Shown here: positions 1 through 64,000 of the stretch, piece by piece | Position numbering within the stretch: position 1 is the stretch's first letter | Layout of the letters: each line of letters begins with the position of its first letter | DNA from: Acidilutibacter cellobiosedens | GTDB lineage: Bacteria; Bacillota; Clostridia; Tissierellales; Acidilutibacteraceae | Direction of reading: 5' to 3' | NCBI RefSeq assembly: GCF_004103715.1 | Contig: NZ_CP035282.1 | Coordinates: 3,124,501 to 3,188,500 of the forward strand | Length of the DNA stretch: 64,000 nt | Program-made: the position numbers and the translations under genes | Notes under the pieces: generated by a model | Databases searched by the model: none | What the model was told of the DNA's origin: nothing | The model's input: the letters and a program-made list of their open reading frames with translations, nothing else

Positions 1-2
1 GA

Positions 3-1145
3 AAAGAATCCGTTACCTTTTATATTGGAATTGATGCAACCGGTGATAGTTTAACTTTAGGTCATTTTGTTCAGATAATGATAATGAAGCATATGCAAAT
101 GGCAGGTCATCGTCCTATAATATTGTTAGGAGGAGGAACTACCATGATAGGAGATCCCACAGGAAAAACAGACATGAGAAAGATGCTTAGTAAAGAGACT
201 ATTGAACATAATGCAAAGAGGTTTAAAGAACAGTTATCAAAATTTATAGATTTTGATAACGGCAAAGCCATTTTTGCAAACAATGCGGATTGGCTGTCAA
301 ATCTCAATTATATAGAGTTCATAAGGGAAATTGGAGTCCATTTTTCCGTAAACAAAATGCTTACAGCGGAGTGTTATAAACAAAGATTAGAAAGAGGACT
401 TACTTTCCTTGAATTCAACTATATGATTATGCAATCCTACGACTTCTTGGAGCTATACAGAAGATACAACTGTAAACTGCAAATAGGGGGAAATGATCAA
501 TGGTCCAATATCCTCGGAGGATATGATTTGGTTAGAAAAATCGAAAACGATGTGGTATATGCTATGACCTCTAAACTTTTAACAAATTCTGAAGGTAAAA
601 AAATGGGTAAAACAGAATCGGGTACTATTTGGCTTGATTCTGAAAAAACTTCCCCCTATGAATTTTATCAGTATCTGAGAAATATTGATGATAGAGATGT
701 AAAGAATTGTCTATTGCTTCTTACCCTTGTTCCGATTGAAGAAATAGAAGAGCTTTGTTCTCCGGGAGGGTCAAAAATTAATAAAGCAAAAGAGATTTTA
801 GCATTTGAAGTAACTAAAATGGTTCACGGGGAATCAGAAGCAATAAAAGCTCAGAAAGCAGCAAAATCATTGTTCGAAGGAAATGGAGAAGGGGGTTCAA
901 TTCCTACTACCGAAATAAAGAAGGAAGTATTTGAAAAAGGCATAGGTATACTTAACCTTCTCACGGAAATAGGAATTACTAAATCTAACAGTGAAGGAAG
1001 AAGAATTATAGAACAAAGAGGATTATCTATTAATGGAAGGAAGGTTGACAATTTCAATATTATATTAACATTGGATAGTTTTACCGATGGGAAAATAATG
1101 TTGAAAAAGGGGAAAAAAGTTTATCATCAAATCAAATTAATATAA
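3..1145 (+). CDS. tyrS: Tyrosyl-tRNA synthetase, 5' end cut by window edge
   Basis: Charges tRNA-Tyr with tyrosine in the cytoplasm. The reading frame is open from the first bases of the window, so the true start lies outside; about 381 of the usual 400-420 residues are present. Visible class I features are a HIGH-like motif (LGHF, base 57 onward), the KMSKS-type loop written KMGKT (near base 601), and a C-terminal S4 RNA-binding domain (from about base 930, with [11 protein letters not shown] and LSINGRKV). The KMGKT loop resembles the TyrS rather than the TyrZ branch. The gene is followed by a strong terminator, so it ends a transcript. Identification is firm; only the upstream regulation, often a T-box in Firmicutes, is out of view. 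Confidence 0.95.
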
Positions 1146-1170
1146 TATATATTATCTACCATTTTTATGA

Positions 1171-1207
1171 GTACTCTGTAAATTATTACAGAGTACCTTT
1201 TTTTTAC
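1171..1207 (+). terminator. Rho-independent terminator of tyrS
   Basis: An 11-bp perfect stem (GTACTCTGTAA paired with TTACAGAGTAC) is followed by a long T run. It lies just after the tyrS stop codon. Confidence 0.9.
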
Positions 1208-1363
1208 TTTTATATCCATCATTCAGAAATTTATCCATATATTAAGGGTTTAAATTAAAAAAAAACAATGATATACTTTTAAACAATTTAAATAATAAAG
1301 GAAAGGGGTGAACTTGAGGATTTAAAAATTTAAAATTAATTTAAAAATTACAGGAGGCAAATT

Positions 1364-2227
1364 ATGAAAACTAAATTTAAGAAAACTATTTTATCATTGG
1401 CAGCATCAACTTTAGTGCTTTCACCATTTAGCATTGCTCATGCAGGTAGTTCCAACTTAGTTTATTATTTACCAAATGAAAGTTGCCCACAAAAAGGATA
1501 CACTATTCCTGGCTATAACAAGACTTCAAATTCTAACTCTAATTCCAATAATATATCTAATGATCAACTATATGAACAACTCGAAAAGTATATTTCAAAT
1601 TACATCAATGTAACTTCATCCCAAAAACCAAGTTGTGGCATTACAATTCCAAAAACAAATAATAATTCCGGAAACAATAATAGCGGAAATCAGCAAAACA
1701 ATGATGATGAACAAGATAATAACGATGAACAAAACAACGAACAAAATAATAATGACGAACAAGACAATGAACAGAATGGTAATAATGGCGGCAACCAAAA
1801 TGAAAATCCGGGAACCGAAAATCCGGGTGATGAAACACCTGCACCATCTAATTCTGTAGAATCAGAAGTCGTAAGGTTGGTAAATATAGAAAGAGAAAAG
1901 GCAGGATTACAGCCTCTAACTCAAAGTTCAGAGTTATCAAATGTTGCAAGACTCAAATCTCAGGATATGGCAGACAATAATTACTTTAGTCATACTTCCC
2001 CTACATATGGCGATCCTTTCACCATGATGAAAACTTTTGGAATAAAATACAGTACCGCTGGGGAAAATATTGCAAAAGGATATTCAAGTGCTCAAACAGT
2101 AATGGATGGATGGATGAATTCATCAGGTCATAGGGCAAACATACTGAATTCAAGTTTTAACAAAATCGGAGTAGGCTATGTAAATAAAAATGGTACAACC
2201 TATTGGACACAAATGTTTACAAATTAG
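1364..2227 (+). CDS. Secreted CAP-domain (SCP/YkwD-like) protein
   Basis: Extracellular protein of the CAP (cysteine-rich secretory protein, PR-1) superfamily; bacterial members are related to Bacillus YkwD and their biochemical role is poorly known. Residues 1-28 form a signal peptide (KKT near the start, hydrophobic core, AHA cleavage motif). Residues about 50-160 are a low-complexity linker rich in Asn, Gln, Glu and Asp. The CAP domain occupies about 165-287 with the landmarks VNIEREKAGL, YFSHTSP, GENIAKGY and MNSSGHRANIL. An AGGAGG site precedes the ATG. The gene stands alone between two strong terminators. The acidic, Asn-rich linker suggests a surface-exposed spacer, which is inference. 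Confidence 0.9.
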   Translation: MKTKFKKTILSLAASTLVLSPFSIAHAGSSNLVYYLPNESCPQKGYTIPGYNKTSNSNSNSNNISNDQLYEQLEKYISNYINVTSSQKPSCGITIPKTNNNSGNNNSGNQQNNDDEQDNNDEQNNEQNNNDEQDNEQNGNNGGNQNENPGTENPGDETPAPSNSVESEVVRLVNIEREKAGLQPLTQSSELSNVARLKSQDMADNNYFSHTSPTYGDPFTMMKTFGIKYSTAGENIAKGYSSAQTVMDGWMNSSGHRANILNSSFNKIGVGYVNKNGTTYWTQMFTN

Positions 2228-2247
2228 TTTTTACAAGAAATTTCAAT

Positions 2248-2305
2248 GAATAAAAAAGACTCTGTGGGATATTAAATTTAATATCCACAGAGTCTTTTTT
2301 ATTCA
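2248..2305. terminator. Bidirectional terminator between convergent genes
   Basis: A very long near-perfect inverted repeat (GAATAAAAAAGACTCTGTG on one side, its complement on the other) with A and T runs at both ends. It serves both the CAP-domain gene and the convergent Nudix gene. Confidence 0.9.
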
Positions 2306-2314
2306 TTATATATT

Positions 2315-2932
2315 TTATTTTTCCTTCATTATATCTATAAAATTTTTTGTAATTTTCGCAGTAATTCCCCATATAATATTTTCCTGATACTTATAAAAAT
2401 AAATACTATAAATCCCTTTTCTGAAATTATATTCCTTTCCCCCTGGAATCAACTCATAAGGAAAATCTTCTTTTATTACTGCTTTTAAATCAACACGATA
2501 AGTAGAAGGTTCATTATTCATAAAAAAATCCACCGGTACAGTAAATATATGATCAACTTCATCTGAATTGTATTTCATATCATCCACACTAATTCCATTA
2601 ATCGTTCCTATAAAAGGGCAAAGAAAAAAATTAAAATATGTAATAATGTAATCTAATTCTCCGATAACTTTTATGTTCTCCTTTTTTACATTTAATTCTT
2701 CACAAGTTTCTCTAATTGCAGCCTCCTTAAATGTTTCATTTTTTTCTACCGCTCCACCTGGGAAAGAAATTTCTCCGGGTTGATTTTTCAAACTCTTGGC
2801 TCTTGATTCATAAATAAGATGCCATTCTCCTTTTAAATAAATCAAAGGCAAAAATACTCCATAGTTATGCCTTATGTCCTTAGGCCGGGCTGAACGGTTA
2901 TTAAACTTTTCATAAACATCATTTATATTCAT
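2315..2932 (-). CDS. Nudix hydrolase, CoA pyrophosphatase type
   Basis: Probable cytoplasmic CoA or acyl-CoA diphosphatase (NudL/YeaB group) that cuts the pyrophosphate of CoA-type substrates. The Nudix box is intact: GGAVEKNETFKEAAIRETCE followed by EL fits Gx5Ex7REUxEExGU. The upstream LKNQPGEISFPGG segment matches the UPF0035-type signature of CoA-specific Nudix enzymes. Length of 205 residues is normal. I chose the ATG at 2932 because GGAGG lies seven bases upstream; a farther ATG at 2944 would place the ribosome site inside the coding region. It follows a peroxiredoxin gene on the same strand, separated by a terminator-like hairpin. Substrate preference is inferred from the motif only. 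Confidence 0.85.
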   Translation of the reverse strand: MNINDVYEKFNNRSARPKDIRHNYGVFLPLIYLKGEWHLIYESRAKSLKNQPGEISFPGGAVEKNETFKEAAIRETCEELNVKKENIKVIGELDYIITYFNFFLCPFIGTINGISVDDMKYNSDEVDHIFTVPVDFFMNNEPSTYRVDLKAVIKEDFPYELIPGGKEYNFRKGIYSIYFYKYQENIIWGITAKITKNFIDIMKEK

Positions 2933-2948
2933 ATTATCCTCCATAAAT

Positions 2949-2970
2949 AAAGCGGTGAAATCACCGCTTT
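2949..2970 (-). terminator. Hairpin after the peroxiredoxin gene
   Basis: AAAGCGGTGA pairs perfectly with TCACCGCTTT across a two-base loop. It sits between the peroxiredoxin stop and the Nudix start; the following T tract is short, so termination may be partial. Confidence 0.7.
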
Positions 2971-2971
2971 G

Positions 2972-3493
2972 TTATAAAAGTTTTTCCCCTTCCTGCCAAT
3001 CGACCGGACACATTCCACCTGTCTTCAATGCTTTAAGTACTCTCAATGTTTCATCCACACTTCTTCCTACATTTAGATCATGAATTACCGAATACCTTAC
3101 TACCCCTTCAGGATCAATAATAAAGAGTCCCCTTAATGCAACTCCTTCTTCTTCAATCAATACTCCAAAATCATTCGATACCTTTTTAGTTAAATCAGAA
3201 GCTAAGGGAAAATTAATATGTCCTAAACTACCCTTAATCCATTCCTGATGAGAATATTGACTGTCAACACTTACAGCCAATAATTCTGCATCTTCTTTCT
3301 TGAAATCCTCATACCTCTTACTATATCCAGTAATCTCTGTCGGGCAGACAAAAGTAAAATCCATGGGATAGAAAAACATGACCAACCATTTTCCGGCATA
3401 ATCCTTAAGATTTACCTTTTTAAATTCTTTCCCATTCCCCATGCATGCAGTCATCTCAAAATTTGGTGCCGATTTCCCTACCAATCTTTCCAT
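2972..3493 (-). CDS. 2-Cys peroxiredoxin (AhpC/Prx1 family)
   Basis: Cytoplasmic thiol peroxidase that reduces hydrogen peroxide and organic peroxides. The peroxidatic cysteine is C50 in FTFVCPTE and the resolving cysteine is C162 in GGMCPVDW, so this is a typical 2-Cys enzyme that forms intersubunit disulfides. The C-terminal tail is short, ending about ten residues after the resolving cysteine, which in this family usually means robustness to overoxidation. Start at ATG 3493 is set by AGGAGG eight bases upstream; a TTG six bases earlier is too close to it. An inverted repeat TTATCATCTGATAA at 3572-3585 could be an operator for oxidative-stress control, but I cannot assign the regulator. No ahpF is adjacent. 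Confidence 0.93.
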   Translation of the reverse strand: MERLVGKSAPNFEMTACMGNGKEFKKVNLKDYAGKWLVMFFYPMDFTFVCPTEITGYSKRYEDFKKEDAELLAVSVDSQYSHQEWIKGSLGHINFPLASDLTKKVSNDFGVLIEEEGVALRGLFIIDPEGVVRYSVIHDLNVGRSVDETLRVLKALKTGGMCPVDWQEGEKLL

Positions 3494-3612
3494 ATTCAAA
3501 ACCTCCTATGCGAATTATATTTCTTCTAATCTAAGTTATATATTCCCATAGGGATACCATTTTAAACATCATTATCATCTGATAATTGTTATTATTTAAA
3601 GGCTATATTTTG

Positions 3613-4185
3613 TTATTTTGAATAAGCAAATGATATTCTTGCATCCCTCAACCGTTCGTAATTTCTAATAATTGATTTTATCTCCACTCTTCCAAAGAAG
3701 AAAAACGATATTGCTTCCCACATAAATACCCAGCCTCCAACTAAAAATCCCTGGGCAAAAGCTTCCCATATTATCAACCTTATTCTCGTCGTAAATATAA
3801 AATAAAAAAGCAGAAGAATAAAAGAAATAAATACAGAGTTAATCATCCTCTTATAATTACTATTTAGCTTTCTCTGTTCAAAATGGGCATAAAAATCATA
3901 GCATGTTTTAATTCCTTCAGTAATAATTTTTTCTTTATTTTCATCTCTGATTTCATTTGGAAGATAAAAACTGATTTCAAGGTTGAACCTTTCCGGAATA
4001 TCATTAGAACATTCTTCCAAAAACTTAGTCAAATCAGGAGAAATATCTCTTCTCTTATAAGAAGAATGATCCCATTCATTAAATATTTCAACATAGCTGT
4101 TCAGGTCCACCTCTATTACATAATCGCCGGTATTGGGATTTTTCTTATATAATTTATTTATATATTCCATTCTTTCTTTTTTCAC
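3613..4185 (-). CDS. Conserved hypothetical membrane protein, two transmembrane segments
   Basis: Not assigned to a named family. The 190-residue product has a charged, probably cytoplasmic N-terminal region (1-112, with NLEISFYLPNEI), two hydrophobic segments near residues 115-135 and 140-165 with an aromatic-rich FMWEAISFFFFG stretch, and a basic C-terminal tail (RNYERLRDARISF). The start is taken as GTG at 4185 with AGGGG eight bases upstream; an internal ATG at 4170 is possible. It is flanked by the peroxiredoxin gene and a repeat-containing spacer, with no operon clue. It may be a small signalling or stress membrane protein, but nothing in the sequence proves that. Confidence 0.75.
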   Translation of the reverse strand: MKKERMEYINKLYKKNPNTGDYVIEVDLNSYVEIFNEWDHSSYKRRDISPDLTKFLEECSNDIPERFNLEISFYLPNEIRDENKEKIITEGIKTCYDFYAHFEQRKLNSNYKRMINSVFISFILLLFYFIFTTRIRLIIWEAFAQGFLVGGWVFMWEAISFFFFGRVEIKSIIRNYERLRDARISFAYSK

Positions 4186-4247
4186 AAGTATTACCCCTAT
4201 ATTAAAATTATAAGAAAATTTTTTATCAAAGCATCATAAGGTAGCTT

Positions 4248-4322
4248 TTCTTGAAACTCATTTACGGAAAGTTCTTTTTAACATCAGTATTTATAAGCGA
4301 GAACTTTCCTATTCGTTATAAA
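4248..4322 (+). repeat. Dispersed intergenic repeat, copy 1
   Basis: Member of a repeat family seen at five places here. Landmarks are CATTTACGGAAAG near the left and ACTTTCCTATTCGTTATAA at the right end. It lies directly beside copy 2 in the same orientation. Confidence 0.5.
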
Positions 4323-4356
4323 AAAGCTTTTACCAAAAAATAAAAATTAGGATGCC

Positions 4357-4421
4357 TTTTATAAAACCAATTTACGGAAAACTTATGTTAATATAATTTA
4401 TAGCTTTCCTATAGGTTATAA
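4357..4421 (+). repeat. Dispersed intergenic repeat, copy 2
   Basis: Begins TTTTATAAAACCAATTTACG and ends CTTTCCTATAGGTTATAA, so the outer ends form a short imperfect inverted repeat (TTATAAAACC/GGTTATAA). It matches copy 1 immediately upstream and the reverse complement of copy 4 at 25.3 kb. Confidence 0.55.
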
Positions 4422-4447
4422 GAATATAATATCATATAATACTATGT

Positions 4448-5566
4448 TTATGAAGCATCCTTCATATTTTCTCTTATTTTTCTATATACATTTTCATTTT
4501 CCGCTTTAACATTATATAAATAGCTATCTATATTTCCATTAAAAGATATATATTTATTAAATAGAACCATCTCTAAATTTTCTCTTGTTCTATTTATAAC
4601 AAAATTCTTGTCCTTTTCAACTCCATATTTTTTATAGTCCTTAATTATCAAGCTTAACGCTTTCACAACTTTATCCAAGTCATATTTCTTTAAATCATAT
4701 ATCGGAGAAATGTCCTTTTCTTTAAAATAAACTCCTTTATCTACAGCCTCCTGCAATACTCTTTGTGTAGACCATATAAGACATTTCTCCTTTCTACAGG
4801 CGTCACTACAGCCTTCTTCTCCCAAGCATATATCATCTACAGCCTTTTTAGCATTTAAAACTTCAAGATAAAGCTTTGATGCAACTTCCTTCATCTCGGA
4901 TTTCTGACCTGATTTCATTCTTTTATACTGCCTGATTAAAAACAATAGATAGATTAATATAGAGATTGCAGAAAATAAATAAGTTGTTTCCCAGCTCATC
5001 AATACATTAGGAGTAATATCCCATATTTTAAAGAGTCCGAACATTAAAAATATAAAAGAAGACATAATCTTAATTGAAATATCCGGCATCTTCTCTCCTA
5101 TTTTTCTTCCTACAAAAATCCCCAAACTGCTGGTAGCCATCATTCCTGAAACTGTTCCCATAAGTACAAAAATAGGATGATTTCCTTCCGCCGACAGTGC
5201 CATAGCCGATAATTGAGTCTTATCCCCGAATTCTCCTACAAAGAATGCCAATGCTACTGTAAGTATAGGCCCAAACGTTTTTTCTTTCTTTTGTTTTTCC
5301 TTTTTTTCATCCATCAATGTCATGATTCCAAATACTATAAATATAAATCCCGCCGATATTTGGACAATTTCTTCCGGAACAATTGTTGAAAAATATTTTC
5401 CGAGTAATATGGCTATTCCGTGATTTAATATTACTCCGATAAAAACCCCTCCCAATACTTCCAATAGGGAATACTGAGTAGCAAAACTCATTGCCATTAT
5501 TTGAGTTTTATCTCCCATTTCCGCCATGAATATTAAAAAAAATGATTTGATAAATTCTCGTATCAT
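4448..5566 (-). CDS. GDT1/UPF0016-family manganese exporter with extra C-terminal cysteine region
   Basis: Probable cation exporter (GDT1/TMEM165 family, Mn2+ efflux in bacteria such as MneA/MntX types). The family's two signature motifs, EMGDKT near residue 16 and EFGDKT near residue 112, each sit in a transmembrane helix of two three-helix repeats. Predicted membrane part covers residues 1-210. Unlike the usual family length of about 190-220, this protein continues to 372 residues with a soluble tail. The tail contains C247, C253, C257 and C262 in ICLGEEGC-SDAC-RKEKC, a possible metal site. A yybP-ykoY manganese riboswitch and terminator lie directly upstream, which strongly supports manganese as substrate. 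RBS AAGGAAGGGTGG precedes the ATG. Confidence 0.9.
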   Translation of the reverse strand: MIREFIKSFFLIFMAEMGDKTQIMAMSFATQYSLLEVLGGVFIGVILNHGIAILLGKYFSTIVPEEIVQISAGFIFIVFGIMTLMDEKKEKQKKEKTFGPILTVALAFFVGEFGDKTQLSAMALSAEGNHPIFVLMGTVSGMMATSSLGIFVGRKIGEKMPDISIKIMSSFIFLMFGLFKIWDITPNVLMSWETTYLFSAISILIYLLFLIRQYKRMKSGQKSEMKEVASKLYLEVLNAKKAVDDICLGEEGCSDACRKEKCLIWSTQRVLQEAVDKGVYFKEKDISPIYDLKKYDLDKVVKALSLIIKDYKKYGVEKDKNFVINRTRENLEMVLFNKYISFNGNIDSYLYNVKAENENVYRKIRENMKDAS

Positions 5567-5607
5567 TCAACCACCCTTCCTTTGATTAGAGTAAAACCCT
5601 AAAAATT

Positions 5608-5655
5608 TAAAAAAAGACTTTTAATTTGATGAATAGATCATCAAACCAAAAGTCT
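5608..5655 (-). terminator. Expression-platform terminator of the Mn2+ riboswitch
   Basis: On the minus strand AGACTTTT plus GGTTTGATGA pair with TCATCAAATT plus AAAAGTCT, followed by seven T. The 5' arm overlaps the 3' end of the aptamer (GCGAGACTTTTGG), so aptamer folding and terminator folding should be mutually exclusive. Confidence 0.85.
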
Positions 5656-5750
5656 CGCTCTCTCAATAACAAGTAAATAGAACCAGGTATCCTTACCAGT
5701 ATGTTGATCCTATTCGTAGTCCCTACTACAGCTACTCCCCTTTAGCCAAA
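5646..5750 (-). promoter_or_regulatory. yybP-ykoY manganese riboswitch aptamer
   Basis: The minus strand shows the conserved elements of this class: AAAGGGGAGTAGC at the 5' side, ATCAACATACTGG with ACCTGGTT in the middle, and GAGCGAGACTTTTGG at the 3' side. By family knowledge it binds Mn2+ and turns on exporter genes. Here the 3' side competes with a rho-independent terminator, so Mn2+ binding should allow read-through into the GDT1-type exporter. Confidence 0.92.
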
Positions 5751-5885
5751 TATTAAAATATTTAAATTTATCATTGGTAAAACAACTTGATTTTAATTGA
5801 TATTTAATCTTAATATATATATTACCATATATAAATTTTAAGAACAAGAATATAGTTCGAATACAGTATTTTTATTTTTCATTTA

Positions 5886-6611
5886 CTATAAAGTTAAGGC
5901 ATTTTCTTCTCCGGAAGTAATCACTTTGCCGCTCTTTATATATGTTTTACTATTTCCTATCATAATTATGCTGTCCATACTTATCTCTTCAAAATTAATA
6001 TCTCCTAAAGTAGTAATAATTACTTTGTCTTGGTCATCCAAATTTTCTACTATTCCTACAGGGGTGGAAGGAAGCTTAAAATTAAGCATTATCTCCACAG
6101 CTTTCTCAATATAAAATATTTTTTCTCTCTTTTTATAACAATATAATACTATAACAAAATTTCCCATAGATGCATATCGTATCCTTTTTTCAATTGCTTC
6201 CCATGAAACAGCAAAATCGCTCAGATTAATATAGCAAAAATCATCCATTATGGGAGCACCTAATTTACTTGCGGCAAATGATACTGTTGTAATCCCTGGA
6301 ATTACCTCTACTTCGATATCATAAGAAACTTTCAAGGCATACCCTGCTATTCCATAAAGACAGGAATCACCATAGACTAATATTGAAGTTGTTTTCCCTT
6401 CTTTTACCTTCCCTATAGAATATTTACACCCTTCAGTTCCTTCTTTCATTCTGATTGGAAATATTTCCTTGCCATCTGCCAAACTTCCCAAATACTTTAA
6501 ACAAGTCTTATCTCCTACTATTACATCTGATTTTTCTATTGCATCTATTGCTCTTAAAGTCATGTCATCCTTTCCTTTGGAACCTATTCCTACTATATAT
6601 AACCTTGCCAC
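5886..6611 (-). CDS. cbiH: Precorrin-3B/cobalt-precorrin-3 C17-methyltransferase
   Basis: SAM-dependent methyltransferase of corrin ring synthesis in the anaerobic cobalamin pathway (CbiH/CobJ), which methylates C17 with ring contraction. The tetrapyrrole methylase fold is recognisable from LYIVGIGSKGKDDMT at the N terminus, VYGDSCLYGIAGYAL in the middle and VIPGITTVSFAASKLGAP; the following NLSDFAVSWEAIEKRI is characteristic of CbiH/CobJ rather than other precorrin methylases. Length of 241 residues is normal. It lies 68 nt after cobD on the same strand behind a cobalamin riboswitch. No other cobalamin genes are in the window, so the pathway must be completed elsewhere or the pair is a relic of a split operon. 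Confidence 0.88.
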   Translation of the reverse strand: MARLYIVGIGSKGKDDMTLRAIDAIEKSDVIVGDKTCLKYLGSLADGKEIFPIRMKEGTEGCKYSIGKVKEGKTTSILVYGDSCLYGIAGYALKVSYDIEVEVIPGITTVSFAASKLGAPIMDDFCYINLSDFAVSWEAIEKRIRYASMGNFVIVLYCYKKREKIFYIEKAVEIMLNFKLPSTPVGIVENLDDQDKVIITTLGDINFEEISMDSIIMIGNSKTYIKSGKVITSGEENALTL

Positions 6612-6679
6612 CTAAACCCTCTCCTCGCTTGTTTCTCATACTATTATTTACTATATATAAATATTGCCAAAACAATTAT

Positions 6680-7759
6680 TTAACTCATATTTTCTTCGAC
6701 ATTTTCCAATTCTTTAAATATCTTTATAACTCTTTCGTTATTTTTTCTGTTCTTTATCGCCAATCTTATATGCTTATCATCTAAGCCGTCAAAAGATGAA
6801 CATTTTCTTATGAGTATTCCTCTCTTCAGAAAATAGTAAAAGAGAAAATTCTCATTAAACTTTCGACTTTTTATAAGTATATAATTAGACTGAGTAGGAT
6901 ATAAATTGATAAATTTTATCTTCATAAGGGCTTTCGTCATATATTGTCTTTCCCCTTGAATATAATTTTTGCTTTTCTCTATATATTCCTCACAGCCAAA
7001 AATATATCTTCCGCTGCAATCAGCCAGAGAATTAATACTCCAAGGCAATTCCACCTTTTCATATTCCCTAGCCATTTTATTGGAAGTACAGGCATATCCG
7101 AGCCTAATCCCCGGAAGAGCAAAAAACTTGGTTGCTGCTCTGATTATGGCTATTCTATCATAATCCTTATCTTTAAACATTTTTATGCTGTCATAATCCT
7201 TAGGGCAAAATTCAAAAAAAGCTTCATCAAGAAGTAAAAAACTTTCTTTTAAGTTAACAATATCATATATTAATTTAAGTTTATCTTCTTCTATCCTTAA
7301 CCCTGTAGGATTATTGGGATTACCCAATATTAAGATATCACCTTTCTTTAAATTTCTTTTTACTGAATCTATGTCTATTGTAAAATCCGGAGATAAGGGG
7401 ATTTTGCATATTTCCTTTTTTAATACCTTTCCTCTTTTCTCATATTCCGAGAAACAGGGCACAAATGTCACTACTCTATCAAATAATTGAATAAAATTAT
7501 TTATCACTTCAACTGCCCCGTTCCCAACAACTATATTTGAACAATCACAATTTAAATATTTTCCTATATTAGATTTTAAAGTTCTATACTGTATATCCGG
7601 ATATATAGTTAAACTGTTAAAATTGTTTTTAAGTTCATCATATAACCCTTCCGGTGGACCTAAAGGATTTATATTGCTGCTGAAATCTACCAGTTCTCCA
7701 TCATATAAATCTCTATATGTGGTTATATCTCCTCCATGGTTCATAAGTAAAAAATCCAT
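6680..7759 (-). CDS. cobD: L-threonine-O-3-phosphate decarboxylase (CobD)
   Basis: PLP enzyme that makes (R)-1-amino-2-propanol phosphate for the cobalamin nucleotide loop. It belongs to the class I/II aminotransferase fold near HisC; the N-terminal NHGGDI followed by DFSSNINPLGPP is the hallmark of CobD and separates it from histidinol-phosphate aminotransferase. GNPNNPTG is the PLP-pocket motif and the Schiff-base lysine lies in RAATKFFALPGIRLGY. Length of 359 residues is normal. The ATG at 7759 has GGAAGTGAGG upstream. It is the first gene after a cobalamin riboswitch with terminator, so expression should fall when B12 is plentiful; cbiH follows in the same transcript. Confidence 0.9.
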   Translation of the reverse strand: MDFLLMNHGGDITTYRDLYDGELVDFSSNINPLGPPEGLYDELKNNFNSLTIYPDIQYRTLKSNIGKYLNCDCSNIVVGNGAVEVINNFIQLFDRVVTFVPCFSEYEKRGKVLKKEICKIPLSPDFTIDIDSVKRNLKKGDILILGNPNNPTGLRIEEDKLKLIYDIVNLKESFLLLDEAFFEFCPKDYDSIKMFKDKDYDRIAIIRAATKFFALPGIRLGYACTSNKMAREYEKVELPWSINSLADCSGRYIFGCEEYIEKSKNYIQGERQYMTKALMKIKFINLYPTQSNYILIKSRKFNENFLFYYFLKRGILIRKCSSFDGLDDKHIRLAIKNRKNNERVIKIFKELENVEENMS

Positions 7760-7837
7760 TTCCTCACTTCCTTTACAAAAAATTGATCAACATACAACAT
7801 CCTTAAAACATTTTAGCAACATTAGGCTTTTACTATA

Positions 7838-7868
7838 TAAAAAAAGGAATCCCTCTCTCGGAATCCCT
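7838..7868 (-). terminator. Terminator downstream of the cobalamin riboswitch
   Basis: On the minus strand AGGGATTCC, loop GAGAGA, GGGATTCCT, then seven T. The two arms are the same sequence read twice; in RNA they pair antiparallel through two G-U wobbles, giving a nine-pair stem. It is the likely expression platform for the B12 riboswitch upstream. Confidence 0.7.
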
Positions 7869-7939
7869 GAACTTGCTTAAAAGTTTTGACAACTCAACAT
7901 TAAACAATTTCCTTCCCTCCGAAAGAATGCTTTCACTAT

Positions 7940-8072
7940 TAATAAGGCAGGTATCCTGACTTACGGCTTAGCCTCCTTCCCCCTTCCCAGCTTTCGCCAG
8001 TGGATATGGAATTCGTAACCGTTTACAGTAGCGGGGGCTGTAGCGGATTTTCACCGCTTTCCCTTTTAATCT
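7940..8072 (-). promoter_or_regulatory. Cobalamin riboswitch
   Basis: On the minus strand the order of conserved blocks is AAAGCGGTGAAAATCCGC, ACAGCCCCCGCTACTG, GCGAAAGCTGGGAAGG, and the B12 box AAGTCAGGATACCTGCC. These match the cobalamin (AdoCbl-type) riboswitch closely. It precedes cobD-cbiH by about 180 nt, with a terminator between. Confidence 0.95.
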
Positions 8073-8160
8073 ATATAAATATAGAACCTAAATAATATTA
8101 TAATTATATAAGTCTATTATATAATATCACTTCCCATGTTCTCTGTCAAAATTGTTTTTA

Positions 8161-8937
8161 TCACTTTTTTCCTTCCACAATTGATAAATTCCTGTATTTT
8201 TCATTTCTACTACTAATTTTATAGGCCGCTTCTTTATCTAAAATAAGCGTCACATCCGGATGCAATTGCAATATTGATCCCGGAACTTTAGGAGTAATCG
8301 GTCCATTTACGGCATGGTAAACAGCTTCCGACTTTTTGATACCGCTGGCCAACAGCAAAATTTTTTTTACACTCATAATAGTTTTTATTCCCATACTTAT
8401 AGCTTTGGTCGGAACTTCTTCGACAGAATTAAAAAATCTTGAGTTTGCATTTATAGTGCCTTTATCTAAATGTACAAGATGGGTTACCCCTTCAAAATTC
8501 GCATTAGGTTCATTGAACCCTATGTGGCCATTTCTGCCTATCCCGAGAATCTGTAGATTTATTCCCCCTGATTCTTTGATTAAATTTTCATAGCTTGTAC
8601 ATTCCTTTTCTATATCATCACACATCCCATTTAACATATGAATATTTTCATCTTTTACATTGATATGATTAAATAAATAATTCTTCATATAAAAATTATA
8701 GCTCTGAGGATTTTCTTTTGAAATGCTATAGTATTCATCAAGATTGAAAGTTACAACATCACTAAAATCAATATATCCTTCCTTATATATTTTTACAAGT
8801 TCCTTATAGGTTCCAATAGGTGTATCTCCCGTTGCAAATCCTAAAACACTTTTTGGATTTAAAATAACTTGACTGGCAATAATACTGGCCGCCCTTTTGC
8901 TCATTTCATCATAATCATTTACGACAACAACATTCAT
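8161..8937 (-). CDS. nagB: Glucosamine-6-phosphate deaminase
   Basis: Converts glucosamine-6-phosphate to fructose-6-phosphate and ammonia in the cytoplasm, the last step of GlcNAc use. The GFATGDTPIGTY phosphate-binding segment, FNLDEY active-site region, GIGRNGHIGFNEP catalytic loop and TKAISMGIKTIM are all intact. ATG 8937 is chosen because GGGAGG is eight bases upstream; a TTG at 8952 lies before that site. A palindromic TTGTATATACAA at 9021-9032, upstream of the start, matches sites before the ceramidase-nagA operon and levR, so nagB probably belongs to the same GntR regulon although it lies 10 kb from nagA. Confidence 0.95.
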   Translation of the reverse strand: MNVVVVNDYDEMSKRAASIIASQVILNPKSVLGFATGDTPIGTYKELVKIYKEGYIDFSDVVTFNLDEYYSISKENPQSYNFYMKNYLFNHINVKDENIHMLNGMCDDIEKECTSYENLIKESGGINLQILGIGRNGHIGFNEPNANFEGVTHLVHLDKGTINANSRFFNSVEEVPTKAISMGIKTIMSVKKILLLASGIKKSEAVYHAVNGPITPKVPGSILQLHPDVTLILDKEAAYKISSRNEKYRNLSIVEGKK

Positions 8938-9020
8938 GTCATTACCTCCCAATATTACTTAAAATTACAAAATCAACATACCATTTTAATTTTTACTATT
9001 GTTGTACTATATTTGTTATC

Positions 9021-9032
9021 TTGTATATACAA
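9021..9032. promoter_or_regulatory. TTGTATATACAA operator before nagB
   Basis: A perfect 12-bp palindrome identical to the site at 30536-30547 and 11/12 to that at 22019-22030. The same sequence is the known type of operator for HutC-subfamily GntR repressors such as TreR. Regulator assignment to the GntR at 22.1 kb is inference. Confidence 0.65.
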
Positions 9033-9069
9033 TTATAAAAAATTCCAGCTTACTTGTCAAATATACTGG

Positions 9070-10263
9070 CTAAAAAAACACTATATTCGCAATTTCTTTA
9101 ATTATTTCGCTCTTTGAAAATTTACCTAATATATCCATCCTCATGACCAGTTTTGAAAATAAAGCATTATCTTGGCTATTATATTTATGTCTTTCAATAA
9201 CGTTCTCTAAAAATTCCTCATAACCGTATATTTTAAATCTTTCCATTTCATATTCTTCGGCCAAATATTCTAAAAACATTATTAAGATATCTTCATAATC
9301 ATTCTTTTTATCTAATCCAAGAATATTATTCAGTTTTGGTATTATAAATTCAAATAACGCTCTTCTATAAGGAACTTCTTCTATTTTTAATATTTTCCCA
9401 ATTTCAAGGATTTTCTCTTCATTCAAGTTTAAAAGAACATCAACAAAATAATTTTCGTCTTTCTTTGGAATAATATAATATTTATTTCCTTTGAGTTGTT
9501 TAATAGCTTTAAAAGCATCAAAATATCCAAGCTTCAAATTAAACCTACAGGTTTTCGTATCAAAGTCCAGAGTCCTTCCCAGACTTTCTCTCGGAGAAAT
9601 ATATCTTATATTTAAATTTTTTTTATTTATCCTTCTATTTCTTCCTAAACCATGAGTTCTGACAACAATTAAATCCTCATAACCTTTATTTATTAAAAGT
9701 CCCATAGGAACATTATCATAGATACCTCCATCTATAAAGTCCTTCCCATCGATCTTTTCCCTCTTAAAAACGGGAAGATAAGCACTTGCCATTAAATATT
9801 CCACTAACTTTCCTTGAGGAATATCTTCAATATAAATTTCAAGAGGTTTTAAATCTGTTAAAGAAACTGTCACAATTCCAAAATCCTTTCCAGACCTTCT
9901 CACCTTTTCTTCATTTATCACATCATAGAGAAGTTCCTTTAATGGAGTTATATCAACACCTTTTTCGGAAATTACTCCCTTTATTTTTTCTGATATATCT
10001 TTTATATCTTCAATTTTCAATTTTCCCTTTTTTATCTTTTCTATATCCTCATCATTCGCATTAATAACTCGAGAATAAGTCATGTTATTCCACAACTCAT
10101 AAGCTCTATCTATATCTTCTTGGGCAATCATCGCTCCGTTTAATGCTCCTACAGAGGTTCCGGCTACTCCGTCTATTTCCACTCCCATTTCTTTTAAAGC
10201 TTTATAAGCACCAATATGGTATGCTCCTTTTGCTCCACCACCTTCTAATACTAATCCTCTCAT
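9070..10263 (-). CDS. Patatin-like phospholipase
   Basis: Serine acyl hydrolase of the patatin family, probably acting on lipid acyl groups at the membrane or in the cytoplasm. The oxyanion motif is LEGGGAKGAYHIG, the catalytic serine lies in GTSVG (near residue 40) and the catalytic aspartate in DGGIYDNVP. About 280 residues form the patatin domain; the C-terminal 110 residues (with YAEDI-like acidic and aromatic segments) are not assigned. ATG 10263 has AGAAGG eight bases upstream; a GTG nine bases earlier overlaps that site. There is no signal peptide. It is followed on the same strand by no close partner, and a CapA-like gene lies 31 nt upstream. Confidence 0.9.
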   Translation of the reverse strand: MRGLVLEGGGAKGAYHIGAYKALKEMGVEIDGVAGTSVGALNGAMIAQEDIDRAYELWNNMTYSRVINANDEDIEKIKKGKLKIEDIKDISEKIKGVISEKGVDITPLKELLYDVINEEKVRRSGKDFGIVTVSLTDLKPLEIYIEDIPQGKLVEYLMASAYLPVFKREKIDGKDFIDGGIYDNVPMGLLINKGYEDLIVVRTHGLGRNRRINKKNLNIRYISPRESLGRTLDFDTKTCRFNLKLGYFDAFKAIKQLKGNKYYIIPKKDENYFVDVLLNLNEEKILEIGKILKIEEVPYRRALFEFIIPKLNNILGLDKKNDYEDILIMFLEYLAEEYEMERFKIYGYEEFLENVIERHKYNSQDNALFSKLVMRMDILGKFSKSEIIKEIANIVFF

Positions 10264-10294
10264 TAAGTTCACCTTCTTTTCCCTTATTCTTTCG

Positions 10295-11368
10295 TTACAA
10301 ACTTATAAATTGGAATTTATATGATATTCCTACCTTTTTTAAATATTTCACTGTTCCATCTTTTAAAATCTTAGTATTAAAATTTTTTGATATATTATTC
10401 AGATAATTAGTGGTTCCCAACCCTTCTTTTTCCGTTACAGAAATTGGCCTGGATTTTATTATTTTCATGGGGATAACTTCTACCTCAGATACCTTTTTAT
10501 CCACAATTTTAACCTGACCTATCATAGTTTTTGTGCTTAATTTATCTCGAGAGTTAAATACAAAATTCCCAAGACTATAAAAAATCGGTTTTCCCTTATA
10601 TATTTCTATCCCCTGAAGCACATGGGGATGATGTCCCATAATTATATCCGCACCAGAATCTATGGCTTTCCTTGCAATAGATATTTCATTTTTTCTGGGA
10701 ATATCATTTCTTTCAATTCCCCAGTGAATAGAAAGAATTACTATATCTGCTTTCTCTTTCATATCTTTAATTTTTTTATACATTTCATTTACATAAGGTT
10801 CATAAGCACTTATGATTCCTGCTCTTTTATCCGTAGCATACCATTTTACGTCGGGAATTACTCTTGAAAAAGCAACTATTCCTACTTTCACTCCATTTTT
10901 TTCAATTACCACTCCATTCATTGCTTCCTTTTTTGTTCTTCCCGCACCCGTATATTTTATCCCATAGCTGTCCAAATATTTAAATGTATCCAAAAGTCCG
11001 TCATAGCCATAATCCATAACATGGTTATTTGCTAATGTAACTAATTCTATATTTGCATCTTTTATCCCTTGAAGATCCTCAGGGTTCATCCTGAAATTAA
11101 ACTGTTTATCTTTCCATTTAGTGCCTTTATTAGTAACACTGCATTCCAAGTTTCCAACATTTAAATCCTCTTTCTTCAAATAAGTTTTTGCTTCTTTCCA
11201 TGGGTACTCAGTGCCTTCTTTTTCAATATACTTTTTAATAGTTCCGTCAAGAAGTATATCTCCCACTAAATTTATATCTATACTTCCCTTAGGTTTCATT
11301 TCCTCCGCGGACCCTACACTATTTAAGAAAATTAAGATTATTATAAAAATGAATAAGTATTTCTTCAT
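10295..11368 (-). CDS. Secreted CapA-family protein (poly-gamma-glutamate-type metallophosphatase fold)
   Basis: Exported protein of the CapA/PgsA family. Residues 1-20 form a signal peptide. The family landmarks are NLVGDILLDG, NLECSVTNKG, LANNHVMDYG, and IHWGIE with the metal-binding GADIIMGHHPHVLQGIEIY and FYSLGNFVF. In Bacillus CapA supports poly-gamma-glutamate export, but single CapA homologs without capB/C, as here, usually have unknown roles. Length of 357 is normal. An ideal GGGGAGG site precedes the ATG. It is followed 31 nt later by the patatin gene, and a dipeptidase gene is upstream on the same strand, so a cell-envelope or peptide-recycling role is possible but unproven. Confidence 0.85.
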   Translation of the reverse strand: MKKYLFIFIIILIFLNSVGSAEEMKPKGSIDINLVGDILLDGTIKKYIEKEGTEYPWKEAKTYLKKEDLNVGNLECSVTNKGTKWKDKQFNFRMNPEDLQGIKDANIELVTLANNHVMDYGYDGLLDTFKYLDSYGIKYTGAGRTKKEAMNGVVIEKNGVKVGIVAFSRVIPDVKWYATDKRAGIISAYEPYVNEMYKKIKDMKEKADIVILSIHWGIERNDIPRKNEISIARKAIDSGADIIMGHHPHVLQGIEIYKGKPIFYSLGNFVFNSRDKLSTKTMIGQVKIVDKKVSEVEVIPMKIIKSRPISVTEKEGLGTTNYLNNISKNFNTKILKDGTVKYLKKVGISYKFQFISL

Positions 11369-11420
11369 AGGCGTTACCTCCCCTAATTAAAAGTTCTTCC
11401 ACATATATTCTATGCACAAA

Positions 11421-12374
11421 TTAGGGTAAAATACTTTCTAATACTCTCACAAAATTTCCTCCAAGTATTTTTTTCACAGTTTCCTCTTTATACCCTCTAT
11501 TTATAAGTTCTTTAGTAACATTAGGAATACAAGTACAATCTTCCAATCCAACTGCCCCAAAGGATCCCAAATACATGTTGAAATCAAATCCCAGTCCTAC
11601 ATGATCCTCCCCCGCTGTTTCTATCATATACTCCATATGATCCATATAAGTTTCCAAAGTTTCTTTCCCTTGTCCTTCTTTACTTGTAAAATAAGAATTA
11701 AGCCCTATAACTCCTCCAGTTTTAGCAATTGCTTTAATTTGATCATCAGTTAGATTTCTTACATGATTTGTAATTTTTTTGGCGTTTGAATGAGAAGCTA
11801 TAATTGGCTTTGTCGAAATAGCAACAATATCCCAAAATCCTTCTTCATTTAAATGGGAGACATCCACTATTATCCCCAACCTGTTCATTTCCTTTATTGC
11901 TTCTTTTCCCATTAAACTTAAACCTCCATTTTCATATGTTCCGCTTGCCAAATAATTTCTCCAATTCCATGTAAGCATTGCACATCTAAGGCCAAGTTCA
12001 TAAAAAACTCTAAGCATGGAGACTTCATTACTTATAAACTCCAATCCTTCGGCCGACAAAACAAATCCTATTTTTTCCCCTTTAAGTACTTCATTTAAAT
12101 CATCTTTAGTTTTTATAAGTATTGCATCGGAACAATTATCCAATTCTCCATACAACTCAGAAATCTGAATCATCGCTTCCTTTAAAGAACCTTCCGGATG
12201 AAGCTCTTCAAATAAATCTATAAATACAATATTGACTTCTCCTCTTTTTAATAAAGGTATATGAGTTTCAGTTAATATTCTCTTTTTCTTCATCCTATTT
12301 TGATACATATGAAGAGGTATATCCGAATGAGCATCTATAACTATGGAATTCTCGTGAATATGTTTATAATTCAT
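11421..12374 (-). CDS. Membrane dipeptidase (renal dipeptidase, peptidase M19)
   Basis: Zinc dipeptidase of the amidohydrolase fold. The metal ligands are visible as DAHSDIP near residue 15, the glutamate in SAEGLEF near 105, IVDVSHLNEEGF, and ASHSNAKKITNHVRN. Length of 317 is typical of bacterial M19 enzymes. There is no signal peptide, so it acts inside the cell, probably on dipeptides including D-amino-acid-containing ones. AGGAGA precedes the ATG. The next gene downstream is CapA-like with a 52-nt gap, suggesting a shared transcript. Confidence 0.92.
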   Translation of the reverse strand: MNYKHIHENSIVIDAHSDIPLHMYQNRMKKKRILTETHIPLLKRGEVNIVFIDLFEELHPEGSLKEAMIQISELYGELDNCSDAILIKTKDDLNEVLKGEKIGFVLSAEGLEFISNEVSMLRVFYELGLRCAMLTWNWRNYLASGTYENGGLSLMGKEAIKEMNRLGIIVDVSHLNEEGFWDIVAISTKPIIASHSNAKKITNHVRNLTDDQIKAIAKTGGVIGLNSYFTSKEGQGKETLETYMDHMEYMIETAGEDHVGLGFDFNMYLGSFGAVGLEDCTCIPNVTKELINRGYKEETVKKILGGNFVRVLESILP

Positions 12375-12466
12375 AACAGCATCTCCTTTTATTAATAAAA
12401 TTGTAACATACTTACAATATATATTCTAAAATACTCCAGCAACTTTAGGTTTAATAATCATATATC

Positions 12467-12958
12467 TCAAGCATTTTTACTACCGTTATTGTCATAAAGC
12501 ACTTGATCAAACACTATACATAATGCCAATATAAAAGCCGGATCTTCATCTCCGAATATTTCCACTCCATAAGCATCTGAAATGGAAATCCACTTTTTAT
12601 TTACCCTACAAATTTCGTTTCCATCTTTAAATATGGAAAAGTCATGGGCAAATATATCTCCTTCCAACGTAAAATCTCCAAAATCACTAAAAATATTGAA
12701 TTTAGGTCTAAAAAATGTGAACTCCTTTTTTACATTAGCTACAATCTTATCTCCCATATATATATAATATTCCGGTAAAAATTTAAATATTTTTTGTTCA
12801 ATGTATATTAAGTTATTTCCCGACATATCAAATATGTTTAGTTTATTTCCGAAAGAAAAGACCTTTCCTGCTACCTCATATACATTTCGTCCCGATTCGT
12901 CCTGGATATCAAATTTATCACCGATAGAAAATATTCTTTCTCTTACTAAATATCTCAT
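12467..12958 (-). CDS. LURP-one-related / YxjI-family protein
   Basis: Small tubby-like beta-barrel protein related to LURP-one and phospholipid scramblase folds. Repeating units of the form RERIFSIGDKFDIQDESG, VAGKVFSFGNKLNIFDMSG and QKIFKFLPEYYIYMG are diagnostic of the YxjI group. Length of 163 is normal. The function in bacteria is unknown. GAGGGA precedes the ATG. It is divergently transcribed from the dCMP deaminase gene, with a 111-nt shared promoter region. Confidence 0.8.
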   Translation of the reverse strand: MRYLVRERIFSIGDKFDIQDESGRNVYEVAGKVFSFGNKLNIFDMSGNNLIYIEQKIFKFLPEYYIYMGDKIVANVKKEFTFFRPKFNIFSDFGDFTLEGDIFAHDFSIFKDGNEICRVNKKWISISDAYGVEIFGDEDPAFILALCIVFDQVLYDNNGSKNA

Positions 12959-13069
12959 TTTATCAGTCCCTCCTTATTTAAAATAACTTGCAGATATTAT
13001 ATTTATTGAATTGTTTCAATAATATTATATAATATTATTAATCAATATCATAGGAAAGAAGGAATTATA

Positions 13070-13558
13070 TTGGAAAGAAGAGATAAAACTAATTATTATT
13101 TAGATATTGCGGAAGTAGTAGCAGAAAGAGGGACATGTCTTAGAAGAAATTTTGGAGCAATAATTGTAAAAAACGATGAAATTATCTCTACAGGATATAC
13201 AGGAGCACCAAGAGGCAGAAGTAACTGTTGCGATTTAAAATACTGTATTAGAGATAAGCTCAACATTCCAAGAGGTACTCAATATGAACTGTGCCGTTCT
13301 GTTCATGCAGAAGCAAATGCAATCATCAGTGCATCAAGAAAAGATATGATTGGAGCAACATTATATCTTGTGGGAAAGGAAATGAAAACAGGAGAATTAA
13401 TTCTCAATGCCAACCCCTGTTCAATGTGCAAAAGATTGATAATAAACTCTGGAATTGAAAATGTAATAATCAGAGATTCTAAAGATGATTACAGAACAAT
13501 CAATGTAAGATATTGGATTGAAAATGATGAATCATTAAACGGAACTGCAGGATACTAA
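13070..13558 (+). CDS. dCMP deaminase (ComEB-like)
   Basis: Zinc-dependent deaminase converting dCMP to dUMP for dTMP synthesis; the same protein is called late competence protein ComEB in Bacillus. The zinc site is HAEAN plus PCSMC, and CDLKYC before it is a second cysteine cluster found in this family. The start is TTG at 13070, with GAAAGAAGGA seven bases upstream and no better ATG before the conserved TNYYLDIA region. Length of 162 is normal. The stop codon overlaps the end of the convergent RNase H gene by four bases. Confidence 0.92.
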   Translation: MERRDKTNYYLDIAEVVAERGTCLRRNFGAIIVKNDEIISTGYTGAPRGRSNCCDLKYCIRDKLNIPRGTQYELCRSVHAEANAIISASRKDMIGATLYLVGKEMKTGELILNANPCSMCKRLIINSGIENVIIRDSKDDYRTINVRYWIENDESLNGTAGY

Positions 13559-14178
13559 TCATTGTTCTTTAAAGCCGATTTAGCAAGCCCATCGGCTTCT
13601 TCATTATATTTATTACCGCTGTGGGCTCTTACTTTTATAAATATAACTTTTAACTTGTCTTTAATTGAATTATAATATTTATTATACTCCTTTGTTTCCG
13701 TTTTATTTCTTTTCCACTCCTCTGTACACCATTTTTCAATTCCCGCATAATCATAGTAAAGATATAATGTACGAATGTTTCTTTCTAAAGCAATTTTCAT
13801 AGCCGTCATGGAACCGTCTATTTCTCCCGCAACATTTCTCATATCAGATTTTTCTTTTTTATTATCCCTTCCTTTATACACCTCTTTTCCCTTCTTTGTA
13901 ATAAGAACAGCTCCATATCCATAATATCCTGATTCTTTATCAAAGCTTCCATCTACATAGGCAATCATCTCTCCATCCTCTAAATCTTCAACCTTTTTAT
14001 CTCTCCTAACTATTCCTTCATTTTCTATTCCATTTAAATAATCTTCTGCTTCCTTAAGCGTTAAAAAACTTTTATATTCCGCTTGAGGATACCCCTTTAC
14101 CTGTTCTTCGCATTTTCCCCAACTATTATATATACCTATGTTTATACCTTTTTTTACAGCGTAATATTTTTTCTTCAT
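13555..14178 (-). CDS. Ribonuclease H with N-terminal viroplasmin domain
   Basis: Degrades the RNA strand of RNA-DNA hybrids. Residues 1-50 form the caulimovirus VI (viroplasmin) hybrid-binding domain (KKYYAVKKG, GIYNSWGKCEEQVKGYPQA, YKSFLTLKEAEDYL) seen in eukaryotic-type and many Firmicute RNase HI enzymes. The catalytic domain follows with AYVDGSF (first aspartate), GEIDGSMTAM (glutamate), YYDYAGIEKW (aspartate) and KVRAHSGNKYNEEADGLA (histidine and last aspartate), so the active site is complete. Length of 207 is normal. It is convergent with the dCMP deaminase gene, with a four-base overlap of stop regions. Confidence 0.92.
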   Translation of the reverse strand: MKKKYYAVKKGINIGIYNSWGKCEEQVKGYPQAEYKSFLTLKEAEDYLNGIENEGIVRRDKKVEDLEDGEMIAYVDGSFDKESGYYGYGAVLITKKGKEVYKGRDNKKEKSDMRNVAGEIDGSMTAMKIALERNIRTLYLYYDYAGIEKWCTEEWKRNKTETKEYNKYYNSIKDKLKVIFIKVRAHSGNKYNEEADGLAKSALKNND

Positions 14179-14363
14179 AATTCACCTCAAAACATTTTAT
14201 ATTTATAGGGTACCAAAAATCAGCAACTAAAACAATATATTATTGAAATACCATTACAATTTTCATAAGAAATTTAACACATATGTCCATGTTGTCTTTA
14301 ATAGTATATTAATATCGTATTATTAGAAGGTATAAAGTTTTTTTGAAGAATAAGAGGAAAATT

Positions 14364-15788
14364 ATGGAGAAAGATGCATTTATAAAGAATTCAATTTTAC
14401 TTATTCTATCAAATCTCATCACGGGAATTTTAGGATTTATGTATTCCATAGCCCTCTCAAGAGAATTGGGAGCCGACGGAATGGCCCTAAACGGCCTTAT
14501 TATGCCCATAAATAGGATATCCCTATGCCTGATATGCGGAGGAATGTTAACCGCCCTATCCAAAATAATAGCCGAATATAAAGTAAAATATCAGTATAAT
14601 AATATTATAAAAAGTATGAGGACAATACTTACATTAAATGTAATATGGGCCATTTTTATTATATTTATATTGTTTCTATTGATAAATCCAATAAGTGAAT
14701 TTATTATAAAAGACGAAAGAGTCATTTATGCTTTAAGAATATCCTGCGGCACCATATTCTTTATGACTCTTTCCAATACATTTAAAGGTTATTTTTATGG
14801 TATTGCTAATGTAGGAATACCAGCAGTAATTGATGTTTTTGAAAAATCGGCAAGAATATTTATAATATCATTTATATTCAAATTCTATTCCCCCGGCTCA
14901 ATTACGGCTAAGGTAACAGCCGCAAATATAACTATATCATCGGGAGAATTCATATCCCTTGTTTTACTGTTTCTATATTATAAAGTAAATATAAAAAAAT
15001 ATCATAATCGTTTTTCCGAACAACCTGATAGAACCAAAACATTAATAAAAAATATTCTTGTTATATCACTTCCTTTATGCTTAAACGAATTCATATCTAC
15101 AATATTTTTTACCGTATCTACCCTCCTCATCCCCAAAAGATTAGTAGCTGGAGGCATCCCCTACGAAGAAGCATTAACTATGATAGGAAAATTTTCTAAT
15201 ATGTCTGTAAATATTGTTTCTCTGCCCATGATTATTATATTTGCTATTTCTATCGTTCTAATTCCTGATCTGTCCCAAAAATTAGTTATAAAACACAAAG
15301 AAGCAGTAAAAAAAAGAATTAGTTCCGTAATTAAAATTTCTTTTATTTTAGGACTTTCTGTATTAATAATATGCTTAATTTGGGGAGACAATCTGGGAAG
15401 AGTATTCTATAACAGAAATGATCTGGGAAACTATATTCGATTTGCTGCACTGTCTGCCCCCATATCATATACTGCTGCTGCTACAAACAGTATATTAAAC
15501 GGATTGGGAAAGCAAAAAACCATCCTCAAAAATTCTTTAATAGCAGCCGTAATTGAAATCTTGATTATATTTTTTCTTACGGCCGTCCCTTCCATAAATA
15601 TTTTAGGATGTGGAATAGAGATGATTGTAACAGCCATTGTAACATTAATCATGAATGGAATTGAAATCAATAAATTTTTAAATTTAAAATTCAGTTTAAC
15701 AAATATCATAATATACCTTCAGTTGGCTTTGTTATTCTTCTACTGTATAAAAATAGCTTCAAATATAATAAAACTAATATCCTTTTAA
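14364..15788 (+). CDS. spoVB: MOP-superfamily lipid/oligosaccharide flippase (stage V sporulation protein B type)
   Basis: Integral membrane protein of about 14 predicted helices from the polysaccharide-transport/MurJ-like MOP superfamily. The N-terminal ILLILSNLITGILGFMYSI, LGADGMALNGLIMPI and the central LPLCLNEFISTIFFTVSTLL resemble SpoVB, which acts in cortex peptidoglycan synthesis during sporulation. Length of 474 is slightly short for SpoVB (about 500), so a paralogous flippase is possible. ATG 14364 is set by AAGAGGA upstream; an earlier TTG at 14343 has no ribosome site. The gene stands alone in a 185-nt and 135-nt spacer context. Confidence 0.75.
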   Translation: MEKDAFIKNSILLILSNLITGILGFMYSIALSRELGADGMALNGLIMPINRISLCLICGGMLTALSKIIAEYKVKYQYNNIIKSMRTILTLNVIWAIFIIFILFLLINPISEFIIKDERVIYALRISCGTIFFMTLSNTFKGYFYGIANVGIPAVIDVFEKSARIFIISFIFKFYSPGSITAKVTAANITISSGEFISLVLLFLYYKVNIKKYHNRFSEQPDRTKTLIKNILVISLPLCLNEFISTIFFTVSTLLIPKRLVAGGIPYEEALTMIGKFSNMSVNIVSLPMIIIFAISIVLIPDLSQKLVIKHKEAVKKRISSVIKISFILGLSVLIICLIWGDNLGRVFYNRNDLGNYIRFAALSAPISYTAAATNSILNGLGKQKTILKNSLIAAVIEILIIFFLTAVPSINILGCGIEMIVTAIVTLIMNGIEINKFLNLKFSLTNIIIYLQLALLFFYCIKIASNIIKLISF

Positions 15789-15923
15789 ATTTTTAATATA
15801 TTTTCAATAATTACTATACTTGAAAAATAATAGTATAATAAAATTACATAAGAATATATTAAAGGTTAATCAATAAACAGAGAGTGTCAAAATTTAAAAT
15901 AGTAATAAAAAGGTGGAGTATTT

Positions 15924-16712
15924 ATGAATCTGAAAGGTAAGAGAATAGTTATTACTGGTGCATCTTCCGGAATCGGATGGGCTCTTTTAAAGCGATTATC
16001 TGCATCCGGAGCTTCTGTAGTCGGTGTATCAAGGAATCCTCAGAGAATTATTGATGAACTGGGAAATCGTGGCATAAAGACGATTACATGTGATGTATCT
16101 GACCCTATTCAAGTTGATCGCATGCTTGAAGAAGCGACCGAATTAATGGGTGGAATAGATATATTTGTCGCAAATGCAGGCTTTGCATATTACGGCAAAA
16201 TTGGAAACTCAAATTGGGAGAAAATCGAACAAATATATAAGACAAATGTAATATCCCCAATTTATACTTTACAAAAACTAACTGAAAATAACAAAACGGA
16301 ACCCTTAATCTTTATGGTCACCATTTCTGCTTTAGGAAAAATGGTACTCCCGGGATTTTCCCTTTACAATTCTACAAAATTTGCACTTGACGGATTTGTA
16401 CGAACATACCGTATGGAACGCCCCAAAAATGTCAAAATAATACCTGTTTATCCCGTTGCTAATTTTACGCCGTTTTTTGAAAAAGCCGGAGGCCCCGATA
16501 CTCCCATGCCATTATTGGCTCGCCAATTTCCGTCTATGACGGCTTTATGTATGAAAATAGGATTACAAGTAGAAGCCCGTTCAGTTTATCCTTCAATAAT
16601 TTTTATTATACGTTGTATTTTATCAAGGGTTACACCTGTTGATGTTCTCGTACAAATTGTTGAGCGAATTCGATTTTCCGGATGGTTGAAAAGGCATGGA
16701 GAAAGAAATTGA
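15924..16712 (+). CDS. Short-chain dehydrogenase/reductase
   Basis: NAD(P)-dependent oxidoreductase of the classical SDR family. The cofactor motif is TGASSGIG at residues 10-17, NAG is present in VANAGFAYYG, and the catalytic tetrad includes the serine in TISALGKM and the YNSTK motif. Residues 200-262 extend past the core with a hydrophobic segment (SIIFIIRCILSRV), which could associate with the membrane. The substrate cannot be told from sequence. GGTGGAG precedes the ATG. The gene is monocistronic and convergent with the KDPG aldolase gene, with a terminator between. Confidence 0.85.
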   Translation: MNLKGKRIVITGASSGIGWALLKRLSASGASVVGVSRNPQRIIDELGNRGIKTITCDVSDPIQVDRMLEEATELMGGIDIFVANAGFAYYGKIGNSNWEKIEQIYKTNVISPIYTLQKLTENNKTEPLIFMVTISALGKMVLPGFSLYNSTKFALDGFVRTYRMERPKNVKIIPVYPVANFTPFFEKAGGPDTPMPLLARQFPSMTALCMKIGLQVEARSVYPSIIFIIRCILSRVTPVDVLVQIVERIRFSGWLKRHGERN

Positions 16713-16722
16713 AGGAATAAAA

Positions 16723-16755
16723 TTAGGGGTTACCTCTTTTTGAGACAACCCCTAA
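16723..16755. terminator. Terminator between convergent genes
   Basis: TTAGGGGTT pairs with AACCCCTAA, with further inner pairing. T tracts lie on the minus-strand exit and weakly on the plus side, so it probably serves both the SDR gene and the KDPG aldolase gene. Confidence 0.8.
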
Positions 16756-16771
16756 ATCTATCTTTACTTAC

Positions 16772-17419
16772 TTACTTTCTTTTCTGCGATTCAAATATAT
16801 CCCTGAATCCTTTGGCCCTCTTTGTTATTTCATCAAATTTCCCTTCTTCTACAAGTTTATTGCTTACAAGGGAACTTGCTATTCCTGCGGAACATGCTCC
16901 TGCTTTTAAGAACGATCCAAAATTATCAAGATCTATTGCTCCTACTGCCATCATTTCCATTTGTGAAAGAGGTCCTTTCAACTGCTTTATATAATTCGGC
17001 CCGAAAACTCCTGCCGGAAATACTTTTATGATTTGCACTCCATTTTCCCATGCTGTTACTGCTTCTGTCGGAGTGGCAATCCCCGGAACGGGAAGTACGC
17101 TGTATCTTTGACACATTTTTACCATTCCAAGATTTAAAGAAGGTGACAATACAAATGCTGCTCCCGATAATATAGCTGTTCTTGCTGTTTCAGCGTCCAA
17201 AACTGTTCCTGCTCCTATCAGCATCTTATCTTTATATTTAGCTACTAACTCCTTTATCATTTCAGAAGCTCCTGGAGTATTGAAGGTAACTTCTATTGTA
17301 TTTACTCCTCCTGCAAGTAATGCATCTGCTATCTTACACAATGATTCAGCTGATGTTCCTCTTACTATTGCACAAACTCCAGATTCTTTAATTTGTTCCA
17401 GTACCTCATAAGCCTTCAT
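16772..17419 (-). CDS. 2-keto-3-deoxy-6-phosphogluconate aldolase / 4-hydroxy-2-oxoglutarate aldolase
   Basis: Class I aldolase (Eda/KhgA family) that splits KDPG or a related 2-keto-3-deoxy acid to pyruvate and an aldehyde. Visible features are IEVTFNTPGA, GAGTVLDAETA, SPSLNLGMV, PGIATPTE and the Schiff-base lysine in QIIKVFPAG. Length of 215 is normal. AGGAGG precedes the ATG. It lies 19 nt downstream of a 2-hydroxyacid dehydrogenase gene on the same strand, so the pair likely processes a sugar acid. No KDG kinase or dehydratase is next to them, which leaves the substrate open. Confidence 0.9.
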   Translation of the reverse strand: MKAYEVLEQIKESGVCAIVRGTSAESLCKIADALLAGGVNTIEVTFNTPGASEMIKELVAKYKDKMLIGAGTVLDAETARTAILSGAAFVLSPSLNLGMVKMCQRYSVLPVPGIATPTEAVTAWENGVQIIKVFPAGVFGPNYIKQLKGPLSQMEMMAVGAIDLDNFGSFLKAGACSAGIASSLVSNKLVEEGKFDEITKRAKGFRDIFESQKRK

Positions 17420-17438
17420 TATTAATTCCTCCTATAAT

Positions 17439-18398
17439 TTAATTATTTACAATATGAGCTCCCGGCTCATTATTCAAAACAAATACAACATTGTTTGCAG
17501 CTGCAACCCCCATATTATTTACAGCCGTAGATGTATATCCTCCTATATGGGGAGTTATTATAACATTGTCAAGCTTTAAAAGAGGGCTTCCTACTGGAGG
17601 CTCATGTTCCACGGCATCCAATGCTGCTCCTGCAATTATATTTTTCGAAAGTGCATTATATAATGCATCTTCATTTACAATACCGCCTCTCGCTGCATTA
17701 ATAAGAAATGCAGTGTTTTTCATCATTTTAAGCTCTTTCTCTCCTATAAGATTTTTTGTTGATTCCATTAATGGAACGTGTATAGTTATTATATCCGATT
17801 TTTGTAAAATTTCTTCCATAGAGCAATATTTTGCACCGTATTTTTCGGCAAACTCATGATCAGGGTATACATCAAAACATAATACATCCATCTCAAATCC
17901 TTTTGCTCTTTTGATAACTCCCTTGCCTATACTTCCTGTTCCTATAACTCCTATAGTCTTTTTATATACCTCTGTGCCTAATACTCTGCCCCAGCCTTCG
18001 CTTTTTACTGTATTATTTGCTCCGACTATATTTCTTGCTATGGCAATCATAAGGCCAATTGTTAAGTCAGCTACCGAATTATTATTGGTATTAGGTGTAT
18101 TTGTCACAACAATTCCTTTTTCCTTTGCAGCTTTTATATCTACATTATCATATCCGATGCCATATCTTGATATAACCTTTAGCTTGTTTCCCGCATCAAT
18201 TACTTCTTTTGTTACTTTGTCGTTACCTGCTATTAATGCATCGGCATCTTTTATTAAAGGTATCAGTTCTTTGGCATTCAGAGGTTTTTCTATTGGAATT
18301 TTATGCACTTCACATCCGTTTTTTTCTAATATATCAAATGGCTCTGTGCTACTCTTACCAAAAGATCGTGCTGTAACTACAACTTTATACTTGGACAT
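17439..18398 (-). CDS. D-2-hydroxyacid dehydrogenase, phosphoglycerate dehydrogenase type
   Basis: NAD-dependent dehydrogenase of the D-isomer-specific family. The nucleotide-binding motif is IGVIGTGSIGKGV, the signature HVPLMESTKNLI is followed by MKNTAFLINAARGGIVNE, the catalytic arginine lies in ISRYGIGYDNVD and the histidine in ITPHIGGYT. Length of 319 without an ACT domain argues against full-size SerA. The 19-nt spacing to the KDPG aldolase-like gene suggests a role in sugar-acid rather than serine metabolism, for example on a 2-keto sugar acid, which is inference. The ATG has GAGG upstream. Confidence 0.88.
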   Translation of the reverse strand: MSKYKVVVTARSFGKSSTEPFDILEKNGCEVHKIPIEKPLNAKELIPLIKDADALIAGNDKVTKEVIDAGNKLKVISRYGIGYDNVDIKAAKEKGIVVTNTPNTNNNSVADLTIGLMIAIARNIVGANNTVKSEGWGRVLGTEVYKKTIGVIGTGSIGKGVIKRAKGFEMDVLCFDVYPDHEFAEKYGAKYCSMEEILQKSDIITIHVPLMESTKNLIGEKELKMMKNTAFLINAARGGIVNEDALYNALSKNIIAGAALDAVEHEPPVGSPLLKLDNVIITPHIGGYTSTAVNNMGVAAANNVVFVLNNEPGAHIVNN

Positions 18399-18563
18399 TA
18401 TATCAACCTCGATTCTTAATTTTGTTCATCTAATTTTACATAATTTAATTTTACTATTACATTTGATTTTTTGCAACTATTTAATAATACCTTTTCGTGC
18501 CATATCTCTTCATCAAAAAAGTATCATTCTCACCAATTTTCAAAAAATTTAACATCATCGTAA

Positions 18564-18604
18564 AACGGAAAATCTGCTAATTGAATGTTAGCAGATTTTC
18601 CGTT
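18564..18604 (-). terminator. Strong terminator after the nitroreductase gene
   Basis: A perfect 17-bp stem (AACGGAAAATCTGCTAA with its complement) and a seven-base loop, followed on the minus strand by TTTTAC. Confidence 0.88.
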
Positions 18605-18621
18605 CTTCACTTTTTAAGATA

Positions 18622-19221
18622 TTATTTAAACACCTTTACTCTTTCTTCTAAAGGTTTAAATTCCTTTTCTCCCGGCAATGAGACTGATTTCCCGAAAGGA
18701 AGCTGAGCGATTAGTTTCCAATTATCCGGTACATTAAATGTTTTTTTAACTTCTTCATCTATCAATGGATTATAGTGCTGAAGAGATGCCCCAAAACCTT
18801 CCATTTCCAAAGAAGTCCATATTACAAATTGAAGCATTCCTGAGCTTTGCTGAGACCATTTGGGAAAATTTTCTTTATATGTAGGAAAATTTTCCTGAAG
18901 TTCTTCAACTACATCCTGATCTTCAAAGAAAAGTATCGAGCCATACCCACTACGAAAAGAATTAATTTTTTCTTCCGTATCGGAAAAATTCTGTGGCGGC
19001 ACAATTTTTCTCAACTCTTCCTTAGTAATATCCCATAGTTTATTATGATTTTCACCTAACAAGACCATAACTCTTGCACTCTGAGAATTAAATGGACTTG
19101 GGGAATGTTTAACTCCATAATTGACTACTTCCAATATTCTTTCGTCAGAAATTACATTTTCCTTACTTATACCATAAAAAGAACGTCTATCTTTAATGGC
19201 TGCATAAAAATCTTTATTCAT
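18622..19221 (-). CDS. Nitroreductase-family oxidoreductase
   Basis: FMN-dependent NAD(P)H oxidoreductase of the small nitroreductase family (YdgI/HBN1-like subgroup). The N-terminal IKDRRSFYGI binds FMN phosphate, HSPSPFNSQSARVMVLLG is the conserved flavin-side segment, and SSGMLQFVIWTSLEMEGFGASLQHYNP is typical of this subgroup. Length of 199 is normal. AGGAGG precedes the ATG. It stands alone between terminator-bounded spacers. The natural substrate is unknown; such enzymes reduce nitro compounds or quinones. Confidence 0.88.
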   Translation of the reverse strand: MNKDFYAAIKDRRSFYGISKENVISDERILEVVNYGVKHSPSPFNSQSARVMVLLGENHNKLWDITKEELRKIVPPQNFSDTEEKINSFRSGYGSILFFEDQDVVEELQENFPTYKENFPKWSQQSSGMLQFVIWTSLEMEGFGASLQHYNPLIDEEVKKTFNVPDNWKLIAQLPFGKSVSLPGEKEFKPLEERVKVFK

Positions 19222-19398
19222 TCAGATACCTCCTTATCTTTTTACCATACTGACAAGTTCATGATGATTTTATTTAACATTTCTGCTTTAATCTATTTCA
19301 TATTTACCCTTAAAATTTATTAATAATCTAATTATTAATTATATATCCAATTATTTGATGCTGAGCAGTATTTAAACTTAAATTTTCTTAGGACCTCT

Positions 19399-20601
19399 TC
19401 AAATTCTGGATATATCCTGCTGATTTAGAAAGCTTTTTCTTTCACTTGAATCAAAACATACTTTACCTTCAACATATGTCATATGAACGTTAAAATTATC
19501 ATCCAGTATTACAAAATCCGCGTCTTTTCCTTCTTCAATGCTTCCCTTTTCATCGTACACATTAGACAGTTTTGCCGGAAGAGATGATGACATTTTAATT
19601 ACATCTTCGATGGAATATCCCAAATAAGCCATGTTTTTAAATCCATACAAAAGATTTTTAGTACTCCCTGCAATAGTTCCGTCGGATAATCTGCTGCTTT
19701 CTTCATCTATTATTATCTCTCTTCCCGAAAAATCATATTTCCCAGGTCTCAATCCTGAAGCAACTATTGAATCAGAAATCATACAAATTTTTTCCGGAGA
19801 CTTAATTTTTAAAATCAATTTGAGCATATCCGGATGAACGTGTATAAAATCACATATCAATTCACAATACACATTATCATCTAACAAATATCCTCCCAAA
19901 GCTCCCGGTTCCCTATGGTGTATTGAACGCTGGGCATTACACGTATGATTTGACAGTGAAATCCCCCATTGAATTCCTTTCTTGGTTTCTTCTATTGTCC
20001 CATTTGTATGTCCCCCGGCCACTAATATTCCATTACAAGTCAAATATTTAATCAGTTCTTCCGCACCGTCCAGTTCTGGAGCAACAGTTACATGAATGAT
20101 GTTGTTACCGCTTTTTTCTATAAAGGATTTCATTAATTCAACTGACGGTTTCAATAAATTTCTTACTAAGAAAACACCTTTCTTTTCAGGATTTAAGAAT
20201 GGACCTTCCATATGTATTCCTAAAATTTTAGCTCCTTCATAATATCCTTTAATTACAGAGCCTATTGTATTCAGATATTTTTTTATACTTTCAACGTCTT
20301 CTCCTCCCAAGGTAGGTTGAAAGCTTGTAACTCCAATAGACGGAAGATATTTGCACATCCCCTTTATTTGTCTTTCATCTTCTGAACTGACTGTCCAACC
20401 TCCTGAACCATGAATATGAATATCAATCAATCCTGGTATTATTAAATTATTTTCGGCATTTATAAATTCCAATTCTTTGTATCTGCTTAAATCCTCTTTT
20501 TCTATGATTTTCTCTATAATTCTTCCGCTAATTATGATTCCTCCGTCGATTACTCCATCAGGAGTATATACCCTCTCACTTCTAACAATAAATTTTTTCA
20601 A
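19399..20601 (-). CDS. nagA: N-acetylglucosamine-6-phosphate deacetylase
   Basis: Amidohydrolase that removes acetate from GlcNAc-6-phosphate, feeding NagB. Metal-site motifs are PGLIDIHIHGSGGW near residue 57, GIHMEGPFLNPEKKG, VAGGHTNGTIEE, SNHTCNAQRSIHHREPGA and MISDSIVASG with the catalytic aspartate. At 400 residues it is slightly longer than the usual 380-390. The start is TTG at 20601, with GGGGGAGA upstream. It lies 20 nt after the ceramidase-like gene and is the last gene of that transcript. Confidence 0.94.
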   Translation of the reverse strand: MKKFIVRSERVYTPDGVIDGGIIISGRIIEKIIEKEDLSRYKELEFINAENNLIIPGLIDIHIHGSGGWTVSSEDERQIKGMCKYLPSIGVTSFQPTLGGEDVESIKKYLNTIGSVIKGYYEGAKILGIHMEGPFLNPEKKGVFLVRNLLKPSVELMKSFIEKSGNNIIHVTVAPELDGAEELIKYLTCNGILVAGGHTNGTIEETKKGIQWGISLSNHTCNAQRSIHHREPGALGGYLLDDNVYCELICDFIHVHPDMLKLILKIKSPEKICMISDSIVASGLRPGKYDFSGREIIIDEESSRLSDGTIAGSTKNLLYGFKNMAYLGYSIEDVIKMSSSLPAKLSNVYDEKGSIEEGKDADFVILDDNFNVHMTYVEGKVCFDSSERKSFLNQQDISRI

Positions 20602-20620
20602 TTATGTTCTCCCCCTATGT

Positions 20621-21910
20621 TTATAATATTTTAATCAAACTCATTACGTTCTGGGTTATGAAATCCCCTGTGGATTTCCCAAAGGGAGATGACCAGGCTT
20701 CATAATCCCCATCTTCATAAGATTCGGGAGTATAAACATAGCCCACCATTCCATTTGTATATCCTGCGATTATAACGTTATTAAAATCGGATTCTCTTTT
20801 TATATCAAATCCGTAATCATTAAACAATTCCACAGGAACACCTACAATCAATATATCTCCCAATTTTATAATCTGAATAGGCAGTTCCAAATTTATATTT
20901 TCCAAGACATCAATCAGTTTCAACGATATACTTGCCCCTTGATATTTTGTTATTATACTTCTCATATTTTGAGGTGAAATATTTGAATCATTTTTTGCCT
21001 TATTTAAGTCATATAATGTCCTTCTGTAATATTCCATTGCCTCCTTGCGGTCCGGTATTTCCTTCTTAGGAAATTTAAAATATCTTTTAATTCCATTTAT
21101 TTCGTAATTATTCTTATCTTCTTTATTATCATAGGCTTCCAATACACTTTTAAATACAAGGCCACCCATTCTTTTAACTTCGTTAAAATCTTGGGCTTTT
21201 CTGGTGAACCTTGTACTCTGATTACCACAAGCGCCGTTTATAAACATACATACGCAATTATTTTTAAAATATTCTTCGACTAAATTCTGAACAACTCCGG
21301 GATAATCAGCAGATATATACTCATTATCAGCACCTAATACAGTAGGATGACAGGAATAATTGACTATTACTCCCAGCGGTAAATTATTTTCAGCAATAAG
21401 AAATATCACATTAACCGAATCATCTACAGGACCTTCTTTACATATTCTGTTTGAAGCCACTCCAACACATTTAGATTTTCCGTATGCTAATCTTATCTGT
21501 CTTAAATCCTTGGCGGACTTTAAAGCATTTTTAATCATAGTATCAATTATATATTCTTTTAATTTTTTATTTAATCTACAAGAAAAATTCTTTTCATCAA
21601 ATTCCCAGTTAATAATATGAGGTGCCGAGTGGGTATGTGTCGCACAAATAAATATATTTTCCTCCGGGATATTTATTTCTTTTTTAATTCCAGAAACAAC
21701 TTTATCGACTAATTCTTCATCTACTCCCAACAGATCATTAGATATAACAATTATAGTTTTCTCCCCATTGGAAACCGTAAGAGCCTTTGTATATATATTG
21801 TCATGTATTCCCTTGCTCCCATTTTCCCTATCTGCATAGCCTGCCATATATACACCTGTTGGCACGTTTAAAGGGGTTGCCGATGTATTTGCTTTAAAAT
21901 TTAAATTCAA
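20621..21910 (-). CDS. Neutral/alkaline ceramidase-like N-terminal-domain protein
   Basis: Related to the N-terminal domain of neutral/alkaline non-lysosomal ceramidases, zinc amidases. Landmarks are TPLNVPTGVYMAGYADR at the N terminus, VISNDLLGVDEELVDKV, and the metal-binding CATHTHSAPH, plus NYSCHPTVLG and GACGNQSTRF. There is no signal peptide, so the enzyme is intracellular, unlike secreted ceramidases; an amide substrate such as an acylated amino sugar is a reasonable guess given that nagA follows 20 nt later. I place the start at TTG 21910, eight bases after AAGGAG; a GTG at 21919 is the alternative. An operator palindrome lies at 22019-22030 and repeat copy 3 in the leader. Confidence 0.8.
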   Translation of the reverse strand: MNLNFKANTSATPLNVPTGVYMAGYADRENGSKGIHDNIYTKALTVSNGEKTIIVISNDLLGVDEELVDKVVSGIKKEINIPEENIFICATHTHSAPHIINWEFDEKNFSCRLNKKLKEYIIDTMIKNALKSAKDLRQIRLAYGKSKCVGVASNRICKEGPVDDSVNVIFLIAENNLPLGVIVNYSCHPTVLGADNEYISADYPGVVQNLVEEYFKNNCVCMFINGACGNQSTRFTRKAQDFNEVKRMGGLVFKSVLEAYDNKEDKNNYEINGIKRYFKFPKKEIPDRKEAMEYYRRTLYDLNKAKNDSNISPQNMRSIITKYQGASISLKLIDVLENINLELPIQIIKLGDILIVGVPVELFNDYGFDIKRESDFNNVIIAGYTNGMVGYVYTPESYEDGDYEAWSSPFGKSTGDFITQNVMSLIKIL

Positions 21911-21943
21911 GCTATCCACTCCTTCATAATATTCTTCATTTTG

Positions 21944-22004
21944 TTATAAAAAAGGCATTTAATGAAACCCTTAAGGCAAATTATGACTTTTATATGGGTT
22001 ATAA
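21944..22004 (+). repeat. Dispersed intergenic repeat, copy 3
   Basis: Begins TTATAAAAAAGGC and ends TATATGGGTTATAA, closely resembling copy 5 (reverse complement) at 42.0 kb. It lies between the operator and the start of the ceramidase-like gene, so it is probably transcribed in the leader. Confidence 0.5.
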
Positions 22005-22018
22005 AACATGATGTTATG

Positions 22019-22030
22019 TTGTATATACAT
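22019..22030. promoter_or_regulatory. TTGTATATACAT operator before ceramidase-nagA
   Basis: Differs in one end base from the perfect palindromes before nagB and levR. It sits between the GntR gene's stop and the ceramidase-like gene's start. Confidence 0.6.
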
Positions 22031-22065
22031 CTTTAAAATCATTTCTGACTACAAATAATCTAAAA

Positions 22066-22803
22066 TTATAATTTTCTTTTTAAGATAGCTTCATACTTAT
22101 ATATATCACATCTGTATATGGATTTTGTATATTCAACTATTGTATCATCATCGCTATATGTGGTTCTTTTAAATAATAACCCTAACATATTTTCATTCAC
22201 ATTAAACAAATCGGCTTCATAAGGTGTAAGAATCACAGGTTCTACAGTTTGGGTTCCATATTTTAATTTAATTCCGTACTTATTCTCAAATAAATAATAT
22301 AAGGAATTCTTTTCGGACTCCTCTCTACTGAGATTTGGAAAATTTTTTTCCGGAAGATATGATATCTCTAAGGCTATAGGTTCTTTTCCGGCAAACCTTA
22401 TCCTTTTAATAACATATATCATTTCTCCCTTTTTCATATGAAATATCTTTGATATTTTCTTTTCTGGTATTTCCTTATTAAAATATAATAATCTATTAGT
22501 TACGTTATATCCTTTAGATTTCATCTCCTCTGTGAAACTGAGTAACTGAGAAATATTTTTCTTCTGCTTCGGATAAGACACAAAGGTACCTTTGCCTTGT
22601 TCTCTATATAACATTCCCTCATTTACTAAATCCTGAATAGCCTTTCGGACTGTCATCCTGCTTATTCCATGAAATTTACATAACTCCATTTCTCCAGAAA
22701 TAATTTCTCCTGGCTTTAATTCCTCATTTTCAATCATTTCTCTTAATATTTCTCTTAACTGATAATATTTAGGGATAGGACTATTTTTATCTATTTTTTT
22801 CAT
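22066..22803 (-). CDS. GntR-family (HutC/UTRA) transcriptional regulator
   Basis: Repressor with an N-terminal winged helix-turn-helix (IPKYYQLREILREMIENEEL, then GISRMTVRKAIQDLVNEGML) and a C-terminal UTRA ligand-binding domain (from about residue 90, with EISYLPEKNFPNL and FKRTTYSDD). Proteins of this class sense sugar phosphates such as GlcNAc-6-P or glucosamine-6-P. ATG 22803 follows AAGGTCGGTG. It is encoded between the Gfo/Idh gene and the ceramidase-nagA operon, and three TTGTATATACAA-type sites in the window fit the operator of a HutC-type protein, making it the best candidate regulator of the amino-sugar genes. Confidence 0.88.
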   Translation of the reverse strand: MKKIDKNSPIPKYYQLREILREMIENEELKPGEIISGEMELCKFHGISRMTVRKAIQDLVNEGMLYREQGKGTFVSYPKQKKNISQLLSFTEEMKSKGYNVTNRLLYFNKEIPEKKISKIFHMKKGEMIYVIKRIRFAGKEPIALEISYLPEKNFPNLSREESEKNSLYYLFENKYGIKLKYGTQTVEPVILTPYEADLFNVNENMLGLLFKRTTYSDDDTIVEYTKSIYRCDIYKYEAILKRKL

Positions 22804-22891
22804 TTGCACCGACCTTACTTATTTTAATTAATTATATCTATAAATTTATCAAATATTTTAAAATAATTCAATAGACCTGTCCTCCAAAATT

Positions 22892-23995
22892 TTACTGTAT
22901 TGACAAATATGCTTCTTCCAACAGCTTATGTGATTTCATACTTTCCTCAAAGGTAGGAGTTACTTCATTAACAATTTTGTTATTAATTACATTTATTATC
23001 ATATTCAATAAACTTGCAGTATGCATATCAACCATGAATCCCATAGACATTCTTGGATTAGGATATATGCTGTTCAGGTAATTTGTATAATTATCCGAAT
23101 TTATTATTTCTGATATATCCCGGGAGTTTCGTGAATTATAAATACTGTAAACAGGTTCATAAGGATTTTTATCTGATATCTTAACATATCCATTCGTCCC
23201 GTATATTTCAATTTCAAAAACATCATAAGGGTTATAAGAAACCTTCGACACCTCTGCAGTTCCTACAGCGCCATTTTTTAACTCCAAGGTCATAAGGCCC
23301 CAATCATCAACATCTACTTTTTCCATCTTTTCTCCATTTTCTGACGGTCTTTCTTTAATAACGGTATTTGCCTTTGCACTAATTTTATCCACATTTTCAT
23401 AACCAAGTAAAAATACTAATGCATCCAACAGATGTATGCCTAAATCCGCTATAGCTCCTCCCCCGGACATACTTTTTTTCAATCTCCATGTAATCGCTCT
23501 TTTAGGATTTAAATAGCTGCTGTGAAAAAACTGGCCTCTGAAATTAATTATTTCTCCTATACAATTATTCTTTATTATTGCTCTTGCCTTACTTATAGCA
23601 GGCATAAATCTATATATTAACGCTACTTGTGTAATAGTTTTTCTTTCTTCAATTAAATCCAAAATCTGTAATCCTTCCTTCGAATTTACTGTCATCGGTT
23701 TTTCACAATATATATTTGAACCTTTTTTGATAAAAAAGCTTGACTGTTCGAAATGCAGAAAATTAGGTGTACAAATATCTATCATATCTAAGTTTTCCTC
23801 TTTTAAATCATATATGGAAGATACAAGATTATCAAATCCTGTACCCTCCAAATTTTGAGTTTTACTGCTTACCATTGCAGACAGTCTATATACATTACCA
23901 TACTGAGGAAATATTATAGGTATAACCTTATATGCAATATTATGGATTTTCCCTATATACCCATACCCTATTAACCCAACATTAATTTTTTTCAC
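22892..23995 (-). CDS. Gfo/Idh/MocA-family sugar oxidoreductase
   Basis: NAD(P)-dependent dehydrogenase acting on a sugar or inositol-type substrate. The Rossmann motif is VGLIGYGYIGKIHN at residues 5-18, the EKPMTVN lysine-containing motif lies near residue 95, and the C-terminal domain contains GGAIADLGIHLLDALVFLLG, typical of the family. Length of 367 is normal. The start is GTG at 23995 with GGAGGG upstream. It follows the SIS-domain gene by 38 nt, within a PTS-linked cluster, so it probably oxidises or isomerises a phosphosugar or its aglycone. Substrate is unknown. Confidence 0.87.
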   Translation of the reverse strand: MKKINVGLIGYGYIGKIHNIAYKVIPIIFPQYGNVYRLSAMVSSKTQNLEGTGFDNLVSSIYDLKEENLDMIDICTPNFLHFEQSSFFIKKGSNIYCEKPMTVNSKEGLQILDLIEERKTITQVALIYRFMPAISKARAIIKNNCIGEIINFRGQFFHSSYLNPKRAITWRLKKSMSGGGAIADLGIHLLDALVFLLGYENVDKISAKANTVIKERPSENGEKMEKVDVDDWGLMTLELKNGAVGTAEVSKVSYNPYDVFEIEIYGTNGYVKISDKNPYEPVYSIYNSRNSRDISEIINSDNYTNYLNSIYPNPRMSMGFMVDMHTASLLNMIINVINNKIVNEVTPTFEESMKSHKLLEEAYLSIQ

Positions 23996-24033
23996 ACTAT
24001 TACCCTCCTATGTCTTAAATTAATAATATGATA

Positions 24034-24741
24034 TCATTTTCTATACAGTCTGTCCGCATATTTTTCTAATAAATTCAGGTTGTGTTCAGGACCGCCATCG
24101 ATATTGGCGCTCAGATATACCGGCGGAACATATCCTCTGCTTAACATTATCTCAACAGATTCTAAGATGGTAGCATTAAGAAGTATCGCTGCAGTAACAG
24201 ATGATGTCCCACATATTTTGTTCGGCATGCCGGGAAGACTTACAGCCGCATCTCCTTCAACCCCTTTGTTGTCAAGAATCACATCTGCAAATTCATACAA
24301 TTTTTTCCCGGAAGAATGCCTTGAAGTCATGGTTTTGGATACATCAAGGGAAGTGACAACTATTATTTTATTTCCTTTTTGCTTTACTATATCAGCAATC
24401 TCAATGGACATTGGATTTCTTCCCGAATTAGATATTAATACAAAACAATCATTATCTCTTATATCAACCTGTTCCATAAATTTCGTCCCCACGCCTTCAA
24501 TCATCTCGTACTTTCCCCTCGAATATTCCTCAAGAGCCTTTGCCGGAATCAATCCTCCTGCCCTGCCGGCTATTTCTATAGCACCGGCATAAGAATGTCC
24601 GCTTCCAAAAGTCTGCAATATTCCCCCAGCCATAATTGAATCTGCTATAATTTTTCCTGCATTCCTTATATTATCCCCTTGAGTTTCTTTAACATCCTTA
24701 ATCATCTTTTCAATAATATCAAAATATAGTTCGTATCCCAT
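24034..24741 (-). CDS. SIS-domain phosphosugar protein (UPF0309-like)
   Basis: Sugar isomerase (SIS) domain protein binding a phosphosugar. The pattern GGILQTFGSGHSYAGAIEIAGRAGG and CFVLISNSGRNPMSIEIADIVKQKG is typical of the group also labelled UPF0309; VEGDAAVSLPGMPNKICGTSSV follows. Length of 235 is normal. Proteins of this group often accompany PTS genes in Firmicutes and are thought to be isomerases or regulators, but no reaction is certain. AGGAGGAGA precedes the ATG. It lies 35 nt after the IIB gene. Confidence 0.85.
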   Translation of the reverse strand: MGYELYFDIIEKMIKDVKETQGDNIRNAGKIIADSIMAGGILQTFGSGHSYAGAIEIAGRAGGLIPAKALEEYSRGKYEMIEGVGTKFMEQVDIRDNDCFVLISNSGRNPMSIEIADIVKQKGNKIIVVTSLDVSKTMTSRHSSGKKLYEFADVILDNKGVEGDAAVSLPGMPNKICGTSSVTAAILLNATILESVEIMLSRGYVPPVYLSANIDGGPEHNLNLLEKYADRLYRK

Positions 24742-24776
24742 AGAAATTCTCCTCCTTAAAACAAATTATTTTTTAA

Positions 24777-25265
24777 TCAATTCAATACCTTTTTTAGATA
24801 ATCCATAAAATCGGTTTCAGAATCAGCGGGAACCATTTTGGCCGTCAACTTTATTCCCATGTCCCTTAGTTTCAAGAAATATTCTACGTCTTCTTGGCTT
24901 ACCTTTATATTTCTTTTTATTTGAACTGTCCCTTCTCTATGGGCCATATTCCCTACATTTATAACCTTCAAATCTACTCCTAATTGAATCAAATCATAAG
25001 CATCCTTAGGACTTTTAAATATCAAAAATACCCTTTGATTTTCATATTTTCCGGCTTTAATATTTTCTGCTGCTTGTTCTTTTGTAATAATGGATGTACT
25101 CACTCCCGGAGGTGCTGCCAACCTTAAGACACTTTTCTGTATGCTGTTGTTTGCTACTTCGTCATCTGCAATCATTATTCTGTCTACCTTTAATGAATTA
25201 CACCAAAAAGCCGCTACCTGCCCGTGAATAAGCCTGTCATCTATCCTAACATGTATTATGCTCAA
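24777..25265 (-). CDS. PTS mannose/fructose/sorbose-family IIB component
   Basis: Cytoplasmic phosphocarrier of the mannose-type PTS. The phosphorylated histidine is H14 in DDRLIHGQVAAFW, and VINVGNMAHREGT is the conserved IIB-Man segment. Length of 162 matches the family. I place the start at TTG 25265, seven bases after AAAGGAGG; upstream in-frame codons precede that site. It is split from the IIA-IIC-IID genes by a spacer containing a strong hairpin and repeat copy 4, an unusual placing for a IIB gene. Confidence 0.92.
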   Translation of the reverse strand: MSIIHVRIDDRLIHGQVAAFWCNSLKVDRIMIADDEVANNSIQKSVLRLAAPPGVSTSIITKEQAAENIKAGKYENQRVFLIFKSPKDAYDLIQLGVDLKVINVGNMAHREGTVQIKRNIKVSQEDVEYFLKLRDMGIKLTAKMVPADSETDFMDYLKKVLN

Positions 25266-25287
25266 AGTTAAACCTCCTTTAAATATT

Positions 25288-25350
25288 TTATAACCCATAG
25301 GAAAGCTATATTCTCATTAATCTACGCTTGACCTTAAGTGGGTTTTATTA
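25288..25350 (-). repeat. Dispersed intergenic repeat, copy 4
   Basis: Read on the minus strand it begins TAATAAAACCCACTTAAGG and ends AGCTTTCCTATGGGTTATAA, closely matching copy 2 at 4.4 kb. It lies in the leader of the IIB gene. Confidence 0.55.
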
Positions 25351-25381
25351 AAGAGAGTATTAATCTTTTAATACTCTCTTT
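25350..25381 (-). terminator. Intra-cluster hairpin between IID and IIB
   Basis: AAAGAGAGTATTAA pairs perfectly with TTAATACTCTCTTT (14 bp). The T tract after it on the minus strand is weak, so it may cause partial termination or protect the upstream transcript. Confidence 0.65.
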
Positions 25382-25413
25382 AATATTAATAATTTAAACT
25401 GACAAAATTGTTT

Positions 25414-26226
25414 TTAACTTAATATTCCAAATGCCCCTAATATAATAGAAATAGCTAAAAGAATCCATATTGCTTTTGTCGAAGTCATCTTTTTTCTTCC
25501 CAACAGCCAATATACAAAGAACACTAAAGCCACAGGAACCAAAGAAGGCATTATCTGATCCAATATTCCTTGCACTTCCATACTTACTTCTCCTGACTTA
25601 AAAACTGCCGGTACTGAAGGAGTTATCACCGTAGGAATCAATGCTCCCACAACAGTTAAGCCAAGAATGCTCGCCACTTCTGTTATGCTTTTTAATGTTC
25701 CCTCCATTACGGTGGCAATCTTTAACCCTTGAGTATATCCTAATTTAGTAAATTCCCATCTTATAAACCATCTTGCTATATTCCATATTAACCATATCCA
25801 AATTCCCAATGAATTCCCGGCTAATGCCATATAAGCGGCAATAGATCCAAATACGGTATTGGCAATAACTCCAAATATGGTATCTCCTACTCCTGCAAAG
25901 GGCCCCATAAGCCCCGTTTTAATTGCTGTAATGGTTTCTTCCGATTCTAATCCTTGATTTTCTTCTATAGCAACATTAGCTCCCAAAATCAGATGTGCCA
26001 TATCCGGTTCAGTATTAAAAAATTGAAGATGTAATTTTACTGCTTTCTTTAAATCTTCCTCTTTAGTATAAAGTTTTCTCAGCACAGGCATCATGGAAAA
26101 GCAATAACAAAGTCCTTGCATTCTTTCATAATTCCATCCTGTTTGCCCGCCTAAAAGCCATCTGAGGTATACACTTTTTAAATCCTTTTTTGTTATTTTA
26201 CTGGAATCAGCAGACCCATTACTCAT
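25414..26226 (-). CDS. PTS mannose-family IID component
   Basis: Membrane subunit of the mannose-type permease. GGQTGWNYERMQGLCYCFSMMPVL near the N terminus, FFNTEPDMAHLILGANVAIEE and GLMGPFAGVGDTIFG are diagnostic of IID. The C-terminal half has several membrane segments. Start at ATG 26226 overlaps the IIC stop by eight bases (ATGAGTAA), with GGAGGTG upstream, a classic translational coupling; length is then 270, the family norm. Confidence 0.93.
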   Translation of the reverse strand: MSNGSADSSKITKKDLKSVYLRWLLGGQTGWNYERMQGLCYCFSMMPVLRKLYTKEEDLKKAVKLHLQFFNTEPDMAHLILGANVAIEENQGLESEETITAIKTGLMGPFAGVGDTIFGVIANTVFGSIAAYMALAGNSLGIWIWLIWNIARWFIRWEFTKLGYTQGLKIATVMEGTLKSITEVASILGLTVVGALIPTVITPSVPAVFKSGEVSMEVQGILDQIMPSLVPVALVFFVYWLLGRKKMTSTKAIWILLAISIILGAFGILS

Positions 26227-26992
26227 CTTCGTTAGCACCTCCCGTCAAAGCACTTCTAACATCTTTCTGATTTCTTTGATATACCAATAGTCCTAAGGCC
26301 ATTCCCACTATAGCAACTCCAACCATCGGCACTTTTAGATAAGCTGCTAAAACAAATCCAATTAATAAATAAGACGAATATTTTTTTACTGGTAAGTATC
26401 TTAATAATATGGCAATTCCCAATGCAGGAAGTACCTTCCCTGCTACAGATAATCCGCTGGTTAACCAACTTGGGAATACCTTTACAAGCTGTTCAACTAT
26501 TTCATGTCCAAACAGCAAAGCTACAAATACAGGTATTGCACGAGATAATCCCCATGGTATAATTCCCAAAATATTCATTGTTTCAACTTTCTTAAAATTA
26601 CCTTCTTCAGCATATTTGTCTGCTCTATGTTGGAAAAATGTGTTTGCAAATCTTGCCAATACATCAAGCTGTACCAATAATAACCCTATAGGCACTGCAA
26701 GACCTATGGCAAATTCTATTCCTTGACCTGAAATAACTCCAAAAGCAGTTCCGATTATAGCTCCTGTCATGAAATCGGGAATCGATGCTCCCCCGTAAGT
26801 TCCTACTCCCAAAATCATCAATTGCAAGGTAGCTCCTACAGCTAACCCCAATGTAACATTTCCCATTATAAGACCTGTAAAAAATCCTGCCTGTATTGGC
26901 CGACTTAATCCTATGTCGGTTTCCAAAGCATCATAAATGGCTACAAAAGCATAAATAGTCAGCAATAAAATTTGAACAAAGGTAATCTGCAT
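26219..26992 (-). CDS. PTS mannose-family IIC component
   Basis: Integral membrane transport subunit with about seven predicted helices. FFTGLIMGNVTLGLAVGATLQL and GVGTYGGASIPDFMTGAIIGT are conserved IIC-Man segments that form the sugar path. Length of 257 is normal. The ATG has AAGGAAGGTGGGAG upstream. It is the second gene of a IIA-IIC-IID transcript that starts from a sigma-54 promoter. Confidence 0.93.
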   Translation of the reverse strand: MQITFVQILLLTIYAFVAIYDALETDIGLSRPIQAGFFTGLIMGNVTLGLAVGATLQLMILGVGTYGGASIPDFMTGAIIGTAFGVISGQGIEFAIGLAVPIGLLLVQLDVLARFANTFFQHRADKYAEEGNFKKVETMNILGIIPWGLSRAIPVFVALLFGHEIVEQLVKVFPSWLTSGLSVAGKVLPALGIAILLRYLPVKKYSSYLLIGFVLAAYLKVPMVGVAIVGMALGLLVYQRNQKDVRSALTGGANEDE

Positions 26993-27095
26993 ACTACTCC
27001 CACCTTCCTTTAATTAATAGATATTTTCCCTACTATCCTCCTTTCTGTTTTTATTAATGAGTATTTCTAAGATTTATATAAATTTGCTGCTCCGA

Positions 27096-27521
27096 TTATT
27101 CATCTTCATTCTTAATTTTATTATTTTTTACTATAGCGTTTACATCTGTTATTCCGTTAACTCCGGCATTTATCAAATTTTGAATTGAATCTTTCAGATT
27201 ATCGGTTCTCCTGTTCAAGGCTTCAAGCAATAGTAAAAAATTAAATCCTGCTATTATATAAATTTTTTCGAAATGGTTCAATATTCGTGATATAGATATA
27301 TTACAGGGAGTTCCGCCATATAAATCTGCCAGAATCAAAATTCCATCTTCGGTATATATCTCCTCTGCCATATTAAATACTTTATCTCCATAAGCAGATA
27401 TTTCTTCTCCCGGCTCTATTCCAATAGCTTTGACATTTTCAATTTTACCCATAATCATTTCGGCAGTATTTAAGTAACTATCCGCTATATTACCATGAGA
27501 TATTATTAGTATATTGTACAT
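27096..27521 (-). CDS. PTS mannose-family IIA component
   Basis: Phosphocarrier accepting phosphate from HPr. The active histidine is H9 in IISHGNIA and DLYGGTPCNIS is the conserved loop. Length of 141 is normal. The ATG at 27521 has AGGAGAC upstream; more distal in-frame codons would lie inside the promoter region and lack homology. It is the first gene downstream of a sigma-54 (-24/-12) promoter at 27560-27575. Confidence 0.93.
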   Translation of the reverse strand: MYNILIISHGNIADSYLNTAEMIMGKIENVKAIGIEPGEEISAYGDKVFNMAEEIYTEDGILILADLYGGTPCNISISRILNHFEKIYIIAGFNFLLLLEALNRRTDNLKDSIQNLINAGVNGITDVNAIVKNNKIKNEDE

Positions 27522-27546
27522 ATGTTGTCTCCTATTCTCTTTATTT

Positions 27547-27607
27547 AAAAAAATATAAAGCAAGGACCATGCCAAATAGTTTTACACATCTGCTTTGCAC
27601 GGTCCTT
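27547..27607 (-). terminator. levR terminator overlapping the sigma-54 promoter
   Basis: On the minus strand AAGGACCGTGC pairs with GCATGGTCCTT (one mismatch), then GCTTTATATTTTTTT. The 3' arm is part of the sigma-54 promoter itself, so one sequence serves both functions. Confidence 0.7.
27560..27575 (-). promoter_or_regulatory. Sigma-54 (-24/-12) promoter of the PTS operon
   Basis: On the minus strand TTGGCATGGTCCTTGC matches the consensus TTGGCACGNNNNTTGC, with GG and GC dinucleotides at the right spacing. It lies about 40 nt before the IIA start. The adjacent LevR-type activator, which carries the GAFTGA motif, fits as its activator. Confidence 0.85.
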
Positions 27608-27619
27608 ATTGTTGAAATT

Positions 27620-30472
27620 TCAACTTTTTAAATCAAGTTTTACACTTAAAATTTGATAGAGATAATATATCTCGCTAAGAGGTATAGTAACACTATAATA
27701 GCTTTCTATATAACTAAAACTACTTCTTACAATATCAATAAAATCTTTGTTTTCTTCTCTAAATGCTTTTATGTTTTCTATATCTTCTTCTTCCAACTGA
27801 GTTTTAGTTACCAATCTTTCTATTAAACAGCTTAAATGTATATATAAACATATAATTGTATCATTGCTGAATTGTTTCTTTAACTTATATTGTAACATCT
27901 CAATTGCATTTTCCAGCTGATTAACTATTTTATCCGGATTTAAAATAGTTATATAACTCAAAACCCCCTCTAAAGTAAAATACTTCATTATGGACTGTTT
28001 AACCTGAAAAACTTTTTGTTTAGGTATAATATCTTTTAATATCCGGTCAAAAACATAGCCTTCATTATCGGAAATGAGATCTTCCAAATATAAAAACGGT
28101 ACTTCTTTTATTCCTGGATTCTCGGTACCAATAATGGCTAGTACATCAAATTTATTGAAAATATCATCATTATACTTGTTCTTCTCCAAATCCAAATAAT
28201 TACAAACTATAAAATTAGCATTGGGAGGATGTTCACTTAAACTCTTTATTAAAAGATCTTTTATCTTTATAGCAGTACCAATTCCAGTAAAACAAGTAAC
28301 TATAATAGCTTTTTGTCTTTTTTGTTCAGTATATATAATTTTACATTTGTATCCATCGAGATTTTCTACATTGTTTATTATTTGTTCTATGGATAAATCT
28401 TGATTTATATCACTGCCCACTTTTAATGCCAATTTCGTAGTTAAATTGTTTATAATACCTATATCTCCATGATGTACTCTTTCCAGTCCCTTATATATTT
28501 CTTCCAAAGAACCCATGTCAACTAAGATAATTACCCCTTTGGACGTATTTACCTCTTTAAAATATTGTTTTAATTTTTCTACAATATCTGCTGTAGTAGT
28601 ATCTATGGGCATATCAAAGGATTCAAAAATATCAATTCCAAGCAGATGATTGGCCACATTGGCAATACTACTAGCCGTAGAATATCCATGAGCTATTAAA
28701 ACAGCCTTTATTTTCTTTGAGTAATTTTCTTCTCCTGAATTGATCAAATAGAGTATTATAATTACCATTTCCACCTTCCCAAGGGATATGTCCAAATTAA
28801 TCTTTATAAAATTTATAATTTTATATGTAGTGTCATATTCATGGGGATAACTATATTTTAATATATCAACATATTCATTTATTTCAGATTCATAGTCTTG
28901 CAACATCAAACTATATTGGTGCTCCATGGACGTCTGTATAAAGCAGGCAAACTTATAAATATTATTATCTGTATATCTGATATCGTATTTAGATTTTAAT
29001 ATTGAAAACATATCCTGAATACATTTATATAAGATATAAAATCTCTCATGCCTTATATCCTCACTGCTGTAAGAATTCATGTTTAATATTAATTTCTTAA
29101 AATATTCATCTATTAGTTTCTGAATCTTCTTTATTAAAAAATCATCTTTGTTATCCATCTTTATTTCAGAAAGTAATTTCAACACGGAATCATAAAATTG
29201 GATATGAATTTCATTTTCAAAATTTTTCTCAAGAAAATTTATGTCATCAGATTTGTTTATTATCAGGTCTTCTGTTATATATCCCTTATAAAGACTGTCT
29301 ATATAGTTTGTCTTACTATTTATAGCATTTTTTACTAAATATTCTGGAAGCATCATAAAATCAATATCTATAAACTCCCTTTCTCCTCTTTCCATAATGT
29401 CTTCCCTATTATATGCTCTGGCACATGTAATTGTGATATCATTTTTCAATTGCCCTATATTTCCTTCAAAATCAGCGTCCATAAGTATTTTTAGAGCGTG
29501 TCTCGATATTCTTATATTATGGCTTATCAAATGTGACTCTTCTTTAAAAAAATGATATATAAGCTGAAATTTTTCGTTAAGAGGCCTGTCTCTTAACGGC
29601 GGTTTCTTTATTATTATGGGAATTCTTCTCAAAAAAGTATTCAATAAAACAGCCTTTGGATCTTCTGTAGTTGCAAATATAAACCTAACGTCTGCCTTTC
29701 TATATACTTCGTTTTCTCCAATTCTCGCAAATATTCCCTTGTCCATGAAAAAGAAAAGTTGCTCTTGTCCTTCCGGAGGGAGACGGTGTATTTCATCCAA
29801 AAAAACATAACCACCATCAGCATTTTCTATAATACCTTCTCTATCAGTTTCAGCTCCCGTAAAAGCTCCCTTCTTATATCCAAATAACGCTGCAGATAGG
29901 AGCTCTTTATTGTTAGAATATTTTGCACAATTAAAAGTTAAAAATGGAGCATCTCTTTTTATATATCCATTAGCCCTTGCATATTCATAAATCTTTCCTG
30001 CTAAGAAACTCTTCCCTGATCCGGTAGAACCTACAATAAGAATGGATAAACCTTTTGGAGGATACTTTACCGCAATCTTGCACTGTTCAATTTGATAAGC
30101 CAAACTACCGTTATATCCAATCACATCCATAAAAACGTTTTCTTCGTTCTTCAAAAAAATTTTGGGATCTTTTTGTTTTTCTTTTATTTCCATTAATTCT
30201 TCAAAATTTTTATAAATTAATTCCCCTCTCAATTCAACATCAAAACTATTTTCAAAGATTTCCAAATCTATAAAATATACCGGTCTCGTATTAATTTTTA
30301 TAATTTTCCCTTCTTTGTTAAGGACACTGAGGCAATGGCTTGTCAAGCTTCTGTTAATCGATGTCTTTTCAAACAATTTCTGAGCAGTTATTCCAAATTC
30401 TTTTATCCCGTTGTTTATTCTTTCTAAGTTATTCTCTTTTACTTCCTTTATGATTATTTCTCTATTTGTCAT
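27620..30472 (-). CDS. LevR-type sigma-54-dependent activator with PTS regulation domains
   Basis: Transcription activator of mannose-type PTS operons. Order of parts: an N-terminal helix-turn-helix region (about 1-65); an AAA+ domain with Walker A GSTGSGKS near residue 148, ALFGYKKGAFTGAE (the sigma-54 contact loop GAFTGA) and GGYVFLDEIHRLPPEGQ; a first PRD near 440-560; an EIIA-Man-like domain starting at KIKAVLIAHGYSTASS; an EIIB-like segment with IIVTCFTGIGTAIK; and a second PRD in the last 100 residues. By family knowledge its activity is set by phosphorylation from HPr and the cognate PTS. Length of 950 fits LevR. A TTGTATATACAA palindrome at 30536-30547 suggests GntR control of its own gene. 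Confidence 0.92.
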   Translation of the reverse strand: MTNREIIIKEVKENNLERINNGIKEFGITAQKLFEKTSINRSLTSHCLSVLNKEGKIIKINTRPVYFIDLEIFENSFDVELRGELIYKNFEELMEIKEKQKDPKIFLKNEENVFMDVIGYNGSLAYQIEQCKIAVKYPPKGLSILIVGSTGSGKSFLAGKIYEYARANGYIKRDAPFLTFNCAKYSNNKELLSAALFGYKKGAFTGAETDREGIIENADGGYVFLDEIHRLPPEGQEQLFFFMDKGIFARIGENEVYRKADVRFIFATTEDPKAVLLNTFLRRIPIIIKKPPLRDRPLNEKFQLIYHFFKEESHLISHNIRISRHALKILMDADFEGNIGQLKNDITITCARAYNREDIMERGEREFIDIDFMMLPEYLVKNAINSKTNYIDSLYKGYITEDLIINKSDDINFLEKNFENEIHIQFYDSVLKLLSEIKMDNKDDFLIKKIQKLIDEYFKKLILNMNSYSSEDIRHERFYILYKCIQDMFSILKSKYDIRYTDNNIYKFACFIQTSMEHQYSLMLQDYESEINEYVDILKYSYPHEYDTTYKIINFIKINLDISLGKVEMVIIILYLINSGEENYSKKIKAVLIAHGYSTASSIANVANHLLGIDIFESFDMPIDTTTADIVEKLKQYFKEVNTSKGVIILVDMGSLEEIYKGLERVHHGDIGIINNLTTKLALKVGSDINQDLSIEQIINNVENLDGYKCKIIYTEQKRQKAIIVTCFTGIGTAIKIKDLLIKSLSEHPPNANFIVCNYLDLEKNKYNDDIFNKFDVLAIIGTENPGIKEVPFLYLEDLISDNEGYVFDRILKDIIPKQKVFQVKQSIMKYFTLEGVLSYITILNPDKIVNQLENAIEMLQYKLKKQFSNDTIICLYIHLSCLIERLVTKTQLEEEDIENIKAFREENKDFIDIVRSSFSYIESYYSVTIPLSEIYYLYQILSVKLDLKS

Positions 30473-30535
30473 TACACTTACCCTCCCTTCTTCAGTTATT
30501 ATTTAATTATCGATAAAAAGTCTAAAAATGTAATA

Positions 30536-30547
30536 TTGTATATACAA
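30536..30547. promoter_or_regulatory. TTGTATATACAA operator before levR-like gene
   Basis: Perfect palindrome identical to that before nagB, about 65 nt upstream of the regulator's start. Confidence 0.62.
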
Positions 30548-30600
30548 TTATTGCTTTTTATTATATATTCTATAAACTGAAAAGTCAATTCTTTATGACA

Positions 30601-30645
30601 TAGAAAAATCCCAAAGAAATGTTATCTAAACCTTCTTTTGGGATT
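30601..30645 (-). terminator. Terminator of the second GntR gene
   Basis: AATCCCAAAAGAA pairs with TTCTTTGGGATT on the minus strand with one bulge, then TTTTTC. Confidence 0.8.
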
Positions 30646-30693
30646 CTATTCCAGTATTGTTTACCCCACTTCCCATTTATTCTTTTCCTTCTG

Positions 30694-31437
30694 TCACCTT
30701 TTATCAATTTGGACTTCAAAAGTGTTCCTCTCTCCCGGATAACGAGCTATTGATAATTCAATAGCCCGATCCATTTGGTCAAAAGCAATAGTTTTCACAT
30801 AGTGAATTGCAGTATTTCGTTTTACTTGCAGTAATTTTGCATCCTCATTATTTATAATTCTTGCGCAAACAAACCTATTGGCTTTAAATACAGTGGTATC
30901 ATAATCTTTTTCAAAAATATCATATAGAGATAAATTCTCAAAATCATAATTTTCTAATCCGTCAAAATATTTTAACGGTATATAAGTATCCACGAGCACA
31001 ATTGGAATATCATTTCCATATCTTAATCTTTTAATATGGAGGCATTCTTCATCCTCATTTAATTCCAATGGAGAGAAAATTGCTTCGTCATATCCTACCT
31101 TTTTTAACTCCAATACCTTGGTGGATGGTCTTAATCCCTCTCTTTTCATTTCTTGATAAAAACTCGATAATTCTTTAAAGAAATTTTCTCTCACTTCTCT
31201 TTCTCTAACAAAAGTCCCTTTTCCTTTATATCTAACGATAACTCCTTCCGAAAGCAGCTCTGCATAAGCTTGTCTTACTACTGGCCTTGAAATTTTTAAA
31301 GTTTCGCATAATTCTTGCTCGGTTGGCAATTTATCATTAGCTTTAATCGTTCCATCTTCGATAGCTTTTATAATGCAATCCTTTATCTGGGAATAAAAGG
31401 GTGTAGAAATATGCTTATTAATTTTAATATATTCCAT
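30694..31437 (-). CDS. GntR-family (HutC/UTRA) transcriptional regulator
   Basis: Second GntR repressor of the window. Winged helix-turn-helix in residues 1-75 (HISTPFYSQIKDCIIKAIEDG, LKISRPVVRQAYAELLSEGV) and UTRA effector domain from about residue 95 (DIPIVLVDTYIPLKYFDGL, AKLLQVKRNTAIHYVKTIAFD). ATG 31437 is set by AGAGGAAG upstream. It is transcribed divergently from a PTS IIA gene with a 202-nt spacer containing GTNATNAC-type palindromes (TGTGATAACA, TGTTATTACA); related sites lie in the deoC-rpe divergent region, so this protein probably controls the second PTS cluster. Confidence 0.88.
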   Translation of the reverse strand: MEYIKINKHISTPFYSQIKDCIIKAIEDGTIKANDKLPTEQELCETLKISRPVVRQAYAELLSEGVIVRYKGKGTFVREREVRENFFKELSSFYQEMKREGLRPSTKVLELKKVGYDEAIFSPLELNEDEECLHIKRLRYGNDIPIVLVDTYIPLKYFDGLENYDFENLSLYDIFEKDYDTTVFKANRFVCARIINNEDAKLLQVKRNTAIHYVKTIAFDQMDRAIELSIARYPGERNTFEVQIDKR

Positions 31438-31454
31438 ATAATTCTTCCTCTCAA

Positions 31455-31630
31455 AAATTATGTGATAACATAATAACACAAATTTATATTATTATATTAT
31501 CATTTTAAATATGAATGTTCAAGTTAAGAGTAATATGGTGAATAACCTCAATTTTATGCATTTTATTATAATTTTATTCTTTATTATTTCCCCCAATTAT
31601 ATTATAATAATGTTATTACAATCGAAAGGG
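31455..31630. promoter_or_regulatory. Divergent promoter region with GTNATNAC-type sites
   Basis: Contains TTATGTGATAACATAA on the GntR side and AATGTTATTACAAT close to the IIA ribosome site. Both share the GT-N-AT-N-AC core with sites at 36.74-36.92 kb. Confidence 0.5.
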
Positions 31631-31639
31631 TGATAACTA

Positions 31640-32074
31640 TTGATTGGAACAATTATAACGGGGCACGGAATGTTTGCATCCGGGATGTTAAGCTCATTAA
31701 AATTAATTGTCGGAGAAATGGAAAACATTTTTGCAGTTGACTTTTCCCCTGAAAATTCGCCGGAAGATTTAGAAAAAGAATTAAAACAAGTTTTAAAAAA
31801 ATTAAGTTTGTGTGACTCAATCGTGATTTTTACCGATATCATGGGGGGTACCCCTTTTAAAACTTCCGTAACTTTGACAGTAGAACTAAAAAACTGTTAC
31901 ATTATCTATGGTACAAATTTACCTCTGTTGTTGGAATTCAGTATGTTGGAAAAAGAAAATAACGACATGATTTCCCTTATTAATCAATGTATATCTACAG
32001 GGAAAGAACAAATGCGTTTATTTCAATTTAAAAAGTTCGATTTCACAGAAGAAAATTATGAAGATGGCATATAA
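31640..32074 (+). CDS. PTS mannose-family IIA component, second system
   Basis: Phosphocarrier with active histidine H9 in IITGHGMFASGM and the loop DIMGGTPFKTS. Length of 144 is normal. The start is TTG at 31640 after AAAGGGTGATAA. It is encoded alone on the plus strand, opposite the IIB-IIC-IID genes of the same system 2 kb away, which is an unusual split. A terminator follows immediately. Confidence 0.9.
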   Translation: MIGTIITGHGMFASGMLSSLKLIVGEMENIFAVDFSPENSPEDLEKELKQVLKKLSLCDSIVIFTDIMGGTPFKTSVTLTVELKNCYIIYGTNLPLLLEFSMLEKENNDMISLINQCISTGKEQMRLFQFKKFDFTEENYEDGI

Positions 32075-32079
32075 ATAGT

Positions 32080-32126
32080 AAAAAGGCTTCTATTAAAACA
32101 TTAATATATTCAGGAAGCCTTTTTTA
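32080..32126 (+). terminator. Terminator of the IIA gene
   Basis: AAAAAGGCTTC pairs with GAAGCCTTTTTT around an AT-rich loop. A T run completes it. Confidence 0.82.
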
Positions 32127-32173
32127 GAACCTATTTAAGACAAAGTACATATTAAGAGAAAATATAAATATAA

Positions 32174-32620
32174 TTAATCATTATTTAATCCTTTCGCACT
32201 AAAATACCAATAATAAAGTTCTTTATTTTTAGGATGGTTATATCCATTACAGCTTTCATACAACCTGCGTGCAGGTAAATTATCGGTCTGGGTGATCAGA
32301 TAAACATAATGAAGATTTTCTTTTTGGGCATATTCAAGGGCCATATTTAATAATTTTTTAGCAATCCCTTTTCTCCGATATTCTGCGGATACACATACGT
32401 GATGTATATATAACATATCATTTCCATTATCAATTCTCGGCAGTTGATAACCTAATACATAGGCAACAACATTTTCATCTTCAGCACATGCATAAATTAT
32501 ATTTCTCTTATCAGATAAAAATTTAACTGATTTCTGACAATCTACAGGTTGATGAAAAAAATTAGAAATTATTGAATTTAACTCCAACTCGTTTTTTTGA
32601 TTTAATTTTTTAAGTTCCAT
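32174..32620 (-). CDS. GNAT-family N-acetyltransferase
   Basis: Acetyl-CoA-dependent acetyltransferase. The acetyl-CoA motif is VSAEYRRKGIAKKLLNMAL, followed by LHYVYLITQTDNLPARRLYESCNGY, typical of the family. Length of 148 is normal. Its ATG overlaps the stop of the upstream SIS gene in TAATG, so the two are translationally coupled. Being coupled to a phosphosugar deaminase or deglycase, it may acetylate an amine released from the sugar, but that is inference. Confidence 0.87.
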   Translation of the reverse strand: MELKKLNQKNELELNSIISNFFHQPVDCQKSVKFLSDKRNIIYACAEDENVVAYVLGYQLPRIDNGNDMLYIHHVCVSAEYRRKGIAKKLLNMALEYAQKENLHYVYLITQTDNLPARRLYESCNGYNHPKNKELYYWYFSAKGLNND

Positions 32621-33675
32621 TATCTGGTTACAGTTTTCTTCGATACTCCTTCTGGAGCATCCGGATTATATCCTCTTGCTATAGAAAGGAGACAAGAGAA
32701 CATTTGAGAGAATATTGTACAAGAGAAAACCGCTTTTAAACCTTCATGATTAGTCGGCAATTCAATAATTTCATCAGCATCTTTTATTAAATTTTTATTG
32801 TTTGTAACAACCGTACTAAATATCTTATATTCTTTTTTAAGACGATTATATAAACTAATGATACTATCGTTTGTATGGTTATCAGCTATAAAGAAAATTG
32901 TTGGTATAAATCTTCGAGTTGCGGCAATAGGTCCATGTTGATAATCACTGGAAGCATAACATCTTGCATCTAAGTAGCTTGTTTCCTGAATTTTTAATTC
33001 TGTCTCTAACCCAAGAGCATACAATAAGCCGCGCCCAAATATAAGTATGTTACTTGCATTTCTGTAAAGAGGAATAATTTTTCTTATTTGGTCCTCAATC
33101 AACAAGGATTCACTTACAATTTCTTTCAGGTGCAATATTTCATCAATAAAATCGTTGTTATCGCTTATATAAGCAGCTAAAGCAGAAATAATCGCAAGTT
33201 GAGTGATGTATGACTTTGCTGCAGTGACACTCAGCTCAGGGCCACATTCACAGTTCATATAATAACTTCCTACTCTGGTCATTAAGGAATCTCTTACATT
33301 AGTAATACTTACACAAACTCCTCCTTGATTTTCGCATGCCTTCATTGTTTCATAAACATCTTGAGCTCCTCCCGACTGAGAAACTCCAATTAAAAGTATA
33401 TTACTATAATCAGGAATTGCCTCATAAGACGTAATAACCGACGGAGAAGCAATAGATGCCGTCATTCCACAATAGATTTCAAATAAATATTTACCTACTT
33501 GGCATGCATGCTCACTCGAACCTCTGGCAGCAAATACTACTGTATTTATTTTTCTTTTCTTTACCTCGGCTGCAATGGACTTAATCGTCTCCATATTAAA
33601 TTTAACAGCATTTTCAACTGCTCGTGGTTGTTCAAATATTTCTTTCCACATTTGAGATTTTGAAGTATCGTACAT
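32620..33675 (-). CDS. SIS-domain aminosugar-phosphate isomerase/deaminase
   Basis: Double-SIS protein related to the isomerase half of GlmS, to NagB-II/AgaS deaminases and to FrlB-type deglycases. First domain: NTVVFAARGSSEHACQVGKYL and LLIGVSQSGGAQDVYETM; second: ASNILIFGRGLLYALGLETELKIQETSY with DYQHGPIA, which carries the conserved catalytic-region histidine. Length of 351 is normal. ATG 33675 follows GGGGGATT. It lies after the IID gene with a hairpin between, and is coupled to the acetyltransferase. Substrate could be an aminosugar 6-phosphate or an Amadori compound. Confidence 0.86.
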   Translation of the reverse strand: MYDTSKSQMWKEIFEQPRAVENAVKFNMETIKSIAAEVKKRKINTVVFAARGSSEHACQVGKYLFEIYCGMTASIASPSVITSYEAIPDYSNILLIGVSQSGGAQDVYETMKACENQGGVCVSITNVRDSLMTRVGSYYMNCECGPELSVTAAKSYITQLAIISALAAYISDNNDFIDEILHLKEIVSESLLIEDQIRKIIPLYRNASNILIFGRGLLYALGLETELKIQETSYLDARCYASSDYQHGPIAATRRFIPTIFFIADNHTNDSIISLYNRLKKEYKIFSTVVTNNKNLIKDADEIIELPTNHEGLKAVFSCTIFSQMFSCLLSIARGYNPDAPEGVSKKTVTR

Positions 33676-33715
33676 TTTATAATCCCCCATCTTCTAAAGT
33701 TATTTGTATATGGAA

Positions 33716-33756
33716 TATAGAAGGCTAATCTTCAATTGAAAAGATAAGCCTTCTAT
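33716..33756 (-). terminator. Intercistronic hairpin between IID and SIS genes
   Basis: On the minus strand TATAGAAGGCTTATCTT pairs with AAGATTAGCCTTCTATA with one mismatch and a nine-base loop. It lacks a long T run, so it may be an attenuator or mRNA-stability element. Confidence 0.55.
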
Positions 33757-33766
33757 ACAAAAACAT

Positions 33767-34570
33767 CTAAAGAATTCCCAAGGCTGAACAAAGTATTGAA
33801 ACTAAGATAATCGAAACAATAAGAAGAACTATATTAACACGTTTGTTTTTCAACAGCCAATAAGTGAAAAATACAAAACCTAAAGGCAAAAGATTGGGCA
33901 AAATCTTATCAAAGAAATCTTTCTGAATCGATAAGGATGATCCTTTTGCAAGAGGAATAGAAGATAAAATATTAATACTAACATAGCTTGGAATCAATCC
34001 GCCTACTACCATTACGCCGAGAATTCCTGCTGCTTTTGTAATAGCACCGGCATTTTTACGGATTGTTGAAATTGCATTTACTCCTAAAGAATATCCAAAT
34101 CTGGCAAACCAAACTCTTGAATACCAGGCAATAAACCATATAAGCATATAAAGAATTGGACCTACAATTGAACCTTCCTGGGCTAAAGACGAACAAATAC
34201 CTGCACTAATAGGCAATAGGGTAAACCAGAATATGGCATCCCCAAGGCCTGCTAAAGGTCCAAACAATCCAACTTTTAAATTCTTAATTAAATTACGGTC
34301 TTCTCCGGCTTCTTCAAGAGATACAATTAATCCCATAAGAAATGTCCCCATATGAGGTTCCGTATTTATAAAATCCATATTATTTGTCATAGCTTTTGAA
34401 ATCTCTTCTTTATTGTCGCCATATATCTTTTTAAAGCTTGGAATCATACTGGCAGTAAACCCACCGGCCTGCATACGTTCATAATTAAATCCTGTTTGAT
34501 ACGCTGTTGAAATAATACCCAGCTTTGTAATATCCTTTTTAGATAGCTTATTTCTATATTCCCCCATCAT
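33767..34570 (-). CDS. PTS mannose-family IID component, second system
   Basis: Membrane subunit of the permease. Diagnostic segments are TAYQTGFNYERMQAGGFTASM, FINTEPHMGTFLMGLIVSLEE and GLFGPLAGLGDAIFWF. Start at ATGATG 34565-34570 after GGAGGTGAC inside the end of the IIC gene; IIC's stop lies 14 bases downstream, so the two are coupled. Length is then 266-267, the family norm; farther upstream codons lie deep within IIC. Confidence 0.92.
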   Translation of the reverse strand: MMGEYRNKLSKKDITKLGIISTAYQTGFNYERMQAGGFTASMIPSFKKIYGDNKEEISKAMTNNMDFINTEPHMGTFLMGLIVSLEEAGEDRNLIKNLKVGLFGPLAGLGDAIFWFTLLPISAGICSSLAQEGSIVGPILYMLIWFIAWYSRVWFARFGYSLGVNAISTIRKNAGAITKAAGILGVMVVGGLIPSYVSINILSSIPLAKGSSLSIQKDFFDKILPNLLPLGFVFFTYWLLKNKRVNIVLLIVSIILVSILCSALGIL

Positions 34571-35333
34571 TGTCACCTCCCGTATCACCCGGAATAATTT
34601 TGTTCTTATCGTTAACATATCCAATAATAGCAACTGCTGCTCCTGCAATTGCTATAGGCAATACATTTTGTAACGGTAAAAATGAAGCAATCAAAAATCC
34701 GATAAATAAATATCCTACATTTTCAGTTTTAAGCATGATTCTCAATAATAATCCTAAACCAACACCCGGCAATAATCCTCCTGCGACTTCAAAACCATGA
34801 ACTAACCATGCAGGGAATGAATTAACAAATGCACTGATGGGCTCCTGTATTGCATAAGCTGATAAGAAAATTACGATTGCATAAGATAAAGCAACCACAA
34901 GTCCCATCCAGGTTATAGTTCTAACAAAAGGTCCTGTTTCTCCTTTAGCAGCATAATCATCTAATTTACTCATGACTCCTGAAAATGTGGAATTAAAGAA
35001 AATATTGATATATTGCATTAAAAGTGCAAAGGGAAGAGATAATCCTAAGGCCGTAGCAACGGGTACTCCACTCGTATAAGCCAGCACTGTTGTCATGACT
35101 CCCGCAACTAACGGATTAGGTGGAACAGTGCCGCCAACCGTGGTCAGTCCAACATAGGTCAGCTCGCAAACAGCACCTGCTGCCAAACCAAGTTGTACAT
35201 CGCCAAGTATAATTCCTGTAAAAAAACATACAACGATAGGTCTGAAGATAAAAAATGCTTCCCATACGGCATCTATTCCACATATAAATGTCATCAATGC
35301 CAATAGCAGACCCTGTGATAATGTGATTTCCAT
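34554..35333 (-). CDS. PTS mannose-family IIC component, second system
   Basis: Integral membrane subunit. FFTGIILGDVQLGLAAGAVCEL and GLTTVGGTVPPNPLVAGVMTT are the conserved IIC-Man segments; about seven hydrophobic helices follow. Length of 259 is normal. GAAAGGAGAG precedes the ATG. It lies 92 nt after the IIB gene and is translationally coupled to IID. Confidence 0.92.
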   Translation of the reverse strand: MEITLSQGLLLALMTFICGIDAVWEAFFIFRPIVVCFFTGIILGDVQLGLAAGAVCELTYVGLTTVGGTVPPNPLVAGVMTTVLAYTSGVPVATALGLSLPFALLMQYINIFFNSTFSGVMSKLDDYAAKGETGPFVRTITWMGLVVALSYAIVIFLSAYAIQEPISAFVNSFPAWLVHGFEVAGGLLPGVGLGLLLRIMLKTENVGYLFIGFLIASFLPLQNVLPIAIAGAAVAIIGYVNDKNKIIPGDTGGDNDGGI

Positions 35334-35425
35334 AACTTTTCTCTCCTTTCATAATAGTTTATATTTTAAAAATTGATTTGTTTATAAAACCATAAAAAAC
35401 AAACCAATTTAGGGCCTGTTTAAAA

Positions 35426-35905
35426 CTAAATTTCAAAATCAAGCTTATGATCATTTGGAGTTATCTGTATGAAAACATCAACTCCCATATTTCGAATTGC
35501 TCTTAAATCTTCCAAATCCTTTTCATCAAGATAAACATGAACATCACGAGATACTTTTTTCCCTTCCGAATAATGCATATTTCCAATATTACACAATTTT
35601 ATAGGAACTCCTCCTTCAACAAGTTTCCTCACTGTTTCCGGAGTTCTTGCAATAATAAATATTTTCTGAGAAGGCGATGCTTTAAAAATAACATCGATAC
35701 ATTTTTGTACCGAAAAGAAACGTATTCCTACTCCAACTGATTCAGCCGTCATTTGCATCAACTCCTGTTGAATTTTATCATTCGCCGTTTCATCATCAAC
35801 AACAATCATTAAATTCGGCCGAATCGTTGTCGTCCAAGTTACACCTACCTGGCCATGTACCAGTCTGTTATCTATTCGCGTCCACAAAATATTAGGCGTT
35901 TTCAT
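35426..35905 (-). CDS. PTS mannose-family IIB component, second system
   Basis: Phosphocarrier with active histidine H17 in DNRLVHGQVGVTW and the conserved CNIGNMHYSEGKK. Length of 159 is normal. The ATG at 35905 is set by GGTGGAGA. It is downstream of deoC by 130 nt on the same strand, and upstream of IIC. The order deoC-IIB-IIC-IID-SIS-acetyltransferase reads as one unit controlled from 36.74 kb. Confidence 0.92.
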   Translation of the reverse strand: MKTPNILWTRIDNRLVHGQVGVTWTTTIRPNLMIVVDDETANDKIQQELMQMTAESVGVGIRFFSVQKCIDVIFKASPSQKIFIIARTPETVRKLVEGGVPIKLCNIGNMHYSEGKKVSRDVHVYLDEKDLEDLRAIRNMGVDVFIQITPNDHKLDFEI

Positions 35906-36035
35906 TCTCCACCACTCCCCCATAAATTAAATATATATCAATTCTACCTATAATTATATAATTAATATACATTTTTTAAAAACATTCTATATTTTCAGAT
36001 AAATATCAATTCATCAATATTATATATAGTCAAAA

Positions 36036-36722
36036 CTATTTCTGTATTCCCTTACTACTTTGATATTCTTTAATAATTTTTATACTACTTGTTGTCCCTA
36101 TTCTGGTTGCTCCTGCATCAATCATTTCTAAAAAAGTATTTAGATCACGAATTCCCCCAGCCGCTTTAATCCCAACTTCATCTTTAACAATGCTCTTCAT
36201 TAACTTAACGTCTTCAACTTTTGCTCCGCTTATTCCAAACCCGGTGGATGTCTTTATAAAATCCGGCTTTATTTTTAATGCAATTTTGCATAATTCAATA
36301 ATTTCATTTCTTTCCAAATAACAATTTTCCAATATCGCTTTTGAAATTATATTGCGGTCATGACACAAGCCCACAATAGCCTCCATTTCTTTTTCTACGT
36401 ATTTAATATTTCCATTCTTTAACTCCCCTATATTAATTACATAGTCAATCTCATCACATCCGTTATCAATGGAGTTTTTTGTTTCAAATAATTTAGTTTC
36501 TAATGTAGTTTGCCCCAAGGGAAAACTGATGGCAGCCCCTACATGTATACCAGTCTCTTTAAGTTGCTCTTTACAAAATTTTACTTGAGCTGAATTTATG
36601 GCAATCATTCCAAATCCATATTTCTTACATTCATTACAAGCCTTAGTAATTTCAAGGGATGTCGCATTTGGCTTCAATATCGTATGATCAATAATCTTAG
36701 CTATTTTTTTAACTGTTAGCAA
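36036..36722 (-). CDS. deoC: Deoxyribose-phosphate aldolase
   Basis: Class I aldolase that normally splits 2-deoxyribose-5-phosphate into glyceraldehyde-3-phosphate and acetaldehyde. IIDHTILKPNAT, CDEIDYVINIGELKNGN, KAILENCYL and the Schiff-base lysine in DFIKTSTGFG, plus GIKAAGGIRDLN, are all present. Length of 228 is normal. The start is TTG at 36722 eight bases after AGGAGG. No other deoxynucleoside genes are near; here it heads a PTS operon, so it may act on a different phosphorylated sugar. The promoter (TTGACT, 18 nt, TATAAT on the minus strand) overlaps a large palindrome at 36740-36772. Confidence 0.9.
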   Translation of the reverse strand: MLTVKKIAKIIDHTILKPNATSLEITKACNECKKYGFGMIAINSAQVKFCKEQLKETGIHVGAAISFPLGQTTLETKLFETKNSIDNGCDEIDYVINIGELKNGNIKYVEKEMEAIVGLCHDRNIISKAILENCYLERNEIIELCKIALKIKPDFIKTSTGFGISGAKVEDVKLMKSIVKDEVGIKAAGGIRDLNTFLEMIDAGATRIGTTSSIKIIKEYQSSKGIQK

Positions 36723-36739
36723 TTCAATTTCCTCCTATA

Positions 36740-36772
36740 TTGTTATATTGTAATTACATTATAATATAACAA
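36740..36772. promoter_or_regulatory. Palindromic operator overlapping the deoC -10 box
   Basis: A 33-bp imperfect palindrome with arms TTGTTATAT/ATATAACAA around TGTAATTACA. On the minus strand it contains the TATAAT box of the deoC promoter, so a bound regulator would block transcription. Confidence 0.62.
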
Positions 36773-36858
36773 TATGATTTTAGTCAATATTTTTTTAATT
36801 TATATTATTAAAATAGTTTAATTTTTCAAATTATTTTATATCATTCCCGTTTAAATAA

Positions 36859-36886
36859 TTGACATAATAAGTTATTATGTTATAAT
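36859..36886 (+). promoter_or_regulatory. Promoter of the rpe-like gene
   Basis: TTGACA, 16 nt, TATAAT. The -10 box lies within the first of two tandem operator repeats. Confidence 0.7.
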
Positions 36887-36920
36887 GAAATTACAATTAT
36901 GTTATAATGTAATTACATTG
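36877..36920 (+). repeat. Two tandem 22-bp operator repeats before the rpe-like gene
   Basis: Adjacent copies (36877-36898 and 36899-36920), 19 of 22 bases identical, each beginning ATGTTATAATG and containing AATTACA. They overlap the -10 box and extend to the ribosome site. Confidence 0.7.
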
Positions 36921-36931
36921 AGGTGATATTT

Positions 36932-37597
36932 GTGAATAAATTTATATCCCCGTCTATAATGTGCGGAGATTGGGCCAATTTTGACAAAAATATAAAATCT
37001 TTTGAAGAAAATTCAATTGATTATATTCATGTTGATATAATGGATGGAGAATTTGTTCCTAACTTTGCCTTTGGAACGGATTTTGTTAGTTATTTGCATA
37101 AAAGAACCAATATTCCTTTAGATATTCATCTAATGGTAACCAATCCAAATATTAAAATTGATTTTTTTAAATTCAATCCTAACGATATCGTTACTTTTCA
37201 TATAGAAGCAAGTCACAATCCGTTAAATACAATAAAAAAAATTCATTCGATTCCCGCAAAGGCAGGAATTGCCTTAAAACCTAAAACAGACGTTGAAACA
37301 TTGATTCCTTATATTGAACAAATAGAACTTGTTCTTATTTTAACGGTTCACCCTGGATTTGCAGGTCAAAAGCTAATACCTTATACCTTAAATAAAATAA
37401 AACAAACTCGAAAATTGGCAGATTACCTTAATCCCAATTTATTAATTGAAGTCGATGGCAACGTTAGTTTTGAAAACAGTGGTAAAATGAGTCAGCTTGG
37501 AGCAAATGTCTTTGTCGCCGGAACAAGTAGTTTGTTTAATAATGCAGATTTTAATACGAATGTCGTTAAGCTTAGAAATTCCATTATTAGAAATTAA
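36932..37597 (+). CDS. Ribulose-phosphate 3-epimerase family protein
   Basis: TIM-barrel epimerase of the Rpe/AlsE family acting on ketose phosphates. Family landmarks are SPSIMCGDWANF, HVDIMDGEFVPNFAFG (metal-binding His and Asp), DIHLMVTNP, LTVHPGFAGQ and EVDGNVSF. Length of 221 is normal. The start is GTG at 36932, seven bases after GAGGTG. Being tied to a PTS cluster rather than the pentose-phosphate pathway, it is probably an allulose-6-phosphate- or other hexulose-phosphate-type epimerase. Divergent from deoC across a doubly regulated spacer. Confidence 0.87.
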   Translation: MNKFISPSIMCGDWANFDKNIKSFEENSIDYIHVDIMDGEFVPNFAFGTDFVSYLHKRTNIPLDIHLMVTNPNIKIDFFKFNPNDIVTFHIEASHNPLNTIKKIHSIPAKAGIALKPKTDVETLIPYIEQIELVLILTVHPGFAGQKLIPYTLNKIKQTRKLADYLNPNLLIEVDGNVSFENSGKMSQLGANVFVAGTSSLFNNADFNTNVVKLRNSIIRN

Positions 37598-37682
37598 TTT
37601 TCATCTATGGAACTGTCATATATTAAAAATTAATTGAAATAATAATAAATATAATTACATGAGTATAAACGGAGGCGATATT

Positions 37683-38786
37683 ATGTCTGATAAAAAAATG
37701 ACAATGTTGGATTACGTATATGAAACACCGCAAGCAGTCAGAAATAATGTTAAAAATTCTTTTAACATTACAAAAAATTTAGTTGATCTATTTTTGAAAA
37801 AGGACTATAAAAGGCTTTGGATCATTGCATCAGGTTCATCCTACAATGCATCTCAGTGTGCAAAATTATTTATTGAAAAATATTTAAACATTGAAGTAAA
37901 GATAATTTCTCCTTTTACCTTTAATTATTACGAATCGAATTTAAAAGATGATGATTTTGCAATAGTAATATCTCAAAGCGGATGTAGTACGAATTCAATC
38001 GATTCTTTAAAAAAGTTAAACGAATTAAAGATTGAATCTATAGGGGTTACTGCAAATTTAGACAGTGATTTTAAAGATTATGCAACTCATATCATTGATT
38101 ATGGCTGCGGAATAGAAACCGTAGGTTATGTAACTAAAGGTGTAGTTACTTTGTCTGTCTTTCTTATGTTATTTTCAGTTGAGGCTTCTTATGCAAAGGG
38201 AAATCTGACATCAGAAGAAAAAGCTATGTTACTTAACCAAATTTCAGATTCAATGTCTACCTATGAGGAAATAACAAGAAACACCCTCAAATTATTCAAA
38301 GATAATTATAAATCATTTACTTCCATGACAAACGCTTATGTTTGTGGATGCGGAATTAGTTTTGGAGCAGCTCTTGAAGGGGCCTTAAAGATCGGAGAAA
38401 CAATCCAGATTCCGGCAGTTGCCTATGAGGCAGAAGAATTTTTACATGGACCAAATCTTCAACTAAATCCATTGTATACTCTCTTTTTCATTGATAATGA
38501 AGACTCAACATCTCAACGTACAATAGAAATTTATCATGCTGTACGCAGTATAACTGATCGTGCATTTATTATCACAAATAATAAAACAGTGGACGAACAA
38601 CATGCTCTGCGTTTTACTTCTCAGCCTAATCCATATCTGAAATCAATTTATACTGTTGCCTTCTTTCAAGTACTGTCCTTTATGGTTACAAACGAACTTC
38701 ATAAGTGGGAAAAGCACCCTCTATACAACAAATTTAAAACTTTAATATCATATAAAAGTAAATCATATATCGACAGAGAGTGTTAA
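37683..38786 (+). CDS. SIS-domain protein, FrlB/GfrF-like deglycase or aminosugar deaminase
   Basis: Double-SIS protein. First domain: RLWIIASGSSYNASQCAKLF and AIVISQSGCSTNSIDSLKKL; second: YVCGCGISFGAALEGALKIGET followed by EAEEFLHGPNLQLNP. The last segment, with EAEEF and HGP, resembles deglycases of fructoselysine- and glucoselysine-6-phosphate more than GlmS. Length of 367 is normal. ATG 37683 follows CGGAGGCG. It is 85 nt after the epimerase gene and in the same direction. Two different SIS enzymes in one PTS cluster recall the Salmonella gfr operon, but the substrate here is not proven. Confidence 0.84.
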   Translation: MSDKKMTMLDYVYETPQAVRNNVKNSFNITKNLVDLFLKKDYKRLWIIASGSSYNASQCAKLFIEKYLNIEVKIISPFTFNYYESNLKDDDFAIVISQSGCSTNSIDSLKKLNELKIESIGVTANLDSDFKDYATHIIDYGCGIETVGYVTKGVVTLSVFLMLFSVEASYAKGNLTSEEKAMLLNQISDSMSTYEEITRNTLKLFKDNYKSFTSMTNAYVCGCGISFGAALEGALKIGETIQIPAVAYEAEEFLHGPNLQLNPLYTLFFIDNEDSTSQRTIEIYHAVRSITDRAFIITNNKTVDEQHALRFTSQPNPYLKSIYTVAFFQVLSFMVTNELHKWEKHPLYNKFKTLISYKSKSYIDREC

Positions 38787-39003
38787 TGTTAAATATCTTA
38801 ATAAATAATTTCGATATGCCTGATCTTAACGGAAAATGAATGCCAACTTTAAACCCTTCTTTATCGGCCTTATTGCATAATCTTTCAATATCCCCTTCCT
38901 CCTCAAACAAACATGCTTCTATTCCGTAAAACCCTTTCCTAAAATCCCTGTCAAATTTCTTATCATCATATTTTCCATACATCCCAATCATAAAATCGCC
39001 CAT
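38734..39003 (-). pseudogene. Truncated sugar-phosphate isomerase/epimerase (TIM-barrel) remnant
   Basis: The first 60-65 residues (MIGMYGKYDDKKFDRDFRKG, FYGIEACLFEEEGDIERLCN, then FKVGIHFPLRSG) look like the N terminus of a xylose-isomerase-like sugar-phosphate isomerase/epimerase. After RSG the sequence loses all similarity and ends within 25 residues, overlapping the convergent SIS gene's 3' end. A normal protein would be about 270-300 residues. ATG 39003 has GGGGAG upstream, so the start is intact. It is most likely a gene cut off by a past deletion or insertion that brought the epimerase-SIS segment next to it. Confidence 0.65.
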
Positions 39004-39090
39004 TATTATATCTCCCCAATATATAAATGTTACTTGTCTTATTATAAGCTTTCCATTTGGTATTTTCAAATTTTATTACCTTATTTAACA

Positions 39091-39120
39091 TCGCCACTGC
39101 TTATAAATCAGCAGTGGCGA
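39091..39120 (-). terminator. Hairpin after the nanE gene
   Basis: TCGCCACTGCT pairs perfectly with AGCAGTGGCGA around an eight-base loop. It lacks a strong T run but is placed at the end of the nanE cluster. Confidence 0.6.
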
Positions 39121-39171
39121 CTAATAAAAAGTTTTCCGTCTATTTCACAAGTCCCATCTTTCATGTCCTTC

Positions 39172-39924
39172 TCATTCCGTAATTAAATGTTTTGCCCTTT
39201 CTGAATCCCGCCAATTGCTTTGATATCCGCTCAACATGTCTACAAAACGTTTCGCCGTCAAATGAGGACGTGTAATTGCACTCCCTACAACCACAGCATG
39301 AGCACCAAGGTAAATGCATTTCATGGCATCTTCCGGAGTATATATATGGCCTTCCATTATTACATAGGCTGAATCTTTAAAATTCCTGCACATCTTTGCA
39401 AGCATACGGTAATCCGGCCCCTCGATATGAGCTGTTTCTTTAGTATATCCATATAAAGTCGGCGCCACAATATCTGCTCCATTATCAATTGCTCTTGCTG
39501 CTTCTTCATACGTCGAGATATCTGCAAGAATAATGGCTTCCGGAATTTCCTTTCTTACTATCTTTAATAAATTCCAAGCCGGCCTACCTTCATGAGTTAT
39601 CTGTGCCGTACAATCCAACGCAATAATATCCGCACCCGCTTCCCATACCTCTCTGGCAGCGTCTAAAGTAGGAGTTATAAATACATCTGTATCTTTATGC
39701 CATATCTTATACAATCCAATCATAGGCAAATCGACTTTTTCTTTAATTGCCCGAATCTGTTCAGGTGAATTGGCACGGATTCCAACGGCTCCGGCCCATT
39801 GTGCAGACTCAGCCATTTTAACCGCTATATCATCTGTATAAATCGGATCATCACGTTGTACCTGGCATGACACAATTAATCCTTTTTTCATAGAATCCAG
39901 CAGTTTTTCCTTCTTCTCGTCCAT
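39172..39924 (-). CDS. nanE: N-acetylmannosamine-6-phosphate 2-epimerase family protein
   Basis: Converts ManNAc-6-phosphate to GlcNAc-6-phosphate. GLIVSCQVQRDDPIY, AVGIRANSPEQIRAI, PMIGLYKIWHKDTDVFITPT, ADIIALDCTAQ and the late VIMEGHIYTPEDAMKCIYLGA with AVVVGSAITRP are family-typical. Length of 250 is slightly above the usual 220-235. AAGGGAG precedes the ATG. It lies 77 nt after a fructose-type PTS gene in a cluster without other sialic acid genes, so it may act on a different 2-substituted sugar phosphate. Confidence 0.88.
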   Translation of the reverse strand: MDEKKEKLLDSMKKGLIVSCQVQRDDPIYTDDIAVKMAESAQWAGAVGIRANSPEQIRAIKEKVDLPMIGLYKIWHKDTDVFITPTLDAAREVWEAGADIIALDCTAQITHEGRPAWNLLKIVRKEIPEAIILADISTYEEAARAIDNGADIVAPTLYGYTKETAHIEGPDYRMLAKMCRNFKDSAYVIMEGHIYTPEDAMKCIYLGAHAVVVGSAITRPHLTAKRFVDMLSGYQSNWRDSERAKHLITE

Positions 39925-40000
39925 TGTTTTTTCTCCCTTTTTATATTAATTATCGATATTTATTGATTTAATCAATCAATTCTTGGATACTATACAATAA

Positions 40001-41911
40001 TTAATTATAACTCTTTTCGACTTTGCTGTACTTATATTTTTTTAATGTCAAGCATATTAATGCTGTTACGGATGCGCCGGCCATCATGCATAACAGTCCA
40101 ATCAGCGGTTTATTTACTGCTCCTAACAATAATACAATGGGCCCTCCATGGGCTACCGTATCCGTAATTCCAAACAAAAATCCCATAGTACATGATACAG
40201 CAGAACCTATCATATTAGCCGGGATAACTGTAAATGGATCACTGGCAGCAAAAGGAATTGCCCCTTCTGATATTCCTACTAATCCCATAGCCAATGCTGC
40301 TTTACCATTTGCTGTTTCTTCTGATTGAAACAATCGATGTTTGCGGTCCAGAAACGTAGCTAATGCCATTCCTAAGGGAGCTACCGGAATTGCACAGGCC
40401 TGAGCTCCCATAAATTGAGGCTGACCTTCTGCAATCAATCCTACAGAAAACATAAAAGCCACTTTCCCAAATGGTCCACCCATATCAAACCCTTGCATTA
40501 ATCCAACTACAATTCCTAATATTATTAAGCTCCCTGTGGATAATCTTTGAAGCATGGCATTAAGAGCTGTCATCAGTGAAGAAATCGGCATTCCAATAAT
40601 AAATATAAAAATAAAGGCAATAAATAATGAAGCCGTAATAGGAATCAACATAATCGGTACTAAAGGCTGAATTGCTTCTGGGTATTTAAAATGTTTTAAC
40701 CACTTTACAAAGTATCCGACTAAAAGTCCTGCTATTATTGCTCCGATAAAACCGGTACCGGCAGTGGAATTATAAAAAGAACCGTTATTTGCAATCCAAC
40801 CGCCAATCATGCCCGGAGCCAATGCGGCACGATCACCGATTGCACTTGCAATATATCCAGCCAGTATAGGAATCATTAAAGTAAAACCGGTACTTCCTAC
40901 AGCAGAAATTTTATTCCAAAAACTCCCTTCCGGAATTACTAAACCATTCGGTGTCGGTTCCCCTCCTATAGCAAGAGATATGGCAATTAGTAATCCTCCT
41001 ATAACAACAAAAGGAATCATATAAGATACTCCGCTCATCAACACTTTGTACAATGATTTATGCTGTGACTCTGTGTCAGATTCTTCAAAATGGGTAACCG
41101 TTTTTTTCTGATTGTGCTTATAAATGGGTGCTTTTTTATCAAGAATTTGCATAATCAATTCTTTGGGCTCATCAATTCCTTTCTTCGCACTTGTATTTAT
41201 AACTCGTTTCCCGGCAAAACGTTCCATATCCGTTTCTCTGTCACTGGCAATAATAATTCCTTCTGCATGTTCAATCTCTTCTTTTGTCGGTGAATTTTCT
41301 ATACCAATTGAACCGTTTGTCTCTACCTTTATTGTAACTCCTATTTCATTAGCAGCTTTCTCCAATGCTTTTTGTGCTAAATAAGTATGAGCCACTCCAA
41401 CGGTACATCCTGTAACCCCTATTAAAAATCTTCCCCCTTTTCTTGTCTGATGTTCTTCCTCTATTTCTTTTGAAAATATGTCAACAACCTCTTGCTCTGT
41501 TTTTGCGCCTTTTATCTTTTGAATACAATCAGTTTCTAATAAATGAGATGTAAGATTACTTAGAATTGAAATATGCGTATCGTTTGCATTCTGAGGTATA
41601 GCAATCAAAAATATAACATAACTCAGTCTGCCCTCACCGCTGAAATCTATCCCATTACGGGATATTCCGATAGCTACTGCCGGTTTTATGACTGCTGCTG
41701 ATTTGGCATGAGGTATTGCTACACCATTGTCCAGCTCTGTTGAAACTTCTTCTTCTCGTTTTAAAACATCAGCAATATATTGGTTTTTGTCTTTAATAAT
41801 TTGTTTTGTTTCAAAAAGACCTGATAACTCTTTAATTGCTGACTTCTTGTCCTTAGATTGTAAATTGATTTTTACAAGTTCTGAGGAAAGAAATTGTGAT
41901 ATGTTTCTCAT
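40001..41911 (-). CDS. PTS fructose-family IIABC permease
   Basis: Single-chain permease and phosphotransferase. IIA occupies about 1-150, with the phospho-histidine in NGVAIPHAKSAAV; IIB about 160-255, with the cysteine in VTGCTVGVAHTYLAQKALE; IIC from about 285 to the end with some eight to ten helices (GGLLIAISLAIGG, GFIGAIIAGLLVGYF, EGAIPFAASDPFTVIPANM). Length of 636 matches FruA-type IIABC proteins. GGAGGG precedes the ATG. No fruK (1-phosphofructokinase) is adjacent, so the substrate is probably not fructose itself. Confidence 0.93.
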   Translation of the reverse strand: MRNISQFLSSELVKINLQSKDKKSAIKELSGLFETKQIIKDKNQYIADVLKREEEVSTELDNGVAIPHAKSAAVIKPAVAIGISRNGIDFSGEGRLSYVIFLIAIPQNANDTHISILSNLTSHLLETDCIQKIKGAKTEQEVVDIFSKEIEEEHQTRKGGRFLIGVTGCTVGVAHTYLAQKALEKAANEIGVTIKVETNGSIGIENSPTKEEIEHAEGIIIASDRETDMERFAGKRVINTSAKKGIDEPKELIMQILDKKAPIYKHNQKKTVTHFEESDTESQHKSLYKVLMSGVSYMIPFVVIGGLLIAISLAIGGEPTPNGLVIPEGSFWNKISAVGSTGFTLMIPILAGYIASAIGDRAALAPGMIGGWIANNGSFYNSTAGTGFIGAIIAGLLVGYFVKWLKHFKYPEAIQPLVPIMLIPITASLFIAFIFIFIIGMPISSLMTALNAMLQRLSTGSLIILGIVVGLMQGFDMGGPFGKVAFMFSVGLIAEGQPQFMGAQACAIPVAPLGMALATFLDRKHRLFQSEETANGKAALAMGLVGISEGAIPFAASDPFTVIPANMIGSAVSCTMGFLFGITDTVAHGGPIVLLLGAVNKPLIGLLCMMAGASVTALICLTLKKYKYSKVEKSYN

Positions 41912-41971
41912 TATAATACCCTCCTTAAATTTTATAATTTAACTTTATTTGTTATAAATTCTTTCCTTTTC

Positions 41972-42039
41972 TATAACCCATATGAAAATCATGTTCCTCC
42001 TTAATTTATTGTGCTTCTATTGAAGCCTTTTTTATAAAA
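41972..42039 (-). repeat. Dispersed intergenic repeat, copy 5
   Basis: Read on the minus strand it starts TTTTATAAAAAAGGCTTCAA and ends TTTTCATATGGGTTATAG, matching copy 3 at 21.9 kb. It lies between the HAD phosphatase gene and the PTS gene. Confidence 0.5.
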
Positions 42040-42053
42040 TTCTTATCTGAATT

Positions 42054-42860
42054 TCAAATAAGTTCCAATCGAGTTAGCATTTTAGAAATGCCTTCTTGTT
42101 CCAATGGTTCCGTTACATAGTCTGCATGCTTTTTTAATTCTTCATTGCCGTCACCCATTGCAATTCCAATATCTGCTTCATTCAACATTTCCATGTCATT
42201 TACGTCATCGCCAAAGGCATAACTTTCCGTCAACTTGTTTCCTACATATTCTTTAATAATCCGTACTCCTTTACCTTTTGACACATTTTTCGGATAAAAG
42301 TCATAAGAATAAAATGATTGCTGTCTCAATATATTAAATTCATTTCCATATTTGCGATTAATAATGTCAAATTTCTCTTTAGTAGGAAGTATAACAATCA
42401 ATTTGTAAATCTGAAATTGTTCTAAAAACGATTTCTGCTCATCTACTGTCTTAATGAATCTACTCTCTACCGCAATATTTCGAATCAATCGTTTTCTCTC
42501 TTCCAAACTCATATTAACTGCATAACAACATTCCGGACTTTCCAATACTATGGGAATTTCATATATTTTACCGGTATTTACAATATCCACAACATATGTT
42601 TTTGAAATCGGCTTACTGTTAATTACCTCACCGTTCATTTCAATATAAGCTCCATTATTACAAATTAAAATATCCGGTTCTAATTCCAGTATGCTTTTTT
42701 GAATAAAGCATTTGGATCGTCCCGTTGCAATCGCCACATAAATACGGTTTTCTTTTAATTTCCGTATTGCCCTTATTGTTTCCGGTGTTGGTTTATGGAT
42801 ATTTTTTTCACATTTTGTTAGTGTTCCGTCAATATCAAAAAATATGATTTTTCTACCCAT
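42054..42860 (-). CDS. HAD-superfamily Cof-type phosphatase
   Basis: Sugar-phosphate phosphatase of the Cof/YidA subfamily (HAD IIB). Motif I is FFDIDGTLT with the nucleophile aspartate, motif II the threonine in IATGRS, motif III lysine in SKGKGVRII and motif IV GDDVNDMEML. A cap domain covers roughly 80-190. ATG 42860 is set by GGGGAGGTGA; length is then 268, normal. Its place between a DeoR gene and a PTS suggests it dephosphorylates the transported sugar or an intermediate. Confidence 0.9.
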   Translation of the reverse strand: MGRKIIFFDIDGTLTKCEKNIHKPTPETIRAIRKLKENRIYVAIATGRSKCFIQKSILELEPDILICNNGAYIEMNGEVINSKPISKTYVVDIVNTGKIYEIPIVLESPECCYAVNMSLEERKRLIRNIAVESRFIKTVDEQKSFLEQFQIYKLIVILPTKEKFDIINRKYGNEFNILRQQSFYSYDFYPKNVSKGKGVRIIKEYVGNKLTESYAFGDDVNDMEMLNEADIGIAMGDGNEELKKHADYVTEPLEQEGISKMLTRLELI

Positions 42861-43044
42861 AGCTATCACCTCCCCTCTCATTATACAATCTATCTATTTC
42901 AGTATAAATCTTCATAATTCGTATTATATTATTATAATTCATTTTAATTCATCAATGGCTGTAAAAAACCATCATCTTGCTTATCATATACGTAAACTCA
43001 TATTTATCACAAGCAGGATGACGGTATATTTATCATCTGCATAA

Positions 43045-43806
43045 TCAGCTGCATATAATAAAATTGTCCGGTAATTTCCTTTCTTTAGAGAACATATTCA
43101 CATACACATTTGTAAATGCACTTAACTCAGTCCATGTGCATAATGCCTTCACATTAAACTTTGAATCGTCAACTAACAGATAATTACGGTTACAACGTTT
43201 CATAGCCTCCAGTTTAACAGCACCCACCTTTACATCAAACACATATACTTCTCCTGTATCCAGATTTATACCATTTGTACTGAAAAAACCATGATCAAAA
43301 TTGAAACTGTGCAGCATATCACATGCCATAGTTCCTACGCTCATATCATAACCAAAATGGAATTCTCCTCCCAATAAATAAACTTCTTCCTGAAAGCTGG
43401 AGGGAATCTTACGTAATAAATAGGTACTTGCAGTAACAATTTTCACACGTTTTCTAAGAAGTCCTTGTATCAAATAAGCCGGTGTTGACCCTCCGTCTAT
43501 ATAAATACAATCTCCATCTTTTACATTTTCTACTGCTTTCTCACATATAATTCTTTTCGCATCTGCACTGAGGTTTTCTTTATCAACAACGGGCATTTCA
43601 TTAAAGGTAGATAAGGTCTTGGATATTTCCACTGCCGTTGCTCCGCCCCGTTCACGCTTTACCATACCGCGTTTTTCTAATTCGATCAAATCTCTATTAA
43701 TAGTTGATTTTGATACATCCAGTTCATCCATGAGCTCCTTAATTGTTACAAAGGATTTTGAATGAATAATATTCATAATATGGTATAGTCTCTCCTGTAA
43801 TAGCAT
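43045..43806 (-). CDS. DeoR-family transcriptional regulator
   Basis: Sugar-operon regulator with an N-terminal DeoR helix-turn-helix (LLQERLYHIMNIIHSKSF, then DELDVSKSTINRDLIELEKRG) and a C-terminal phosphosugar-sensing DeoRC domain (KDGDCIYIDGGSTPAYLIQGL, YLLGGEFHFGYDMSVG, YLLVDDSKF). Length of 253 is normal. ATG 43806 follows GGAGG. It lies between the glycyl-radical activase gene and the HAD gene, so it is the probable local regulator of the glycyl radical enzyme/PTS cluster. Confidence 0.9.
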   Translation of the reverse strand: MLLQERLYHIMNIIHSKSFVTIKELMDELDVSKSTINRDLIELEKRGMVKRERGGATAVEISKTLSTFNEMPVVDKENLSADAKRIICEKAVENVKDGDCIYIDGGSTPAYLIQGLLRKRVKIVTASTYLLRKIPSSFQEEVYLLGGEFHFGYDMSVGTMACDMLHSFNFDHGFFSTNGINLDTGEVYVFDVKVGAVKLEAMKRCNRNYLLVDDSKFNVKALCTWTELSAFTNVYVNMFSKERKLPDNFIICS

Positions 43807-43935
43807 ATAATAGCCTCCATTTGATATACTGATATATCTTATACTAATTTTATTGTAACAAAGAATGGCTACCTGTGTCAACAATTCAATTCAAATTAAT
43901 TCAAAGCTATTTATCTCATTTCATATTTCAATTCT

Positions 43936-44871
43936 CTAACCGCCTATTTTTACAGTTACATTGTGGACCTTTCCTATATCTATATATGACAACAATTCAC
44001 TTTTATTTACTGTAGGAATTCCTTCCATTCTATAAGGCTTTTGCATCTTCTCATATTTATTTTTACCCAAGGTATGATAGGGCAGTAAATGGACCTCCTT
44101 TACGCGGAGTTCGCTTCCCAATTTTATAATCGAAGCCAAAACATCTTTCTCATAATTAAACTTAGGAATAACAGGAACTCTTATAATAACACGTTCCTTA
44201 TAATTTTCTGCAATATAACGGAGATTATTCAATATCATATCCAAATCTCCGCCTGTTACAGATTTAAGTACCTCTTTATCCGTATGCTTTACATCAAATA
44301 GAAATGTGTCTATATATGGAATAGCCTGCTTCAGATGTGTGAGGGTACATTGTCCCGTTGTTTCAACTGCAATATTCAATGATTCCTTTTTCAATGCTTT
44401 CAACAATTCTAAAAAGCCGTCAAATTGCAGAAATGGTTCTCCACCTGATATGGTAACTCCACCACCGGTATAATCATAATAATCCTTATCCTTTTCTACT
44501 TCTGCTACAATTTCTTCCACTGTTTTTAAAATACCCGAAAACTCAATTGCTTCATTGAAACAATTGGAGACGCATTGTTTGCAATGGATACACTTTTCTT
44601 TATCATAAGAAAAATGTTCTTCACAAAACGTAATTGCATGGGTCGGACAAACCTGTACGCACCTATGACAGTGCACACATTTCTTTTTGGTATAAAACAA
44701 ATGTGAATCCATACACTGAGATTCCGGATTTGAACACCAAGGACAGTGAAGGGGACACCCTTGCATAAATACAACAGTGCGTATACCCTCACCGTCATGA
44801 GTTGCAAACTTTTCTATATTGAATATTTTAATTTTATTGATATGATGCTCTAAATTAATATCACTTCTCAT
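43936..44871 (-). CDS. Glycyl-radical enzyme activating enzyme (radical SAM)
   Basis: Generates the glycyl radical on the partner enzyme encoded just upstream. The radical-SAM cluster motif is CPLHCPWC (Cx3Cx2C), and two further 4Fe-4S sets follow as CVHCHRCVQVCP and CIHCKQCVSNC, the ferredoxin-like insert seen in activases of non-PFL glycyl radical enzymes. TGGGVTISGGEPFLQ is the SAM-binding motif. Length of 311 is typical. The start ATG lies two bases after the stop of the glycyl radical enzyme gene, so the pair is coupled. Confidence 0.93.
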   Translation of the reverse strand: MRSDINLEHHINKIKIFNIEKFATHDGEGIRTVVFMQGCPLHCPWCSNPESQCMDSHLFYTKKKCVHCHRCVQVCPTHAITFCEEHFSYDKEKCIHCKQCVSNCFNEAIEFSGILKTVEEIVAEVEKDKDYYDYTGGGVTISGGEPFLQFDGFLELLKALKKESLNIAVETTGQCTLTHLKQAIPYIDTFLFDVKHTDKEVLKSVTGGDLDMILNNLRYIAENYKERVIIRVPVIPKFNYEKDVLASIIKLGSELRVKEVHLLPYHTLGKNKYEKMQKPYRMEGIPTVNKSELLSYIDIGKVHNVTVKIGG

Positions 44872-44873
44872 CT

Positions 44874-47141
44874 TTAGCCATACAACTCCCTGCTTAATAA
44901 TTCTTCTTGTACATCCGGCATTAAATCTACAAATACTGCACTGTACCCTGCCACTCTTACAAGCAAATCCGGATATTTTTGAGGATGTTTCTGTGCATCT
45001 TCCAACACCCCATGATCAACCACCGTTACCATCAATTGGCACCCTCCCTTCTTAAAATATACATCAAAGAGAGCCTTTACCTTTTCTTTATCTTCTTTCA
45101 TCATATGGGGTGTAAATCTAATATTCTGTACGCTTCCTCCGTGATACCTGGCTTTAAATCTCGACAGAGAATTGAGGACCGCCGTCGGACCGCTTTTGGC
45201 AGCACCACCTTGAGGATTATTGGCCGGATTCATATATTGTCCTTTTCGTCTTCCATCTAAAGAAGCACTTGTCTTATGTCCCCAGTCTGTATTTGTTTGA
45301 TTGTTACTGATTACAATTAAATAATATCCCATTCCTTTACCAATTCCTCTCTGCCTGATACCCTTAGCCACAAACTCATACAAATCGTTGGCAAGATCAT
45401 CACATTCTTTATGATCATTACCGTACTTCGGAACATCCAAGAGTTCCTTTCTGATTTTTTCGTACCCTACAAAATCATGCAATGCCGCTTCATTCAACTC
45501 CTTCAGAGTGTATTTCTCCTGATCAAAGACCAGGCTCTTAATTGCATACAGTGCGTCTGACGCATTGATATTTCCATAGGTTTCATTTGTTCCGCCTAAA
45601 ATTTCCACTCCTCCGTCAAGCAATGCTTTCCCTCTGTCAATACAGTCATCCATCAAAATACTCGTAAATAAAAACGACACTTCCTTATTCATCACTTCAT
45701 AACTATGATACTGAGCCTCTATACTTAAATCAAAATAGTAATCCAATAGTTCTTTATATTGACTATAAAATTCTTCAAAAGTCCTGTATTCGTCCAGCGG
45801 TTTTATATGGATAGGTCCCCCCTTATAAATACCATCCATGGGATCTATACCTTTATTCAAAGTTATATTCAGCAATTTCAGTAAATTCAACAATGTATTG
45901 GGGGTACCGACACTTTTTCCTTGGATAACAAATTCACCGCACCCGAAAGGTACATATTGCTGAGCCGTTTTTTTATCAAGTCTCATAGCATATTCTACTG
46001 CCGGAACATTTACTTCATCATTATAAAGGGTAGGATAAGTAGCTCCGGAAGAAATACAATCGTAAGCCATATCCTTAATATCCTCAGGTGTATCTTTATA
46101 TAAACGCAGCGTAAACTGAGGCTCTACATATCTTGTATTTTTACATACTTTGAGGCAAATCCTTGTAAACAAATCTGCGCCTTCCACATCATCGCGCCCT
46201 TCTCCTCCCACAATAATACGTCCGTTAACCGTCGTACGGCGATTTTCAATCATCCACCACAAAGATTTTAAATAGCGGTATGCATCTTCTTCTGTAATTA
46301 TCCCTTCATCAATATCACGCTTTAAATAAGTACCTAATATATCATCCAATCTTCCATAATTAATTACACCGGCACATAAGGCATAAATCCAAAATAGCTG
46401 TAATGCTTGATGAAAGGTATGAGGCGGTTCTTCACGAATTGCATCTAAATCTTTAAACATAAGGTCCAATTCTTTCTTACGTTCCGTATTTGCAGAAGGT
46501 ATTTTCTCCAAAACCAATTCCTTTTGTCGGTCTATCACATCTTTTAAAAGGTTTAATGCTTCTATAGAACAAGAAAGAAACTCATTCTGGGGTTTCAATT
46601 GAATTATCCGAATTAAACCGTTAATACCATATTTCATCAATCTTTTATAATTCAGCATCATGCCGCTTAGACGTGCTGTAGCCATTAAAGGATAATTACA
46701 ATCTATAAATCGTCCCGTTGTTGTATCATTCAATACATCTTGGCAATAGATTGACTTAATATCATGATCCTGCCAATAATCATATAGAACATCTACTCTA
46801 TTCTTCTCATCCTCAGTACTTAACAGTTCTTTAAACTCCCTCAGTTTATGGAATACACAGTAATGTCCCACTCCTCCGATGCTTGTAGTACTTCCAAAAC
46901 CAATGGGAAGATAATCAAGTCTTCCTGCTATTAAGTCCGTATCTTCAATAGAACGGAACAATACGGGAAATATGGTTTTAAGACAATTCAATTCACGCCT
47001 TGCCTTATCAAGTTTTTCACTTTCTTTATAAGCTTTCGTATATGCTTCCATAATTTCAAGTTGTTGTTTTAGCGGTTTTTCACAGGGTATTTTTTTACTT
47101 ACTTCTACGTTTTGTTCTCCGTCAATATTAATCCTTGCCAT
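44874..47141 (-). CDS. Glycyl radical enzyme of unassigned substrate (Cys in a GCGE motif)
   Basis: Oxygen-sensitive radical enzyme of the PFL/diol-dehydratase superfamily. The glycyl radical loop is LLVRVAGYSAVF with G732, 23 residues from the C terminus, and the thiyl cysteine is C401 in YVPFGCGEFVIQG. Most eliminating members show GCVE here, while pyruvate formate-lyase has a Cys-Cys pair; GCGE is distinct. Length of 755 is shorter than glycerol dehydratase (about 787). LDGRRKGQYMNPANNPQGG is the usual late conserved segment. The neighbours are an activase, DeoR, a HAD phosphatase, a fructose-type PTS and NanE, pointing to a phosphorylated sugar or polyol derivative as substrate. AGGAAGGAG precedes the ATG. 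Confidence 0.88.
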   Translation of the reverse strand: MARINIDGEQNVEVSKKIPCEKPLKQQLEIMEAYTKAYKESEKLDKARRELNCLKTIFPVLFRSIEDTDLIAGRLDYLPIGFGSTTSIGGVGHYCVFHKLREFKELLSTEDEKNRVDVLYDYWQDHDIKSIYCQDVLNDTTTGRFIDCNYPLMATARLSGMMLNYKRLMKYGINGLIRIIQLKPQNEFLSCSIEALNLLKDVIDRQKELVLEKIPSANTERKKELDLMFKDLDAIREEPPHTFHQALQLFWIYALCAGVINYGRLDDILGTYLKRDIDEGIITEEDAYRYLKSLWWMIENRRTTVNGRIIVGGEGRDDVEGADLFTRICLKVCKNTRYVEPQFTLRLYKDTPEDIKDMAYDCISSGATYPTLYNDEVNVPAVEYAMRLDKKTAQQYVPFGCGEFVIQGKSVGTPNTLLNLLKLLNITLNKGIDPMDGIYKGGPIHIKPLDEYRTFEEFYSQYKELLDYYFDLSIEAQYHSYEVMNKEVSFLFTSILMDDCIDRGKALLDGGVEILGGTNETYGNINASDALYAIKSLVFDQEKYTLKELNEAALHDFVGYEKIRKELLDVPKYGNDHKECDDLANDLYEFVAKGIRQRGIGKGMGYYLIVISNNQTNTDWGHKTSASLDGRRKGQYMNPANNPQGGAAKSGPTAVLNSLSRFKARYHGGSVQNIRFTPHMMKEDKEKVKALFDVYFKKGGCQLMVTVVDHGVLEDAQKHPQKYPDLLVRVAGYSAVFVDLMPDVQEELLSRELYG

Positions 47142-47295
47142 TGCTCTACTCCTTCCTCACTAATTGATCATTATTTTCATCTTTCTATAAATTTACTATA
47201 CCATTGCTTTGCTTCATTGTCAATCATTTTATATCTTTTTAATTTATTTTGATTCATATTATTTCAGACTAATTCTACATTTTTAAGAGCAAAAA

Positions 47296-47330
47296 ATAAT
47301 GCCTGCAGATTTTCTGCAGGCATTTTTTTG
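47296..47330. terminator. Strong hairpin terminator before the nucleotidyltransferase gene's end
   Basis: ATGCCTGCAGA pairs with TCTGCAGGCAT across a three-base loop, with A and T runs on both sides so it can act in both directions. It ends the minus-strand nucleotidyltransferase gene. The rest of 47142-47433 is AT-rich with no gene seen. Confidence 0.85.
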
Positions 47331-47433
47331 TTCGAATCTATAAAAAGCAAATCAATTTTAGCGATAACACTATTAAAACAATTACATACACAATAATAAT
47401 ACACACTATGAAGAACAAGAAATATACCTAATT

Positions 47434-48018
47434 TTATTCAATAAATTTCCTACAGTTACTGACATACTTATAATGTTTTTCTTCACAATTTTGTTCAAGC
47501 CAATTTAGAGTAACATCAAGAAGTTCAAGTTCACTCATATATGATATTTTCTCTGCTCCAATGATACGTTTTGCCATTTTTGTAATATCACTTTGACAGT
47601 CAATACCACGCAAATAATGCTTACAATTAGCCGTCCATATTTTCATAGTATGCTCAACCTTGTCCAATATGAAGTCTTTTTTACCTAAAGTGGTGTAATG
47701 CGGATTTGCAACGCATTTAAAATCGACTACGCAAAAGGGATTGTTCTCATCTATAGCAATCGAAACTACATAGGACTCCGGAATAAGGCTTGGCGCATAG
47801 TCAGAAAATATAATCGGATATTTAATTGCCATAATCTCCGATAATCTGGTTACAAATAAACTATTGTCGTATCCTGATACATCAATCTCAATATCTATGT
47901 CCGAATATTCATCAAAGTTATTATTTGCGAGACTTCCATATAATGTACATGACCTGACTTCTTTATATGTTGAAATATATTCCATAATTTCATTAGCGTA
48001 TTCAATTAACTTTTGCAT
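47434..48018 (-). CDS. Nucleotidyltransferase-domain protein
   Basis: Polymerase-beta-like nucleotidyltransferase, possibly of the aminoglycoside-adenylyltransferase type. The catalytic motif is LYGSLANNNFDEYSDIDIEI, i.e. GS followed by DxD. Residues 90-194 form a helical C-terminal part (ANPHYTTLGKKDFILDKVEH, GIDCQSDITKMAKRIIG). At 194 residues it is shorter than resistance enzymes (260-290), so drug modification is uncertain. GAAAGG precedes the ATG. It stands alone, terminated by a strong hairpin. Confidence 0.8.
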   Translation of the reverse strand: MQKLIEYANEIMEYISTYKEVRSCTLYGSLANNNFDEYSDIDIEIDVSGYDNSLFVTRLSEIMAIKYPIIFSDYAPSLIPESYVVSIAIDENNPFCVVDFKCVANPHYTTLGKKDFILDKVEHTMKIWTANCKHYLRGIDCQSDITKMAKRIIGAEKISYMSELELLDVTLNWLEQNCEEKHYKYVSNCRKFIE

Positions 48019-48319
48019 AATATTTTCCTTTCGTTACATATATAATTAAGTCAATAATCTTAACTTTGAAGTTTCATATACCTGTTCTTTATGTCAATTA
48101 TAAGCCACAAATTTACAATACGCAAGAAATCTTAATGAATCAATAACCCCCCAAAAATAGAATTTGTTATTTCAAAAATTACCGATGCTTACAAGGCCTG
48201 TGATTATAATAGATAAGAAATGCCGAATTAAACACAGCTCGTAATGAGCTATTTTTATAGTAGCTTTCTTTTATTTGGGATATAATAAAGAAAACAGCTA
48301 TAGAAAGGAGATGATGCCC
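48019..48319. other. Spacer before the split yyaL-like gene
   Basis: About 300 bases with no gene I can support. It holds a possible -10 box TATAAT at 48281-48286 and the ribosome site AGAAAGGAG at 48302-48310 of the downstream gene. The last 45 bases resemble the sequence just before the element-borne copy at 60.37-60.41 kb (ATTTGG, an ATAT-rich stretch, then AAGGAG). Confidence 0.5.
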
Positions 48320-48511
48320 ATGACAGCTAATAACAGAATACCTAATAGATTGATAAACGAAAAAAGTCCTTATCTTCTTCAACACGCTTATAATCCTGTT
48401 AATTGGTATTCTTGGTGTGATGAAGCCTTTGATAAAGCGAAAGCTGAAGATAAACCCGTATTCCTTTCCATAGGATATTCCACCTGTCACTGGTGTCATG
48501 TGTGTGATTAA
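48320..48511 (+). pseudogene. 5' part of a yyaL-like (DUF255, thioredoxin-fold) gene, interrupted
   Basis: Encodes residues 1-57 of a YyaL/spermatogenesis-associated-protein-20-like protein: [20 protein letters not shown] and [11 protein letters not shown]. The frame runs past the crossover and stops at 48511 after two foreign codons. Joined to 60604-62445 it gives a normal 670-residue protein, so the gene was split by the mobile element. Left of the TG core (48491-48492) the sequence is chromosomal; to the right it is element. ATG 48320 is nine bases after AGAAAGGAG. The CxxC motif C56-H-W-C59 is cut between its cysteines. Confidence 0.93.
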
Positions 48512-48517
48512 CAGCAA
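48470..48517. other. attL of the element
   Basis: Chromosomal half (GGATATTCCACCTGTCAC) joined at core TG (48491-48492) to the element half, ending with the arm ATTAACAGCAA at 48507-48517. The arm begins 15 bases after the core, mirroring attR. Confidence 0.88.
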
Positions 48518-48564
48518 TTATGGAATATTTTAACGCGGCTTGTTTAAAGGATTGTAGCCGTTTG

Positions 48565-50112
48565 TTATAGGTATTCGATTTCGAAAATTACAGTGTCTCC
48601 TTCTCTATCATAGTAAATTTTTTTAACTATACTTCGTAATAATTGATTTTGTTCTTCAGGTGTAGTAGCATTATGCCAGTTCTTTTTAAAATTACTAACT
48701 AATTTCTCTAATTCTTTATCAGAGTAAATATAATCACTTTTACTTTCAAGTTTGATAATTTCCTGTTTTAGTTTCTTGATAATAGGCTCTCTTCGCTTTT
48801 TTGCATCTGCAAAATCATTTATATCATAATTGCCTTCCTCTAAAAGAGTTCTTGCTCTTCTTAATGCATCTTCTTCTTTTTTTAATTTAGCCTCTTTATC
48901 TTTTAAGAGTTTCTCTCTTTGTTTTTTCTCTTCTTCATTTTCTTTTACTTTTTTTATTCTTTCTGCATTTACATAACTATTAATTATTGTATCATACAGC
49001 GCATTATAAAAATCCTCATTCATTTTAACGCCTTTTTGTGGACATTTTTCTCCAAGTGGAGTTTTGTAATAACACTTTGTATAGTGATAAAGTTTACCTG
49101 TCTTTGCTTCCACTCTTCCCCAACTATATGTCATGGTCCTACCACATTTTTTACAAACAAGGAGTCCACTTGTTGGAAATACGCCAGCACGACTTTTTCT
49201 TGGAATTTTTTGATTTCTATTCATGACTTCCATAATTTTGCGGTGCTCTTCTTCTGTTTTGAGAATAGGATGATTTCCAATACCGACACTCCACTCAGAT
49301 TCATCCCTTTCTCTTACTTCTAATTTATTACTTAAAGGTGTTTTTGTCCACTCATTCCTTCCATATATCACTTTACCCATATGGAAGGAATGTTTTAAAA
49401 GGCGGTTTACAGCCGTAGAACTCCACATTTTATTTGACGGTGATGGTATTCCTTCTTTATTAAGTTGAAACGCAATTTTTTCTGTATTGAGTCCAGACAA
49501 ATACATTTTTTTAATTCTTTGATAAACAGCATTTTTTTCTTCGTCAACCTCAATGGTAAAATCCACCTTTATCCGTCCTTTTTCGTCTTGTATGATATTT
49601 CTTATTTTGGTATATGGGTAAGGGGGATTTCCATTAGTAAGCCTACCCATTTTTGCACCATCTTTTTTTCCATTGTAAAATCTTTCTTTTATAATATTTA
49701 ATTCAGTATTTGACATAACAGATTGAATGCCTAAAAGTGTTAAATCGGCGTTGTCATGTAAATCATATGCGCGTTCAGGTGTGATAATATACGTATTTGC
49801 ATACTGGAAGACATTTTTAATGACTCCGAAATCCGAAGTATCCCCGCGGGATAATCTATCCCAATGCACCACCAAAACACCATCAAACTCTTTTTTTTCG
49901 ATTCTTCTAAGTAATTCAGTCATTACAGGCCTTTCAAGGAGACTTTCACCTGTTATAACATTTTCATTAAAAATCTCAAATTTCCATTTATTTTTTTTCG
50001 CATATTCTTTTAACCTTTCTCTATGTTTTGCAACTACATCTGCGTCTTCATCACCTCTTGATTTACGTAAATATATAGCAACCTTCTTGACCTTACTTAA
50101 TTTTGCCGCCAT
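48565..50112 (-). CDS. Large serine recombinase (integrase of the element)
   Basis: Site-specific integrase of the large serine recombinase family. The catalytic domain covers about 1-150 with nucleophile S18 in IYLRKSRGDED and LVVHWDRLSRG; the recombinase domain follows (PYPYTKIRNI, LNTEKIAFQLNKEGIPSP, VNRLLKHSFHMGKVIYG); the zinc-ribbon domain has CKKCGRTM and later cysteines before EKCPQKGV; and a long coiled coil lies near 380-450 (KEKEEKKQR-like charged stretch). Length of 515 is typical. ATG 50112 is eight bases after AGAAGGAG. The gene ends 48 bases from the attL arm, the usual integrase position. Confidence 0.95.
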   Translation of the reverse strand: MAAKLSKVKKVAIYLRKSRGDEDADVVAKHRERLKEYAKKNKWKFEIFNENVITGESLLERPVMTELLRRIEKKEFDGVLVVHWDRLSRGDTSDFGVIKNVFQYANTYIITPERAYDLHDNADLTLLGIQSVMSNTELNIIKERFYNGKKDGAKMGRLTNGNPPYPYTKIRNIIQDEKGRIKVDFTIEVDEEKNAVYQRIKKMYLSGLNTEKIAFQLNKEGIPSPSNKMWSSTAVNRLLKHSFHMGKVIYGRNEWTKTPLSNKLEVRERDESEWSVGIGNHPILKTEEEHRKIMEVMNRNQKIPRKSRAGVFPTSGLLVCKKCGRTMTYSWGRVEAKTGKLYHYTKCYYKTPLGEKCPQKGVKMNEDFYNALYDTIINSYVNAERIKKVKENEEEKKQREKLLKDKEAKLKKEEDALRRARTLLEEGNYDINDFADAKKRREPIIKKLKQEIIKLESKSDYIYSDKELEKLVSNFKKNWHNATTPEEQNQLLRSIVKKIYYDREGDTVIFEIEYL

Positions 50113-50327
50113 AACATCAACTCCTTCTGACATGTTCTAACTATTTTTGAGTATAACATATTTATAGGTCAAGACGTTTATACTTTAAAGATATATAATT
50201 AGTAACTATAATATGGGAAATGGTAACCTAAAAATATAGTAAAAATACTTGAAAAACAAAAAAAAGATATTGTACTATACAATTACCTCCATAAGTTAAT
50301 ATATAAAACATCCAGGTATTTATTGAG

Positions 50328-50357
50328 AAAAGGGGCATTGTTTATATTGCCCCTTTT
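50328..50357 (+). terminator. Hairpin directly before the 79-residue gene
   Basis: AAAAGGGGCA pairs perfectly with TGCCCCTTTT across ten bases. It ends 18 bases before the ATG at 50376, so it may be an attenuator or a leader structure rather than a simple end of transcript. Confidence 0.55.
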
Positions 50358-50375
50358 AAGAAAGGATTTGATTTC

Positions 50376-50615
50376 ATGAAAGTTAGAATTACTAAAAAAT
50401 GTAGTAGTCTAATAGAAGAATATAATTTAGACAGAACAAAGATTATAAAACAACTTGATGAATGTAGTCTAGAAGAAGGAAATTTAATCATTGGCTATAA
50501 CGAAGGTTTTCATTATACACTTTTTGTAAAAAAATCAAAAGATAATATTGTTCTATATCATATTGAAAAAGCGATTAAATTTGTATCTATGGATAATTCA
50601 GATTTGTTTACTTAA
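50376..50615 (+). CDS. Small uncharacterised protein of the element, 79 residues
   Basis: Not recognised. The product starts KVRITKKCSSLIEEYNLD and contains LEEGNLIIGYNEGFHYTLF followed by KDNIVLYHIEKAIKF, a mixed alpha/beta pattern with no membrane segment. AGAAAGGA precedes the ATG. A palindromic terminator (50614-50635) follows, and a hairpin precedes it, so it is an independent unit beside the integrase gene. It could be a recombination directionality factor, a small regulator or a toxin-like protein, but nothing decides between these. Confidence 0.7.
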   Translation: MKVRITKKCSSLIEEYNLDRTKIIKQLDECSLEEGNLIIGYNEGFHYTLFVKKSKDNIVLYHIEKAIKFVSMDNSDLFT

Positions 50616-50635
50616 AGCCCTATAGGGCTTTTTTT
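50614..50635 (+). terminator. Terminator of the 79-residue gene
   Basis: AAAGCCCTATAGGGCTTT is a perfect palindrome overlapping the stop region, followed by a T run. Confidence 0.85.
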
Positions 50636-50693
50636 ATTGTATTTAAATTTGGCGCTGCAATTTTCAATTAAGTGCGCTAAAATGGTTAAAAAA

Positions 50694-50791
50694 GTACATT
50701 ATCATTTTTGTACGTTTAAAAAATCGATTTATAACTTTTTTCAACTATTATTAATGGCCGTTTTATTTAGTATAAAAAAGTATACTTTTTT
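50694..50791. promoter_or_regulatory. Palindromes before the small resolvase gene (possible res/operator sites)
   Basis: Two inverted repeats: GTAC at 50694-50697 and 50710-50713 flanked by A and T tracts, and a perfect 18-bp palindrome of six A, GTATAC, six T at 50774-50791. They lie in the 200 bases before the resolvase start, where resolvase-binding sites usually are. Confidence 0.5.
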
Positions 50792-50813
50792 AGGCATTAA
50801 GGGGGTAAAGGTA

Positions 50814-51440
50814 GTGCAGAGAAATTATGCGTACCTACGTGTGTCAAGTAAGGAACAAAACTTGGATAGACAATGGGATGCTATTAAAAGTTCAGGAATT
50901 AAGTTTGATGAGAGAGATATTTATTGTGATAAAGAGAGTGGAAAAGATTTTGAAAGGGAAGAATGGAAGGCATTAAAACGAAGTATTCGTAAAGGCGACT
51001 TATTAGTTGTCAAGAGTTTAGACAGATTTGGAAGGAATAAAGCCCAAATTTTGCAGGAGTGGCAATGGCTTGTTAATAATGAAATCGAAATTGTCGTCTT
51101 GGATTTACCGTTATTAGATACAAGAAAGTATAAGGAAGAAGGAATGGAAGGTGTCGGAGATTTAATCGTTAGTCTTACACTTCAAATTTTGGCTTGGCTT
51201 GCTGAGCAGGAAAGGCTCTTTACTAAACAAAGACAACGAGAAGGTATTGAATCTGCAAAAATGCGTGGAGTAAAGTTTGGTCGCCCCAAAATAGTACCAA
51301 ACAATTTTGAAGAAGTCTATTATAGATGGATAAACGGTGAGATTACGGCTGTAAAAGCAATGGAACTAACTAGACTAAAAAAGAATACTTTCTATAACAG
51401 AGTTAAGGAATTTAAAGCAAAGGGTACGAAAAATAATTAA
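50814..51440 (+). CDS. Small serine recombinase (resolvase/invertase family)
   Basis: Site-specific recombinase of the resolvase-invertase type. Residues 1-140 form the catalytic domain with S11 in AYLRVSSKEQN, LVVKSLDRFGRN and LTLQILAWLAEQERL; a C-terminal helix-turn-helix follows (KFGRPK, then YYRWINGEITAVKAMELTRL and KNTFYNRVKEF). Length of 208 is typical. The start is GTG at 50814 after GGGGGTAAAGG; upstream in-frame codons overlap a non-conserved stretch. Its role beside a large serine integrase may be dimer resolution of a replicating circular form, which would fit the Rep-like gene. Confidence 0.92.
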   Translation: MQRNYAYLRVSSKEQNLDRQWDAIKSSGIKFDERDIYCDKESGKDFEREEWKALKRSIRKGDLLVVKSLDRFGRNKAQILQEWQWLVNNEIEIVVLDLPLLDTRKYKEEGMEGVGDLIVSLTLQILAWLAEQERLFTKQRQREGIESAKMRGVKFGRPKIVPNNFEEVYYRWINGEITAVKAMELTRLKKNTFYNRVKEFKAKGTKNN

Positions 51441-51476
51441 GAAGGTATGTGGATAATTTTAGAAAATGTGCAGAAT

Positions 51477-51511
51477 AAAAAGTCTTTGGACTACAAACCT
51501 AAGACTTTTTT
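51477..51511. terminator. Bidirectional terminator
   Basis: AAAAAGTCTT pairs with AAGACTTTTT over ten bases. It serves the resolvase gene and the convergent small membrane-protein gene. Confidence 0.85.
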
Positions 51512-51528
51512 ATAGTAACGCTATCTCA

Positions 51529-51690
51529 TTACACACTTTTTACATAAATTATAGTGAGTAGTAAGGTTAACATGGTATATATAGCAAGTACAATTTTAAT
51601 GGTTGGATTTTGAGCAATAACCTGAAAACTAGCGATAGCAATATTTGTAAGTAATAATATATAAATATATTTCTTAATCCGTTCTTTCAA
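51529..51690 (-). CDS. Small two-segment membrane protein, TTG start, 53 residues
   Basis: Unrecognised small protein on the strand opposite its neighbours. The product, beginning KERIKKYIYILLLTNIAIA and ending TLLLTIIYVKSV, has two hydrophobic segments. The TTG start at 51690 is preceded by GGAAAGGGATGAG. No ATG exists in frame. Small hydrophobic proteins of this kind in mobile elements can be toxins, holins or anti-phage membrane proteins, but no function is claimed. Confidence 0.55.
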   Translation of the reverse strand: MKERIKKYIYILLLTNIAIASFQVIAQNPTIKIVLAIYTMLTLLLTIIYVKSV

Positions 51691-51808
51691 ATTTTCTCAT
51701 CCCTTTCCTATACCTTTTCTTATATTTTAACCCTTGTTCGTTTTTAGGACCAGATTTTTTCCAAAATTAACGTTATACTTATAAAATGGAATAGGAGGGG
51801 AAATAATA

Positions 51809-52558
51809 ATGGAATATATGGAGTTTGCAAATCGGATGATTCAGGATTTAAAGAGAGAATTTAACGAAGTTAGACTGGATGAAAAAGAAAGATTATACAT
51901 TGGTAGCGAGTTTACCAATGCTTCTTTGCCATTAAGAACAATGTATCAAGAACATCAAATTGTTGGATATCAGAAAAATTTGCAAAACTACATAAAAATA
52001 ATTTCTGATGTTTTGAATTGCTATAGGTTTAAATTGAACTTAAGCAACGTTTTTCCATTTGTAAAACCCAAGGAATTCGGAGAAGATATTAATCATAATT
52101 TCATAAGGGAAGATTTGTTTTGCAATCTATCATTATTTTACGTAGTAGATATGGGAGAGGTTTTCAGATTTGTGCTATATGATGATTTAAAAAATGCTAA
52201 TATAGATTTGAAAATATTAAAAAATGAAAGCATGAAAAATCTAAACAAAATGACAAATTTTCTTGGTAGACTTGATGATGCACTTCATATTTATACTCTG
52301 TACTTTAATTCCGATTTTGGAGCAACCCTTTTTCTTACGGAACATATACAGCAACAAATTAGAAAAAAAGTTGGAACAGATATTTTATTTTGCATGCCAT
52401 CCTCCTCCTGTTTTATTTGTGCAAAACATAATGAACACACAATAGATACCCAGTTATATATATTGCGTCAACTTATAGAGATAGAAAAAGATATAAATAA
52501 GATATCAAAGAATATATACAGAAAAGATAGTCAAGGGAATTATTCAATTATCGCTTAA
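51809..52558 (+). CDS. Uncharacterised 249-residue element protein
   Basis: No firm family. The N-terminal half has a soluble profile with SEFTNASLPLRTMYQEHQ and VLNCYRFKLNL; the C-terminal half, HIYTLYFNSDFGATLFLTEH followed by GTDILFCMPSSSCFICAKHN, is faintly like the C-terminal part of the DUF5688/DUF1444-type proteins of Clostridia (YTNK..GAA..L and LPSS patterns). AGGAGGGGAAA precedes the ATG. It sits between the integrase-resolvase part and the type III restriction genes, the position of defence cargo in many islands. That is a positional suggestion only. Confidence 0.72.
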   Translation: MEYMEFANRMIQDLKREFNEVRLDEKERLYIGSEFTNASLPLRTMYQEHQIVGYQKNLQNYIKIISDVLNCYRFKLNLSNVFPFVKPKEFGEDINHNFIREDLFCNLSLFYVVDMGEVFRFVLYDDLKNANIDLKILKNESMKNLNKMTNFLGRLDDALHIYTLYFNSDFGATLFLTEHIQQQIRKKVGTDILFCMPSSSCFICAKHNEHTIDTQLYILRQLIEIEKDINKISKNIYRKDSQGNYSIIA

Positions 52559-52696
52559 CCATTAATAGTTATACTTATTATTGCATGTTGCTATCCTATA
52601 GAGAATAAAGTTTAATATATTTACAACTATTCTTAAAAAATGTATAATATACAAAAGACATTCTAAGAAGTAGTTTTAATAAGCGGATTTTTTAAG

Positions 52697-52734
52697 GAAT
52701 AAATGGTTTAACAGTAGCCATTTATTCTTTTTTT
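52697..52734 (+). terminator. Terminator of the 249-residue gene
   Basis: GAATAAATGG pairs perfectly with CCATTTATTC, followed by seven T. Confidence 0.88.
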
Positions 52735-52814
52735 GTCACAAACTCGCTATATGCTCTTTTGTAGCAACTTGAGGTAGTAAAGGGCAGCGTGTTTGGATAA
52801 TTTACTTCAAAACG

Positions 52815-52843
52815 TTAGATAAGGGGCTGCGTAATCTTATAAT
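52815..52843 (+). promoter_or_regulatory. Promoter before the 69-residue membrane protein
   Basis: TTAGAT, 17 nt, TATAAT, with the ATG at 52891 and GACAGGAG between. Confidence 0.5.
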
Positions 52844-52890
52844 ATAAGTTACACTAATAATATAGAAAAGATTGACAGGAGTGAAGAGAT

Positions 52891-53100
52891 ATGAATAAAA
52901 AAGTCTTTATATTATCAAATGTTTCCCCCGTTATTGCAGGATATGGAGTATTCTATATTTTACTCGCTATTATAAAGCAAGTTCCAGTTGTTGGTCAGGA
53001 AGTATCAAAATTATGGTTTATACCATTTTTAATATTAACTGCTTATATAGCCTATTCAACTAGAAAAGAATACAAATTATCAAAGCAAAATGGACTATAG
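52891..53100 (+). CDS. Small two-segment membrane protein, 69 residues
   Basis: Unrecognised. Two hydrophobic helices (IAGYGVFYILLAII near residues 16-30 and KLWFIPFLILTAYIAY near 43-58) are joined by a short polar loop and end with a charged tail. GACAGGAG precedes the ATG. A terminator follows at 53119-53150, and the type III methyltransferase gene begins 178 bases later, so it is a separate unit. Function unknown. Confidence 0.65.
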   Translation: MNKKVFILSNVSPVIAGYGVFYILLAIIKQVPVVGQEVSKLWFIPFLILTAYIAYSTRKEYKLSKQNGL

Positions 53101-53118
53101 TATATATGATTATTGTAA

Positions 53119-53150
53119 GAAGTGCTTCAATTAGGAGCACTTCTTTTGTT
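53119..53150 (+). terminator. Terminator after the 69-residue gene
   Basis: GAAGTGCT pairs with AGCACTTC, then a T-rich tract. Confidence 0.8.
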
Positions 53151-53278
53151 TTGGGTGCATCGTTCAGTTAAACTTCACTTTTGGAAAAACTTATGATAGA
53201 ATTCTTTGTAGGTTGACAAGTTACTAAATTTGGATTAAAATTATTTATTTACTTAAAAGATATAAGGAGGTCAAATCT

Positions 53279-55018
53279 ATGCCTACGATAAATTTTAAAG
53301 GTAAAGCCTTTGTACAGAATCATCATCTAACAGTTAAATATCATCAACTTATTCCAGATAAAAAATCTAGTATAACAGATAATGTAAGTCTAAATGATAA
53401 TTTGATTATTCATGGTGATAATTTGCTAGCCCTAAAGGCACTGTTACCAAACTATGCAGGCAAAATTAATTGCATTTTTATCGACCCTCCGTATAATACG
53501 GGGGAAGAAAAATGGGTATATAATGATAATGTTAATTCCCCAATGATACAAGAATGGCTTGGGAAAGTAGTAGACAAAGATGATTTGACAAGACATGATA
53601 AATGGTGCTGCATGATGATGCCAAGGTTAAAGTTACTCAGGGAATTACTACATAAGGATGGAGCCATATTTGTCACAATAGATGATAATGAAGTTCATCA
53701 CCTGCGTATGCTAATGGATGAAATATTTGGCGAACATAATTTCGTAACTAATATAGTATGGCAGGCTAGAAAATCAGTTCAAAATGATACGGATATTAGC
53801 CAACAGCATAACCATATTCTTGTTTATGCCAAAAATAGAAGACAGGAAGAAAGAAGATTAAAGGAATCAAACGCAGATAGATGGTATACAATGGATGGTT
53901 TTGTTTTTAAACCATTAGAATTAGATAAATCGAAATTTTCAAATCCAGATAATGACCCTAGGGGACCGTGGAAGGCTGACCCATTTGATGCACCGCAAAT
54001 AAGGGAAAATTTAACCTATCCAATAGTAAATCCAAATACAGGAGTTGAATATTTACCTCCTAATGGAAGGCATTGGAGAACAGAAGAAGACAAATACAAA
54101 GCCTTATTAAAAGATGAGAGAATAATTTTTGGTACTACTGGAAGGGCAAAACCCCAACTTAAAGTGTTCTGGGAGGAAAAGAAGGATTTTGGAGAAGTTG
54201 AAAGAACATGGTGGGGGAATGGCTCGATTGAAACTTTTCTATATGATGAAGAAACAGAAGAAGAGATATTAAATGTGGACCAAGAATCTGCTCAGGAGTG
54301 GACTAACTATGGAACAGCGACTAGTGCATCTAAAATGTTACAACAAATATTTGAACAAGAAAAAGTTTTTGATACACCAAAGCCTGTTGAACTTGTGAAA
54401 CATATTTTAAAGTTAGCCACCAAAAATGATGCTATCGTACTAGATTCCTTTGCTGGAAGCGGTACAACTGGACATGCAGTTTTGGACATGAATTTTGAAG
54501 ATGACAAGAGTAATAGAAAATTCATTCTTATTGAATCAGAAGATTATGCTAATACTGTTACTGCTGAAAGGATAAGAAGAGTTATTAAGGGTGTACCAAG
54601 TGCTTCGAGTGAGAGAATTAAAAATGGTGTAGGGGGAACATTTTCTTATTTTGAGTTGGGTAATGCCATTGAATTGGAGGATATATTAAAGGGAGAGAAT
54701 TTACCAGAATATAAAGAATTAGCGAGATATTTATTTTATACTGCTACTGGGGATGATTTTGATATCACTAAGGTAGATGAGGAAAAGAATTACATTGGTG
54801 AAAATGACCAATATGAAGTTTATTTGTTTTATAAACCTGACATACAATATTTAAGGACTATTGCATTAGATTTAGATTTAGCAAAAAGTCTTGGCGAATA
54901 TAAAGGTAAAAAGAGGCTTGTTTTTGCTCCCATGAAATATTTAGATAACGAGTATCTTTTACAGTATAGAATTGAGTATTGTCAATTGCCATTTGAAATT
55001 TATAGGTTTAAGGAGTAA
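53279..55018 (+). CDS. Type III restriction-modification methyltransferase (Mod)
   Basis: DNA adenine-N6 methyltransferase of a type III system. The catalytic motif IDPPYNTGEEKWVYND starts near D69, before the SAM-binding motif LDSFAGSGTTGHAV near F391, i.e. the beta-class order found in Mod subunits. The region between (about 150-370) is the target-recognition part, with LTYPIVNPNTGVEYLPPNG and RTWWGNGSIE. Length of 579 is typical. AAGGAGG precedes the ATG. The Res gene starts five bases after the stop, so both subunits are made from one transcript. Confidence 0.94.
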   Translation: MPTINFKGKAFVQNHHLTVKYHQLIPDKKSSITDNVSLNDNLIIHGDNLLALKALLPNYAGKINCIFIDPPYNTGEEKWVYNDNVNSPMIQEWLGKVVDKDDLTRHDKWCCMMMPRLKLLRELLHKDGAIFVTIDDNEVHHLRMLMDEIFGEHNFVTNIVWQARKSVQNDTDISQQHNHILVYAKNRRQEERRLKESNADRWYTMDGFVFKPLELDKSKFSNPDNDPRGPWKADPFDAPQIRENLTYPIVNPNTGVEYLPPNGRHWRTEEDKYKALLKDERIIFGTTGRAKPQLKVFWEEKKDFGEVERTWWGNGSIETFLYDEETEEEILNVDQESAQEWTNYGTATSASKMLQQIFEQEKVFDTPKPVELVKHILKLATKNDAIVLDSFAGSGTTGHAVLDMNFEDDKSNRKFILIESEDYANTVTAERIRRVIKGVPSASSERIKNGVGGTFSYFELGNAIELEDILKGENLPEYKELARYLFYTATGDDFDITKVDEEKNYIGENDQYEVYLFYKPDIQYLRTIALDLDLAKSLGEYKGKKRLVFAPMKYLDNEYLLQYRIEYCQLPFEIYRFKE

Positions 55019-55023
55019 TCATT

Positions 55024-57561
55024 ATGAAATTAAAAGACTATCAAAAAAGGTGTTTGAAAGATATTAAACTGTATCTTCAATCTCTTGTAGAATACAAAGA
55101 TAAATATGATAAATACATAGAGATTGATAAAGAAATGGCTTTTGATTATGATTTTCCTAAAAAAGCATGGGAGCAATGTGAATTTAAAAATGCTGTTGGA
55201 GAATCTGTAGTATACAATTCTAAACAAAATGGACTAAATGAACCTTTGCCAAACTTTTGTATAAAAGTTCCTACAGGTGGTGGGAAGACCTTTCTTGCCA
55301 CAAGAACTGTAGATTTGATTAATACAATATATCGTAAAAAGAAAACAGGTATAGTTTTATGGATTGTTCCGACTAATCAGATATACAGACAAACAATTAA
55401 TAGTTTAAAAAATAGAGAGCACCCATATAGGCAAGTTTTGGATTTATCTAGTGGTGGGAGAACTTTAATCTTGGAAAAAGGAGATAGATTTACAACTCAA
55501 GATATTAATGAAAATTTAGTTATTATGATGTTAATGCTACCTTCTGCTAATAGACAAAACAAAGAAACTTTAAAAATCTTTCAAGATGCAGGAGGGTTTG
55601 ATTCATTTTTTCCGCCTGACGATGATTTTAAAGCCCATGAAGACTTAATAGATAAGTTCCCAAACCTCGATTACTTTGGTGAAGAAGATTCTTTTTGGAA
55701 ACAGATAAAAACATCACTAGGAAATACTTTGAGAATTCTAAAGCCTGTTATTATTATTGATGAAGGGCAAAAGGCTTATAGTGAAAATGCACAGAAAACT
55801 ATAAGAAATTTCAACCCAAGTATCGTAGTTGAACTTTCTGCTACACCACCTAGCGGTAGCAATCCTATTAGTCATATAACAGGACAGGATTTAAATCGTG
55901 AGGAAATGATAAAACTAGACATTCATGTAGTAAATAAGGCAACAACAAATTGGAAGGATGTTGTTCTATCAAGTGTTGAAAAAAGGAATTCACTTGAAAA
56001 ACTAGCAAAACAATATGAATCACAAACTGGGCAGTATATACGTCCAATTTGCTTAATTCAGGTAGAAAGAACGGGCAAAAACCAAATTAATAGTGGATAT
56101 ATTCATTCAGAACATGTAAAAGATTATTTAATGAATGAATGTGGAATATCTTCTAATGAAATAGCAATTAAATCTAGTGAGAAAGATGACATTGAAGGTA
56201 TAGACCTGTTAAGTAAGGATTGTTCAATACGTTATATTATAACCAAACAAGCACTACAAGAAGGTTGGGACTGTTCCTTTGCTTATGTTTTAACAGTATT
56301 GACTGATACAAGTTCCGAGATGAATATTACGCAACTTGTTGGAAGGATTTTGCGACAACCTTATGCAAAGAAAACGAAAATCATTGACTTAGATGAAAGT
56401 TATGTATATTGCTATAGACCTAATACTAATGAGATATTAAATAATATTAAAAAGGGATTAGAGGGAGAAGGCCTAGGAGATATAGCAGGAAGAGTGATTT
56501 CGGAATCAGGGGACCTAGATACCTCAGCCAGAGTGGATACAACAATTATTAGATACAGAGAAGAATTTAAAAAATTTGAGGGTAGAATATATTTACCAAG
56601 ATTTATTATTAGAGAAAATGAATCCTACAGGGAATTAAGTTATGAGATGGATATCCTTAGCCGAATTAATTGGAATGAAATTTCCTTAAAGGATATAGAA
56701 TCCCTTGTATTATCACCTGAAAATAAAAATGATATTGTAATTAGCATTGCTTTAAGCGATAGTACTGAAGATTTAATAGAAAAAAAGATTAGTGCCATGA
56801 GAGCGGATGGACTCATTGTTGATTATCTCTTTATAACGAGACATATTATGAATGTAGTTCCTAACCCTTGGGTTGCATATGAGATTACAGAGAAGGCATT
56901 AAAAATATTAAGAGGAAAGTATTCTGATGATTTAATAAGTGCTAATATGGTTTTTATAATTCAAGAGTTAAATAAAACTCTAGAAGAGCAGCGTGACATT
57001 CTTGCTCAAAAGTTATTTGTTGAATTGATAAAAAATAAAGAGATACTGTTTTTCTTACAATGCGATTCAAATTTTGCATTGCCTACGAAAAATGCAGTAA
57101 GAAATAATGTTAAAAAACTTACAAGGGATACTGGAGACCCAATTGAAAAAAGTTTATTCGAGTACGTTCCAGAGGAAGAATTAAACAAGTTAGAACAATC
57201 TGTTGCGGTATATATTGATAAACAACAAAAATTGCTTTGGTGGTATAGAAATCTATCAAAACAGGATTATTATATTCAAGGCTGGAAAAAGTCAAAAATA
57301 TATCCGGATTTTATATTATCCAAACCAAATGAGGAAAATGATGATTATTCAAAGGTTCTTGTAGTTGAGACAAAAGGATTACATTTAAAAAACGAAGATA
57401 CTGCTTATAAAAAGTCGGTTTTTGATTTATGTAATGAGTTAGGCAAAAAGATTAGTTGGGAAGAACTCGGGGAAGAATTTAGAGATAAGACAGTTGAGTT
57501 TCAGATTATTTTTGATAAGGAATGGCAGAGAAAACTCAATGAAATATTTGACGTATGGTAA
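55024..57561 (+). CDS. Type III restriction enzyme (Res) helicase-nuclease
   Basis: ATP-dependent restriction subunit. Helicase motifs are KVPTGGGKTFLATR (Walker A, P83), IIIDEGQKAY (DEAD-like), VVELSATPPSG (motif III), and the C-terminal helicase half with ITKQALQEGWDCSFA and QLVGRILRQPYAKK. The nuclease is at the end: YPDFILSK followed by VVETKGLHLKN fits PD-(D/E)xK. Length of 845 is normal for Res (850-1000). No premature stop, so the system looks intact. Its ribosome site AAGGAG lies in the last codons of mod. A long hairpin follows. Confidence 0.94.
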   Translation: MKLKDYQKRCLKDIKLYLQSLVEYKDKYDKYIEIDKEMAFDYDFPKKAWEQCEFKNAVGESVVYNSKQNGLNEPLPNFCIKVPTGGGKTFLATRTVDLINTIYRKKKTGIVLWIVPTNQIYRQTINSLKNREHPYRQVLDLSSGGRTLILEKGDRFTTQDINENLVIMMLMLPSANRQNKETLKIFQDAGGFDSFFPPDDDFKAHEDLIDKFPNLDYFGEEDSFWKQIKTSLGNTLRILKPVIIIDEGQKAYSENAQKTIRNFNPSIVVELSATPPSGSNPISHITGQDLNREEMIKLDIHVVNKATTNWKDVVLSSVEKRNSLEKLAKQYESQTGQYIRPICLIQVERTGKNQINSGYIHSEHVKDYLMNECGISSNEIAIKSSEKDDIEGIDLLSKDCSIRYIITKQALQEGWDCSFAYVLTVLTDTSSEMNITQLVGRILRQPYAKKTKIIDLDESYVYCYRPNTNEILNNIKKGLEGEGLGDIAGRVISESGDLDTSARVDTTIIRYREEFKKFEGRIYLPRFIIRENESYRELSYEMDILSRINWNEISLKDIESLVLSPENKNDIVISIALSDSTEDLIEKKISAMRADGLIVDYLFITRHIMNVVPNPWVAYEITEKALKILRGKYSDDLISANMVFIIQELNKTLEEQRDILAQKLFVELIKNKEILFFLQCDSNFALPTKNAVRNNVKKLTRDTGDPIEKSLFEYVPEEELNKLEQSVAVYIDKQQKLLWWYRNLSKQDYYIQGWKKSKIYPDFILSKPNEENDDYSKVLVVETKGLHLKNEDTAYKKSVFDLCNELGKKISWEELGEEFRDKTVEFQIIFDKEWQRKLNEIFDVW

Positions 57562-57565
57562 GCAA

Positions 57566-57595
57566 ACAGACTTTCAGCTACCGCTGAAAGTCTGT
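57566..57595. terminator. Hairpin between the Res and Rep-like genes
   Basis: ACAGACTTTCAGC pairs perfectly with GCTGAAAGTCTGT across a four-base loop. It lacks a T run but separates convergent genes. Confidence 0.7.
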
Positions 57596-57708
57596 TGCAT
57601 TATGCTTATATATAATTACAGCAGCATTCCTGCAAAAAGGAAAACAAGCACAAATAGGCCATTTTGTATTTAAAAATACATAATGACCTTACTTGTTATA
57701 GATTTGAA

Positions 57709-57768
57709 TTTAACACGTGTTAAAGGTTATTATTTGGTTATTGACTATGCTAGTGGTTATTGGTTATT
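57709..57768. other. Candidate replication origin: palindrome plus four GGTTATT repeats
   Basis: A perfect 16-bp palindrome (TTTAACAC/GTGTTAAA, 57709-57724) is followed directly by GGTTATT at 57725, 57736, 57755 and 57762. This lies just past the 3' end of the Rep-like gene. Palindrome plus iterons is a common origin design; activity is inference. Confidence 0.5.
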
Positions 57769-57811
57769 TTGAATGGGGTTAATTTTACGTATGATATATA
57801 AGTCTCATACC

Positions 57812-58921
57812 CTACCCTCCACCATCCTCTAAATAAAATGCCGGAGGAATAAATAGTGAGGATGCAATTATAGATTCTATATGAATATTTTTTTGCTGGT
57901 TAAGATGCTTTTTTAGAAAAGTGATTAGTATTAGTATTTTCAAAAGAGAGATTTTGAAATTTAATTTGTCTGGTTCATTAAAATCGGTAAAATCTATTTT
58001 CCTGCTAACCTTATCTAAAAGGTATACAGGATTAATATTATTTTTCTTTAATATTCCCAGATAATTGTTTTGGGTTTTTTGGGGATATTTTATATTTATA
58101 AAGTCTTTAGGTCTCTCATTAAAATCGGTAACAAATTCTATTAGGTTTCGGGCTTTTATTTTTCCGAACTCACTTTTAATTCTTTCTATTAGTTCGCTCT
58201 TATATAGAAAAGGACTATTAAGATTAGCATTTTTAACAGCATCTAGGAGCAAGTTTTCGCAAAATTGTTTTGTTAAAACATCTTTTACTGTTCTATTATA
58301 CCTAAAATGATACCTCAGGTAAGCCTTCTTAACCTGGTATTCAAATCGCAAAACATATTTAATGTTATTCATTATGGTATAATCCTCATTTGACACAGAA
58401 TGCGGTCTATTGGTAACCCTAAATTTTATTTCATCAACTTTACTATAGATATTTAAAGCATAACTTCCGTTTCTTGCTTGTATCCCTGTAGGATAATTAT
58501 GCCTTTTTAATCTTGGGTATCGTGTCTTTTTCAAGCACTCCAAATAAATGGTTTTATCCTCTTCATTATCTGCGTAATAATGTACAAATGGATGTATTTC
58601 GGTGCATATCCAGTTTTCAAAGCAGTCAACATCAATATCGGGGAGGAGTTTTTTGATTTTGTAGTTGACTAACTTTATGACTAAACTTGCATCAGTAAGG
58701 TTAAATGGTTTGGCATTTGTTCCATAAAAAAATTTAGGAATCGAAAATTTAATCAGGAGTATCCCTGCTGGAAAATACCAAAACAATAAATGCCCGTCTT
58801 TCTTAAAAAATGAAATGGAATTATCTTTTTTGTTCACCCATTTTTTCCAACCTCTTTGCACAAGGCCATTTATATTAATATTTGCGTAAGTGTATGCTCG
58901 GATTGTATCGACAGATACCAT
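57812..58921 (-). CDS. Putative replication initiation protein (filamentous-phage/plasmid Rep-like)
   Basis: Tentatively a rolling-circle-type replication protein. SIPKFFYGTNAKPFNLTDAS and ICTEIHPFVHYYADNEEDKT resemble the S-pKf-G-N and downstream segments of pII/RstA-type and related plasmid Rep proteins; YPTGIQARNGSYALNIYSKV supports this. I did not find a clear HUH motif, and the tyrosine cannot be picked out, so the assignment is uncertain. Length of 369 fits. ATG 58921 follows AAGGGGG eight bases upstream; a GTG nine bases earlier overlaps that site. A candidate origin lies just beyond its 3' end and operator-like repeats upstream. Confidence 0.5.
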   Translation of the reverse strand: MVSVDTIRAYTYANININGLVQRGWKKWVNKKDNSISFFKKDGHLLFWYFPAGILLIKFSIPKFFYGTNAKPFNLTDASLVIKLVNYKIKKLLPDIDVDCFENWICTEIHPFVHYYADNEEDKTIYLECLKKTRYPRLKRHNYPTGIQARNGSYALNIYSKVDEIKFRVTNRPHSVSNEDYTIMNNIKYVLRFEYQVKKAYLRYHFRYNRTVKDVLTKQFCENLLLDAVKNANLNSPFLYKSELIERIKSEFGKIKARNLIEFVTDFNERPKDFINIKYPQKTQNNYLGILKKNNINPVYLLDKVSRKIDFTDFNEPDKLNFKISLLKILILITFLKKHLNQQKNIHIESIIASSLFIPPAFYLEDGGG

Positions 58922-59353
58922 GTAATTCACCCCCTTCCCCTAAGAAGTTATAAGGGATTTTGGAGGTAATTTTACACAGCGTTTTTGAGAATTCAAATTT
59001 TGGGGCAAAAAACTTTTTATTTGAGGACTTTTAAATCAGTTCTACAACAACCCCAAAGTCTTAAACTTACGTGTCAGTAAGTGTCAAATAGCGAGCAAAA
59101 CTGATTTTAGAAACGGTTCCCTAAATAGAAAACGAAAAAGATAGAATAATTAGAAATGCACTAGATTTATATCTATAGTATAGAGAAACGGTTCAAAAAC
59201 GCTTTATTTGCAGGCGAAACCATTTTTTCTAATTTAATTCTTTTAGAAACTGTTTCTCTAATTAAAAATCTTTTAAAATATCTATTTAAAACTCTCTAAA
59301 AAATCCTGTGTTATACTAATATTGGGAAGGAAATAAAAAAGAGGTGTTTATAA
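58922..59353. promoter_or_regulatory. Regulatory spacer with three AGAAACNGTT-type sites
   Basis: 432 bases with no gene seen. It contains AGAAACGGTTCC (about 59109), AGAAACGGTTCA (about 59183) and the full palindrome AGAAACTGTTTCT (about 59244), spaced about 65-75 bases apart, between the divergent Rep-like and 172-residue genes. A TATACT box at 59312-59317 could be the -10 of the latter. Confidence 0.55.
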
Positions 59354-59872
59354 TTGGAAAATAATATAATAAGTTTAGATAGATACAGAAATAATACAAA
59401 AGAAGAGACAAAACAAATAAAACAAAAGAAACAAAAGTATTCAAGTTATTTGGAATATAAAGAAAATGAAAAAGAAAAGATAGAATTTAATAAAAATGAA
59501 ATTGAATGTTTGTTAGATTTATTTAATACCCGTATAGAATTTTATAAAGAACTATCGAAGGAAATATTTAAGGAAAATAATTTTGAACGGGAAGAATTAA
59601 GATATTTCCAATATAGTGAATGGAGATTTTACAATGAAACAATAAATAATATAGACAAATTAAAGAAATTAGAACTTATATTTAAAAATAAGATGGAAAC
59701 GAAATACGTTATGTTACATTATAAAGATGTGAGTTTTATTGATTCAGAAATAAACTTCGAAACTCTTGGTGTAAGTGACGATACTGAACAGGAAAATATG
59801 CAAAAATATAAATCAATAAATAAAAAACTTGATAAAATACTAATGGGAGATGGAAAGCCTCTTATTTTATAA
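59354..59872 (+). CDS. Uncharacterised 172-residue element protein
   Basis: Not recognised. It is highly charged, with a lysine/glutamate-rich N-terminal half (KEETKQIKQKKQKYSSYLEY) that would form coiled coil, and no membrane segment. The start is TTG at 59354 with GAGGTG upstream. It is divergent from the Rep-like gene across a spacer with repeated operator-like sites, so it might be a small DNA-binding or replication-accessory protein; that is inference. A terminator follows. Confidence 0.65.
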   Translation: MENNIISLDRYRNNTKEETKQIKQKKQKYSSYLEYKENEKEKIEFNKNEIECLLDLFNTRIEFYKELSKEIFKENNFEREELRYFQYSEWRFYNETINNIDKLKKLELIFKNKMETKYVMLHYKDVSFIDSEINFETLGVSDDTEQENMQKYKSINKKLDKILMGDGKPLIL

Positions 59873-59886
59873 ATTACTTTTCACTA

Positions 59887-59926
59887 AAATGCTACTAATA
59901 CAAATGCGTATTTAGTAGTATTTTTT
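59887..59926 (+). terminator. Terminator of the 172-residue gene
   Basis: ATGCTACTAATAC pairs imperfectly with GTATTTAGTAGTAT, followed by six T. The rest of 59873-60145 is AT-rich with no gene seen. Confidence 0.75.
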
Positions 59927-60145
59927 AATTCATTTTTAAAATGGGTAAGCGAAGTAATAACTTTTTTAAAATTTTTATAAAAAATCAAAAAAGTTTTAAA
60001 TAGTTTGCAGAAGTTTAAAGTTTTCTTACCCACATTTAAATATTACATTTCTATTACAATTTTGCTTATAGCCCCTAATTCCGAACTCTCCAAATATTTT
60101 ATGTTATGCTACAAATAACGCAGGAAAATTGGAGGTGCTTACTGG

Positions 60146-60310
60146 ATGGCGATTAAATTTATAGTTAAAGAACTTAACAAACCATCGCAGTTCGCACTGA
60201 CCAACTTGAGCCAGTCGGTTTATAATTTTCTGGACACTTGTAGTGATAATAATAACACTACTACGAAGAATGGCAGTGCCGAAACAAAACAGATGGGAAA
60301 AACAGCATAA
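60146..60310 (+). CDS. 54-residue protein next to attR
   Basis: Unrecognised small protein beginning MAIKFIVKELNKPSQFAL and continuing with a hydrophilic, Asn/Thr-rich tail. GGAGGTG lies eight bases before the ATG, a strong ribosome site, and a clear terminator follows at 60327-60357, so it is probably expressed. Its position at the element's end makes a recombination directionality factor or regulator of the junction thinkable; the sequence does not prove it. Confidence 0.6.
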   Translation: MAIKFIVKELNKPSQFALTNLSQSVYNFLDTCSDNNNTTTKNGSAETKQMGKTA

Positions 60311-60326
60311 AAAACTACTAACACAC

Positions 60327-60357
60327 AAAAGGCTACCAAAATTTCTGGTAGCCTTTT
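60327..60357 (+). terminator. Terminator of the 54-residue gene
   Basis: AAAAGGCTACCA pairs perfectly with TGGTAGCCTTTT across a seven-base loop. It insulates the following gene copy from element transcription. Confidence 0.88.
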
Positions 60358-60414
60358 AAATTTGCGAAATTTGGATATATTATATTAAAATACAATTATA
60401 AAGGAGGTGGTTTT

Positions 60415-60576
60415 ATGGCAAACAATAAAATACCCAATAGATTAATTGCTGAAAAATCTCCATATTTACTCCAACACGCATATAATCCTGTTAATTGGTT
60501 CCCTTGGGGTCAAGAAGCATTTGAAACAGCAAAAAGAGAAGATAAGCCAATTTTCTTATCTATTGGGTATTCGTAG
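60415..60576 (+). pseudogene. Element-borne 5' copy of the target gene (yyaL-like), stop before the CxxC
   Basis: Encodes 53 residues, starting [20 protein letters not shown] and ending FLSIGYS, then TAG. About 81% identical in protein to the native N terminus (48320 onward; ten differences over 53 residues), but clearly different in DNA. It has its own AAGGAGGTGG site four bases before the ATG. The next 21 bases (TAG TTT TGC TGT TAA TAA CCG) hold three in-frame stops and the attP arm, then the frame continues in phase into the displaced 3' part. It lies inside the element, so it travels with it. Whether it is functional or a relic cannot be told. Confidence 0.85.
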
Positions 60577-60612
60577 TTTTGCTGTTAATAACCGACTTGC
60601 CACTGGTGCCAC
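60574..60612. other. attR of the element
   Basis: Contains the arm TTGCTGTTAAT (60579-60589), 15 bases from the core TG (60604-60605), then CACGTTATGG from the chromosome. Combined with attL it rebuilds a 52-bp attP with perfect 11-bp inverted arms, and an attB that restores the open reading frame. Confidence 0.88.
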
Positions 60613-62445
60613 GTTATGGAAAAAGAATCCTTTGAAGACGGAAAAGTTGCTGAAATACTCAATAAATATTTTGTCAGCATAAAAGTTGACCGGGAAGAAA
60701 GGCCTGACATCGACAATATCTATATGTCCATCTGTCAAAGTTTAACCGGGCAAGGAGGATGGCCTCTTACAATAATAATGACTTATGATAAAGAACCTGT
60801 ATATGCGGGGACTTATCTTCCCAAAATAAGTAATTATAGCGTTTTAGGCCTTATTGACCTATTGGTATCGGCAGAAAAAATCTGGAAGTCAAGAAAGAAA
60901 GAATTTATTGAAACTGGAAAAGAGATTGCAAAAAGTATTAACAATAATTTAATCAGATATAAAAACGAAAAATTGCAGCCTAACATATTAGATAAAGCTT
61001 ACCGGTTTTTTAACTTAAATTTTGATAAAACATACGGAGGATTTGGAACTCGGCCTAAATTTCCCACACCTCATAATTTAAGTTTTTTGCTTAGATACTA
61101 TAAATATTTCAATGACGAAAATGCTCTGCATATGGTACAAAAAACAATAGAAGGCATGTACAGAGGAGGAATATTTGATCATATAGGATTCGGATTTTCA
61201 AGATATTCTACAGACGAAAAGTGGCTTGTTCCCCATTTTGAAAAAATGCTCTATGATAATGCCCTTATATCTCATGTATGTGCCGAAGTCTTTCTTGCTA
61301 CCGGCAAAGAATTTTTTAAAGATATATCCGAAAAAATATTTGCCTATATTCTAAGAGATATGACTTCTCCCGAAGGAGGCTTCTACTGTGCTGAAGATGC
61401 GGATAGTGAAGGCGAAGAAGGAAAATTTTATGTTTGGGATAAAAAAGAAGTTGAAAATTTATTAACTCAGGAGGAATCAAAATTTTTCTCTGATTTTTAT
61501 AATATAAGCGAAAATGGAAATTTTAACGGTAAAAATATTCCCAATCTTATCGACAAGGATATAAAATCCTTTGAAGAACTGGATAAAAATTTTGAAGGAA
61601 TAAGAAAAAAACTGTTCAGCTACAGAGAAAAAAGAGTCCATCCTCATAAGGATGATAAAATACTCACAAGCTGGAATGGCCTTATGATAGGAGCTATGGC
61701 CTTCGGAGGAAGAGCTTTCGGAGAAAAAAAATATATCGCTGCTGCGGAAAAGTGTGCCGGTTTCCTATTAAACAATATGTTTTCAGATAAAGGACGGTTA
61801 ATGGAGAGATATAGGGAAGGCAGCATTGATCACTTGGGTTTTATTGATGATTATGCCTTTTTCATATGGGGGCTTATAGAACTTTACGAAGCCACACTAA
61901 ATATAAAATATCTTGAAAATGCGGTAAATTTGAATAATCAAATGACTGAATTGTTTTGGGATGAAAAGGAAGGCGGATTTTATCTGTACGGGAAAGATAG
62001 CGAAAATCTTATAATCAGGCCTAAGGAAATCTATGACGGAGCCATGCCGTCGGGAAATTCCGTAGCTTTATCTGATTTAATAAGACTTAGTAAGCTCACC
62101 GAAAATTCCGATTTGTATTCAAAAGCATCGAGACTTTTGGATCTTTTCGGCGGAAATATAAACAGCTCTCCCGAATCACATATAAACTTCCTGTCCGGGT
62201 ATATGTTCATGAAATTAAAAGGAAGCGAGATAGTAATTGCAGGGGAACCGGAAAATCAAAATACAATAAATATGATAAATGAAATAAACAGAAGGTTTCT
62301 TCCTTTTACTGTTTTTATATTAAAGGACAGCAAGCAGACAGATGCCTTTGTATCTTATAAAACCACCGCTTATGTCTGTAAAAATTTCAGCTGCTATGAG
62401 CCTACCACCGATATAAAAACTTTTTGCAGACTTTTAGATGAGTAA
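60604..62445 (+). pseudogene. 3' part of the split yyaL-like (DUF255) gene
   Basis: Encodes residues 58-670 of the YyaL/SPATA20-like protein: WCHVMEKESFEDGKVAEILN, then FVSIKVDREERPDID, GGWPLTIIM, YDNALISHVCAEVFLATG and RPKEIYDGAMPSGNSVALS. This family joins a thioredoxin-like N-terminal domain (DUF255) to a cellobiose-epimerase-like alpha/alpha barrel; its role is poorly defined. In the present state the part lacks its own start; ATG 60616 would give a 609-residue product without the CxxC. No internal damage is seen, so excision of the element should restore a full gene. Confidence 0.92.
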
Positions 62446-62460
62446 AACTATATGTAAATT

Positions 62461-62494
62461 AAAAACACTCCTTCGTAAAACAGGAGTGCTTTTA
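62461..62494. terminator. Terminator between convergent genes
   Basis: AAAACACTCCT pairs with AGGAGTGCTTTT around a nine-base loop. Confidence 0.82.
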
Positions 62495-62500
62495 AATCAT

Positions 62501-63817
62501 TTATTTTATCTCCATATAATCTTCCGTACTCATATGGCCGTAGTATGCCACTGACATTATATCTTTGCTGATCAACGTTTCTTTACCATTTTCAAGTTTC
62601 CAAAGAGAGACGATAAAATTTTCATCATTTGATTCTTTCATATCCCATCTTAAAAATATAAGAGTTTTCCCATTATTTATATATCTCGGTCCGAAATCAA
62701 ATCCGTCTTTTGCCGTAGTCAATTCCGTAACTTCCTTTGTAGCGATATTCTGAGCATATATTTTTTGTCTTCCTTTTTGGAAAAAATCTTTTCCATCGAG
62801 AACATCGGTAACAGCCGGAGAAGCAGAATATACTATATATTTTCCGTCAGGTGAAAAGGTTGGTGTCATGGCATTCACATTTTTGTCGGAAAGCCTTTTA
62901 AATGAATGATCTTTGACATCCAAGATTCCAACGCTGTTTCCATTCCATATCATTCTTCCCGAAGTTTGGGTAAACGCCAATTGAGTATTGATAATCGGCG
63001 ACGGTGAAATATTATCATTATTGCATGTAGTAGAAACATTATCAAAGCTTATGAATTTCTTATTCTTAACATCATATACTCCGAAGGGTACCCCGTCTGC
63101 CGACATGGAACCTGAATGAAAATGTTTAAATATATAAACATAAGAGCTGTCATATGATTTTCCGGCAATTATAGGCATCATTCCTGCACCTGTTCCTCCG
63201 TCCTCATCCCAGTCTGCAGGGATATCAGGAATAACAATTTCTTCATTTCCGGTTTTTAAATCTATGGACACTATACCGAAGCACTTAACATATCTTCCCG
63301 GATCGTTAGGTTTTGTATATTCTTTATATTTTTCTGCCAAAAGGTTATTATCGGATATATAAATCATATTGGAATAATACTCTGCTCCCTTCTTTATCGC
63401 GTTTGTAATCCCCTTTTGAACATCATAAGTATATAATCCTCCCTTTTCACTTGAATAAACTATTCGTGAATTATCAATCCAACTGTAATATTCACCGTTC
63501 ATATTCTCAAATTTACTTGATACCAAATTTAGATTTCCTTTTAGATCAGTGATACATATGGAATTACCCCGTACAAATACAACATGTTCCCCATTCGGAG
63601 AAAATTTCGGGCCAACTATCTGACCATCACAAAGTTTGGAATCAATCGCCTTATTCAAATCAATCAAATACAATCCGTCATTTTTTACAACAGCAGCACT
63701 TGTTTCCGGTTTAATTTCTGCTGATGGTGATGGACTGCTCTGAACAGGCTGAACCGACGATTGATTAATTAAAACAGATGACAAAACAATTAAAACCAAT
63801 AAATTAAACTTTTTCAA
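62501..63817 (-). CDS. Secreted TolB/PD40-type beta-propeller protein
   Basis: Exported protein of 438 residues. Residues 1-28 are a signal peptide (KKFNLLVLIVLSSVLINQSS) without a lipobox cysteine, followed by a Pro/Ser-rich linker (VQSSPSPSAEIKPETS). Repeated blades with the PD40 pattern follow: VGPKFSPNGEHVVFVRG, PTFSPDGKYIVYSASP and PRYINNGKTLIFLRWD. Such propellers bind proteins or ligands; no enzyme signature is seen. The gene is convergent with the split yyaL-like gene, with a terminator between. The last 180 bases of the window contain no gene I can support. Confidence 0.82.
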   Translation of the reverse strand: MKKFNLLVLIVLSSVLINQSSVQPVQSSPSPSAEIKPETSAAVVKNDGLYLIDLNKAIDSKLCDGQIVGPKFSPNGEHVVFVRGNSICITDLKGNLNLVSSKFENMNGEYYSWIDNSRIVYSSEKGGLYTYDVQKGITNAIKKGAEYYSNMIYISDNNLLAEKYKEYTKPNDPGRYVKCFGIVSIDLKTGNEEIVIPDIPADWDEDGGTGAGMMPIIAGKSYDSSYVYIFKHFHSGSMSADGVPFGVYDVKNKKFISFDNVSTTCNNDNISPSPIINTQLAFTQTSGRMIWNGNSVGILDVKDHSFKRLSDKNVNAMTPTFSPDGKYIVYSASPAVTDVLDGKDFFQKGRQKIYAQNIATKEVTELTTAKDGFDFGPRYINNGKTLIFLRWDMKESNDENFIVSLWKLENGKETLISKDIMSVAYYGHMSTEDYMEIK

Positions 63818-64000
63818 ATAAATCCCCCCAGATCATTAAAAATTCCGTTAATATTAATTTACCACTCATATATTATTTTATATAATCCGGTTAAAAAGGT
63901 ATTTAAAAGATATTTACATTATGGTTACAAATAAGTTACAAAATCCACGCTAAATTATTATTCGTCTAAAATACCCTGCTCAATTTCTTATTTTTTTTAT

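What the first reader, a model, noticed from the sequence alone, without database searches (positions are those of the whole stretch)
43936..47141. Glycyl radical enzyme with a GCGE active-site motif in a sugar PTS cluster
The thiyl-cysteine loop reads FGCGEFVIQG instead of the GCVE of most eliminases, and the genetic context (activase, DeoR, HAD phosphatase, fructose-type PTS, NanE) points to a phosphorylated sugar or polyol. Glycyl radical lyases acting on 1,5-anhydrohexitol-6-phosphates have been reported, and this enzyme may belong to or near that type, or be new. The changed loop implies a different substrate-pocket geometry.
Basis: partly seen in the sequence, partly recalled or inferred. 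Interest (0 to 1): 0.65.

Follow-up and report, generated by a model that had tools for sequence, protein, structure and literature searches.

The report
New radical enzyme with epimerase partner
The gene encodes a glycyl radical enzyme of an uncharacterised family, found scattered through gut-type anaerobes and usually beside its own specialised sugar-phosphate epimerase, so it probably belongs to an unknown radical route for breaking down a phosphorylated sugar.

Summary
In detail: window 44874-47141 (-) is an intact 755-aa glycyl radical enzyme (GRE; C401, E403, radical Gly732) followed after 2 bases by its radical-SAM activase. GCGE itself is minor: of 73 orthologs 24 have GCGE and 49 GCTE. 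The larger finding is elsewhere. The protein belongs to a deep, uncharacterised GRE family, about 26% identical to the 1,5-anhydrohexitol-6-phosphate lyases YbiW and PflD, and separated in my tree from YbiW, PflD, CutC, HypD and an HpfG-like row by a fully supported long branch. It lacks a pocket histidine and two stretches those enzymes have. The host carries a separate YbiW-type GRE. The neighbour called NanE is a distinct subfamily (56 of 56 keep the NanE catalytic residues; 56 of 56 share other substitutions) that follows this GRE: 48 of 53 well-flanked loci, on either side of it. A ROK kinase is in 25 of 53; the fructose-type PTS only in the window. Best reading: kinase or PTS makes a hexose-6-phosphate, the NanE-like enzyme flips C2, and the GRE breaks a C-O or C-N bond. 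The substrate is not shown; clues split between amino sugar and anhydro sugar. An anhydrohexitol assignment is not supported by sequence.

The parts
44874..47141 (-). Glycyl radical enzyme, 755 aa: thiyl C401, E403, radical Gly732
43936..44871 (-). GRE activase, radical SAM with two ferredoxin-type cluster motifs, 311 aa
   Evidence: present in 53 of 53 well-flanked loci
43045..43806 (-). DeoR-family regulator; ORF listed from TTG at 43884, likely ATG start at 43806
   Evidence: DeoR in 24 of 53 loci
42054..42881 (-). HAD-IIB (Cof-type) phosphatase
   Evidence: only 4 of 53 loci
40001..41911 (-). Fructose-type PTS EIIABC, nearest model 2-O-mannosylglycerate PTS (375.5 bits, cut-off 763)
   Evidence: 1 of 53 loci, the window
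39172..39924 (-). NanE-like sugar-phosphate 2-epimerase, dedicated subfamily (K73, E191, D135, R50, Q21, R219)
   Evidence: near the GRE in 48 of 53 loci
30694..38786 (.). Neighbouring cluster, membership uncertain: GntR, two SIS proteins, galactosamine-like mannose-family PTS IID (33767-34648) with IIC, DeoC (36036-36722), Rpe-like (36923-37597)
   Evidence: GntR and DeoC families also near the GRE or NanE-like gene in L015, L017 and L137

Best explanation
A glycyl radical C-O (or C-N) lyase of an uncharacterised GRE family, working in a short anaerobic sugar pathway. A PTS (window) or a ROK kinase (many other loci) gives a hexose-type 6-phosphate. The NanE-like TIM-barrel enzyme inverts C2 of the open-chain aldose phosphate, by deprotonation with Lys73 and substrate-assisted reprotonation with Glu191. 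In the GRE the activase makes a radical on Gly732, which passes to Cys401; the thiyl takes a hydrogen from a carbinol carbon of the sugar phosphate, Glu403 acts as acid/base, the neighbouring C-O or C-N bond breaks, and hydrogen is returned. SHOWN by sequence: radical machinery, family separation, the epimerase subfamily and its linkage. INFERRED: eliminase chemistry from Cys-x-Glu, the 6-phosphate from the partners, the order of steps. NOT SHOWN: the substrate. My first guess is a C2-substituted hexose-6-phosphate, quite possibly an amino sugar.
For: C401 and E403 kept in 73 of 73 orthologs and Gly732 present. NanE-like gene within 6 kb in 48 of 53 well-flanked loci and 67 of 82 in all, upstream in 42, downstream in 23, divergent in 2. 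Of five well-flanked loci without it, two genomes carry it elsewhere. Among 196 class genomes only the window's has this NanE-like subfamily. All six NanE catalytic or binding residues in 56 of 56 (residues from PMC8482478). ROK kinase in 25 of 53; the one scanned is glucokinase-like. R301, R302 and R308 in 73 of 73 orthologs could bind a phosphate (inference).
Against: No activity is known. Five of 53 well-flanked loci lack the NanE-like gene; three of those genomes (L016, L036, L076) have no copy of the subfamily. A phosphorylating partner (ROK, fructose PTS or mannose PTS) was seen within 6 kb in only 28 of 53 loci. The loci are related, so the counts are not independent. C-x-E also occurs in decarboxylases (recalled), so eliminase chemistry is not certain.
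Confidence: 0.5

Rival explanations
1. A third anhydrohexitol-6-phosphate lyase: the GRE ring-opens another 1,5-anhydrohexitol-6-phosphate to a 1-deoxyketose phosphate, and the NanE-like enzyme epimerises or cleaves the product in place of FSA.
For: Kinase or PTS plus GRE plus one TIM-barrel partner mirrors E. coli ybiYW/fsaA and frw-pflDC/fsaB. A PflD-type GRE with FSA lies next to the cluster in L015. Gfo/Idh/MocA enzymes in 15 and 3-keto-disaccharide hydrolases in 6 of 53 loci, one Gfo nearest to DgpA in the PDB, GH31 in L044.
Against: About 26% identity to YbiW and PflD and separation in the tree; pocket histidine and two stretches missing; the host already has a YbiW-type GRE; a 1-deoxyketose has no aldehyde next to C2, which NanE chemistry needs. 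The L090 Gfo scores 154 bits to unassigned oxidoreductases and 56.7 to 1,5-anhydrofructose reductase.
Confidence: 0.2
2. Sub-case of the best reading: an amino-sugar lyase. The NanE-like enzyme interconverts ManN(Ac)-6P and GlcN(Ac)-6P type sugars, and the GRE removes nitrogen or another substituent of an amino-sugar 6-phosphate.
For: Both acetamide-contact aromatics of NanE (Tyr149, Phe72) kept in 56 of 56. In L138 the NanE-like gene is co-directional with a glucosamine/galactosamine-6-phosphate deaminase-like gene, ROK and DeoR. It is next to an ordinary NanE in L137. A mannose-family PTS follows the GRE operon in L039, and a galactosamine-like IID lies in the window. C-N cleavage by GREs is known (CutC, recalled).
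Against: NagA/NagB-type routes already handle common amino sugars; no deaminase gene was noted in the GRE loci whose neighbours I annotated; mannose-family PTS within 6 kb in only 2 of 53 loci; the NanE signature is broken in 56 of 56.
Confidence: 0.15
3. Radical chemistry of another kind (C-C cleavage, decarboxylation or addition) on a sugar-derived acid or aryl glycoside.
For: The pocket differs from the eliminases compared here; loci with GH94-like (11 of 53), alpha-rhamnosidase (L069) and GH1/GH16 genes (L075) point to plant glycosides.
Against: Cys-x-Glu is kept; HPAD and IAD models score lower than the eliminases (182.6 and 188 bits); a kinase and a NanE-like enzyme suit a sugar phosphate better.
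Confidence: 0.1
4. A relative of a characterised GRE (glycerol or propanediol dehydratase, CutC, HypD, sulfonate lyases) that merely sits in a sugar operon.
For: Nearest solved structure by sequence is B12-independent glycerol dehydratase, 227 bits.
Against: NCBIfam equivalog scores are far under their cut-offs (best 259.7 against 1100); the model is about equally far from many GREs; the tree separates the types included.
Confidence: 0.05

Closest known systems
YbiW and PflD, 1,5-anhydroglucitol- and 1,5-anhydromannitol-6-phosphate lyases of E. coli
   Same: GRE plus activase, PTS or kinase context, sugar-like 6-phosphate expected, Cys-x-Glu loop
   Different: About 26% identity, separated by the longest branch of the tree, GCGE/GCTE for GCIE/GCVE, no pocket histidine, two stretches missing, NanE-like partner instead of FSA
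B12-independent glycerol dehydratase (1r8w)
   Same: Best PDB score by sequence, 227 bits; same fold, Z 35.5
   Different: The segment around its His164 and the GHS segment are changed (their role is recalled); sugar operon
[quoted passage not shown]
   Same: All six active-site residues and both acetamide-contact aromatics
   Different: About 41% identity; signature X-P-X-I-G-I-X-K-Z broken in 56 of 56; Q23, P155, Y158 and H193 in 56 of 56 and M190 in 55 of 56; extra C-terminal stretch; linked to a GRE

Membership tests
Glycyl radical enzymes | Glycyl radical motif, active-site cysteine, radical-SAM activase gene | tested here: met
   G732 in RVAGYSA, C401, adjacent activase with CxxxCxxC
GRE eliminases | Cys-x-Glu loop | tested here: met
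   C401 and E403 in 73 of 73 orthologs
GRE eliminases | Pocket histidine (aspartate in CutC) and ESNGHS-type segment | tested here: not met
   Gly160 at the His column; six residues fewer than YbiW at the ESNGHS segment; their functional role is recalled
AG6P/AM6P lyases (YbiW, PflD) | Clustering with YbiW or PflD | tested here: not met
   the PflD model NF007437 scores 206 against 1109
AG6P/AM6P lyases (YbiW, PflD) | FSA aldolase beside the GRE | tested here: not met
   FSA in 1 of 82 loci, there within a PflD-type cluster
AG6P/AM6P lyases (YbiW, PflD) | Activity on AG6P or AM6P | not testable with these tools
   needs the activated enzyme
HypD, CutC, HpsG/HpfG, HPAD, IAD, PFL | NCBIfam equivalog cut-off | tested here: not met
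Glycerol and propanediol dehydratases | Equivalog model or tree position | tested here: inconclusive
   no equivalog model appeared; the only row of that type in the tree is one I call glycerol-dehydratase-like from its loop
NanE (partner) | Gln11, Arg40, Lys63, Asp124, Glu180, Arg208 of S. aureus NanE | tested here: met
   56 of 56
NanE (partner) | Signature X-P-X-I-G-I-X-K-Z with basic Z | tested here: not met
   Leu for Ile in 56 of 56; Z is I 41, V 14, Q 1
NanE (partner) | ManNAc-6P epimerase activity | not testable with these tools
   needs an assay

The most novel reading that the evidence does not exclude
A further radical sugar-degradation route, besides the anhydroglucitol and anhydromannitol routes, spread partly by horizontal transfer among gut-type anaerobes: a dedicated C2 epimerase and a new-family GRE together open a hexose- or hexosamine-6-phosphate by radical bond cleavage, a reaction I know of for no GRE.
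Probability: 0.3. Interest if true: 0.8.

Novelty: new variant of a known kind. Interest (0 to 1): 0.6.

Why it matters
GREs carry out some of the hardest reactions of the anaerobic gut, and newly assigned families have revealed unsuspected nutrients (choline, hydroxyproline, taurine, anhydroglucitol; partly recalled). Here a whole family, found in Bacillota, Bacteroidota and Treponema and in named species such as Parabacteroides distasonis and Thomasclavelia saccharogumia, comes with a dedicated partner enzyme and often a kinase, which narrows the substrate to a small, testable panel. It also warns that genes annotated as NanE are not all sialic-acid or ManNAc enzymes: the only clear NanE-family gene of this genome is of this other kind.

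Tried and rejected
Rejected: (a) the G of GCGE as the key novelty, because T is commoner among orthologs. (b) The fructose PTS as a conserved partner: 1 of 53 loci. (c) The HAD: 4 of 53. (d) A direct AG6P/AM6P assignment (see rivals). (e) My first thought that the NanE-like enzyme had lost its acetamide pocket: the contacts named in PMC8482478 are kept. (f) That the 34-42% relatives share the pathway: in the six stretches examined (L009-L014, some short) no neighbour matched the NanE-like cluster, so I use them as an outgroup. (g) GH94-like proteins as conserved: 11 of 53; the model of one (pLDDT 79) matches GH94 phosphorylases. (h) DeoC as a core gene: 5 of 82 loci within 6 kb, only 2 of them at 56-59% identity; the window's own DeoC is about 8 kb from the GRE.

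Led nowhere: papers on this family or its link to NanE. Searches found none; one found one (PMC12441222); of 8, 41, 88 and 103 I saw 13 of 13, 15 of 18, 10 of 32 and 8 of 170 listings; one found one (PMC9815643, listing only). In PMC8950772 only two reference-list passages were seen. The library holds open-licence papers only. The structure search of the GRE model ranks no function first; families absent from its list are not thereby excluded. A search centred on another order was not possible.

Weak points: the tree is a quick one with SH-aLRT support only, drawn with a midpoint root, with 26 of 73 orthologs and no PFL, HPAD, BSS or IslA rows. Rows dropped: orthologs under 735 aa (73 used, from 82 loci); L004, cut by its contig end, not in the tree; L006 was translated on the wrong strand and is not used; the second GRE of L015 was first counted as ortholog no. 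74 and is PflD-type. The loci were found by two peptide patterns; the best 80 of 95 relatives were kept, and the window and L008 added. One search uses 56 NanE-like sequences of at least 235 aa; one search finds the gene in 67 loci by tblastn. In one search I scanned the wrong ORF of L134 (an Rpe-like one), so only one of the two TAL/FSA genes is confirmed as FSA. ROK kinases other than that of L090 are known only by similarity to the representatives.
Full report
What is there. Window 44874-47141 (-) encodes a 755-aa protein with a PFL-like domain (408.7 bits) and a glycyl radical domain (91.7 bits). The thiyl loop is QYVPFGCGEFVIQGKS with C401 and E403, the radical site is Gly732 in RVAGYSA, an AGGAAGGAG stretch precedes the start, and the activase (43936-44871) begins 2 bases after the stop. 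Downstream on the same strand lie a DeoR regulator, a HAD-IIB phosphatase, a fructose-type PTS EIIABC and a NanE-family protein.

Which GRE it is. The NCBIfam equivalogs listed are far from their cut-offs; the best, hydroxyproline dehydratase, scores 259.7 against 1100, and the PFL2-3 subfamily model scores 302 against 678. The nearest solved protein by sequence is glycerol dehydratase at 227 bits. Identity to YbiW is 26.6% over 689 and to PflD 25.8% over 774 aligned positions. In a 51-row tree (quick, SH-aLRT) 26 members of the family and 4 distant relatives form one side of the longest inner branch, with support 100 on both sides; the other side holds YbiW and PflD of E. coli, rows over the NCBIfam cut-offs for CutC, HypD and PflD, and an HpfG-like row at 986.7 bits, just under its cut-off of 1000. 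HPAD, BSS, IslA and PFL are not in the tree; their profile or PDB scores are lower than those of glycerol dehydratase and HypD. A structure model (pLDDT 86) is about equally far from many solved GREs: Z 38.7 for an unassigned Archaeoglobus GRE, 34.9 for YbiW with AG6P, 34.8-35.3 for PflD, 35.5 for glycerol dehydratase, 27-31 for PFL, at 20-26% identity.

What differs in the protein. In an alignment with nine other GREs the family has ARLSGMML where YbiW (GDAH), PflD (GQGH), the glycerol-dehydratase-like, HypD and HpfG-like rows have a histidine and CutC an aspartate; Gly160 stands at that column. It is six residues shorter than YbiW at the segment that reads ESNGHS there, and 13 residues shorter at the loop that reads SGSHSKASAGSPL. 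Beside the second gap stands ENRRTTVNGR; R301, R302 and R308 are present in 73 of 73 orthologs, R301 and R308 also in both distant rows compared. I infer, without structure, that this could be an anion site. The residue between C401 and E403 is T in 49 and G in 24 of 73 orthologs. So GCGE is real but is among the smaller differences.

Who has it. In whole-genome searches the gene is rare: 1 of 249 genomes of the window's order (E up to 1e-150); 6 of 391 of the class at E up to 1e-90, the five others at 34-42% identity; 1 of 299 of the phylum at E up to 1e-200; each time the one is the window's own. A pattern-based scan of 84,980 species genomes returned 95 relatives; the best 80 are 58-79% identical and come from Erysipelotrichales, other Bacillota, Bacteroidota and Treponema; a Parabacteroides distasonis record adds one at 63%. 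In the tree the window's protein nests among Erysipelotrichales sequences, and Peptacetobacter hominis has one at 77%, while the window's own order otherwise lacks close orthologs; this suggests horizontal transfer (inference).

The partner. Of 82 loci (80, the window and L008), 53 have at least 3 kb on both sides of the GRE. Of these 53, within 6 kb, 53 have the activase, 48 the NanE-like gene, 25 a ROK kinase, 24 a DeoR and 20 an AraC regulator, 15 a Gfo/Idh/MocA enzyme, 11 a GH94-like protein, 6 a 3-keto-disaccharide hydrolase, 4 the HAD, 2 a mannose-family PTS and 1 the fructose PTS; 28 of 53 have a ROK kinase or one of these PTSs. Over all 82 loci, many of them cut by contig ends, the NanE-like gene is found in 67: upstream in 42, downstream in 23 and divergent in 2, so the association has survived rearrangement. 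Five well-flanked loci lack it (L016, L018, L036, L037, L076); of their genomes, two hold it elsewhere at 80% and 74% identity, two hold only NanE at about 40%, and one has no match (seven genomes searched, two of them as positive controls). Among 196 genomes of the class only the window's has this subfamily; 12 others have NanE at 36-46%. It is the only clear NanE-family gene of the window's genome; a second hit of 29.5 bits just passes the Pfam cut-off of 27 and is probably another TIM-barrel protein. The loci are related to each other, so the counts are not independent events.

What the partner does. The 56 NanE-like sequences compared are a tight group (median 72% identity; 40-42% to three solved NanEs). 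Of the residues that Currie et al. (PMC8482478; abstract, outline and passages seen) name in S. aureus NanE, the six active-site residues and the two aromatics near the acetamide (Tyr149, Phe72) are kept in 56 of 56. The published signature X-P-X-I-G-I-X-K-Z is broken in 56 of 56, and Q23, P155, Y158 and H193 are invariant where the three solved NanEs have other letters; W75 (53 of 56) and M190 (55 of 56) behave likewise. I read this as the same C2 proton chemistry on a related but different sugar phosphate (inference).

Clues to the substrate. Kinase: the one scanned (L090) is glucokinase-like, 253.6 bits against a cut-off of 260.35. For amino sugars: in L138, from a Lachnospiraceae genome whose GRE locus (L037) is on another contig, the NanE-like gene is co-directional with a glucosamine/galactosamine-6-phosphate deaminase-like gene, ROK, DeoR and sugar ABC genes; in Breznakia (L137) it is next to an ordinary NanE; a mannose-family PTS follows the GRE operon in L039, and a galactosamine-like IID lies at window 33767-34648. 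For anhydro sugars: Gfo/Idh/MocA enzymes, one of which (L049) is nearest in the PDB to DgpA while another (L090) is nearest to unassigned ones; 3-keto-disaccharide hydrolases and a GH31 in Bacteroidota loci; and a PflD-type GRE with FSA beside the cluster in L015. For a deoxy-aldose product: DeoC about 8 kb from the GRE in the window, within 6 kb in L015 and L017, and beside the NanE-like gene in L137. ROK, DeoR, ABC and AraC names in L138 and L137 are partly my reading of the sequences. These clues do not agree on one substrate.

How it most likely works. The PTS or kinase makes a hexose-type 6-phosphate; the NanE-like enzyme sets the configuration at C2; the thiyl radical at C401 takes a carbinol hydrogen, E403 assists, and a neighbouring C-O or C-N bond is lost. 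Shown by sequence: the radical machinery, the epimerase site and their linkage. Inferred: chemistry, order, phosphate. Unknown: the sugar. YbiW and PflD are the nearest precedent in kind: they cleave 1,5-anhydroglucitol-6-phosphate and 1,5-anhydromannitol-6-phosphate to 1-deoxyfructose-6-phosphate (Ma et al. 2024, doi 10.1021/jacs.4c07718, not seen; reported in passages of PMC12441222; solved complexes named). The host has its own YbiW-type GRE beside a divergent DeoR-like gene, an activase and a lactose/cellobiose-family PTS IIC and an FSA elsewhere, so a second enzyme for the same compound would be redundant.

Novelty. I found no paper that describes this family or its link to NanE (searches; open-licence papers only, part of the listings seen). 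It is a new variant of a known kind: a GRE by its radical features, outside the characterised GRE groups tested, with a dedicated epimerase.

Noticed in passing
window 48275-48511 and 48565-50133; 60433-62445: A 5' fragment of a thioredoxin-domain gene (PF03190) ends beside a large serine recombinase; a second PF03190 copy lies at about 60.4-62.4 kb with stops in its frame, 75% identical over 155 bases. A mobile element may lie between them.
   Followed up: partly
window 30694-38786: Cluster with galactosamine-like PTS IID, two SIS proteins, DeoC and an Rpe-like epimerase next to the GRE cluster; possibly amino-sugar or Amadori-product use, possibly part of the same pathway.
   Followed up: partly
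window 53279-57561: A DNA methyltransferase-like gene and an 845-aa gene without NCBIfam match follow each other; looks like a restriction-modification pair (my reading).
   Followed up: no
L132 (own genome C1:722000-741000): A second GRE of YbiW type with activase, divergent DeoR-like gene and lactose/cellobiose-family PTS IIC: a likely anhydroglucitol locus in the same genome.
   Followed up: partly
L015:13245-19167: A PflD-type GRE (1117 bits, cut-off 1109) with activase and FSA directly beside the GRE/NanE-like cluster.
   Followed up: partly
L009:14227-17208 and L097:5797-10607: In Persicobacter a phytanoyl-CoA dioxygenase family gene precedes a distant GRE; in E. coli ybiU (DUF1479) lies near ybiW. 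Oxygen-dependent and radical enzymes for one compound?.
   Followed up: no
class-wide GRE search: Many Clostridia genomes hold GREs that match the PFL2-3 profile only from about position 155, at roughly 300-450 bits, suggesting further unassigned GRE families.
   Followed up: no
L059:7026-9260 and ten other genes: A GH94-like family with only 47 Pfam bits, whose predicted structure matches cellobiose phosphorylases; some Bacteroidota members begin with signal-peptide-like sequences (my reading), odd for a phosphorylase.
   Followed up: partly
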